The notes below the pieces were generated by a model. It worked only from the letters and a program-made list of their open reading frames with translations, had not been told where the DNA came from and did not search any database. This document shows, piece by piece, positions 1-34,715 of a stretch of 34,715 bases of DNA. The stretch lies in the NCBI RefSeq assembly GCF_014196625.1, contig NZ_JACIDZ010000025.1:1-34715 (forward strand), written 5' to 3'. This DNA comes from Martelella radicis. GTDB taxonomy: Bacteria; Pseudomonadota; Alphaproteobacteria; Rhizobiales; Rhizobiaceae. Position 1 is the first letter of the stretch. Every line of letters starts with the position of its first letter. The translations under genes and the position numbers were made by a program.

Positions 1-678
1 TCGCGCTCGGTGCCGAGGATCGACAGCGCCTTAAGTTCGCCGGCATCGATCAATCCCTGAGCCTCGGGAAGCTGGACGACGCCGACATCGATCGCACCGG
101 ACGCCAGCAATTGCAGGGCCGGAGCCGCGCCTTCTGTCGGCACCCAGAAGGCCCTGTTGCCGTCAAGCTCGTTCACCAGTGTGACATAGGCGAGATGATT
201 GACGCCGCCCTGATTTGCGCCGCCGGCACGGATTTTCGAGGCATCCTCTTCGATCGCCGCCGTGAGCTGATCCATACTTCCGAACGGACCATCGGCTCTG
301 ACAACCACGGCCGAAGGATCGGCATTGTAGAGGCCGATCGGCGTGAAGTCCTGATAGGTCAGATCGGATGTGCCGAGCCAGTGGAACATCGAGAGTTCCG
401 TGGTGATGATGCCGAGCGTGTAGCCATCGGGGTCGGCATCGGCAATCGCCTTGTGGCCGATGACGCTGCCGCCTCCGGTGCGGTTGACGACATTGATCGG
501 CTGGCCCAGCTCTTCTTCCATCAGCGTAGCCAGGATCCGCCCGGTGGCATCCGTTCCGCCGCCCGCGCCCCAGGGCACGATCAGCGTGATCGGCCGTTCC
601 GGGTATTCGGCGCACGCTGCCGAAATACCGCCGACAACGATCACGGTCGTCGCCAGAAGCGTCTTCAGAATATTCATT
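1..678 (-). CDS. Bug/TctC-family tripartite tricarboxylate transporter substrate-binding protein (3' end cut off)
   Basis: This is a periplasmic solute-binding protein of the tripartite tricarboxylate transporter (TTT) class. It would capture a small, usually carboxylate, ligand and pass it to a TctA/TctB membrane pair. Reading inward from an ATG at 676-678, preceded by a GGAGGA ribosome site at 686-691, the frame stays open to the left edge (226 codons visible; the family is about 320 aa). Residues 1-23 form a signal peptide ending in ACA, and the mature chain starts EYPERPITLIVPWGAGGGTD, the hallmark N-terminus of Bug proteins. Further family features are NRTGGGSVIG near 65 and a DPDGYTLG turn near 82. 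The C-terminal third and any tctA/tctB genes lie outside the window. It is divergent from the IclR gene, with repeated operator-like sites between them, so IclR control is likely. The ligand cannot be told from sequence. Confidence 0.9.
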
Positions 679-848
679 GAATTCTCCTCCCAATCTTCCT
701 TTTGGGTTCCGAAAAGAGCCGACGAGGCCCTGCGGTCCAGAATCCCTCTTTGTTTGACGCGGGCAGGAAAGCCGCTGCCCTTTGCGGTCAGAAACGGCCC
801 CGCCGCTTCGCAGTGACGTTGAACGTCAGATCAAACCTCCCTGTAACA

Positions 849-865
849 ATACCGCATAACGGAAC
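849..865 (-). promoter_or_regulatory. IclR operator-like site, copy 1
   Basis: Read on the minus strand, this is GTTCCGTTATGCGGTAT. It shares the pattern GTTCCG-N5-C(G/A)G-N-AT with two further sites in the same 423-bp gap (679-1101) between the binding-protein gene and the IclR gene. The pattern is an imperfect inverted repeat (GTTCCG against CGGNAT). It lies closest to the binding-protein gene. Apart from the three copies I see no gene in this gap. Binding by the adjacent IclR protein is inferred. Confidence 0.55.
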
Positions 866-935
866 GCTGTACCGCGAAATAATGCTCTCACCGGAGACTA
901 AGTCTGTCAACCGAAATCCCAAAAAAAAGAATAGC

Positions 936-952
936 GTTCCGAATAGCGGGAT
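936..952 (+). promoter_or_regulatory. IclR operator-like site, copy 2
   Basis: This reads GTTCCGAATAGCGGGAT on the plus strand, the middle of three related sites. Its centre is 87 bp from copy 1 and 98 bp from copy 3, which could allow cooperative binding. It follows a run of eight A residues at 921-928. Assignment to the neighbouring IclR regulator rests on position and repetition only. Confidence 0.55.
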
Positions 953-1033
953 TTACGGTGCAGTGAAGATCGGTTATGGTGTCTCTCGATAAATTCGTTT
1001 CAAAACTTACCTTGAGTCTGAAACGATTTAGAT

Positions 1034-1050
1034 GTTCCGTATAGCAGGAT
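1034..1050 (+). promoter_or_regulatory. IclR operator-like site, copy 3
   Basis: This reads GTTCCGTATAGCAGGAT and lies 52 bp upstream of the IclR start codon. That position suits autoregulation, with copies 1 and 2 serving the divergent transporter gene. It differs from copy 2 at two of 17 positions. Confidence 0.55.
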
Positions 1051-1101
1051 TGAATTCCTTATTATGGCAAGCAGGTTCATGGAACGTTTTTGGGGGTAAT
1101 A

Positions 1102-1896
1102 ATGAAAGACGATCAGACAGCACGGGGAAAAACCAGAGGCGACGAGGGGTTGAAGTCGCTGTCGAAGGTGGTGCGCATCCTGGAGTGCTTTTCGGTCAAC
1201 GACCGTGCATTGTCGCTTGCGACGATATGCCAGCGGACTGGGTTTCCCAAGAGCACCACGCACAGGCTGGTGGCTTCCATGCGGGAGGTCGGGTTCCTGG
1301 ATCAGGACAGGGAGCGTGACAGCTATCGCCTGGGGCTCCGGCTGTTCGAGTTCGGCGATATCGTGCTCGCCAATCTCGATGTGCGCCGGGAAGCCCGGCC
1401 GATGATGGAATCTCTTCAGCACATGACCGGCCAGACCGTTCATCTGGCTGTTTTCGACGGGATGCAGGCCGTTGTCATCCACCGTGTGGGTGCCGGAAAC
1501 GAAAGCCATACCAAAGCGGGCATGATCGAGAACGCGCCGGTGCATTGCACGAGCATCGGCAAGGCGATCCTCGCTTTTCAGACGGAAGACGCCGTCGAGC
1601 GGGTGATTGCGGCGGGCCTGTCGCGCTATACCGACCAGACAATGACCGATCCCGATGATCTGCGAAGGGCTCTGGCCGAAATTCGCGAGAAGGGTTATGC
1701 CGTGGACAATGAGGAGCATCAGCCAGGACTGCGATGTCTCGGCGCTCCGATCCACGATCAGAACGGCCGCGTATTCGCCGGCATCAGCGTCAACGGCCCG
1801 GCCTGGCAGATTCCCGAAAACGAAATCCCGGATCTGGCCAAGATCGTCGTCTATCAGGCGCGCGTGATCTCCCAGCGCCTTGGTTGGCACGACTGA
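1102..1896 (+). CDS. IclR-family transcriptional regulator
   Basis: This is a DNA-binding regulator of 264 aa, the usual IclR length. A winged helix-turn-helix spans about residues 18-75 (SLSKVVRILECF, then the recognition region TGFPKSTTHRLVASM). The IclR effector domain spans about 90-255 (HLAVFDGMQAVVIHRV, then APVHCTSIGKAIL, a strongly conserved stretch). The ATG at 1102 is chosen over an in-frame TTG at 1090 because a GGGGG ribosome site sits six bases before it and the TTG has none. It is divergent from the TTT binding protein and probably controls it and itself through the three repeats at 849-1050. The effector is probably the transported carboxylate or aromatic acid or a derivative, but nothing in the sequence names it. 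Confidence 0.93.
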   Translation: MKDDQTARGKTRGDEGLKSLSKVVRILECFSVNDRALSLATICQRTGFPKSTTHRLVASMREVGFLDQDRERDSYRLGLRLFEFGDIVLANLDVRREARPMMESLQHMTGQTVHLAVFDGMQAVVIHRVGAGNESHTKAGMIENAPVHCTSIGKAILAFQTEDAVERVIAAGLSRYTDQTMTDPDDLRRALAEIREKGYAVDNEEHQPGLRCLGAPIHDQNGRVFAGISVNGPAWQIPENEIPDLAKIVVYQARVISQRLGWHD

Positions 1897-2153
1897 GCGT
1901 CCGGCCGGTTCTCCGGGCCTTGCAGTTCGGCGGCTCGGGAGATCAGGGGCTCGTCGGCATCGGAAAATAGCGCCCTGTCGTCACCCGTCGCGGCCGCTCT
2001 CAATACGGAGGGTCTCAGGTCTGGTGCGCCCGGTACTTATGCCATCGCTTGCGCATCGGATGATAGACGGCGATGCTTGCGCCAGCCAATGCCGTCCTTG
2101 TGCCCCAATCGAGCGCAAGGCTTTTGCAGAAAACCCCGGTGTTTCCGGACTGT

Positions 2154-3635
2154 TCAACGACAAGGGCACCGGGCCTGTTCGATGGCGTTGCGCCAATGCT
2201 TGCGTCGCCTCAGGCGGTCAAGGCTGGCTTCCCCCGGCATGAATGTGAGCGCGGCCTTGTGTGCGAGGTCACGGGCATCCTCGTCCGCAAAAAGCCCGGT
2301 TGCGATGCCGGCCACAAGGCCGGCGCCATAGCCGCTCAATGCATTGAGCGAGGGGACATTCACTTCTGCACCCAGAAGGTCGGCCTGCAACTGCATCAGA
2401 AATCCGTTTGCCGCCGCGCCACCGTCGGCGAGCAAGCCGGTGATCTCGACACCGAGATCCGCTGCCATGGCGTCAGCGACATCGCAGACCTGCATGGCGA
2501 TTGCTTCAAGCGTCGCCAGGGCAATGTGGGCGGGTCTTGTCGAGAGCGACAGGCCGGAGATCGTCCCTCGTGCGCTCGCATCCCAATATGGCGCGCCAAG
2601 GCCCGCGAGCGCAGGAATGAAGGCTACGCCGTTCGCGTCCCCGACGGTTTGAGCAAGCGTGGACAATTCAGCAGGACCGTCGAGCCCGAGCATGGTGCTG
2701 GCAAAGGCTGCGGCCTGGCCGGAGACGGTAATGTTGCCTTCAAGCGCATAGAGCGTTTCTCCGCCGCGTCGCCAGGCGACCGTTGTGGAGAGACCGTTTT
2801 CGGAATGCAATGGTGCCTCGGTCAGCGTCATCATCGAGGTGCCGGTGCCATAGGTCGCCTTGATGACGCCCGGCTGGCGCGCGCCGTGGGCAAAAAGTGC
2901 GGCGTGGCTGTCGCCAATCATGGCGCGGATGGGGATGGCGGCAGGCAGAACCAGCCCCCCTTGTGTCTCGCCGAAATTGTCGTCGCTATCGCAGATTTCG
3001 GCGAGAAGAGCTGACGGGACATCGAACAGACTGCAAAGCTCCGGGCTCCATTTGCCGGCCGAGATATCGAAAAGCTGGGTTCGCGATGCGTTTGATGCGT
3101 CGGTCTTGAAGCTCTGGCCGCCTGTCAGCCTGTAGAGAAGGTAGGTGTCGACGGTGCCTGCGCATAGCCGGCCTTCGGCGGCGGCCTTTCGCGCGCCTTG
3201 TTCGTTGTCGAGCAACCAGCCGATCTTGGCGGCCGGAAACAGCGGGTCGAGGCTGAGCCCGGTGATATTTCGGACAAGGCGCTCATTTTCAGCGGTGCGC
3301 AGCGGTGCAAGCCGTTCCTCCGAACGCCTGCACTGCCAGATGATGCAGGGGCCGATGGGGTTGCCGGTTTTCCTGTCCCAGACGAGAACGGATTCTCGCT
3401 GGTTGGAGATTCCGATGGCGGCGATGGCGACATCACCGGCCGCATCAAGGCAAGCGGCGATGGCGGTCTCCACGCTTTTCCAGATGGCGTCCCCGGTGGT
3501 TTCCGCCCAACCGGATCGCGGATAGGTGACCTCAAGGCCAGCCGATCCGGTTGCGGTGATCGTGCCCTCCTCATTGATCAGCAGCACTTTCGTGTTGGTC
3601 GTGCCCTGATCAATTGAAAGGATATGCCCGGTCAT
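2154..3635 (-). CDS. FGGY-family carbohydrate kinase, glycerol-kinase-like; candidate D-apulose kinase
   Basis: This is an ATP-dependent sugar or polyol kinase of 493 aa. N-terminal ATPase-fold signature: SIDQGTTNTKVLL (residues 7-19). C-terminal nucleotide-binding motif: LLADGGAAANGFLMQLQADL. It follows E. coli GlpK closely along its length (SNQRES, IIWQCRRS, SNASRTQLFD, GLGAPYWD). However, three glycerol-contacting positions differ: GlpK Tyr135 is Leu132, Gln246 is Ser243 and Phe270 is Ser267, while Arg80, Glu81, Trp100 and Asp242 are kept. That suggests a roomier pocket for a sugar larger than glycerol. It is the last gene of a four-gene operon with isomerase and split transketolase, and its ATG overlaps the transketolase stop (3632-3635). 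The order isomerase-transketolase-kinase matches ketose phosphorylation before a transketolase step, as in D-apiose breakdown. A pentulose or tetrulose kinase remains possible. Confidence 0.88.
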   Translation of the reverse strand: MTGHILSIDQGTTNTKVLLINEEGTITATGSAGLEVTYPRSGWAETTGDAIWKSVETAIAACLDAAGDVAIAAIGISNQRESVLVWDRKTGNPIGPCIIWQCRRSEERLAPLRTAENERLVRNITGLSLDPLFPAAKIGWLLDNEQGARKAAAEGRLCAGTVDTYLLYRLTGGQSFKTDASNASRTQLFDISAGKWSPELCSLFDVPSALLAEICDSDDNFGETQGGLVLPAAIPIRAMIGDSHAALFAHGARQPGVIKATYGTGTSMMTLTEAPLHSENGLSTTVAWRRGGETLYALEGNITVSGQAAAFASTMLGLDGPAELSTLAQTVGDANGVAFIPALAGLGAPYWDASARGTISGLSLSTRPAHIALATLEAIAMQVCDVADAMAADLGVEITGLLADGGAAANGFLMQLQADLLGAEVNVPSLNALSGYGAGLVAGIATGLFADEDARDLAHKAALTFMPGEASLDRLRRRKHWRNAIEQARCPCR

Positions 3636-4597
3636 TTTCCGTGTCCCGCCTCAAGCACGCCGCGAACGGAGGCTGCAATGCCATCCGCCGTCAGGTTGAA
3701 ATGCGAATAGAGGAACGAGATGGAACCTGTCGGAGCGAATTCCGGGAAGCCCATGATCCTGAGCCGGGCCGGTCGATGCTCGGCGATGACCTCGGCCACC
3801 GCTCCGCCAAGACCACCGCGGACAGAGCCTTCCTCGACGGTGACGATCGCGCCTGTTTCGGCGGCGGAGACGATGGCGTCGATATCGAGCGGGGCGATGG
3901 AGGACATGTTGATCACGCGGGCATCGATTCCCTCATCGACAAGGCGTTCGGCCGCCTGCAAGGCGCGGTGCACCATGACGCCATTGGCAATGATCGCCGC
4001 GTCCTGGCCTGGTTTCAGCGTCTCCGCGGCCCCCAGGCGGAATTTCGCGCCCTCGGGCCTTGCGAGTTCGGGAACCGGGAAGCGGCTGATCCGCAGATAG
4101 AAAGGGCCCTCAAGGCTTGCCGCAAGTTTGACCGCCTCCGCTGTTTCCCACGGATCCGAGGGGACGATGATCCTGAGGTTCGGCAAAGCGCGCAGCCAGG
4201 CCATATCTTCGATCGAATGATGGGTCGGGCCCAGTTCGCCATAGGCGATGCCCGAGGACTGCCCGACGAGCTTGACGTTGGTGTTGGTGTAGCAGACATC
4301 GGCCTTGATCTGCTCGAGCGCGCGGGCCGTCAGGAAGCAACCGGCGGCGCTGACGAAGGGAACCCTGCCGCCATTGGCAAGACCGGCGCCGACGCCGACC
4401 ATGTTCTGCTCTGCAATGCCGACATTGACCAGGCGCTCGGGCCAACGCTTCTGGAAGCCGCCAAGCTTTGACGAGCCGACGCTGTCGTTGACGACTGAAA
4501 CGATGGAGGCGTTCTCCTCGGCCAGCGCTTCCAGCGTCGAGGCGAACGCGACGCGGCAGTCAAACAGCTTTTCCTCTTTCTCAGCCAGCGCGCTCAT
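3632..4597 (-). CDS. transketolase C-terminal subunit; candidate AptB-like
   Basis: This 321-aa protein is the second half of a split transketolase: the pyrimidine-binding (Pyr) domain plus the transketolase C domain. Glu63 in VNVGIAEQNMVGVGAGLA is the conserved glutamate that activates thiamine diphosphate. Other family motifs follow: YGELGPTHHSIEDMAWLRAL, the FYLRI strand, and EEGSVRGGLGGAVAE near 255. The gene overlaps the upstream N-terminal subunit by 17 bp in a different frame and has its own ATG. This is therefore a natural two-subunit enzyme, not a frameshifted full-length one. The partner pair would move a two-carbon ketol unit between phosphorylated sugars in the cytoplasm. Split transketolases of this type serve D-apulose-4-phosphate breakdown, among other pathways. 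That specific reaction is inferred from neighbours. Confidence 0.9.
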   Translation of the reverse strand: MSALAEKEEKLFDCRVAFASTLEALAEENASIVSVVNDSVGSSKLGGFQKRWPERLVNVGIAEQNMVGVGAGLANGGRVPFVSAAGCFLTARALEQIKADVCYTNTNVKLVGQSSGIAYGELGPTHHSIEDMAWLRALPNLRIIVPSDPWETAEAVKLAASLEGPFYLRISRFPVPELARPEGAKFRLGAAETLKPGQDAAIIANGVMVHRALQAAERLVDEGIDARVINMSSIAPLDIDAIVSAAETGAIVTVEEGSVRGGLGGAVAEVIAEHRPARLRIMGFPEFAPTGSISFLYSHFNLTADGIAASVRGVLEAGHGK

Positions 4598-5459
4598 CGC
4601 TCAATTCTCCTATTGCCTGGTCATACTGGTTCCTGTTCAGGACGCCGTGGTGCCAGTGCACCTCGTCTTCCATGAAGGAAACGCCCTTGCCCTTGATGGT
4701 GTGGGCAATGATGCAGCGGGGCTTTCCCGCCGAGGGGGCGGCGAGGTGCTCAAGAAGGGCTGCATGATCATGCCCGTCGCATTCGCGCACTTCCCAGCCA
4801 AAGGCGCGCCACTTGTCGGCCAGCGGTTCAAGCGTGTTGGTCTCTTCCACCCTGGCGCCCTGTTGCAGCCGGTTGCGGTCGATGATCAGGGTGAGGTTGT
4901 CGAGCCTGCGATGGCCGGCCAACATGCCGGCTTCCCAGTTGCTGCCCTCCTGCTGCTCGCCATCGCCCGTGACAACGAAGACACGGCGGTCGGAGCCATC
5001 CAGCCTGGCGGCGATCGCCATGCCGACGGCGACGGGCATGCCATGGCCGAGCGGGCCGGTATTGGTTTCGACGCCGGGCAGGTAATTGCGGTTCGGGTGG
5101 CCGTTCAACCGGGAGAGCGGCCCCATATAGGTCGACAGTTCCGCGTGCGGAAAATAACCCGCCTCGGCCAGAGCCGCGTAGAATGCGCCGGTGCAGTGGC
5201 CCTTGCTCATGACGAAGCGGTCGCGCTCCGGCGCATCGGGTTCCTTAGGGTCATAGCGCATCACGCCGAAGAACAGCGTCGCCAGAATATCGGTGACGGA
5301 CATGTCGCCGCCGGGATGTCCGAGTTGCGCCTCGAATGCCATCGAAAGGGCATTGCGGCGGATATGCGTCGCCTTTTCTCGAAGAAAGGTCACGATCTCC
5401 TTCGGATCAGATGACAGGCCGGCCCTTGTGATGCCGGCGGGCAGGGTAACGGTACTCAT
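4581..5459 (-). CDS. transketolase N-terminal subunit; candidate AptA-like
   Basis: This 292-aa protein is the thiamine-diphosphate (PP) domain half of a split transketolase. The diphosphate/metal motif GDGEQQEGSNWEA is at residues 165-177. Active-site histidines are visible in AQLGHPGGDMS (near 48), SKGHCTGAF (near 88) and TGPLGHGMPVAVGMA (near 139). It starts 10 bases after the isomerase stop and ends inside the start of the C-terminal subunit, so the two halves should be made in equal amounts. A full-length transketolase (about 660 aa) would need both proteins. Substrate choice cannot be read from the sequence. The operon favours a ketose-4- or 5-phosphate derived from the isomerase/kinase product. 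Confidence 0.9.
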   Translation of the reverse strand: MSTVTLPAGITRAGLSSDPKEIVTFLREKATHIRRNALSMAFEAQLGHPGGDMSVTDILATLFFGVMRYDPKEPDAPERDRFVMSKGHCTGAFYAALAEAGYFPHAELSTYMGPLSRLNGHPNRNYLPGVETNTGPLGHGMPVAVGMAIAARLDGSDRRVFVVTGDGEQQEGSNWEAGMLAGHRRLDNLTLIIDRNRLQQGARVEETNTLEPLADKWRAFGWEVRECDGHDHAALLEHLAAPSAGKPRCIIAHTIKGKGVSFMEDEVHWHHGVLNRNQYDQAIGELSDERAG

Positions 5460-5469
5460 TCGTCTGGCC

Positions 5470-6936
5470 TCATGTGAACGTGTTGGTCGGCGGACAGAGC
5501 GCTTCGCTTTCGCCGCCGTGGCGGTAAAGCGGCCATTTCAGATAACGGGTGATGGCTTCCTCGACGACGTCGCCGTGATGGCCGCGGACCATGGCGACGT
5601 GGTGCTCGAAGCCGTTGCGGACGATGAAGCCCATGAGCGCACGCAGCTTCTTCACGGAGGTCACCGCGATGCCGCCATCCATGGGGAAGGGGTCGTCGGT
5701 AAAGTCGCCTTCGCCGGCATAGGCCTTGAGCGTCCCGGCGGTATCGTCGGAGGACAGGCGGAAATAGGTCATCGGACCGGCCTTCACCTTGCCCTTGACC
5801 GCGCCGAAGCACTTTTCCTTGCCGATCACGGTGCCCAGAACATCGAGCTCGGAGATCTCCGGCTCCGCGCCGATGAAGCTTCTCGGAAAATTGCCGCAAT
5901 GCGTACAGACGCATTTGTCCGCCTCGCGGGCATAGTTGTTGTTCCAGTCGAGAATGGCGGCCGGTGCGCCCGAGGCCAGCGACAGGGCGTACATCGAGAT
6001 TGCCCCCATCACATCAACCTCGCAGGCGCTTGGCATCAGTTTTTCGCTCAGCATCGACATGGATACGCATGTCGCGCAGCCGAAATTGTCCTGCAGCGAG
6101 CGCCAGCACTGAATGGCGCTGGCATCGCATTCGTTTTCCGCGATCCAGCGATCGACGGTGACGCCCCATTTGGCCTGGCGCACCAGCTTCTCGCGACCGA
6201 TATGCGCGGGGATGTGGCCGTACTGGGTAATCGCTTCGACCTTGGCTGCGACCTCGCTGTCGCTGTCGGCGAGCTTTCCGGCTCGGTCGATCAGCTCGGA
6301 CAGGTCGACGGTGACGACCGTGATGCCGCTTTTCTGCAGCAGCTTCTCCGAATAGCGCATCGTCTGGAACGAGCCGGTGCGGGCGCCGATGGAGCCTATA
6401 CGCGCGTTCTTAAGCCCGCGTACGGTGCGACAGACGCGGGCAAAACGTTCGAGGTCCGCGCCAAATTCATCACCGTCGACATCGGAGGTATGGGTGGTCG
6501 TGTCGGTGAAATCGATGCCGTACTGATAAAAATTGTTGGAAACCGAGATCTTGCCGCAGAAAGCGTCACGGCGGGAATGGACATCGACCTTGTCGACCTC
6601 GTCATTGGAGGCCTGCAACAGAACCGGGACATTCAGCCCGGCGCCTGCAAGGGTTTCTGCGATGGCGATTTCATCGCCGAAATTCGGCAGCAGAACCACG
6701 ATGCCGTCGATGTCGTCGCGATGTTCCTTGAAAAAGCGCGCGCACAAGGCGGCATCCTCGCGCGATTGCACGGCGCCGTTTTCCGTTGCGTCGAACGGGA
6801 GAATGCGATGGTCGATATCAAGCCGTGAGAGCTGTTCGATCACCTGTTTGCGGCTTTCCACCGCCGGAGCGCCATTGAAGAACTGGCGGCTGCCGACCAC
6901 GATTCCGAATGTGATCTTCTTCTGGAAATGATGCAC
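5470..6936 (-). CDS. L-fucose/L-arabinose isomerase-family aldose-ketose isomerase; candidate apiose-type isomerase
   Basis: This is probably a metal-dependent sugar isomerase of 488 aa, FucI/AraA superfamily. The metal ligands appear as Glu306 (ACEVDVMGA) and Asp330 (ILDWNNNY), 24 residues apart, the same spacing as Glu337 and Asp361 in E. coli FucI. A C-terminal histidine pair (GFEHHVAMV, about 445-446) is the likely third ligand. A cysteine-rich HCGN segment follows the Asp. I chose the GTG at 6936 because GGGAGGAGG sits just upstream; a longer in-frame ATG at 6966 has no ribosome site. It is the first gene of the operon with transketolase and kinase and is divergent from DeoR. The true substrate is unknown: fucose, arabinose, or a branched aldose such as D-apiose are candidates, and the transketolase neighbours favour a pentose. 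Confidence 0.85.
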   Translation of the reverse strand: MHHFQKKITFGIVVGSRQFFNGAPAVESRKQVIEQLSRLDIDHRILPFDATENGAVQSREDAALCARFFKEHRDDIDGIVVLLPNFGDEIAIAETLAGAGLNVPVLLQASNDEVDKVDVHSRRDAFCGKISVSNNFYQYGIDFTDTTTHTSDVDGDEFGADLERFARVCRTVRGLKNARIGSIGARTGSFQTMRYSEKLLQKSGITVVTVDLSELIDRAGKLADSDSEVAAKVEAITQYGHIPAHIGREKLVRQAKWGVTVDRWIAENECDASAIQCWRSLQDNFGCATCVSMSMLSEKLMPSACEVDVMGAISMYALSLASGAPAAILDWNNNYAREADKCVCTHCGNFPRSFIGAEPEISELDVLGTVIGKEKCFGAVKGKVKAGPMTYFRLSSDDTAGTLKAYAGEGDFTDDPFPMDGGIAVTSVKKLRALMGFIVRNGFEHHVAMVRGHHGDVVEEAITRYLKWPLYRHGGESEALCPPTNTFT

Positions 6937-6972
6937 TGAGCCTCCTCCCGGCGATGCGGCAATCATTATTGA

Positions 6973-6990
6973 TTTTCGAATTTTCTCGAA
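6973..6990 (-). promoter_or_regulatory. putative DeoR operator: two TTCGAA-like repeats one helical turn apart
   Basis: On the plus strand TTTTCGAA (6973-6980) is followed by TTCTCGAA (6983-6990), a 10-bp repeat in an AT-rich stretch upstream of the isomerase operon. Tandem repeats one turn apart are usual for DeoR-family operators. The motif resembles the repeats at 8141-8179 read in reverse. Binding is inferred. Confidence 0.45.
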
Positions 6991-7172
6991 TATTTGTGTT
7001 TTTAATCACTTTGTCAATCTAGAATTTCTGTTTTTCTTTGATGCTTCTGCGCTTCTAAGGTATGGATTGAGTTGCGGGGCTGCTCGGCGTATCGCGAAGG
7101 TAGCCGCAGATGCTTGGGTTCCGCAGACACGGTGGCTGTTGTCCGCGATCGTCGACTGAAAGGGATAGGGAA

Positions 7173-7997
7173 ATGGCAAGAAGTAGCGCCAGAAGGTCTT
7201 CGGCTGCTGAAGTTGCAAGTGGCGACAGGAAGGCTCTGCTGGCCGAGCCGCGACGGCTGAAGATCATGGAATGGCTGAAAGAAGAGGGGAGTGCCAGGGT
7301 CCGCGATCTGTCCGTCGCCTTCGAAGTCTCGGAGGCGACCATACGCCAGGATCTGGAGCGGCTGGAGAATGAGGGGCATATCGTCAGGGAGCATGGCGGT
7401 GCTTACCTCAAGACAATGCCGCAGCAGGTTCAGACGCTTTCGCTGCAACACCATGACCACATGACCGAAAAGGCAGCGATCGGCCGGGTCGCCGCCGGGC
7501 TTGTGTCGGATGGCGAGACGCTTATTCTGGATGCCGGGTCAACGACGACCGCGACGGCTCAAAATCTCATAAATCACAAGAACTTGACGGTTATTACCAA
7601 TGCGCTCAACATTGCGCTCATGCTGGGTAGCGTGCCGGGTTTCACCGTGCATATGCCGGGCGGCCAGTTCAAGGCGCCGACCCTGTCGCTGAGCGGCGAC
7701 AAATCGGTCGAATATTTCCGAGACATATTCGCCAACAAGCTGTTCCTGGCGACCGCCGGCGTCGGGATCGAGGCGGGACTGACCTATCCGAGCTTCGCAG
7801 ACCTGCAGCTGAAAGAGGCCATGATCCGTGCGGCCTCGCATGTTTACCTCGTTGCCGATTCTTCCAAGATCAACCGAGCGTCTTTCACGCGCCTTGGTGC
7901 ACTCGACATGATTCATTCCTTCGTGACGGATGCGGGTATCAGCGACAAGGATGCCCAGGCGCTCGAGCGCCACGGCATCGAAATCATCATCGCCTGA
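7173..7997 (+). CDS. DeoR-family sugar-responsive transcriptional regulator
   Basis: This is a 274-aa repressor-type regulator. The DeoR winged helix-turn-helix spans about residues 30-85 (RRLKIMEWLKEEG, then VSEATIRQDLERLENEGHI). The DeoRC sugar-phosphate sensor domain follows (ILDAGSTTTATAQNL, VITNALNIALML, and the AdSSKIN stretch near 230). The start at 7173 follows an AGGGATAGGGAA ribosome site; an upstream in-frame ATG at 7110 has none. A basic, serine-rich N-terminal tail of about 25 residues precedes the HTH. It sits between the isomerase operon and the CUT1 transporter, and similar repeats occur in both promoters, so it probably controls both. DeoR sensors normally bind a phosphorylated intermediate, here possibly the ketose phosphate made by the FGGY kinase. 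Confidence 0.93.
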   Translation: MARSSARRSSAAEVASGDRKALLAEPRRLKIMEWLKEEGSARVRDLSVAFEVSEATIRQDLERLENEGHIVREHGGAYLKTMPQQVQTLSLQHHDHMTEKAAIGRVAAGLVSDGETLILDAGSTTTATAQNLINHKNLTVITNALNIALMLGSVPGFTVHMPGGQFKAPTLSLSGDKSVEYFRDIFANKLFLATAGVGIEAGLTYPSFADLQLKEAMIRAASHVYLVADSSKINRASFTRLGALDMIHSFVTDAGISDKDAQALERHGIEIIIA

Positions 7998-8025
7998 CGC
8001 TGTTGTTGCCGAATCCCTTCTTGCT

Positions 8026-8050
8026 GCACGTCCCTGACCGGGCGTGCTTT
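8026..8050 (+). terminator. stem-loop terminator after deoR
   Basis: GCACGTCC (8026-8033) pairs with GGGCGTGC (8040-8047), an 8-bp stem with one G-T pair and a 6-base loop. It is followed by TTT. It begins 29 bases after the DeoR stop codon. The short T tail makes it a modest terminator. Confidence 0.5.
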
Positions 8051-8131
8051 CCCGCTATCTCGACATTTGGTCTGCGGGATCCGTCGCGATCGCCAAAAAA
8101 ACAAAAGAAATTGGAGGTAAACAAAAAAATA

Positions 8132-8162
8132 TTGACACTTATCGAAAGTTCGCCATGATAAT
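8132..8162 (+). promoter_or_regulatory. probable sigma-70 promoter of the CUT1 transporter operon
   Basis: A perfect -35 box TTGACA lies at 8132-8137. The -10 is either ATGATA (8155-8160, 17-bp spacer) or GATAAT (8157-8162, 19-bp spacer, closer to consensus). Transcription would start near 8168, about 33 bases before the binding-protein ATG. One operator-like repeat lies in the spacer and the other at the expected start site, which fits repression. Confidence 0.6.
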
Positions 8163-8179
8163 CGTCATTAATCGAAAGT
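8141..8179 (+). promoter_or_regulatory. putative DeoR operator: ATCGAAAGT direct repeat with 30-bp period
   Basis: ATCGAAAGT occurs at 8141-8149 and again, identically, at 8171-8179, exactly 30 bp (about three helical turns) apart. The two copies flank the -10 region of the transporter promoter. The reverse complement, ACTTTCGAT, resembles the TTTTCGAA repeat before the divergent isomerase operon, so one regulator may read both. Confidence 0.55.
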
Positions 8180-8201
8180 AGTGAAGCCCTGGGAGGAGAA
8201 C

Positions 8202-9455
8202 ATGGCGAAACTGACTATGCGTAAGGCGCTTATGGCCGGCGTGGCCCTGGCGGGTATGGGAGCTGCCGCTGCACAGGCGCAGGAGCAGAAGCTCACCATC
8301 TGGACCATTGCCTATACATCGAATGCGCAGGTGCAGGCTCTGAAGGACGCCGCGACCGGCTTTGAGGAGAGCCATCCGGGTGTCGATGTCGAGATCGTTC
8401 AGCGCGGCATCGACGAGCACAAGACGGCGCTTCGCGTTGCCGCAGGCGCATCCACCGGCCCCGACATCTATATGAGCTGGGCGGGCCTCGGCCTGGGCGG
8501 CGAATATGTTGCTGCTGGTTTGAGTGCCGACATTTCGAAATATTACGATGAATACGGCTGGGCCGACCGCCTCTCGGCTCCCTCCGTTGCCTTTGCCGGC
8601 CAGTTTGGCGAGGGCATGCATGGTATTCCTTTCCGTTTCTCCGGCGAGGCGATCTATTACAACAAGGCGCTTTTCGAGGAAGCGGGCATCGAAAGCGAGC
8701 CGCAGACCTATGACGAACTCGTGGCGGCCGCCGGCAAGCTGGCGGATGCGGGCATCCCGGCCTTCACCTTCGGCGGAACGGTCAACTGGCATCTGATGCG
8801 CCTGATGGACAATCTTCTCGAAACCGAATGCGGTGCCGAGACCCATGACGCACTGATGGCGATGGAGCTCAACTGGACGGAAACGGCCTGTGCGACAGAC
8901 GCCTTCGCGGAAATGCAGATGTGGGCTGAGAACTATATCCTGTCGCCGTTCATGGGGATCGACCAGGCGCAGTCCTTCAACCTTTATGTCGCCGGACGCG
9001 CGGCCATGATGCTTGAAGGCGACTGGCTGGTAAATCAGCTGAACGAGGTCACCGATGTCAACGAGTTCGGGGTCTTTCCGTTCCCCACAGGCACCGAGCG
9101 GCTCTATGGCTTTGCCGAGTATTTCTACATCTCGACCAAGGCCGATGATCCGGACCTGGCTGCCGAATTCTTCGAATATTTCACCTCTGACGAATACCAG
9201 GACAAGATCAAGGGAACGTTCGGCGCGATCTCGGTGAACACGAATGTCGATCTCGACGAGAACGCCCTGCCGCTTGAAAACGAGTGGTATGAGATCTTTG
9301 CCAATGCCAAGGGCACTTTCGTGAATGGTGACCAGGCCTTCCCGCTGGATGTCACCACCGAATATTTCCGTGTCATCAACGATGTGGCGTCCGGCAATCT
9401 CGCGCCGGCCGAGGCCGCCGGAGAAATGCAGACCTTCATCGACAATCGCGGCTGA
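8202..9455 (+). CDS. CUT1 ABC transporter extracellular sugar-binding protein
   Basis: This 417-aa periplasmic binding protein (SBP family 1, COG1653-like) delivers a sugar, commonly an oligosaccharide, to the permease pair encoded next. Residues 1-27 are a signal peptide (basic start, hydrophobic run, AAAAQAQ cleavage region). The mature chain begins with the typical strand KLTIWTIAY. Family features include FEESHPGVDVEIV near 50, GIPFRFSGEAIYYNKALFEE near 140, and GRAAMMLEGDWLVNQL near 265. I chose the ATG at 8202 because GGAGGAGAAC lies directly before it; an in-frame GTG at 8181 overlaps the expected transcript start and operator. The ligand is unknown. The hydrolase encoded in the same operon lacks a signal peptide, so an intact apioside or similar oligosaccharide is a reasonable guess. 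Confidence 0.93.
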   Translation: MAKLTMRKALMAGVALAGMGAAAAQAQEQKLTIWTIAYTSNAQVQALKDAATGFEESHPGVDVEIVQRGIDEHKTALRVAAGASTGPDIYMSWAGLGLGGEYVAAGLSADISKYYDEYGWADRLSAPSVAFAGQFGEGMHGIPFRFSGEAIYYNKALFEEAGIESEPQTYDELVAAAGKLADAGIPAFTFGGTVNWHLMRLMDNLLETECGAETHDALMAMELNWTETACATDAFAEMQMWAENYILSPFMGIDQAQSFNLYVAGRAAMMLEGDWLVNQLNEVTDVNEFGVFPFPTGTERLYGFAEYFYISTKADDPDLAAEFFEYFTSDEYQDKIKGTFGAISVNTNVDLDENALPLENEWYEIFANAKGTFVNGDQAFPLDVTTEYFRVINDVASGNLAPAEAAGEMQTFIDNRG

Positions 9456-9480
9456 CGTCCTCCTGCCGTTTGCGAAGGCT

Positions 9481-9504
9481 GGCCGGACCCTCTTGGGCCC
9501 GGCC
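9481..9504 (+). other. GC-rich stem-loop between binding-protein and permease genes
   Basis: GGCCGGACCC (9481-9490) pairs with GGGCCCGGCC (9495-9504), with one mismatch and a TCTT tetraloop. There is no T tract. It sits 25 bases after the binding-protein stop. Hairpins here commonly protect the upstream mRNA or cause partial termination, so the binding protein is made in excess over the permeases. That role is inferred from position. Confidence 0.55.
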
Positions 9505-9562
9505 GCCATCGGTCCATGCCGGTGGCCCGCCCGGCCGGTGACCATTCCGAGGATGTGGAATC

Positions 9563-10462
9563 ATGAATCTGAAGCACACGCTGCACGATCACCGTTATCA
9601 GGCCTTTGTCCTGCTGGGGCCTGCCCTGATCATCTACGCGGTTTTCGCGATCTATCCGATGATCGATGTGATCATCCTGAGCTTCCAGCGCTGGAACGGG
9701 CTTGACCCGAACCGCGAATGGGTCGGGCTTGCCAATTACAAGCATATCTTCACGCGCGACCCGGTGTTCTGGGTTGCCTTCCGCAACACCGTGATCTGGA
9801 CCGTCCTGTCCGTGATCTTTCCGCCGATGATCGGATTGCTGCTGGCCCTTGGCCTGAACCAGAAGATTTTCGCGCGCGGAAGCCTGCGTGCGCTCTATTA
9901 CCTTCCTGTCATCATCGCGCCGATTGCCGTCGCCACCATGTGGCGCTGGATGTACGACCCGTTCTTCGGCCTGTTCAATCAGCTTCTCACCGCGTGGGGC
10001 CTTGACGGGCTGATCCAGGATTGGCTGGGTGACCGCGACATCGCGCTCTATTCGGTTTTCGTCGCCTATGTCTGGCAGTCCGTGGGCTTTTCCATGGTTC
10101 TGTTTCTCGCCGGTCTGCAGGGTGTCTCGAAATCGCTTGTCGAGGCTGCCCTGATTGATGGTGCCAGCCGCTGGCAGGTTTTCCGTTATGTCACGCTGCC
10201 GGCGCTTCAGGCGACCATGACGATCGTGCTCGTCCTCTCGCTGATCAACTCGCTCAAGGCGTTCGACATCATCTACGGCATGACCGGCGGCGGTCCGGCC
10301 CAATCCACACAGATGCTGGCGCTATGGGCCTTCACCCAGGCGATGCAGATCTTCGACTTCGGACGGGGCGGCGCCATTTCGGTCGTGCTTCTGGTGATTA
10401 CGCTCGCCATCGTCGTGCCCTACATGAACTGGTCGCGCAAACGCGAGGAGGCCCACCAATGA
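9563..10462 (+). CDS. CUT1 ABC transporter permease (MalF/UgpA type)
   Basis: This inner-membrane subunit of 299 aa has about six transmembrane helices, the first at residues 15-40 (FVLLGPALIIYAVFAIYPMI). The cytoplasmic EAA loop that docks the ATPase is at 194-213 (EAALIDGASRWQVFRYVTLP). The FQRWNGLDPNREWVGLANYK segment after the first helix is typical of this subfamily. It follows the binding protein after a 107-bp gap with a stem-loop. Its last four bases (ATGA) overlap the start of the second permease, so the two are translationally coupled. Confidence 0.93.
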   Translation: MNLKHTLHDHRYQAFVLLGPALIIYAVFAIYPMIDVIILSFQRWNGLDPNREWVGLANYKHIFTRDPVFWVAFRNTVIWTVLSVIFPPMIGLLLALGLNQKIFARGSLRALYYLPVIIAPIAVATMWRWMYDPFFGLFNQLLTAWGLDGLIQDWLGDRDIALYSVFVAYVWQSVGFSMVLFLAGLQGVSKSLVEAALIDGASRWQVFRYVTLPALQATMTIVLVLSLINSLKAFDIIYGMTGGGPAQSTQMLALWAFTQAMQIFDFGRGGAISVVLLVITLAIVVPYMNWSRKREEAHQ

Positions 10463-11349
10463 CCGCCGAAACGATTGCTGTCGGTCGCGAAAAGGAAGAG
10501 GCAAAGGCCACCATGCTGAAGCCTTCCCGTGACCCGGTTCTGATCGCCTTGTGGATCTGTCTGGTCGCCGTCGCCGCGATCTGGGTAGCGCCCTTCATCT
10601 TCATCCTGTTCACGTCCCTGAAGACATCGAAGGACGTGATGATGACGGGGGCGTTCAGCTTTCCCTCTTCTCTCGAGATCTCGAACTATGCGAATGCCTG
10701 GGGCCGGGGCAATTTCGCGACGACCTTCTTCAACAGCGTCATCATTTCGGTCATCAAGGTGCCGCTCGGTATCTTCTTCTCGGCGATGGCGGCCTATGCC
10801 ATCTCGCGGATCGAAGTCGGCTTCAACAAACTGCTGCTGATGATCGTGCTGTTCGGCACCATGATCCCGTTTCAGGTGATGCTGGCGCCGCTGTTCACGC
10901 TGGTGAACCGGCTGGGCCTGATCGATACCTATGTCGGCGTCATCCTGCCCTATATCGCTTTCGGCGTGCCCTATCAGGTCTTCATCCTGCATGGCTTCTT
11001 CAAGTCCGTGCCGAAGGAGTTGAGCGAGGCCGCGCGCATTGACGGCGCGTCGCATTTCACCATTTTCCGGCGCATCTTCCTGCCGATCTCGATCCCGGCC
11101 TTGTCGGCGCTGTTCATTCTCGATTTCGTCAACACCTGGAACGAGTTCGCCATGGCGCTTGTCCTTCTGCAGGATCAGGGCATGTGGACCCTGCCACTCG
11201 GTCTGATGAGCTTCCAGGGGCAGTTTTCCAGCGATTACGGCCAGCTCAACGCGGCCATCGTCATGACGGTGCTGCCGGCCACCATCGTCTATCTGATTTT
11301 CCAGCGCTATTTCGTCTCCGGGCTGACATCCGGTGCGGTGAAGGGGTGA
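10459..11349 (+). CDS. CUT1 ABC transporter permease (MalG/UgpE type)
   Basis: This is the second inner-membrane permease subunit, 296 aa. A cytoplasmic N-terminal tail of about 27 residues is followed by six predicted helices, the first at about 28-50 (LIALWICLVAVAAIWVAPFI). The EAA motif is at 190-209 (EAARIDGASHFTIFRRIFLP). The MalG-type TSLKTSKDVM stretch follows helix 1. The start is the ATG within the ATGA overlap at 10459-10462, preceded by the GAGGAGG of the upstream gene's end. It should pair with the preceding permease and two copies of the ATPase at 13044. Confidence 0.93.
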   Translation: MTAETIAVGREKEEAKATMLKPSRDPVLIALWICLVAVAAIWVAPFIFILFTSLKTSKDVMMTGAFSFPSSLEISNYANAWGRGNFATTFFNSVIISVIKVPLGIFFSAMAAYAISRIEVGFNKLLLMIVLFGTMIPFQVMLAPLFTLVNRLGLIDTYVGVILPYIAFGVPYQVFILHGFFKSVPKELSEAARIDGASHFTIFRRIFLPISIPALSALFILDFVNTWNEFAMALVLLQDQGMWTLPLGLMSFQGQFSSDYGQLNAAIVMTVLPATIVYLIFQRYFVSGLTSGAVKG

Positions 11350-11371
11350 GGCTTCGCCGGCGCGCATGATA

Positions 11372-11470
11372 GCAATTCCACGCGAAGCGGAAACCGCTTC
11401 ACCGTCCGGAATTGCGTGAAACAAGAAGAACGAGCCTTTTCGCGGTTCAGACAAGAAGCGGAAAAGGCTC
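11372..11470 (+). repeat. double-palindrome intergenic mosaic element (rhizobial RIME-like)
   Basis: The permease-hydrolase gap carries two adjacent inverted repeats. In the first, GCAATTCC (11372-11379) pairs with GGAATTGC (11408-11415), nesting GAAGCGG (11384-11390) against CCGCTTC (11394-11400). In the second, GAGCCTTTTCGC (11432-11443) pairs almost fully with GCGGAAAAGGCTC (11458-11470). Two palindromes in about 100 bp resemble the intergenic mosaic elements known from Rhizobiaceae. I see only one copy in this window, so the family assignment is tentative. In the operon transcript it would form strong hairpins. Confidence 0.5.
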
Positions 11471-11492
11471 CGGGAAAGAATTGAGGAGTACC

Positions 11493-13028
11493 ATGCAGTT
11501 TCCATCCACCGTATCGAAATGGTCCGTATTCGAAGTCAGCCTGAAAGGCACCGAAACGGGCAATCCCTATCTCGATGTCGAGCTGTCCGGCCGCTTCAGC
11601 CAGGGAAACCGCGTGGTGACCGTGCCGGGCTTCTACGATGGCGATGGAACCTACAAGGTCCGTTTCATGCCGGACAATGAAGGCGCGTGGCGGTTCGAAA
11701 CCGTCTCTTCGGATGGAGCACTTGACGGCAAGACGGGAGATTTCTCCGTCGGACCGGCGGATGCGGGCAATCATGGCCCCGTGCGGGTTGCCCATCGCTA
11801 CCACTTCGCTCACGAAGACGGCACGCCGTATTTCCCGCTCGGCACCACCTGCTATGCCTGGACACATCAACCGCTGGACGAGCAGGAAAAGACGCTTGAG
11901 ACACTCAGGCAGACGAAGTTCAACAAGATGCGCATGTGCGTCTTTCCGAAAGACTATCCCTATAACCACAACGAGCCGCTCCACGATGTCTACCTGCCGA
12001 AAGCAAACGGCGAGGGCCAGGATTGCGACCGCCCCAACTTCGAGGCCTTCCGGCATTTCGAAAATCAGGTGAAGGCGCTCGGCGACATGGGCATCCAGGC
12101 CGATATCATCATCTTCCACCCCTATGACCGTTGGGGCTATTGCATGATGAGCGAGGCCCAGGACTTCCGTTACCTGAAATATCTCGTCGCCCGGCTCGCG
12201 GCCCATCACAATGTCTGGTGGTCGCTTGCCAACGAGTACGACTTCCTCATCGACGTCAAACCGATGCAACGGTGGGACCGGTTCTTCCATATCATCGAGG
12301 AGAACGACCCCTACCGTCATCCGAAGTCGATCCACAACGGCGATCCGGACGCCAATTACGACCACCGCAAGCCGTGGGTCGATCATGTCTGCATCCAGAA
12401 TTGGGACGTGAAACGCACGGTCGAGTGGCGTGACGATTTCGGCAAGCCGGTGGTCAATGACGAGCCGGAGTATGAAGGCAACCTGGTCCAGAGCTGGGGC
12501 AGCATCACGGCGGAAGAACTGGTGCACCGGTTCTGGATCACCGTCATGCGCGGCGGCTATGCCGGCCATGGCGAAACCTATGTGCAGCCCGATGATCGCC
12601 TGTGGTGGGCGAAGGGAGGCGTTCTTCATGGCGAGAGCTACAAGCGGATCGGCTTTCTGCTCGACCTCATCAAGGAGGATGTCACCACCGGCCTTACGCC
12701 GCTCGGCGCAACGCCGTTCGGTTTCCCGTGGAACCGCGTGTCCGGCGCCGGCGATGAGAATGTCACCTATGTCTATTTCGGCGAGCATCAGCCCGTCATC
12801 TGGTCTTCGGGTTTCCCGCAAGAAGACGGCGACTATGAAATCGACATTATCGACACATGGAACATGACTGTCACGCCGGCCAAAAAAGTGCCTGCGCCGG
12901 TGCCGCACCCGACCCGTCACGGATCAGTGGTGCGCGGCGGGGTGGCCGATGCCGCCTTTGGCGTGGAACTGCCCGGAAAACCCTATCTCGCCGTCCGCGT
13001 CAGGCCGCGCGGCAGAAAATCCGCCTAA
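11493..13028 (+). CDS. DUF5060/DUF4038 glycoside hydrolase, apiosidase-like (GH140-related)
   Basis: This 511-aa protein has an N-terminal beta-sandwich of the DUF5060 type (about residues 5-92; SKWSVFEVSLKGT, then VPGFYDGDGTYKVRFMPDNEG). A TIM-barrel of the DUF4038/apiosidase-like type follows (about 98-400; YFPLGTTCYAWTHQ, KMRMCVFPKDY, FHPYDRWGY), then a C-terminal beta domain to 511. Candidate catalytic acids are Glu248 in WWSLANEYDF and Glu324/Glu326 in VNDEPEYEGN. Family members include the apiosidase of rhamnogalacturonan II breakdown. There is no signal peptide, so it should act in the cytoplasm on an imported oligosaccharide. The start ATG at 11493 follows TTGAGGAGTACC. It sits between the permease and ATPase genes of a CUT1 operon, across from an isomerase/kinase/transketolase set that could use free apiose. 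Another pentoside or deoxyhexoside is possible. Confidence 0.85.
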   Translation: MQFPSTVSKWSVFEVSLKGTETGNPYLDVELSGRFSQGNRVVTVPGFYDGDGTYKVRFMPDNEGAWRFETVSSDGALDGKTGDFSVGPADAGNHGPVRVAHRYHFAHEDGTPYFPLGTTCYAWTHQPLDEQEKTLETLRQTKFNKMRMCVFPKDYPYNHNEPLHDVYLPKANGEGQDCDRPNFEAFRHFENQVKALGDMGIQADIIIFHPYDRWGYCMMSEAQDFRYLKYLVARLAAHHNVWWSLANEYDFLIDVKPMQRWDRFFHIIEENDPYRHPKSIHNGDPDANYDHRKPWVDHVCIQNWDVKRTVEWRDDFGKPVVNDEPEYEGNLVQSWGSITAEELVHRFWITVMRGGYAGHGETYVQPDDRLWWAKGGVLHGESYKRIGFLLDLIKEDVTTGLTPLGATPFGFPWNRVSGAGDENVTYVYFGEHQPVIWSSGFPQEDGDYEIDIIDTWNMTVTPAKKVPAPVPHPTRHGSVVRGGVADAAFGVELPGKPYLAVRVRPRGRKSA

Positions 13029-13043
13029 CAGGGAGCGTACGAC

Positions 13044-14150
13044 ATGGCTTCAGTTGAAATCAGGGACGTCCGGAAGTCCTACGGCGCCGTCGATGTCATC
13101 CACGGGGTGTCCGTTGATATAGCCCATGGCGAATTCGTCATTCTCGTCGGGCCGTCCGGTTGCGGCAAATCCACGCTTTTGCGGATGATCGCCGGACTGG
13201 AAACGATTACCGGCGGCGAGATCGCGATCGAGGGCAGGGTGGTCAACAATCTCCAGCCCAAGGCCCGCGACATTGCCATGGTGTTCCAGAACTACGCCCT
13301 CTATCCACAGATGACAGTGGCCCAGAACATGGGGTTCTCGCTGGAGCTGCAGGGTGCGAACAAGGACGAGATCAGGACCAAGGTCGGCGAGGCGGCTGCC
13401 ATTCTCGGGCTGGAACCTCTGCTCGCGCGCAAGCCGGCTCAGCTTTCCGGCGGCCAGCGTCAGCGCGTCGCCATGGGTCGCGCGATCGTGCGGGACCCGA
13501 AGGTCTTTTTGTTCGACGAGCCGCTTTCCAACCTCGATGCCAAGCTGAGGGTGCAGATGCGCTCGGAAATCAAGGCGCTGCACCAGCGTCTGGGTTCCAC
13601 CATCGTCTACGTGACGCACGACCAGATCGAGGCGATGACGATGGCCGACAAGATCGTGGTGCTGCAGGGCGGCTATATCGAACAGGTCGGCGCGCCGCTG
13701 GAGCTTTATGACAATCCGCGCAATATGTTCGTGGCGGGGTTTCTGGGCTCGCCGGCGATGAATTTCATCGAAGGTACGATCGCTACGGAGGGTGGTCCGG
13801 CGCTGCGTCTGCCCTCCGGCTTGCAGATCCCGCTGAGCCGGGCGCCTGCAGGCTGGAACGGCCGCAAGGTCGTCCTCGGGATTAGGCCAGAGGATATCGC
13901 GATCGGCGGCGCTGATGATGTCAGCGCGGAAGTCGAACTGATCGAGCCGACCGGTTCGGAAACGCATCTGAACGCCGGGCTCGACGGAAAGGAACTGGTT
14001 TGCGTTTTTCGCGAGCGTGTCGATCACAATCCGGGCGATACGATCAAGCTCTCCTTCGCCACGGATGCGGTGCATTTCTTCGATCCGGAAACGGAGCTTC
14101 GTCTCACTGAGGAACTGCCCCGGGAGGCGGCAGTAAGCATCATGTCGTAG
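13044..14150 (+). CDS. CUT1 ABC transporter ATP-binding protein (MsmK/UgpC type)
   Basis: This 368-aa ATPase energizes the sugar importer encoded at 8202-11349. Walker A is GPSGCGKST (36-44), the signature motif is [14 protein letters not shown] (134-147), Walker B is FLFDEP (155-160) and the switch histidine is His192. After about residue 240 comes the OB-fold/TOBE region of sugar-importer ATPases ([13 protein letters not shown] near 282). It follows the hydrolase by 15 bp with a GGGAGCG ribosome site. It closes the operon; a hairpin lies 80 bp downstream. Confidence 0.93.
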
Positions 14151-14230
14151 ATCAGTCGCGACTGGGGACTGGGATGGGCGCAGACGGTCTTTTCGAAGGG
14201 CAGAGCGTGGTTGTTGCACGAAACGACCTG

Positions 14231-14253
14231 CACAGGCTGTTGGGTAGCCTGTG
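14231..14253. terminator. perfect 8-bp hairpin between convergent transporter and gabD operons
   Basis: CACAGGCT (14231-14238) and AGCCTGTG (14246-14253) form a perfect stem with a 7-base loop. It lies in the 245-bp gap between the convergent ATPase and gabD genes. No strong T run follows on either strand, so it may be a weak or Rho-assisted terminator. Confidence 0.45.
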
Positions 14254-14395
14254 TTGCTGACGGACCGCTGAGCGACCACACGCAGCACCCTTCTCAGGGC
14301 ATCCATCCGGCACAGGAAAGGCTCTGCGCAGTTTTCGCGGGGTATCTCACCCGGGATGAGCGCTTCCAACGGGTTTCGGACGCCGCCTTGCCGGA

Positions 14396-15847
14396 TCAGC
14401 CAATCCCGCCGAGGCAGAGATATTTGATCTCCAGATAGTCTTCGATCCCGTATTTCGATCCTTCGCGGCCAAGGCCGGACTGCTTCACGCCGCCGAAGGG
14501 GGCAACTTCGGTGGAGATCAGGCCGGTATTGACGCCGACCATGCCGGTTTCAAGCGCTTCGGCCACGCGGAAGACGCGGGCGAGGTCGCGAGCGTAGAAA
14601 TAGCCGGCGAGCCCGAACTCGCTGTCATTGGCCATGGCGACGACCTCGTCCTCGCTCTCGAAGCGAATGAGTGGTGCCACGGGTCCGAAAGTTTCCTCAT
14701 GCGCGACCTTCATCGTCTGCGTCACGCCGGTCATGACGGTCGGCTCGAAGAAGGTTGCGCCAAGATTTGAGCGGTTGCCGCCGGCAACGACCTTTGCACC
14801 CTTGGTGACGGCGTCGGCGATATGATCCTCGACCTTGGCCAGAGCCTGCGTGCTGATCAGCGGGCCGACACTGACGCCGTCCTCGAACCCGTCGCCGACC
14901 TTCAGGGCAAGCACCTTTGCCTTCAGCTTCTCGGCAAAGGCGTCATAGACGCCGGACTGGACATAGATGCGGTTGGCGCAGACGCAGGTCTGGCCGTTAT
15001 TGCGGTATTTGGCGATCATCGCGCCCTCGACGGCGGCATCGAGATCGGCGTCGTCGAAGACGATGAACGGGGCGTTGCCGCCAAGCTCCAGCGACATCTT
15101 CTTGATCGTGTCGGCGCATTGCCGCATCAGGATGCGGCCGACGCGGGTCGAGCCGGTGAAGGTGATCTTGGCGATCTTCTCATTGGCGCAGAGTTCTGCG
15201 CCTGATGCTGCGGCATCGGCGCAGGGGATGACGTTGAAGACGCCGGCGGGGATGCCGGCGCGCTCGGCGAGCACCGCCATGGCAAGGGCCGAGAGCGGTG
15301 TGAGTTCGGCGGGGCGGGCGACGAAGGTGCAGCCGGCGGCAAGGGCAGGGGCGACCTTGCGGGCGATCATCGCATTGGGAAAGTTCCACGGCGTGATCGC
15401 GCCGACGACGCCGACCGGCTGCTTCATCACGATGATGCGCTTGTCGCGCTGGTGGCCAGGAATCGTATCGCCATAGACGCGCTTGGCCTCTTCGGCGAAC
15501 CATTCGATGAAGCTTGCGCCATAGAGAATTTCACCGCGCGCTTCCGGTAAGGGCTTGCCCATCTCTGCCGTCAGGATGGTCGCCAGATCGTCGGCGTTCT
15601 CGACCATCAGGTCGTACCATCGGCGTAGATAGGCCGCACGTTCCTTGCCAGTCAGTGCCGCCCATGCGGGTTTTGCGGCATGGGCGGCGTCGATTGCGGC
15701 GCGGATATCATCGACGGAAAGATCGGTGACGGCGACGATCTTGTCGCCAGAGGCCGGATTGAAGACGTCGAAGGTTCTGTCGCCTTCGATCCAGGCGCCG
15801 TTGACATAAGCGCGGTGCTCGAGAAGGGACGGGTCTTTCAGCTTCAT
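14396..15847 (-). CDS. gabD: NAD(P)-dependent succinate-semialdehyde dehydrogenase
   Basis: This 483-aa aldehyde dehydrogenase oxidizes succinate semialdehyde, and in many homologs glutarate semialdehyde, to the diacid. The general base is Glu254 in LELGGNAPFIVFDDADL, and the catalytic Cys288 lies in NNGQTCVCANR, the CVCANR form typical of GabD. ITPWNFP is the oxyanion/cofactor segment. At the cofactor phosphate-binding position the usual Lys of KPAE is Arg178 (FVARPAELTP), which may affect NAD/NADP choice. Its ATG overlaps the gabT stop (15844-15847), so both are co-translated. Together they take GABA or a near homolog into the TCA cycle. Confidence 0.92.
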   Translation of the reverse strand: MKLKDPSLLEHRAYVNGAWIEGDRTFDVFNPASGDKIVAVTDLSVDDIRAAIDAAHAAKPAWAALTGKERAAYLRRWYDLMVENADDLATILTAEMGKPLPEARGEILYGASFIEWFAEEAKRVYGDTIPGHQRDKRIIVMKQPVGVVGAITPWNFPNAMIARKVAPALAAGCTFVARPAELTPLSALAMAVLAERAGIPAGVFNVIPCADAAASGAELCANEKIAKITFTGSTRVGRILMRQCADTIKKMSLELGGNAPFIVFDDADLDAAVEGAMIAKYRNNGQTCVCANRIYVQSGVYDAFAEKLKAKVLALKVGDGFEDGVSVGPLISTQALAKVEDHIADAVTKGAKVVAGGNRSNLGATFFEPTVMTGVTQTMKVAHEETFGPVAPLIRFESEDEVVAMANDSEFGLAGYFYARDLARVFRVAEALETGMVGVNTGLISTEVAPFGGVKQSGLGREGSKYGIEDYLEIKYLCLGGIG

Positions 15848-17124
15848 GCCTGCTTCTCCTTCACGGCGGCAATCGATGCCTCGAGAATGTCGATGCCTTC
15901 CGCCAGCACCTCGTCCTCGATCGTCAGCGGGGCGAGGAAGCGGATGACATTGCCGTAGACGCCGCAGGTCAGCAGGATGAGGCCGCGGCTCTGGGCTTCC
16001 AGCCGCACCGCATTGGTCATTTCCGGGTTCGGCGCGCCGTCTTCCGTCATGAACTCGGCAGCGACCATGAAGCCCGGTCCCCGGATCTCGGCGATCTCCG
16101 GCGTCGTCGCGCGGATCGCCTCAAGCCGCTGCTTGAGGTAGGAGCCGAGCCTGTTGGCGCGGTTCAGGAGGTCTTCTTCCGCGATCACATCGAGCACGGC
16201 GTTGGCGGCGGCAATCGACAGCGGGTTGCCGCCATAGGTACCGCCAAGCCCGCCGGGGCCGGCCGCATCCATCATCGTCGCCCGTCCCGTGACGGCGGCA
16301 AGCGGCAGGCCGCCGCCGATCCCCTTGGCGATCGTCGTCAGGTCGGCGGCGACATCATAGGCTTCCATGGCGAAGAGCTTGCCGGTGCGGCCGATGCCGG
16401 TCTGTACCTCATCGGCGATCATGACGATGCCGTGCGCGTCGCAGAGGGCGCGGATGGCGCGCATCAGTTCGGCGGGTGCCGGATAGAAGCCGCCTTCGCC
16501 CTGTACCGGCTCGATGATGATGGCGGCGACACGGGAGGGGTCGAGATCAGTCTTGAACAGGCTCTTCAGCGCCTTCTGACTGTCTTCGGCCGACGTCTCA
16601 TGCAGTTCGGCAGGATAGGGGATGTGGTAGACATCCGGCATCATCGGCCCGAAGCCGGTCTTGTAGGGCGCGACCTTGCCGGTCAGCGACAGGGTCATGA
16701 AGGTGCGGCCGTGAAAGCCGCCATTGAAAGCGATGACGGCGGAGCGGCCTGTGGCGGCACGCGCGACCTTGACCGCATTTTCAACCGCCTCGGCGCCGGT
16801 GGTGACGAACACGGTCTTCTTGTCGAAATCGCCCGGCACGGCGGCATTCAGCCGTTCGGCAAGACGGATATAGTGCTCGTAGGGGAGCACCTGATGGCAG
16901 GTATGGGTGAAGTGCTTCAACTGATCTTCCACCGCCGCCATGACCTTCGGGTGGCAATGGCCGGTATTGACCACGGCGATGCCGGCGGCAAAGTCGATAT
17001 AGCGCCGGCCCTCGACGTCGAAGACCTCCGCATTCTTTGCCCGGTCCACATAAATCTGCGTTTGCATGCCGACGCCGCGCGAGATTGCCTTGTCCCGCCG
17101 TGTGGCGATGTCCGAATTCAACAT
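15844..17124 (-). CDS. gabT: 4-aminobutyrate--2-oxoglutarate aminotransferase
   Basis: This is a 426-aa class-III PLP aminotransferase. Lys267 in TTIAKGIGGGLPLAAV is the Schiff-base lysine, Asp238 in MIADEVQTGIGRTGKLF pairs with the pyridine nitrogen, and TTGAEAVENAVKVAR is the phosphate-binding segment. Length and motifs match GabT/DavT, so GABA or 5-aminovalerate are the likely amino donors. The ATG at 17124 follows AGGAG; an upstream in-frame ATG at 17199 lies in the regulator gap and has no site. It is the first gene of gabTD, divergent from an XRE-cupin regulator and next to a cyclic-amide hydrolysis operon that might feed it. Confidence 0.92.
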   Translation of the reverse strand: MLNSDIATRRDKAISRGVGMQTQIYVDRAKNAEVFDVEGRRYIDFAAGIAVVNTGHCHPKVMAAVEDQLKHFTHTCHQVLPYEHYIRLAERLNAAVPGDFDKKTVFVTTGAEAVENAVKVARAATGRSAVIAFNGGFHGRTFMTLSLTGKVAPYKTGFGPMMPDVYHIPYPAELHETSAEDSQKALKSLFKTDLDPSRVAAIIIEPVQGEGGFYPAPAELMRAIRALCDAHGIVMIADEVQTGIGRTGKLFAMEAYDVAADLTTIAKGIGGGLPLAAVTGRATMMDAAGPGGLGGTYGGNPLSIAAANAVLDVIAEEDLLNRANRLGSYLKQRLEAIRATTPEIAEIRGPGFMVAAEFMTEDGAPNPEMTNAVRLEAQSRGLILLTCGVYGNVIRFLAPLTIEDEVLAEGIDILEASIAAVKEKQA

Positions 17125-17212
17125 AAGCTGCTCCTGTTCTTCCGGCGGTTCCTGCCGCCGTCCTTGTGGGAAGAAGCGTATGTGGCTTTCGATCGGCAAA
17201 AAAGTCTGTTTC

Positions 17213-17244
17213 TTGATAAGCAGAAGATATTGATTTAATTGATA
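17213..17244. promoter_or_regulatory. TTGAT repeat cluster between gabT and the XRE-cupin gene
   Basis: TTGATA (17213-17218), TTGATT (17230-17235) and TTGATA (17239-17244) lie in the 149-bp divergent gap, the last two within the exact direct repeat ATTGAT-N3-ATTGAT. The cluster is AT-rich against a GC-rich background and is the best candidate operator for the neighbouring XRE regulator. The spacing is irregular, so this is tentative. Confidence 0.35.
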
Positions 17245-17273
17245 CTGAGACGGAAATGATGAGGATTTGAAGC

Positions 17274-17837
17274 ATGCTCAGCGCATCGCATGACGATATC
17301 GAGCTTGGACGGACGTTAAGAGCCGTGCGCGAACGGGCCAAGCTTTCGCAGCGGGCGCTGGCGAAGAACGCGAATGTATCGAGCTCGACGATCTCGCTGA
17401 TCGAATCCGGCAGGCTCAACCCTTCTGTCGGTTCGCTGAAACGGATTCTCGAGGGCATTCCGATCGGACTTTCGGAGTTCTTCGCCTTCACGCCGGAAGC
17501 CGAGAAGCAGGTGTTCTATGCCGCCGAGGAACTGACGGAGATCGGCAAGGAGCGGCTGTCGCTGAAGCAGGTGGGCAATTCCATCGGCCGCGCCATGATG
17601 ATCCTGAAGGAGACCTACAGACCGGGCGCCGATACGGGCCGGGTGATGTATCGCCACGAAGGCGAAGAGGGCGGGATCGTGATTTCAGGACGGGTTGAGA
17701 TCACCGTTGGCGATCAGCGCAAGATCCTGGGCCCCGGCGACGCCTATTATTTCGATAGCCGCGAGCCGCATCGTTTTCGTCAGGTGGGGCCACAGGACTG
17801 CGTCATCGTCTCCGCCAGCACGCCGCCGACCTTTTGA
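17274..17837 (+). CDS. XRE-family regulator with C-terminal cupin sensor (PuuR-like)
   Basis: This 187-aa regulator has an N-terminal Cro/C1-type helix-turn-helix (about residues 10-64; LGRTLRAVRERAKLSQRALA, then SSSTISLIESGRLNPSVGSL). A cupin_2 domain (about 105-182; MYRHEGEEGGIVISGRVEIT, then GPGDAYYFDSREPHRF) presumably senses a small ligand. The architecture matches PuuR, which governs putrescine-to-GABA genes in E. coli, and this gene is divergent from gabT. It therefore probably regulates gabTD in response to a polyamine, GABA or a precursor. It ends nine bases from the convergent LysR gene. Confidence 0.92.
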   Translation: MLSASHDDIELGRTLRAVRERAKLSQRALAKNANVSSSTISLIESGRLNPSVGSLKRILEGIPIGLSEFFAFTPEAEKQVFYAAEELTEIGKERLSLKQVGNSIGRAMMILKETYRPGADTGRVMYRHEGEEGGIVISGRVEITVGDQRKILGPGDAYYFDSREPHRFRQVGPQDCVIVSASTPPTF

Positions 17838-17846
17838 GCGTGGTTG

Positions 17847-18746
17847 TTAATTCGGAATATGGAAGGCCTGCCGGAAATAGGAGCGAAAGGCGGCCATGGC
17901 CGGCGTGAACTCGGCATTCCTGCGCCAGGCAAGGCCGACATCCATGGAGGGGATCGGATCGCGCAGATTGATCGTCTCGATGCGCCGGCCCTCAAGCGAC
18001 CAGGGGCGATGCACCATGTCGGAGAGGATCGCCACGCCCTGGCCATTGGCCACCAGCGAGCGCACGGCCTCGATGGACGAGGTGCGCAGCGTGATCTTCG
18101 GCTGAAACGCCGTCCTGCTCCAGTATTTCAGCGAACTGTGCGAGGCCTCGTCGACCGTCAGCATGATGTAGCTTTCTTCAGACGTTTCCATCAGCCCGAC
18201 CGATTCCGCACTCAAAAGCGGATGGCGCGCAGGAACCCAAAGACGCCGTTCGGAGCTCAGGAGTTTTTCCGTGGTCAGTTCGGTGTTGAGAATATTCGAC
18301 GTCAGAAGAACCGCGATATCATAGCGGTTGGTGAGCAGGCCTTCCTCGATCGACTCGCGGTTCAACTCGAACAGCTTGATATCGAGGCCCGGAAAGCGTC
18401 GCCGCAGCCTTTCGATATGCAGCGGCAGGAAATAGCCGATGACGGTATAGCTGGTGGCAACCGTCAGCATGCCGGACAGGGCGTCGGTATAGCTGGTAAG
18501 CTGCGTCGCTTCCTCGACCTTCTGCAGGATTTCGTAGGCGTGGGAAAGGAACTGCCGTCCCGCGTCGGTCAGGCTCATGCCATGGGCGGTACGATCGAAG
18601 AGTGTGGCGCCGACGGTCTGTTCAAGCTCCTTGATCGCCGTGGTGATCGCCGATTGCGATATCGAAAGATGCACGGCGGATTGCGAGACCTGACCCAGTT
18701 CCGCCGTGGCCACGAAATAGCGGAGCTGTCTGAGATTGAGTGCCAT
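17847..18746 (-). CDS. LysR-family transcriptional regulator
   Basis: This 299-aa LTTR has an N-terminal winged helix (residues 3-62; LRQLRYFVATAELGQVSQSA, then SISQSAITTAIKELEQTVGA). The effector-binding domain spans about 92-295 (LTVATSYTVIGYFLPLHIER). It faces away from the pxpA operon across about 300 bp and is the obvious candidate activator of that operon. Co-inducers of such regulators are usually the substrate or an intermediate, here perhaps a cyclic amide. A 15-bp palindrome sits just before its start codon. Confidence 0.93.
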   Translation of the reverse strand: MALNLRQLRYFVATAELGQVSQSAVHLSISQSAITTAIKELEQTVGATLFDRTAHGMSLTDAGRQFLSHAYEILQKVEEATQLTSYTDALSGMLTVATSYTVIGYFLPLHIERLRRRFPGLDIKLFELNRESIEEGLLTNRYDIAVLLTSNILNTELTTEKLLSSERRLWVPARHPLLSAESVGLMETSEESYIMLTVDEASHSSLKYWSRTAFQPKITLRTSSIEAVRSLVANGQGVAILSDMVHRPWSLEGRRIETINLRDPIPSMDVGLAWRRNAEFTPAMAAFRSYFRQAFHIPN

Positions 18747-18758
18747 TGCGCTGTTCCC

Positions 18759-18773
18759 TTCTGATTTTCAGAA
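18759..18773. promoter_or_regulatory. palindrome TTCTGA-N3-TCAGAA upstream of the LysR gene
   Basis: This perfect inverted repeat of T-N11-A type is the usual LTTR box form. It lies 13 bases before the LysR start and overlaps its ribosome-binding region, so it may serve autoregulation. The rest of the gap to pxpA (to 19060) is AT-rich, with several TTTTTCA-like stretches (18903, 18936) but no clear gene. I could not fix a promoter there. Confidence 0.4.
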
Positions 18774-19060
18774 TATGTTTCTTCAGTTTTTTGGATAGCC
18801 AAGCCCGGCTTTCACGAATTGTCTTCTCGTTCCGCTCAAAATTCCGAATTTTATCGGTTTAGCAGGCGAAGCGACGATCATGATCAGGGTAAAGTCATTC
18901 GTTTTTTCAGATAATACAAAACAAGAAATAGAATTTTTCAAAGACATTTTTCCGTTCTAGCTTGTTTTTGACGAATTGATAGGCATTTGAGGACGGCGCA
19001 CAAAATCAGGGCATGATCGCCCACGGGAAGCCGGCCTCTGGAAAATCAGGGAGTGCGATT

Positions 19061-19858
19061 TTGCAGCGCGAGGTTGTCGACATCAATTGCGATATGGGCG
19101 AGTCCTACGGTCGCTGGCAGATCGGGGATACCGATGACGCGAAGCTGATGGAGTTCATCACCTCCGCCAATATCGCCACTGGCTTTCACGCCAGTGATCC
19201 GAACCTGATGGATCAGACGGTGCGCATGGCCGTCGAACACGGCATCGGTGTCGGCGCGCATCCCGGCTATAACGACCTGCAGGGCTTTGGCCGCCGCAAG
19301 ATCGACGGCACGGCGAAGGAACTGGTCAACGACATCATCTATCAGGTCGGTGCGCTACGCGAATTCACCCGCCGTCATGGCGGCATTCTCCAGCATGTGA
19401 AACCGCATGGCGCGCTCTACATGGAAATGGCGGTCAATGCCGAGCTTTCGCATCTGTTCGTCGACTACATGCGTACCGCCGCCCCCAATGTCAGCATTTT
19501 CTGCATGAGTGGATCGGTGACCGAGGAGATCGCCGTCGAGGCGGGCCTGCCGGTGATCCGCGAATTCTTCGCCGATCGCGAATACGGCGAGGACGGGCAG
19601 ATCGTCTTCACCCGTTCCGTCGGTCATCTCGATCCCGAGACGCTTGCAGCCCGTGCGGTGCGCGCCTGCAAGCAGGGCAAGGTGACGGCGGTGACGGGCC
19701 GCGATGTCGACATTCCCTTTGAATCGATCTGTTTTCATTCCGATACGCCCGGCGCGCTTGCCATCGCTAAGGCGCTGCGCGAGGCGCTGATCGCCGCCGG
19801 CATCCGCATTTCCCCCGTCTCAGAAATCATAAATGAAAAAATCCGGAGAACAGCATGA
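19061..19858 (+). CDS. pxpA: LamB/YcsF-family 5-oxoprolinase subunit A
   Basis: This protein has about 265 aa from the chosen TTG. It is the hydrolase-like subunit that, with PxpB and PxpC, opens 5-oxoproline to glutamate using ATP in E. coli and Bacillus. Diagnostic motifs appear in order: VDINCDMGESYGRW, SANIATGFHASDP, GVGAHPGYNDLQGFGRR, ILQHVKPHGALYMEM, EFFADREYGEDG and CFHSDTPGALAIAKALR. I prefer TTG at 19061 because AGGGAG precedes it and family members begin a few residues before the VDIN motif. An in-frame ATG at 19013 would add 16 unlike residues and is the alternative. It heads the operon and overlaps the next gene by ATGA. The actual cyclic amide substrate is unproven. Confidence 0.9.
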   Translation: MQREVVDINCDMGESYGRWQIGDTDDAKLMEFITSANIATGFHASDPNLMDQTVRMAVEHGIGVGAHPGYNDLQGFGRRKIDGTAKELVNDIIYQVGALREFTRRHGGILQHVKPHGALYMEMAVNAELSHLFVDYMRTAAPNVSIFCMSGSVTEEIAVEAGLPVIREFFADREYGEDGQIVFTRSVGHLDPETLAARAVRACKQGKVTAVTGRDVDIPFESICFHSDTPGALAIAKALREALIAAGIRISPVSEIINEKIRRTA

Positions 19859-20097
19859 GCAAGCTCGAAATCAAGTCGCCTCTGCCGGGCACTTTCTACC
19901 GCAAGCCCTCTCCCGACGCGGCTCCCTTCAAGGAAGACGGCGCCAGCGTCACCGAGAAGGAGACGATCGGGCTGATCGAGGTGATGAAGACGTTTCACGA
20001 GATCCCGGCCGGCGTTTCCGGCTCCAGCATCACCTTCCTCGTCGATGACGCCGAACCCGTCATGGCCGGTCAGGTGCTGGCAGAGGTCGAGGCATGA
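19855..20097 (+). CDS. biotin carboxyl carrier protein (stand-alone biotinyl domain)
   Basis: This 80-aa protein is a bare biotinyl/lipoyl-fold domain. The biotin-accepting residue is Lys45 in IGLIEVMKTFHEIPAG; the EVMKT sequence replaces the more common EAMKM. It begins with the usual strand IKSPLPGTFYRKPSP and ends with VMAGQVLAEVEA, without the flexible Ala/Pro-rich linker of AccB. It would shuttle carboxybiotin from the biotin carboxylase encoded next to the carboxyltransferase formed by the pxpB- and pxpC-like proteins. Its start and stop both overlap neighbours by ATGA, so it is co-made with them. Confidence 0.9.
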   Translation: MSKLEIKSPLPGTFYRKPSPDAAPFKEDGASVTEKETIGLIEVMKTFHEIPAGVSGSSITFLVDDAEPVMAGQVLAEVEA

Positions 20098-21488
20098 CCA
20101 TTCGCTCGATCCTCATCGCCAATCGCGGGGAAATTGCCGTGCGCATCATTCGCGCGGCAAAGGCCCTCGGCATCAGGACGGTGCAGGTTCATTCCGCCGC
20201 CGATGCCGACATGCTGGCCGTGAAGCTCGCCGATGAAGCCGTGAATATCGGTCCGCCATCTGCCGCCAAATCCTATCTGAATATTGAGAGGATCATCGAG
20301 GCGGCGAAGAGCGCCGGTGTGGATGCCGTCCATCCGGGCTATGGCTTTCTCTCCGAAAATGCCGGATTTGCCCGCGCCGTCACCGACGCCGGGATGATCT
20401 TCATCGGCCCGTCTGCCGATGCGATCAGCCTCTTGGGCGACAAGGTTGCAGCCCGCAGCGTTGCCGCAAAGGCCGGTGTTCCAACCGTGCCGGGCTCCGA
20501 CGGCCGCATCGAGGACATGGCCGTGGCCCGCGACATCATCGCTGAAACGGGATTTCCGGCCATGATCAAGGCCGCCGCCGGCGGCGGCGGGCGCGGCATC
20601 CGTATCGTCGACACGATGGAGGATTTCGAGCGCCAGTTCCCGCTGGCCGCGGCGGAAGCCAAGGCGGCCTTCGGCGATGGCGGTCTCTATATCGAAAAGG
20701 TCATCACCAAGGCGCGCCATGTCGAGGTGCAGATCCTCGGCGATGGCGAAAACGCCGTCCATTGCTATGAGCGCGAATGCTCGCTGCAGCGCCGCCGCCA
20801 GAAGGTCTGGGAGGAAGCGCCCTCCTGCCGCCTGCCGGCAGATGTGCGCACGGCGCTGTGTGAAAGCGCTGTCGCGCTTGCGAAATCGGTCGGCTACAAG
20901 GGCGCCGGCACGGTGGAATACCTCTACGACGAGGACGCCGGTGAATTCTACTTCATCGAGGTCAACACCCGCATCCAGGTCGAACATCCGGTCACGGAAA
21001 TGGTCACCGGCATCGATCTCGTGCAGGAGATGATCCGCGTTGCCGGCGGCGAAAAGCTCTCGGTCACGCAGGATGATATCGCCCTTTCCGGCCACGCCAT
21101 CGAGTGCCGCATCAATGCCGAAGACCCGGCAAAGGGGTTCATGCCCGGACCCGGCACGGTGGCGAAGCTCGTCGTGCCGGAGGGCGAGGGCATCCGCTTC
21201 GATACCTTCCTCTACGAAGGCTACACGGTGCCGCCCTTCTACGATTCGCTGCTCGGCAAGCTGATCGTGCATGCCGAAAGCCGCGCGGCCTGCCTCAAAA
21301 AGCTGGAGGCGGCGCTGTCCGGACTTCACATCGAAGGGCTTGCGACCACCATTCCGCTTCACCTTGCCCTTTGCCGCGATGAAGCCGTTGCCGAGGGCGC
21401 TTTCCACACCCGCTTTCTCGAGCCTTGGCTCGAAACGCACTTCAACCCTCAAACCCCGGCCAAAGTCCATGAGGAGGCCTCGTCATGA
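20094..21488 (+). CDS. biotin carboxylase subunit (AccC/urea-carboxylase type)
   Basis: This 464-aa ATP-grasp enzyme carboxylates biotin with bicarbonate and ATP. The N-terminal pre-ATP fold begins ILIANRGEIAVRIIRAAKAL. The glycine-rich ATP loop is KAAAGGGGRGIRIV (about 160-173). HVEVQILGDG, ECSLQRRRQKVWEEAPSC and EVNTRIQVEHPVTEM supply the ATP, metal and bicarbonate residues, including the catalytic Arg of NTRIQ. The C-terminal domain is present (CRINAEDPAKGFMPGPGTV). It is full length for the subunit. Its place between a dedicated carrier protein and pxpBC-like genes points to a dedicated amide carboxylase, not fatty-acid synthesis. Confidence 0.92.
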   Translation: MTIRSILIANRGEIAVRIIRAAKALGIRTVQVHSAADADMLAVKLADEAVNIGPPSAAKSYLNIERIIEAAKSAGVDAVHPGYGFLSENAGFARAVTDAGMIFIGPSADAISLLGDKVAARSVAAKAGVPTVPGSDGRIEDMAVARDIIAETGFPAMIKAAAGGGGRGIRIVDTMEDFERQFPLAAAEAKAAFGDGGLYIEKVITKARHVEVQILGDGENAVHCYERECSLQRRRQKVWEEAPSCRLPADVRTALCESAVALAKSVGYKGAGTVEYLYDEDAGEFYFIEVNTRIQVEHPVTEMVTGIDLVQEMIRVAGGEKLSVTQDDIALSGHAIECRINAEDPAKGFMPGPGTVAKLVVPEGEGIRFDTFLYEGYTVPPFYDSLLGKLIVHAESRAACLKKLEAALSGLHIEGLATTIPLHLALCRDEAVAEGAFHTRFLEPWLETHFNPQTPAKVHEEASS

Positions 21489-22360
21489 AGCTGCGCTATT
21501 CCTTCGGAGGTGACGAACACCTCTTTGTCGAATGCAGCGAGGAAATGTCGCTGGAGGCGTTTTTCCATACGCTGTCAATCACCAACAGGGTCCGCGACGC
21601 GAAGATCAGGGGCGTCACAGAGATCTGCCCGGCCAATGCGTCCTTCCAGATCAAGTTCGACCCGGACATCATCCATCCGGATGACATGCTGAAGGAAGTC
21701 CAGGCGATCGAGCTTGCCGACCAGAAGTCGGAGCCGGTGATCAAGACACGGATCATCGAAATTCCGGTCTATTACAACGACCCGTGGACGCATGAAACGC
21801 TGATGCGTTTCCGTGAGCGCCATCAGGATCCGGAAAGCACCGATCTCGAATATGCCGCACGGATCAACGACTACAAATCCGTCGCCGATTTCATCGACGC
21901 CCATTCCGGCGCGCCGTGGATCGTCACCATGGTCGGCTTCGTTTCGGGCCTGCCGTTCATGTACCAGATGGTCGAGCGCCAGCGTCAGATCGAGGTGCCG
22001 AAATATCTGCGCCCCCGTACCGACACGCCGAAGCTGACTGTCGGCTATGGCGGCTGCTTCTCCTGCATCTATTCCGTGCGCGGGGCTGGCGGCTACCAGA
22101 TGTTCGGCATCACGCCGATGCCGATCTACGACCCGACCCAGACGACCAGCTATTTGAAGGACTTCATGGTGTTCTTCAAGCCGGGCGACATCGTCAAGTT
22201 CAAGCCGATCGACCGCGAGACCTATGACGCCGAGGTGAAGGCGGTGGAAGAGGGCACCTTCGCCCCGCCGATCCGAGAGGTCTCCTTCGACCTCAACGAA
22301 TTCAACAAGGACATTGACGGCTACAATGCCAAGCTGGAGGGCATTCTCAATGACCATTAA
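21485..22360 (+). CDS. pxpB: PxpB/KipI-family carboxyltransferase-like subunit (urea-carboxylase CT-A domain type)
   Basis: This protein has 291 aa, against about 220 for E. coli PxpB. The first 90 residues (GDEHLFVECSEEMSLEAFFH) form the KipI N-terminal domain. The rest carries the longer layout of the urea carboxylase carboxyltransferase A half: EIPVYYNDPW, DLEYAARINDYKSVADFIDA, MVGFVSGLPFMYQM, a GYGGCFSCIYSVRGAGGYQM segment and FFKPGDIVKFKPID. It would pair with the next gene product to form the site where carboxyl is moved from biotin to the amide. It overlaps the carboxylase gene by ATGA and the next gene by 11 bp. The symbol marks family membership, not a proven 5-oxoprolinase role. Confidence 0.87.
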   Translation: MKLRYSFGGDEHLFVECSEEMSLEAFFHTLSITNRVRDAKIRGVTEICPANASFQIKFDPDIIHPDDMLKEVQAIELADQKSEPVIKTRIIEIPVYYNDPWTHETLMRFRERHQDPESTDLEYAARINDYKSVADFIDAHSGAPWIVTMVGFVSGLPFMYQMVERQRQIEVPKYLRPRTDTPKLTVGYGGCFSCIYSVRGAGGYQMFGITPMPIYDPTQTTSYLKDFMVFFKPGDIVKFKPIDRETYDAEVKAVEEGTFAPPIREVSFDLNEFNKDIDGYNAKLEGILNDH

Positions 22361-23321
22361 GGTTCTCCATCCCGGTCTTGCCACCACCGTTCAGGATCTC
22401 GGCCGTCCCGGCTACTATCACCTCGGCATTCCCGAAGGCGGCGCCATGGATCGCCTGGCGCTGATCGCCGGCAATCATCTCGTCGGCAATGACGAGGGGG
22501 CGGCGGGTCTGGAAGCCGTGTTCATGGGCCCGGCGCTTGAATTTACCGAGGATGCCGTGATCGCGGTCACCGGCGCCGAAATGCCGGTGCTGATCGATGA
22601 GGAAGAAATGCCGGGCTGGACCGCGCTTTCGATCAAGGCCGGGCAGAAGCTCTCCTTCGGCTTCCTCAAGACCGGCGCGCGCATCTACATCACTGTCGCC
22701 GGCGGCATCGATGTGCCGATGGCGCTCGGCAGCCGCTCGACCTATCCGATCGGCGCGCTCGGCGGCGTCGAGGGCAGGGCGATTACAGCGGGTGACGAGC
22801 TTCCCGTCGGCACGCCTGCCAAAAAGGCGGAGATCGGCAAGGAGATCCCCGAGGCGCTGCGCCGCAAGCCCGGAACGCCCGCCGAACTCAGGGTTCTTCC
22901 CGGTCTCTACGATCACCGCATGACGGACGCATCGCTGGAGCACTTCTTCTCCGACGAATGGAAGGTGGCGCCGGAGGCAGACCGCATGGGCTACCGCTTC
23001 CGCGGCGGCCATCCGATCGAATTCGTGCCGCGTGAACAGCCATTCGGCGCTGGATCCGATCCGTCAAATATCGTCGATGCCTGCTACCCCTATGGCTCGG
23101 TGCAGGTGCCGGGCGGCTCGGAGCCGATCGTGCTTCATCGCGATGCCGTCTCCGGCGGCGGCTATTTCATGGTCGGTACGGTGATTTCGGCCGACATGGA
23201 CCTGATCGGTCAGCTTCAGCCCCACACGCCAACCCGTTTCGTCAAGGTGGACATGGACGCCGCCTTGGCCGCCCGGAAGGACCGGGCCGCCCTTATCGAA
23301 AAAATCCGGGCGCTTTTTTGA
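22350..23321 (+). CDS. pxpC: PxpC/KipA-family biotin-dependent carboxyltransferase-like subunit
   Basis: This 323-aa partner of the PxpB-like protein corresponds to the urea carboxylase CT-B half/allophanate hydrolase subunit 2 family. The N-terminal signature is TTVQDLGRPGYYHLGIPEGG then AMDRLALIAGNHLVGN (residues 12-46). Further motifs are YITVAGGIDVPMALGSRSTY near 115-135, GYRFRGGHPIEF and SGGGYFMVGTVISADMDLIG near the end. The ATG at 22350 lies inside the end of pxpB; there is no other well-placed start. It is the last enzyme gene before the transporter genes, 47 bp upstream of the binding protein. With pxpA, the carrier and the carboxylase it completes a five-protein set. Confidence 0.9.
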   Translation: MTIKVLHPGLATTVQDLGRPGYYHLGIPEGGAMDRLALIAGNHLVGNDEGAAGLEAVFMGPALEFTEDAVIAVTGAEMPVLIDEEEMPGWTALSIKAGQKLSFGFLKTGARIYITVAGGIDVPMALGSRSTYPIGALGGVEGRAITAGDELPVGTPAKKAEIGKEIPEALRRKPGTPAELRVLPGLYDHRMTDASLEHFFSDEWKVAPEADRMGYRFRGGHPIEFVPREQPFGAGSDPSNIVDACYPYGSVQVPGGSEPIVLHRDAVSGGGYFMVGTVISADMDLIGQLQPHTPTRFVKVDMDAALAARKDRAALIEKIRALF

Positions 23322-23368
23322 GAAGACAAAACGAACGCTGCTTTTGACAACCACGAAGGGGAACTTCA

Positions 23369-24442
23369 ATGAAAGCACATTCAATTCTGAAAATCGCCAT
23401 TTCGGCACTGGCCGTCTCCGCTGCATCGCCGGTGCTGGCCGATACCTGGTACCCCTATGAGGCCGTGGAAATCACGCCGGCCTTTTCCGCCGACGGCACG
23501 GCCTCCGATATCAGCTACACACCGCTGGAAAAGGCCGATGAGGCCTACAATATCTGCGTTTCCTTTCCGCATATGAAGGATGCCTACTGGCTTGGCGTGG
23601 ATTATGGCGTGGTCGAACAGGCCAAGGACCTCGGCGTCAAGCTGAACGTGGTTGAAGCCGGCGGCTATACCGAGCTTGCCAAGCAGATCTCGCAGATCGA
23701 AGACTGCGTTGCCGGCGGCGCGGATGCCGTCGTCATCGGCGCGATTTCCTATGACGGGCTGAACAGCCTGGTCTCGGAAGTGGCTTCCAAGGGCGTGCCA
23801 GTCATCGATCTGGTCAACGGCATGTCGTCTTCCGACATTACCGCCAAGTCGCTCGTTTCCTTCTACACGATGGGTTTCGAGACCGGAAAATACCTCGCCG
23901 AGAAGCATCCCGCAGGCGGCGAACCGGCCATTGTCGGCTGGTTCCCGGGCCCGGCAGGTGCCGGCTGGGTGGAAGCGGCCAATGACGGCTTCATGAAGGC
24001 GGTCGAAGGCTCGGCGCTCACCGTACTGGAACCGAAATATGGCGACACCGGCAAGGAAGCGCAGCTGAAGCTGGTGGAAGACGTGCTGCAGGCCGAGCCT
24101 GACGTCGCTTATATCGCCGGCACGGCCGTGACCGCCGAAGCCGCCCAGGGCCTGATCCGTGAGCGTGGCCTGAAGGACAAGGTCGGTCTTCTCGCCTTCT
24201 ACATGACGCCCGGCGTCTATGAGGGCATCAAGCGCGGCTTCATCGAGGCTGCTCCTGCGGATTCCATGGTGATCCAGGGCCGTATCGCCGTCGATCAGGC
24301 GGTTCGCGCGCTCGAAGGCAAGGAACTCGTGAAGCATGTCGGCCCGAAGATCTTTGTCGTCGACGGCGACAATATCGACAGCGTGCCGCAGACCGACATT
24401 CTGCCGCCGAACGGTTTCCGTCCGGTCTTCTCGGTCGATTGA
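23369..24442 (+). CDS. TorT-like periplasmic binding protein of a CUT2-type ABC transporter
   Basis: This 357-aa protein has a signal peptide (residues 1-24, ending VLA) and a mature start DTWYPYEAVEI, which recalls TorT, the periplasmic TMAO sensor. The rest is a type-I sugar/LacI-like binding fold: CVSFPHMKDAYWLGVDYGVV, EDCVAGGADAVVIGAISYDG, PVIDLVNGMSS and DVAYIAGTAVTAEAAQGLI. A ribosome site GAAGGGG precedes the ATG. It is followed by RbsA- and RbsC-like genes, so it works as an uptake receptor, not a sensor. It sits directly behind pxpC, which suggests that its ligand is the cyclic amide or related nitrogen compound handled by that complex. Confidence 0.88.
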   Translation: MKAHSILKIAISALAVSAASPVLADTWYPYEAVEITPAFSADGTASDISYTPLEKADEAYNICVSFPHMKDAYWLGVDYGVVEQAKDLGVKLNVVEAGGYTELAKQISQIEDCVAGGADAVVIGAISYDGLNSLVSEVASKGVPVIDLVNGMSSSDITAKSLVSFYTMGFETGKYLAEKHPAGGEPAIVGWFPGPAGAGWVEAANDGFMKAVEGSALTVLEPKYGDTGKEAQLKLVEDVLQAEPDVAYIAGTAVTAEAAQGLIRERGLKDKVGLLAFYMTPGVYEGIKRGFIEAAPADSMVIQGRIAVDQAVRALEGKELVKHVGPKIFVVDGDNIDSVPQTDILPPNGFRPVFSVD

Positions 24443-24510
24443 TATCCGCAACAGATGAAGCAATCCGCATCGCCAGACCGGCGGTGCGGACGCTCTGGAA
24501 GGGGCCGGCC

Positions 24511-26028
24511 ATGGCCGAGAAAGCTATTCCGCTCGTGCGCATGAGCGGCATCTCCAAGGCGTTTCCGGGCGTCAGGGCGCTGGACAATGTCGATTTTTCT
24601 CTCAACGCGGGCGAGGTCCACGTACTGTTCGGCGAAAACGGCGCCGGCAAGTCGACGCTGATCTCCATTCTCGCGGGCGTGTACAAGCCGAGCGAAGGCG
24701 AAGTGCTGATTGACGGCCATGCGGTGCATTTCGCCTCTGCGCGTGATGCGCGGGCTGCCGGCATCGGCGCGGTCTTTCAGGAATTCTCGCTGGTGCCGAC
24801 GCGATCCGTTGCCGAAAACATCTTTCTCGGCGACGAGCCGCTGACCGGCATGCTGATCGACCACGCCGCCATGCGCAATCACGCTCAGGACATCTTCGAT
24901 GAAATGGGGTTTTCCCTCGATGTTCGCCGTCAGGTCCTGAGCCTGTCGCGCGCCGAACAACAGATGGTGGAGATCGCCAAGGCGATCCATGCCCGCGCCA
25001 AGATCCTGATCCTCGATGAACCAACCGCCTCGCTGACGGAGCGTGAAACGAAGGAACTCTTTCGGCTCGTGCGCAATGCGAAGGCCAGCGGAACCGGGAT
25101 CATCTATATTTCCCACCGGATCCAGGAATTCACCCAGATCGCCGACCGCATCACGGTTCTGCGCGACGGCAAGCTTGTCGGGACCGTGGGCGCGCATGAT
25201 CTCGACCACAACGCGCTGGTCGAGATGATGACGGGCCGGGCGATCACCGAGATCTATCCGGCGATTGCCGCAAATCCGGAGCCAGAACCGGTTCTTTCGA
25301 TCCGGGGCCTGAAGGCTGCCGGCGTCGGCGGCGTCGATATCGATGTCCGCCGCGGCGAGGTTCTGGGGGTTGCCGGTCTGGTCGGCTGCGGCAAGTCCCG
25401 CGCCTTCCGTGCGGCCATCGGTCTTGCCGGTATTGCCGCGGGAAGCGTGACCTACAAGGGCAGGGATGTCACCGGCAAACCGCTGGCGAAACTCCTGGAG
25501 GACGGCATCTTCTACCTGCCCTCCGACCGCAAGGAAGAGGGGCTTATGCTGGGGGCGACGGCCGGCGACAATGTCGCGCTCGCAACGCTCGACCACAAGG
25601 AAACCCGTGGCCTCTTCGGCCTCAGACGACCGAAGGCGGTCAACCGGCTGACGGGTGAAATCGGCGCCCGCGTCGACCTGTCAGACGCCTATCTGGCGCG
25701 CACGGCCTCGAAACTTTCCGGCGGCAACCAGCAGAAGATCCTGTTCGGCAAGGGGCTCGCGGCCGATCGCGACGTCTACATTCTCGATGAACCGACGGTG
25801 GGCGTTGACGTCGGCACGCGCGCCGCCCTCTACCAGCTAATCAAGCAACTCTGCGAAGCCGGCAAGGCGGTGGTGGTCATTTCCTCCGACCTGCCGGAGG
25901 CCATGAACCTCGCGCACCGCATGCTGGTGTTTAGCCAGGGCCGGATCTCGGCATCGCTTTCCGGCGACGCGATCGAGGAAGAGACAATTCTAAAAGCATT
26001 TTTCCACGAAGAAAGGCAGACGGCATGA
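24511..26028 (+). CDS. RbsA-type double ATP-binding cassette protein
   Basis: This 505-aa protein contains two ABC domains, as usual in CUT2 importers. Cassette 1 has Walker A GENGAGKST (41-49), a degenerate signature LSRAEQQMVEIAKA and Walker B ILILDEPTASL. Cassette 2 has the modified loop GLVGCGKSRAF, signature LSGGNQQKILFGKG and Walker B VYILDEPTVGVDVG. I prefer the ATG at 24511, with GGAAGGGG upstream and a family-like start, over a TTG at 24439 overlapping the previous stop. It energizes transport with the binding protein before it and the permease after it (ATGA overlap). CUT2 importers usually carry monosaccharides, so a role in amide uptake would be a departure. Confidence 0.93.
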   Translation: MAEKAIPLVRMSGISKAFPGVRALDNVDFSLNAGEVHVLFGENGAGKSTLISILAGVYKPSEGEVLIDGHAVHFASARDARAAGIGAVFQEFSLVPTRSVAENIFLGDEPLTGMLIDHAAMRNHAQDIFDEMGFSLDVRRQVLSLSRAEQQMVEIAKAIHARAKILILDEPTASLTERETKELFRLVRNAKASGTGIIYISHRIQEFTQIADRITVLRDGKLVGTVGAHDLDHNALVEMMTGRAITEIYPAIAANPEPEPVLSIRGLKAAGVGGVDIDVRRGEVLGVAGLVGCGKSRAFRAAIGLAGIAAGSVTYKGRDVTGKPLAKLLEDGIFYLPSDRKEEGLMLGATAGDNVALATLDHKETRGLFGLRRPKAVNRLTGEIGARVDLSDAYLARTASKLSGGNQQKILFGKGLAADRDVYILDEPTVGVDVGTRAALYQLIKQLCEAGKAVVVISSDLPEAMNLAHRMLVFSQGRISASLSGDAIEEETILKAFFHEERQTA

Positions 26029-27062
26029 CCAATGAAGCGGAAGCCGTGAAAACCACACGGCCGGGCGCCGGCTTTTCCCTCCGGCAGTTTTTCGGCGATG
26101 TCTTCCTGAAGCTCGGCGTGCTGCCCTTCTTCCTGGTCGCGGCGCTGATCATCTTCGCGCTGGCATCGCGGCAGTTCCTGACCGTCGACAATATCGTCAA
26201 TGTGGCGCGCCAGTCGGTCTATCTCGTGCTCGTTTCGCTCGGGCAGATGATCGTTCTGGTCACCGGCGGCTTCGATCTTTCGGTCGGAACCGCAATTGCG
26301 CTCACCTCGGTCACTTCGGCAACCGCGATGGTCTATTTCGCCAGCGTGTTTCCGGAGGCCGCCTTTCTGGTGGTCACGCTCGGCATCCTGACCGGATTTC
26401 TGGCGGCCCTTGCCATCGGCGCGCTGAACGGTCTCGGCGTTGCCAAATTCGGCGTCTCGCCCTTCATCATGACGCTCGGCGTCCAGTCGATGGGGGCGGG
26501 CGTCGCGCTGTTCATCACCGGCGGCGTGCCAATCGGCGGTCTGCCCTATGCCTTCGGCGATTTCTTTGGCTTCGGCCGGATTGCCGGCGTGCCGGTTCCG
26601 GTGGTGGTCGCTGTGCTCGCCATCATCGTCATCTGGACGCTGATGAACCGCACCCGCACCGGCGCGCGCATCTATGCCGTTGGCGGCAACGTCAAGGCGG
26701 CGAAACTCTCCGGCATCAACACCGCCCGCACGCTTTTCACTGCCTATATGGTCTGCGCGCTTCTCGCCTCCCTGTCCGGCGTGCTGCTGACGGCCCGCGT
26801 CGAGAGCGGCGAGACCAATCTCGGCGGCACCATCGCGCTGGAATCGATCGCCGCCTGCGTTATCGCCGGCGTGTCGCTGCGCGGCGGCATCGGCCGGGTG
26901 GAAAGCGTCGTGCTCGGCGCCTTCTTCATCGTGCTGGTGCAGAACGGCATGAACCTGATGCAGATCGGCTCCTACATGCAGATGATCCTGCTTGGCGGCC
27001 TCCTGGTGCTCGCCGTGGTTATCGACCAGTTCCGCTACCGGATGCTGATCGGAGACAGATAA
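26025..27062 (+). CDS. RbsC-type ABC transporter permease
   Basis: This 345-aa inner-membrane permease of the BPD_transp_2 family has eight or more hydrophobic helices, beginning near residue 36 (VLPFFLVAALIIFALASRQF). Typical features are DNIVNVARQSVYLVLVSLGQ, the LVTGGFDLSVG segment and the loop RTGARIYAVGGNVKAAKLSG. The last is the conserved cytoplasmic region that meets the ATPase. The C-terminal GIGRVESVVLGAFFIVLVQN and LGGLLVLAVVIDQFR match the family end. It is coupled to the ATPase gene by an ATGA overlap and closes the operon. Confidence 0.93.
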   Translation: MTNEAEAVKTTRPGAGFSLRQFFGDVFLKLGVLPFFLVAALIIFALASRQFLTVDNIVNVARQSVYLVLVSLGQMIVLVTGGFDLSVGTAIALTSVTSATAMVYFASVFPEAAFLVVTLGILTGFLAALAIGALNGLGVAKFGVSPFIMTLGVQSMGAGVALFITGGVPIGGLPYAFGDFFGFGRIAGVPVPVVVAVLAIIVIWTLMNRTRTGARIYAVGGNVKAAKLSGINTARTLFTAYMVCALLASLSGVLLTARVESGETNLGGTIALESIAACVIAGVSLRGGIGRVESVVLGAFFIVLVQNGMNLMQIGSYMQMILLGGLLVLAVVIDQFRYRMLIGDR

Positions 27063-27078
27063 GCGGGTGACCGCCCGC
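27063..27078 (+). terminator. short GC hairpin immediately after the RbsC-like gene
   Basis: GCGGG (27063-27067) pairs with CCCGC (27074-27078) directly after the stop codon. There is no T run, so it is at best a weak or Rho-assisted end signal. Confidence 0.3.
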
Positions 27079-27200
27079 TGCGGATGATGGCTCCAGCCCA
27101 GACTATCCACCGGCGCGCCTTCGCAGATCGTCTCTTCTGCCCTCTCGGTCTGCGGCAGGTGGCAAAAGGCGTTATCCTACGACGCCGGCCGGAAAGGTAA

Positions 27201-27400
27201 GAGCATGCCGACGCTCTGATGCATAGCCTTCGCGGCGAACTGCGGAGGGTCGTTCCCATCGCGATCCATGGTCTCAGTCAAGCGTTGCGCACTGCCGACA
27301 GGATCATCGTGATCGTGGATGGCCGCATGCCGGCCTGCGGAATGCCGGGCGATGTCCGCCGGATCGATGCCCGCATCGAGGAATGCGCCATGGACCATGA
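27201..27400 (+). pseudogene. decayed C-terminal fragment of an ABC transporter ATPase (FecE/HmuV-like)
   Basis: An open stretch reads LMHSLRGELRRVV, then IAIHGLSQALRTADRIIVIV, then DGRMPACGMPGDVRRIDARI. This matches the end of iron-siderophore/heme-type ABC ATPases: the switch-histidine strand (usually HDL, here HGL), the DRI-V--DG turn and the G-P-DV helix. No Walker A, signature or Walker B is present upstream, and a stop lies at 27198-27200, so it is a remnant. It is the only recognizable content of the 586-bp gap 27063-27648 apart from the hairpin at its start and the palindrome at 27576. Confidence 0.45.
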
Positions 27401-27575
27401 CCGTCAATGGAGCGTCGTTTGCCTGAAAGATAAGGCCTTCGCTGACCTGGCTGCATGGCGCTGGAACCGGTCACCGTCCAGCGGCGTTCTTCTGAAGCGC
27501 AGAACCATCTGCGTACCGGTCGACCGGAACGCGTTGCTGGCAATGGTGCGCTGCCGGCCGTTTTCTCGCTATCAA

Positions 27576-27588
27576 GATTGTGACAATC
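27576..27588. promoter_or_regulatory. 13-bp palindrome GATTGT-G-ACAATC upstream of the SLC13-type gene
   Basis: This perfect inverted repeat lies 60 bp before the transporter start codon. ATTGT/ACAAT half-sites are common for FCD-type GntR regulators, but no such regulator is encoded in the window. It is a candidate operator only. Confidence 0.4.
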
Positions 27589-27648
27589 TGACCGCGACGA
27601 AATCAACATCAGCATTTGCGTCCATGCCGGACAGCAGAACGGAAAGTC

Positions 27649-29430
27649 ATGATCGAGTTCATCGGCCTCTCCCCTGCCATTGTGGCACTTGTGCTTCTGG
27701 GACTTCTCTTCGCTGCCTTCACGATCGAAAAATATCCGCCCGACGTCACTGCCGTCATCGGCGCTGCGCTGTTCATTGTCCTTGGGTTGGTGCCCGCGGA
27801 TGATGTGATGAGCGTCTTTTCCAGCTCCGCCCCGATTACCATCGGAGCAATGTTCGTGGTTTCGGGCGCGTTGTTGCGGACCGGCGTTCTGGATGCGCTT
27901 GCCGACTTCATCGTGGGGCGTGCCAAGTCCCACCCGGTCCTTGCGATCATCATCTTCATTGTCATCGCGGCATCCGCTTCTGCCTTCATGAACAGTACGC
28001 CGGTTGTTCTTGTGCTTATTCCTGTGGTGGTTCGTCTTGCCGCAAGCCTGAGCGTGGCGCCCACGCGGTTGCTGATACCGCTCTCCTACACAGCCATTCT
28101 GGGAGGGACCTGCACATTGATCGGCACCTCGACCAATCTTCTGGTGGCGGGGGTCGCGCAACAGAATGGTCTCGAACCGTTCTCGATATTCGAGATCGCG
28201 CCGGTCGGCATCATTGCGGCGATCGTGGGTGGTATTTCCGTCTTCATTCTCGGCAGGTTCCTGCTGCCGCACCGTGAAACCGGCAAGGATGTCGGCGACG
28301 AAGAGACCCCGTTTCTGTCCGAGATCACCATTCTCTCCGATTATGCGGGTATTGGCAAAAAACTCTCTGAAGTCAACGATTTCCAGCGTTCCGGCATCCG
28401 TGTGACCGGCATCCGGCGCGGCAGCGAGATCGAGCGAAGCGAATTGCCCGAACGCGTCTTGAAGCAGGGAGACGCAGTGATCCTTATCGCTCCGACATCC
28501 GAACTCCTGACCTTCGAGGAACAGGCCGGTCTGCAGGTCGGCTTGCGACGCTCGGTCCTGCTGGAGCCGGACGCCGAAGTCCGGGTGGCAGAGGTCATCG
28601 TGTCGCCATCGCGCCGAAGTTCCGGCACGACGATAGCGAATCTGGCGCTCGGGCGACGCGCAGGCATGCGCGTGCTGGGGGCCTATCGCGCCAGTCATGT
28701 GGCGGGTCCCGACCTGCCCAATGTTCAACTGCGTCCGGCCGACAAACTTCTTCTTGAGGGTACGTCTGAAGGCTTCAGTGACTTGTCGAGGGTCGGCGAC
28801 GTTGTGTCCGTCACGGAACCCGGCGGCCGGGCATTCCGGCGTCGCCAGGCTCCGATCGCCGTGTTGACCCTGATCGGTATCGTCACCCTTGCCGCATTCA
28901 ATGTCTTGCCCATCGGCATCCTCGCTCTGCTGGGCGTCGCGGTCATTCTCGCGCTTCGCTGCATTGACAGTGATGAGGCATGGCAGACCATCGACGGGTC
29001 CATACTTGTTCTGATTTTCGCGATGCTGATCGTGGGCTCCGGCCTGGAAAACAGCGGCGCCGTCGAGCTGGTCGTGAGCATGCTGAAGCCGTGGTTGGAA
29101 AACCTGTCGCCGATGTTGATGCTGCTGGCGGTCTATTTTGTCGGCTCCATTCTGACGGAAACAGTCACCAACAATGCTGTTGCGGTAGTCTACACGCCCG
29201 TCGTCATCGCGCTTGCCACGCAACTCGGTCTTGATCCCCGGCCGTTTGTCGTGGCCGTGATGTTTTCAGCCAGTGCGAGCTTTGCGACGCCGATCGGTTA
29301 CCAGACCAACACGCTCGTTTATGGCGCCGGCAACTACCGGTTCAGCGACTTCCTTAAGATGGGCATTCCGATGAACCTCATCGTCGGACTGACATCCGTT
29401 TTCGCGATAGGCCTGTTCTTCCCCATGTGA
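27649..29430 (+). CDS. SLC13-type (CitT/DASS-like) transporter with two RCK_C/TrkA_C domains
   Basis: This 593-aa inner-membrane protein has an N-terminal helix block (about residues 5-200), a cytoplasmic insert with two RCK_C/TrkA_C-like domains (about 205-385; GKKLSEVNDFQRSGIRVTGI and GTTIANLALGRRAGMRVLGA), and a C-terminal helix block. Both halves carry the re-entrant hairpin motifs of the family: GTCTLIGTSTNLLVAG, and ATPIGYQTNTLVYGAGNYRF. SAFMNSTPVVLVLIPVV and LTETVTNNAVAVVYTPVVIA are their partners. The family moves dicarboxylates, sulfate or similar anions with sodium or protons; RCK_C domains may add regulation. The ATG at 27649 follows GGAAAG; an in-frame ATG at 27616 is the alternative. 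It stands alone, so its substrate is open. Confidence 0.9.
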   Translation: MIEFIGLSPAIVALVLLGLLFAAFTIEKYPPDVTAVIGAALFIVLGLVPADDVMSVFSSSAPITIGAMFVVSGALLRTGVLDALADFIVGRAKSHPVLAIIIFIVIAASASAFMNSTPVVLVLIPVVVRLAASLSVAPTRLLIPLSYTAILGGTCTLIGTSTNLLVAGVAQQNGLEPFSIFEIAPVGIIAAIVGGISVFILGRFLLPHRETGKDVGDEETPFLSEITILSDYAGIGKKLSEVNDFQRSGIRVTGIRRGSEIERSELPERVLKQGDAVILIAPTSELLTFEEQAGLQVGLRRSVLLEPDAEVRVAEVIVSPSRRSSGTTIANLALGRRAGMRVLGAYRASHVAGPDLPNVQLRPADKLLLEGTSEGFSDLSRVGDVVSVTEPGGRAFRRRQAPIAVLTLIGIVTLAAFNVLPIGILALLGVAVILALRCIDSDEAWQTIDGSILVLIFAMLIVGSGLENSGAVELVVSMLKPWLENLSPMLMLLAVYFVGSILTETVTNNAVAVVYTPVVIALATQLGLDPRPFVVAVMFSASASFATPIGYQTNTLVYGAGNYRFSDFLKMGIPMNLIVGLTSVFAIGLFFPM

Positions 29431-29569
29431 CAGGGGGAAATACGGCTTGATCCGAGCCATCCTGCGCTCAGTGAAGAGAAGCAGATCATCCATCACGACC
29501 CCGACTTGGAGCGGTGTCTGTCGAACCGGCAACAGCCAGATCAGGCATCCCGGCAAAGGAAGCTCGGCG

Positions 29570-30514
29570 TCACAGTTCAGGATATTCGACCGGCTCTTTT
29601 CTAAGCACGGGCCGAACGGTTTCCGTATTCATGGTCATGATACTGGCCGCAAGACCGATCCTCCTGAACTCCGTAGGGCTGACACGGAAGTAGCGGCGAA
29701 ACACTTTCGCGAAATAGTTCGGGTCGGCAAAGCCGGCCATGCCTGCAACTTCCTTGATCGTGCGCTCGCCGCTCGCCAGAAGCCGGGTTGAGTGTTTCAA
29801 GCGGCGCAAGAGCACGTATTCGGCAGGCGACATGCCCTCCGACTGGGCAAAAAGCCTTGAGAAGTGGGCGCGGCTGAAGCCCGATATTTCCGCCAGCCTG
29901 TCGACGGGCAGGGGCTTTTCCAGATTGGCGTCGATATAATGCGTGACCCGTTGCATGGCCCGGCTTTCCACCGGCGGCATCGCATGAGCGCCGAAGACTT
30001 CATCATAAAGCAGCATGGTCACTTCATAGGCAACCGTGGAGGCTCTGGCGGGGGTGTCGGTTTCCGATGAAAGCAATCGTCCGAGACAATCCGCAAGTCG
30101 GTCCACGGTGGTTTCCTTCAGCTTGAGCACGGGGCCGGTGGTCGCCAGAACCGCCCTTTGAATGCGCATCGCCTCCTCGCCATTGAGCGAGATCCAGAAG
30201 AATTCCCAGTGGCCGTCTTCCTCCACCCAGTAGCGGTGGTTGTGCGGGATGAGGGTGAGCATGGTTTCGCCGGGCCTGATGCGGAAGGTCTGGTTCTCGA
30301 AACGCAGGTTTCCCGCGCCGGCAATGGTGTACTGGATCACCGAGAACGGGCTTTGGCCTCGTCGCCTTCCGTCCCACTGATAGTCCGCTCGCGTGCGAAT
30401 CTCGTAACCGGCACTGACCGGCATGGCATGCAGGTCCTGATGGCCGCGCGGCAGGGAGATCAGGCGTCCGATCGGCGCTTTCTCTCGCAATTCCTGCAGC
30501 ACAAAATTACTCAT
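29570..30514 (-). CDS. AraC-family regulator with N-terminal cupin domain
   Basis: This 314-aa regulator has an N-terminal sugar-binding cupin domain (about residues 25-165; DYQWDGRRRGQSPFSVIQYT, then FRIRPGETMLTLIPHNHRYW). A C-terminal double helix-turn-helix spans about 200-292 (LPVDRLAEISGFSRAHFSRL and IKEVAGMAGFADPNYFAKVF, with the conserved RRYFRVSPTEFRR end). The start MSNFVLQELREKAP at 30514 is chosen because the longer frame to 30658 reads through cysteine-rich, unlike sequence. It is divergent from the decayed GH4/ABC genes and melA, so it is probably the alpha-galactoside regulator, comparable in role to MelR or rhizobial AgpT. That match is by context. Confidence 0.9.
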   Translation of the reverse strand: MSNFVLQELREKAPIGRLISLPRGHQDLHAMPVSAGYEIRTRADYQWDGRRRGQSPFSVIQYTIAGAGNLRFENQTFRIRPGETMLTLIPHNHRYWVEEDGHWEFFWISLNGEEAMRIQRAVLATTGPVLKLKETTVDRLADCLGRLLSSETDTPARASTVAYEVTMLLYDEVFGAHAMPPVESRAMQRVTHYIDANLEKPLPVDRLAEISGFSRAHFSRLFAQSEGMSPAEYVLLRRLKHSTRLLASGERTIKEVAGMAGFADPNYFAKVFRRYFRVSPTEFRRIGLAASIMTMNTETVRPVLRKEPVEYPEL

Positions 30515-30707
30515 GAAAGCACAATCCCTCTCTGTGATGTCCGGCCGAGTGCTGCATAATGATGGCCGGGAGTTTGAAATACAAGCGCTACAGGCAGTGC
30601 CTATCCGTCTGGCCAACGTCTTTCGCCAGGCCCGGCCGGACAAATCGATACTGCCCATAGCATCGGATTTTACCCTCTAAGTTGGCCGTCGTTTCAAGGA
30701 GGCGGAT

Positions 30708-30848
30708 ATGAGCGCTTTGAAAGCGGCCATTATCGGTGCCGGAAGTGCCGGCTTCGCCGAGACGATGCTTGAAAGGATCGTGGAGGCCAAAGGTCTGCCG
30801 ACCAGGGTTACGGCGGCCGATGCTCGCCGCAAGGCCCCGGAAGGCGCG
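30708..30848 (+). pseudogene. internally deleted remnant of a GH4-family glycosidase gene
   Basis: A strong AAGGAGG ribosome site before the ATG leads into SALKAAIIGAGSAGFAE, the NAD-binding start of GH4 enzymes. The frame then jumps to ERIVEAKGLPTRVTA and DARRKAPEGA, which looks like the later DRR-AL-GA region of the same family. About 30 residues in between are missing, and similarity stops after this. The open frame ends at 30914. It differs in sequence from the intact melA downstream, so it was a second, separate GH4 gene, perhaps of the AglA type. The preceding 30515-30707 holds no gene and should contain the AraC promoter. Confidence 0.5.
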
Positions 30849-30882
30849 CTGGGTGATCTCTCCCGCGCAAGCTTCAATGCGA

Positions 30883-31065
30883 GCGGGGGCCGGCTATCTC
30901 TTCATCTCGCATGACCTGAAGGTCGTGCGGGCGCTCCGCCGCCGTGTCTGCCTCAGGCAGCACGGCAAGGTCGATGAACAGGGACCGGCGCGCGATGTGC
31001 CGGAAAACCCGCAGACCGAATACACGAAACGGCTGGTCAAGGCAGCCTTCGAAATTGTCGCCTGA
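30883..31065 (+). pseudogene. C-terminal remnant of an Opp/Dpp-type ABC ATPase
   Basis: In a different frame from the GH4 remnant, the sequence reads AGYLFISHDLKVVRAL, then RQHGKVDEQGPARDVPENPQ, then TEYTKRLVKAAFEI before a stop. This is the switch-histidine and tail region of oligopeptide-type ABC ATPases (usual form YLFISHDL-VVR-L, HGK-VE-G, NPQ--YT--L). All upstream ATPase motifs are missing. Rhizobial melA loci can be linked to an Opp-like alpha-galactoside importer, so this is probably what is left of one. It ends 17 bases before melA. Confidence 0.75.
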
Positions 31066-31082
31066 ATCTGAGGAATTTTGAC

Positions 31083-32456
31083 ATGGCAAGACAACCCAAG
31101 ATCACCTTCATCGGCGCCGGCTCCACGGTTTTCATGAAAAATATCATCGGCGATGCGCTGCAGCGTCCCGCGCTGAACGATGCGTCAATCGCCCTGATGG
31201 ACCTCAATCAGGAGCGACTGGCGGAAAGCGAGATCGTTGCCGGCAAGCTCGCCAGGACGCTGGGCTCGAAAGCCGACATCACTACTCATACCAATCAGCG
31301 TGCAGCGCTGGACGGTGCGGATTTCGTCGTCGTTGCCTTTCAGATCGGCGGCTATGAGCCCTGCACCGTCACCGATTTCGAGGTGCCGAAGAAATACGGC
31401 CTCCGGCAGACGATCGCCGATACGCTCGGCATTGGCGGCATCATGCGGGGGCTTAGAACCGTGCCGCATCTCTGGTCGATCTGCGAAGACATGATGCAGG
31501 TCTGCCCCGACGCCATCATGCTGCAATATGTGAACCCGATGGCAATCAACACCTGGGCGATCGCCGAGAAATATCCGCAGATCAGGCAGGTCGGGCTTTG
31601 CCATTCGGTGCAGGGCACGGCGGGCGAACTGGCGCGCGACCTCGACATTCCCGTCGAGGAGATCCGTTACCGGTCGGCCGGCATAAACCACATGGCCTTC
31701 TTTCTGAAGTTCGAGCATCGCCAGGAAGACGGCAGCTACCGCGACCTTTACCCCGACCTTGTGCGCGGCTACCGCGAGGGGCGTTTTCCGAAACCGTCTG
31801 CCTGGAACCCGCGCTGCCCCAACAAGGTGCGCTATGAGATGCTGACGAGGCTCGGCTACTTCGTTACCGAAAGCTCGGAGCATTTTGCCGAATATACGCC
31901 CTATTTTATCAAGGAAGGCCGCGAGGACCTGATCGAGAAATTCGGCATTCCGCTGGATGAGTATCCGGTTCGTTGCGTCGAGCAGATCGCCAGGTGGAAG
32001 GATCAGGCGGAGGAATACAGGAAGGCCGACGAGATCAAGGTCGAGCAGAGCAAGGAATATGCCTCGTCAATCATGAATTCGGTGTGGACCGGCGAGCCCT
32101 CCGTGATCTACGGCAATGTCCGCAACAATGGCTGCATAACCTCGCTGCCGGACAATTGCGCGGCGGAAGTGCCGTGTCTTGTGGATGCTTCCGGTATTCA
32201 GCCGACTTATATCGGCGACCTGCCGCCGCAGCTCACCGCGCTGATCCGCACCAATGTCAATGTGCAGGAACTGACCGTAGCGGCGCTTGTCAACGAGAAC
32301 CGCGAACATCTCTACCACGCCGCGATGATGGATCCGCACACTGCTGCCGAACTCGATCTCGACCAGATCTGGTCGCTCGTGGACGATCTTCTGATCGCCC
32401 ATGACGACTGGATCCCCGAATGGGCGCGGATCGCGCGGCAGGCGCGCTCGGCCTGA
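31083..32456 (+). CDS. melA: alpha-galactosidase, glycoside hydrolase family 4
   Basis: This 457-aa cytoplasmic enzyme hydrolyses melibiose and related alpha-galactosides by the GH4 oxidation-elimination mechanism, needing NAD and Mn(II). The NAD-binding start is KITFIGAGSTVF. The metal ligands Cys173 (GLCHSVQGTA) and His203 (GINHMAFF) are present, as are the ADTLGIGGIMR loop and NVRNNGCITSLPDN. It follows E. coli MelA along its whole length (FQIGGYEPCTVTDFE, YFVTESSEHFAEYTP, AAMMDPHTAAEL). A GAGGAA ribosome site precedes the ATG. It is intact, although the upstream genes are decayed, so galactosides must enter by another transporter. The AraC gene is the likely regulator. Confidence 0.93.
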   Translation: MARQPKITFIGAGSTVFMKNIIGDALQRPALNDASIALMDLNQERLAESEIVAGKLARTLGSKADITTHTNQRAALDGADFVVVAFQIGGYEPCTVTDFEVPKKYGLRQTIADTLGIGGIMRGLRTVPHLWSICEDMMQVCPDAIMLQYVNPMAINTWAIAEKYPQIRQVGLCHSVQGTAGELARDLDIPVEEIRYRSAGINHMAFFLKFEHRQEDGSYRDLYPDLVRGYREGRFPKPSAWNPRCPNKVRYEMLTRLGYFVTESSEHFAEYTPYFIKEGREDLIEKFGIPLDEYPVRCVEQIARWKDQAEEYRKADEIKVEQSKEYASSIMNSVWTGEPSVIYGNVRNNGCITSLPDNCAAEVPCLVDASGIQPTYIGDLPPQLTALIRTNVNVQELTVAALVNENREHLYHAAMMDPHTAAELDLDQIWSLVDDLLIAHDDWIPEWARIARQARSA

Positions 32457-32482
32457 GGCGCCACATCGCTCCAGCCCTCGAA

Positions 32483-32500
32483 CCGGGTGTCGAGACCCGG
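32483..32500 (+). terminator. hairpin after melA
   Basis: CCGGGT (32483-32488) pairs with ACCCGG (32495-32500) around a 6-base loop, 27 bases after the melA stop. It lacks a T tract. Confidence 0.35.
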
Positions 32501-32853
32501 AGCGTTCACCCGGCGAGAGGCGATCGGATCGGCCCAAGACCGTCTCCACCCCAAGTGGGATTGGTCTTGCCATGGGCGGTGCAGTCGACGCCTTTGTGCC
32601 CAGCAGAGCCGGAAGACCGGATGGCGGCTTCTTGTCTCGATACCCATCCGCCGTTCTGCGATGCCTTCATTCTCGACATTCTGGTAGTCATCGGGACAAT
32701 CCTGTTGATCGCCAGGGTGGGCGAGACGCCGTCGGCCTGGCACAGTGCGGGCATGCCGGGCGGCGATGAGGCCAACAAGGCTTTTGAGGACAAATATATT
32801 CCGCAGATCCGCCACCTTGGCTGAACCTTCGCCATCTCCGCATCCTTGACGGC

Positions 32854-32876
32854 CAGAACCGGTGGAAGCGGTTCTG
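32854..32876 (-). terminator. hairpin after the lacI-type gene
   Basis: CAGAACCG (32854-32861) and CGGTTCTG (32869-32876) form a perfect 8-bp stem with a 7-base loop. It starts 11 bases beyond the stop codon of the minus-strand regulator. The position suits a terminator, though the minus-strand downstream sequence is not T-rich. Confidence 0.45.
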
Positions 32877-32886
32877 CCTTAGCTTG

Positions 32887-33930
32887 TCAGGGCAGCGCTG
32901 CGCCCAACGGGCCGGTCGTTTTCCGTTCGACCAGCTGAACGCCCAGCGTGATGCGGCGGGCGGAATTGAAGGTTGCCAGCGATTGTTCCAGAAGCAGCGT
33001 TATAGCCAGGCGACCCATTTCCGCGCGATCCATATGCATCGTGGTCAGCGGCGGCGAGGCGTGTGCAGCGAGTGACAGATCGTCGAAACCGATGATCGAC
33101 AGGTCGTCCGGCACGGAAAGCCCGAGGGAGGCTGCGGCCTGCATGACGCCGAGCGCGACCAGGTCGCTGGCGCAGAAGATTGCCGTTGGCCGCGGGGTGC
33201 GTTCGCGGAGGATTTCCGTGATCTTGTCGCGGCAGGAAAGCGTGAGGAGATCGGGGTCACCGACATCAATCACGTGATGAGCAGACGAAAAGGCAATGCC
33301 GGCCTCTTCCATGGCATCGCGGAAGCCAAGCATGCGGCGCTTCAGTGATTCCCGGTACAGATGGGTCACATGGACGATCTCGCGATGGCCGAGCTCCAGC
33401 AGATGCTGGGTGGCCGCCCAGCCACCGAAATTGTAGTCCGGCGAGACACTGGAGATCTGCATCTTGCGATCCATGCCGTTGACCAGCACCGCCGGGCGGC
33501 CGGTGGAGCGCACGGCATCGATGACCGGAGCCTCGTCGAGACCGACGAGGATTGCGGCATCGGCGCGGATATTGCGCAGGGTGTCGTAGTCTGCGCTTGA
33601 AGGATCGTTCGATGTCACCAGCGCCAGATCGATATCGATACCCTCTTCGCGGGCGCTTTTCAGCAGGCTGTCGATGATCTGGCCGTAGAACACGTCATTG
33701 GTGACGTATTTGTCCAGGGTGACAACAAGCGCGGAGGATATCCGCGTGGCAATGGTGGCTCGGCCGCTGCGGCCGCGATAGCCGATTTCCTCGGCGATGC
33801 GGGTCACCAAAGCCCGATTGGCGGCGCTGACGCCTTCCCGGTTGTTGAAGACCTTGGAAACGGCGGCAACCGACAGGCCGGCGGCTTCGGCGACATCTCT
33901 GAGCGTTGGGGCAGGCAGCGGTTTCGTCAT
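32887..33930 (-). CDS. LacI-family transcriptional regulator
   Basis: This 347-aa repressor-type regulator has an N-terminal LacI helix-turn-helix and hinge (residues 8-62; PTLRDVAEAAGLSVAAVSKV, then RIAEEIGYRGR). A periplasmic-binding-like sensor domain follows (about 65-340; SSALVVTLDKYVTNDVFYGQ, AAILVGLDEAPVIDAV, IFCASDLVALGVMQAA, SIIGFDDLSLAAHASPPLTT). It lies downstream of, and on the same strand as, the GH88/105-type gene, with tandem palindromes in the 89-bp gap. It may control that sugar locus and itself. The inducer is probably a plant-derived oligosaccharide, unidentified. Confidence 0.93.
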   Translation of the reverse strand: MTKPLPAPTLRDVAEAAGLSVAAVSKVFNNREGVSAANRALVTRIAEEIGYRGRSGRATIATRISSALVVTLDKYVTNDVFYGQIIDSLLKSAREEGIDIDLALVTSNDPSSADYDTLRNIRADAAILVGLDEAPVIDAVRSTGRPAVLVNGMDRKMQISSVSPDYNFGGWAATQHLLELGHREIVHVTHLYRESLKRRMLGFRDAMEEAGIAFSSAHHVIDVGDPDLLTLSCRDKITEILRERTPRPTAIFCASDLVALGVMQAAASLGLSVPDDLSIIGFDDLSLAAHASPPLTTMHMDRAEMGRLAITLLLEQSLATFNSARRITLGVQLVERKTTGPLGAALP

Positions 33931-33972
33931 GATCGGTCCGGTCGCTTGGTCTCTCTCTCTGCCGCCTTATAC

Positions 33973-33991
33973 GAAACTTTCCGAAACTTTC
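33973..33991. promoter_or_regulatory. tandem GAAACTTTC palindromes upstream of the lacI-type gene
   Basis: GAAACTTTC is its own inverted repeat around a central base and occurs at 33973-33981 and 33983-33991, a 10-bp period. The pair is 43 bp before the regulator start. Two palindromes on one DNA face suit autoregulation by a LacI dimer or tetramer. Binding is inferred. Confidence 0.45.
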
Positions 33992-34019
33992 CTATTCCCC
34001 TTGTGTGTCAAACGGGCTT

Positions 34020-34715
34020 TTACCAGAAAAACCGGTTATGACCCTCGGAGCGCATCAGCGCCTCCATGAAATAGTAGTCGCCATAGGGCAGCATCGTGTC
34101 ACAGCGTCCGGCGGGCACATGCGCGGCGCCGTGAGCAAGAAAGCCCTGGGCGCCGGCCGTTTTCGTCAGGTCGCAGGTTGAAAGCAAGCCTGCGATAAGG
34201 CGATCGCCGAATGCGCGCCATCGCGCCGCTTCTTTGGTGGGAATGTCCTGGTCCGCCAGCAGGTAAAGTCCTGCCGCCATGACTGCGCCCGCCGAGGAAT
34301 CGATGTAGGGCGTTTCGGTGTCGGGCAGATTGAAGTCCCAGACGGGAACGGCAGCGGAGCCGACCAGCGCCTCTGCTTTTGCTGAGAGCCTGCGGGCGAC
34401 CTCGAGATGAGCGGGGTCTTTGGTTGCCGCATAACATTGTGCGAAGCCATGCATCAGCCAGGCCTGCCCCCGGGCCCAGCAGGATGAATCGGCATATCCC
34501 TGGTGGGTTTCACCGCGAATGGGTTCGCCGGTTGAAGGGTCGAATACGAAGGTGTGGAAACTGGTGTCGTCATCCCGGACAAGACAGGCGGCAGCCGTGG
34601 CTGCATGGATCTGCGCGACATCGCGATAGTCCTCAATGGCCGTCTCGCGGTGCGCCCAGTAGAGCAGCGCGAGGTTCTGCATCGTATCCGCAATCATCCT
34701 GCCATTGGCGAAGGC
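34020..34715 (-). CDS. GH88/GH105-type unsaturated uronyl hydrolase (5' end beyond window)
   Basis: The visible 231 residues are the C-terminal part of an alpha6/alpha6-barrel hydrolase that removes the 4,5-unsaturated uronic acid left by polysaccharide lyases. The diagnostic segment HQGYADSSCWARGQAWLMHG is present, with the Asp before SSCWARG in the position of the GH88 active-site aspartate. PYIDSSAGAVMAAGLYLLA, the LPYGDYYFMEALMR end and ENGRM-like start of the visible part (FANGRMIADTMQNLALLYWA) also fit. No stop interrupts the frame up to the right edge, so the true start is outside. The LacI gene follows 89 bp downstream. The substrate could be pectin (rhamnogalacturonan) or glycosaminoglycan fragments; neighbours favour plant material. 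Confidence 0.9.
   Translation of the reverse strand, partial: AFANGRMIADTMQNLALLYWAHRETAIEDYRDVAQIHAATAAACLVRDDDTSFHTFVFDPSTGEPIRGETHQGYADSSCWARGQAWLMHGFAQCYAATKDPAHLEVARRLSAKAEALVGSAAVPVWDFNLPDTETPYIDSSAGAVMAAGLYLLADQDIPTKEAARWRAFGDRLIAGLLSTCDLTKTAGAQGFLAHGAAHVPAGRCDTMLPYGDYYFMEALMRSEGHNRFFW

Follow-up and report, generated by a model that had tools for sequence, protein, structure and literature searches.

The locus analysed here occupies positions 2154-14150 of a 34,715-nt stretch of DNA from Martelella radicis (contig NZ_JACIDZ010000025.1, assembly GCF_014196625.1), hereafter the window, and consists of two divergent arms (Table 1). All gene families named in an earlier note on this DNA were located there with Pfam and NCBIfam models: a CUT1 carbohydrate importer, complete with solute-binding protein (SBP), two permeases and MalK/UgpC ATPase, a DeoR regulator between the arms and a two-subunit transketolase are present at one divergent locus as the note had claimed, and its apiosidase-like hydrolase with DUF5060 was recovered as well, carrying a PF13204 domain and also a DUF5605. 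The genes on the minus strand abut or overlap (-4, -17 and +10 bases). ATG 10459 is the probable start of the second permease, whose gene then overlaps that of the first by 4 bases. For the hydrolase, ATG 11493, preceded by AGGAG, is the most likely start, rather than TTG 11412; an annotated homologue in NZLR1 begins within about one residue of the matching place. Read from this ATG the protein has 511 residues, no signal peptide was seen by eye, and from its sequence it is probably intracellular.

Table 1. Features of the M. radicis locus, numbered from the first base of the window
Feature	Position	Strand	Basis
FGGY kinase, candidate D-apulose kinase (AplK type)	2154..3635	-	TIGR01311 score, pocket, tree
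Transketolase C-part (AptB-like)	3632..4597	-	PF02779 + PF02780
Transketolase N-part (AptA-like)	4581..5459	-	PF00456
AraA/FucI-superfamily isomerase, candidate D-apiose isomerase	5470..6966	-	PF02952
Divergent intergenic region, TTTCGA site at 6974 (possible DeoR operator)	6967..7109	.	
DeoR-family regulator	7110..7997	+	PF08220 + PF00455
Two ATCGAAAGT-ended repeats, 30 bp apart, ahead of importer genes (possible DeoR operator)	8131..8179	.	Repeat search
CUT1 SBP, candidate apioside binder	8181..9455	+	PF01547
CUT1 permease	9563..10462	+	PF00528
Second CUT1 permease	10459..11349	+	PF00528; start from overlap
Hydrolase DUF5060-PF13204-DUF5605, probably intracellular, candidate apioside hydrolase	11493..13028	+	Pfam
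UgpC/MalK-type importer ATPase	13044..14150	+	NF008653, 506 bits vs cut-off 432

The kinase scores 496 bits with the GlpK model TIGR01311, below its cut-off of 590, while the same model gives 495 bits to E. coli AplK and 690 bits to the GlpK that M. radicis encodes elsewhere in its genome; an identity as GlpK was therefore rejected. The altered pocket to which the earlier note had pointed is real: it reads L/S/S, as in AplK, against Y135, Q246 and F270 in 19 of 19 GlpK-type kinases, a label based on sequence rank and on 1.5 kb flanks that hold no transketolase, with the NCBIfam cut-off applied to the M. radicis GlpK alone. Position 135 is L or M in 39 of 40 transketolase-linked kinases, M. radicis and E. 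coli AplK included, and the other two positions are S and S in all 40; the single exception, a Caballeronia kinase adjoining transketolase genes, retains Y135. With 503 bits, the kinase of genome G222 just clears the cut-off of 498 set for a wider GlpK subfamily model. Of the comparisons proposed in the note, a kinase tree sets the M. radicis kinase outside a fully supported GlpK clade, and an active-site alignment gives it an AplK-type pocket. The tree holds 22 of the 58 alphaproteobacterial kinase rows, chosen by locus id, and omits L115-L126 (six re-fetched with longer flanks among L170-L175, two as L176-L177). By sequence, the kinase is a candidate D-apulose kinase of AplK type, the reference being the E. 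coli SE15 AplK so named in PMC13001218 and not a characterised enzyme.

Beside the kinase a two-subunit transketolase is encoded, whose N-part and C-part share 46% and 44% identity with AptA and AptB, respectively, the references being the E. coli SE15 genes named in PMC13001218. Other split transketolases on Rhizobium plasmids reach at best 41-42% to AptB, which is near the value for the M. radicis C-part. A conserved arginine, which we take to be R520 of E. coli TktA, together with GELG(P/A)TH or GNLGPTH is found in 27 of 27 aligned alphaproteobacterial transketolases, whereas all 13 gammaproteobacterial AptB rows have G at the arginine position and the motif GPLASTH; the donor pocket is thus not the same in the two groups. 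In a tree of 44 rows (41 of 80 loci having both subunits, M. radicis and two full-length transketolases) the alphaproteobacterial clade (99/97) is separate from the gammaproteobacterial one (100/100), and it is possible that both are branches of a single family. The comparison with AptAB that the earlier note had called for is accordingly divided: the two-subunit type and the position beside a kinase agree, but pocket motifs and clade are distinct from enterobacterial AptAB.

The isomerase had been described as FucI-like, which holds for its Pfam C-terminal domain, PF02952, but not for its predicted fold, which is nearer to AraA (TM up to 0.79 to L-arabinose isomerases, up to 0.72 to L-fucose isomerases, at 10-15% identity in the structural comparison). 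E316, D340, H455 and H456 are invariant in 46 of 46 isomerase rows, and E316, D340 and H455/456 are presumably the metal ligands; predicted fold and conserved acids and histidines fit membership of the L-fucose/L-arabinose isomerase superfamily. A PDB sequence search gave no relative for the isomerase alone and, as a profile, matches only at E>=0.6. The xylose-isomerase-like TIM barrel, PF01261, is not the domain present. ApsI is a TIM barrel D-apiose isomerase; the M. radicis enzyme is not an ApsI, and may work like one. Two other assignments were considered and rejected: the sulfoquinovose transketolase route, as the isomerase matches SftI at 94 bits with a cut-off of 700, and L-fucose/L-arabinose catabolism, as no aldolase or epimerase occurs among the scanned proteins of the window.

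Isomerases 49-50% identical to that of M. radicis sit in clusters of Rahnella, Sodalis and Klebsiella among AptA, AptB and AplK proteins that share 70-79% identity with their E. coli D-apiose counterparts, and these clusters contain no other annotated sugar isomerase; between the transport SBP of Rahnella-type clusters and that of E. coli, identity is no more than 44%. The cluster of E. coli and E. fergusonii has AplK, AptA and AptB types in common with M. radicis, but no isomerase gene: two SDR oxidoreductases take its place (PMC13001218), and the transporter (CUT2) and the regulator differ as well. Strains with an E. coli-type cluster grow on D-apiose, according to PMC13001218. A TIM barrel takes the place of the isomerase in genome G594. 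The AraA/FucI-type isomerase is consequently a candidate for a third, unrelated solution beside the SDR pair and the TIM barrel, to judge from sequence comparison.

Among 248 relatives of the isomerase in named genomes, the best 80 were analysed. Both transketolase subunits are encoded in 62 of these best 80 loci, 60 of the 62 also with the kinase and 6 also with the hydrolase; an N-part counterpart (54-91% identical) occurs in 63 of the 80, a C-part counterpart (58-90%) in 62 and the DeoR (58-95%) in 61. Recurrence on this scale, among the best 80 of 248, argues that the gene grouping is not due to chance. Moreover, 45 of the 62 loci with isomerase and transketolase have an SBP 58-86% identical (74-86% in 44, 58% in one) to RHE_RS26605, the apiose-cluster SBP of R. 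etli, which lies in the same gene run as OiaX. The linkage is not universal: of the 54 isomerase loci whose flanks are complete, 7 lack transketolase genes, no apiose genes were seen at loci L040, L087 and L095, and L083 and L091 adjoin other CUT1 importers. Over the 80 loci, the density of TTTCGA/TCGAAA in the 300 bp ahead of the isomerase is 6.5 times that of the loci as a whole, with AT-rich intergenic DNA as a confounder, and at least two such sites lie upstream of the isomerase in 34 of the 80.

The hydrolase scores 71.5 bits with PF13204 (Apiosidase-like, cut-off 26.5), which we take to be the former DUF4038. GH140 enzymes presumably belong to this Pfam family, which is wider than GH140. 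In PDB sequence searches, with the single sequence and with a profile, the sole significant match is 4n0r (BVU_0362, E 2e-100), a putative glycoside hydrolase from Bacteroides that aligns over nearly its full length (36% identity and TM 0.84 in the structural alignment) and whose PDB entry states no function; the solved GH140 enzymes 5msy and 8t9w were not matched by sequence, and the remaining profile matches (E>=0.24) are unrelated. GH140 membership by direct sequence match was accordingly dropped. The predicted fold ranks 4n0r first, a GH5 mannanase next and then GH140; to the GH140 apiosidases (BT1012, 5msy; 8t9w) it is similar at TM 0.58-0.61, with 13-15% identity, and the M. radicis hydrolase differs in its additional N-terminal DUF5060 and C-terminal DUF5605 and in being probably intracellular. 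Within the hydrolase family N247-E248, E324 and E361 (numbered from ATG 11493) are invariant. In the literature searched, DUF5060 is mentioned in work on Lactobacillus jensenii.

Across 297 genomes of the order, the isomerase is found in 16 (best E of 1e-140 or less, from 40 with any match), the hydrolase in 15 and both in 8 (p 5e-8); without the M. radicis genome the figures are 15, 14 and 7 (p 5e-7), and by genus p is 8e-4, or 6e-3 without that genome. An apiose-type SBP is present in 12 of the 15 hydrolase genomes, against 16 of 282 others (p 1.5e-11), and in 13 of the 16 isomerase genomes (p 1e-12). Apiose-type genes of some kind occur in each of the 15 hydrolase genomes, those of G206 being weak and those of G005 decayed. 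The hydrolase itself adjoins three kinds of apiose gene set. In R. leguminosarum WSM1689 the importer-hydrolase cassette is found downstream of genes for ApnL (1043 bits against a cut-off of 750) and OiaX (777 against 700), and in G187 downstream of ApsD/ApnL/DhaKL homologues. G222 and G291 both have the hydrolase close to genes for DeoR, transketolase and kinase; ABC genes of apiose type follow at a greater distance, and G291 has an AP_endonuc_2 gene as well. Six genomes, in the stretches examined, and Aureimonas AU20 have the cassette away from apiose genes, and the 47% homologues of G056 and G119 are without apiose genes in the stretch examined. The plasmid comparison rests on the records listed, 30 out of 93 for the hydrolase and 60 out of 238 for the binding protein. 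In several Rhizobium the same CUT1-hydrolase cassette is joined to the oxidative pathway for D-apiose/D-apionate (ApsD-ApnL-OiaK-OiaX, in which ApnL and OiaX were assigned by NCBIfam), whose catabolic enzymes are entirely different from the M. radicis set. For M. radicis itself the oxidative route was provisionally set aside: an ApsD search of its genome gave eight matches of 25-33%, the best-scoring at 28%, and an ApnL search gave none, as in the control genomes.

Apiose caps plant flavonoid glycosides and is part of rhamnogalacturonan II and apiogalacturonan. We consider it quite probable, on the comparisons above, that the locus is an apioside utilisation system of importer, hydrolase, isomerase, kinase and transketolase. 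The CUT1 importer would take up a small apiose-bearing glycoside, from which the hydrolase would free D-apiose in the cytoplasm; the AraA/FucI-type isomerase would convert D-apiose to D-apulose, the kinase would form D-apulose 4-phosphate, and the two-subunit transketolase would transfer a two-carbon unit to glyceraldehyde 3-phosphate, with xylulose 5-phosphate and DHAP as products. The DeoR encoded between the arms probably represses both. We infer substrates, reaction order, cell compartment and regulation throughout; the order follows the known transketolase route ApsI-AplK-AptAB, whose AplK, AptAB and ApsI were reportedly characterised by Carter et al. 2018. In PMC13001218 the D-apiose transketolase route is MetaCyc PWY-8089; 'apulose' was not mentioned in the literature searched. 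With the ApsI-AplK-AptAB route M. radicis shares an isomerase, an FGGY kinase, a split transketolase and the kinase pocket signature, and the apiose-type ABC transporter of that route adjoins most relatives of the M. radicis locus. In contrast to it, the isomerase of M. radicis belongs to the AraA/FucI superfamily and is no TIM barrel, the transketolase pocket differs, a CUT1 importer and a hydrolase are added, and the genome has no apiose-type SBP above 32% identity. The apiose reading put forward in the earlier note is thus supported at the level of sequence, by the kinase pocket, the enterobacterial loci, the R. etli-type SBP and the D-apionate linkage; the differing transketolase pocket and the lack of a direct sequence match to solved GH140 enzymes speak against it. 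PDB 5ibq presumably contains an apiose ligand, but PMC8112048 describes it as a probable ribose binder.

Other explanations of the locus have to be weighed against this one. It is conceivable, if rather unlikely, that apiose is catabolised here but that the hydrolase cuts another sugar, e.g. glucose or galacturonate, and a second, unlinked enzyme frees apiose. Such a view would suit the lack of a significant sequence match to the solved GH140 apiosidases, the ranking of 4n0r, of unstated substrate, and the GH5 mannanase ahead of GH140 in fold, and the second, more distant hydrolase copy (43-50%) in G222 and G291 (genus g10), which suggests subfamilies with different bonds; the score above the cut-off of the Pfam Apiosidase-like model speaks against it, as does the fact that no other glycosidase was noticed in every one of the three types of apiose gene set, although not in a systematic glycosidase survey. 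From this gene context we take the bond cut to be apiosyl.

Less probable still is a pathway for another branched pentose or ketose phosphate, cleaved by a transketolase with different tuning; the alphaproteobacterial branch would then have changed its substrate since parting from the apiose branch of enterobacteria. The differences between alpha- and gammaproteobacterial transketolase pockets, and the identity of only 41-46% that kinase and transketolase share with their E. coli counterparts, would be expected in that case, yet the same kinases and transketolases adjoin the R. etli-type SBP in the loci surveyed (at 74-86% in 44 of 45), an AP_endonuc_2 isomerase lies beside the set in G291, and the kinase pocket is that of AplK. 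That the isomerase acts on L-arabinose, L-fucose or D-arabinose as a mere neighbour of the other genes seems very improbable: its predicted fold is indeed nearest to L-arabinose isomerase and a few homologues lie away from transketolase genes, but both transketolase subunits accompany it in most of the best 80 of 248 loci, it is the sole annotated sugar isomerase of the Rahnella, Sodalis and Klebsiella clusters, and the scanned proteins of the window include no aldolase that would serve arabinose or fucose breakdown.

Returning to apioside utilisation, we lean, with some reserve, towards a wider reading, in which the AraA/FucI isomerase would be a third means of turning D-apiose into D-apulose, homologous to neither ApsI nor the SDR pair, CUT1-fed intracellular apiosidases of DUF5060-PF13204-DUF5605 architecture would serve three apiose routes, and strains such as M. 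radicis would live on apiosides alone and have no transporter for free apiose. A testable function is thereby offered for a glycosidase architecture with an apiosidase-like domain between two domains of unknown function, and for 4n0r, a solved structure without a stated substrate, and a candidate isomerase can be named for clusters of the Rahnella/Sodalis/Klebsiella type. Our data suggest how bacteria may acquire apiose in glycosidic form and not as the free sugar.

The window is an entire contig (G000:C25) of a 4.99 Mb genome in 41 contigs, and the locus studied comprises two divergent arms (table below). On the minus arm the isomerase is followed by the N- and C-terminal parts of the transketolase and an FGGY kinase, genes that overlap or lie 10 bases apart. 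The plus arm encodes the DeoR regulator, a CUT1 binding protein, two permeases, a DUF5060-PF13204-DUF5605 hydrolase and a UgpC-type ATPase. Inspection by eye found no signal peptide in the hydrolase, which is therefore expected to be intracellular. The earlier note took this locus to import an apioside, cleave it in the cytoplasm and pass the sugar through isomerase, kinase and split transketolase; judged from sequence comparison, this reading stands as the apparent best explanation.

Features with coordinates in and around the putative apiose locus (window positions unless another locus is named)
Position	Feature	Remark
2154-14150	Divergent arms	DeoR gene between them
6974, 8142, 8172	TTTCGA/TCGAAA sites	Precede both arms
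11493	Most likely hydrolase start (ATG)	AGGAG in front; annotated NZLR1 homologue begins within ~1 residue of the same place
19013-23321	LamB/YcsF, biotin carboxylase, both carboxyltransferase parts	Presumably a 5-oxoprolinase-type set
23369-27062	CUT2-type sugar ABC transporter (binding protein, ATPase, permease)	Distant relative only of the apiose type
31083-34697	GH4 glycosidase, LacI regulator, weak GH88-like match	Another glycan locus, near the contig end
9769-11373 of L168 (genome G222)	Second hydrolase	43-46% identical, directly beside the first

Against the GlpK equivalog model (cut-off 590) the window kinase scores 496 bits, the D-apulose kinase AplK of E. coli SE15 495, the Rahnella kinase 476 and the G222 kinase 508; GlpK of the window genome itself reaches 690. 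With 468 and 490 bits, the window kinase and AplK both fall short of the cut-off of 498 in a broader model for the GlpK subfamily, which the G222 kinase narrowly passes (503). A tree of 62 rows gathers the 19 GlpK-type kinases in a single clade (support 100/100). The window kinase belongs to another (100/99), made up of 20 alphaproteobacterial kinases linked to transketolases, among them those of g10, the genus of G222 and G291. The gammaproteobacterial AplK rows make up a third (99/99), and the tree does not settle the branching order of the three. The glycerol-kinase pocket, which we take to comprise Y135, Q246 and F270 in the numbering used, has these residues in 19/19 GlpK-type kinases. 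Among 40 transketolase-linked kinases (22 alphaproteobacterial, two from Martelella including the window's, two from g10, 13 gammaproteobacterial and one from Caballeronia), positions 246 and 270 are both serine in all 40, and position 135 is leucine or methionine in 39, with tyrosine retained in Caballeronia.

The sole Pfam domain of the isomerase, which is 95% identical to its counterpart in Martelella mediterranea USBA-857, is the fucose-isomerase C-terminal domain. Its AlphaFold2 model (25-row alignment, pLDDT 86, pTM 0.89) is closest to L-arabinose isomerases (TM up to 0.79), with L-fucose isomerases next (up to 0.72); identities are 10-15%. E316, D340, H455 and H456 are invariant in 46/46 rows, distant homologues included, and the window, enterobacterial and 47% groups cluster together against homologues of 23-31% identity (100/100). 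In the best 80 of 248 isomerase loci, nearly all labelled Alphaproteobacteria, both transketolase subunits occur in 62, 60 of these with the kinase, and a DeoR gene in 61. A binding protein 58-86% identical to R. etli CFN 42 RHE_RS26605 is found in 45 of the 62. RHE_RS26605 shares a gene run with OiaX, the 3-oxo-isoapionate-4-phosphate decarboxylase, and its Rahnella homologue matches PDB 5ibq/4ry0 (E about 1e-130), of which 5ibq is, we assume, the R. etli protein in complex with alpha-D-apiose.

Some observations count against the apiose reading. The isomerase occurs without transketolase in 7/54 full-flank loci, although two of the seven (L098, L104) carry the apiose-type binding protein. 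The donor site of the transketolase, as read from the alignment, has an arginine in 27/27 alphaproteobacterial rows but a glycine in 13/13 gammaproteobacterial rows of AptAB, the D-apulose-4-phosphate transketolase, and the motif is GELG(P/A)TH or GNLGPTH in the former versus GPLASTH in the latter. Overall identity of the split transketolase is not diagnostic (window 44% versus 41-42% for other split transketolases). In L091 (Rhodobacteraceae PARR1) and L083 an isomerase without transketolase adjoins other CUT1 importers, and the L091 gene also lies near ORFs resembling arabinofuranosidases by eye.

The cluster of E. coli SE15, whose kinase and transketolase genes are named in PMC13001218, consists of AptA, AptB, AplK, a CUT2 transporter and two SDR oxidoreductases. 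According to that paper this cluster type lacks the D-apiose isomerase ApsI, and other strains that carry the cluster grow on D-apiose. Plasmid records from Rahnella, Sodalis and Klebsiella hold a similar gene set plus an isomerase of the window family (49-50% identical to the window's); compared with E. coli, AptA is 78-79%, AptB 73-77% and AplK 70-72% identical, the binding protein only 44%. In genome G594, at a guess a Pectobacterium, a PF01261 TIM barrel, presumably of the ApsI type, occupies the slot behind the kinase. The AraA/FucI-type isomerase, the SDR pair and the TIM barrel thus seem to be three unrelated solutions for one step. Isomerase and SDRs are not strictly exclusive: homologues 55-68% identical to the E. 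coli SDRs occur in isomerase loci, both in L032, L050 and L098 and one in L066 and L088. This co-occurrence is hard to square with the published view of the SDR pair as a plain substitute for the isomerase.

The hydrolase model (pLDDT 83) resembles 4n0r (TM 0.84, 36% identity), the sole significant match of the hydrolase profile, more than the GH5 mannanase ManDH5 (TM 0.66-0.68) or the GH140 apiosidases 5msy (TM 0.58) and 8t9w (TM 0.58-0.61). The sequence passed the Pfam Apiosidase-like model but had no direct match to GH140 structures. All 14 rows aligned share N247-E248, E324 and E361, as would be expected of a retaining clan-A type enzyme. BT1012 is described as a beta-apiosidase in PMC7939467.

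Hydrolase and importer together, the cassette, occur in six of the best 80 isomerase loci (L031, L042, L046, L065, L096, L109) in varied orders and strands; L045 has a partial importer at its end. In Rhizobium it is preceded by genes of the D-apionate route, in WSM1689 by ApnL (1043 bits, cut-off 750), OiaX (777, cut-off 700) and OiaK (479, below its cut-off of 700), and in NZLR1 by homologues of ApsD, ApnL and DhaKL. The plasmid listings covered 30 of 93 hydrolase records and 60 of 238 binding-protein records; they have 15 records in common, each with both genes on the same strand 12-13 kb apart, in strains that are close kin. Within the stretches read, no apiose genes adjoin the cassette in L160-L163, L167 and L169, and likewise in Aureimonas AU20. 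The G222 hydrolase is grouped with another copy of itself and with genes for a peptide-type ABC transporter, DeoR, the two transketolase parts, the kinase and the apiose-type ABC system; in G291 genes of these kinds flank an unread stretch on both sides, and the kinase is followed by an AP_endonuc_2 gene. The second G222 hydrolase, near the peptide-type transporter and with a nucleoside-hydrolase-like gene further on, perhaps acts on apiosides with other linkages.

Across 297 genomes of the order, the window's own included, the hydrolase occurs in 15. The apiose-type binding protein is present in 12 of these (not G000, G005 or G206) versus 16/282 others (p 1.5e-11), and the isomerase in 8/15 versus 8/282 (p 5e-8; 5e-7 without the window's own genome), p values that are a guide only, the genomes being related. 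For hydrolase and isomerase counted by genus, four are shared from 8 and 9 among 123 (p 8e-4; 6e-3 without the own genome). The binding protein also occurs in 13/16 isomerase genomes, and an ApsD homologue in 4/15 hydrolase genomes (G187 87%, G087 74%, G286 63%, G206 50%). Transketolase genes lie near the hydrolase in 3/15, but in G005 they are reduced to the C-part and a shortened N-part; this copy (L165/L185), with an N-part of ~210 codons and no kinase found within the stretch read, is probably decaying.

TTTCGA/TCGAAA sites are 6.5-fold denser upstream of the isomerase (80 loci), base composition being a confounder; this density and their position before both arms suggest that DeoR may regulate both through them.

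The kind of pathway is already known; the literature searched shows no precedent for this isomerase family in it, for a front end of importer and hydrolase, or for the two occurring together. The window genome has no binding protein more than 32% identical to the apiose type and ApsD-like matches of 25-33% only (best-scoring 28%); the ApnL model gave zero matches, its control being empty as well. Provided that the draft genome misses no such genes, apiose has no recognisable source in it other than the importer-hydrolase arm, and the locus would be self-contained.
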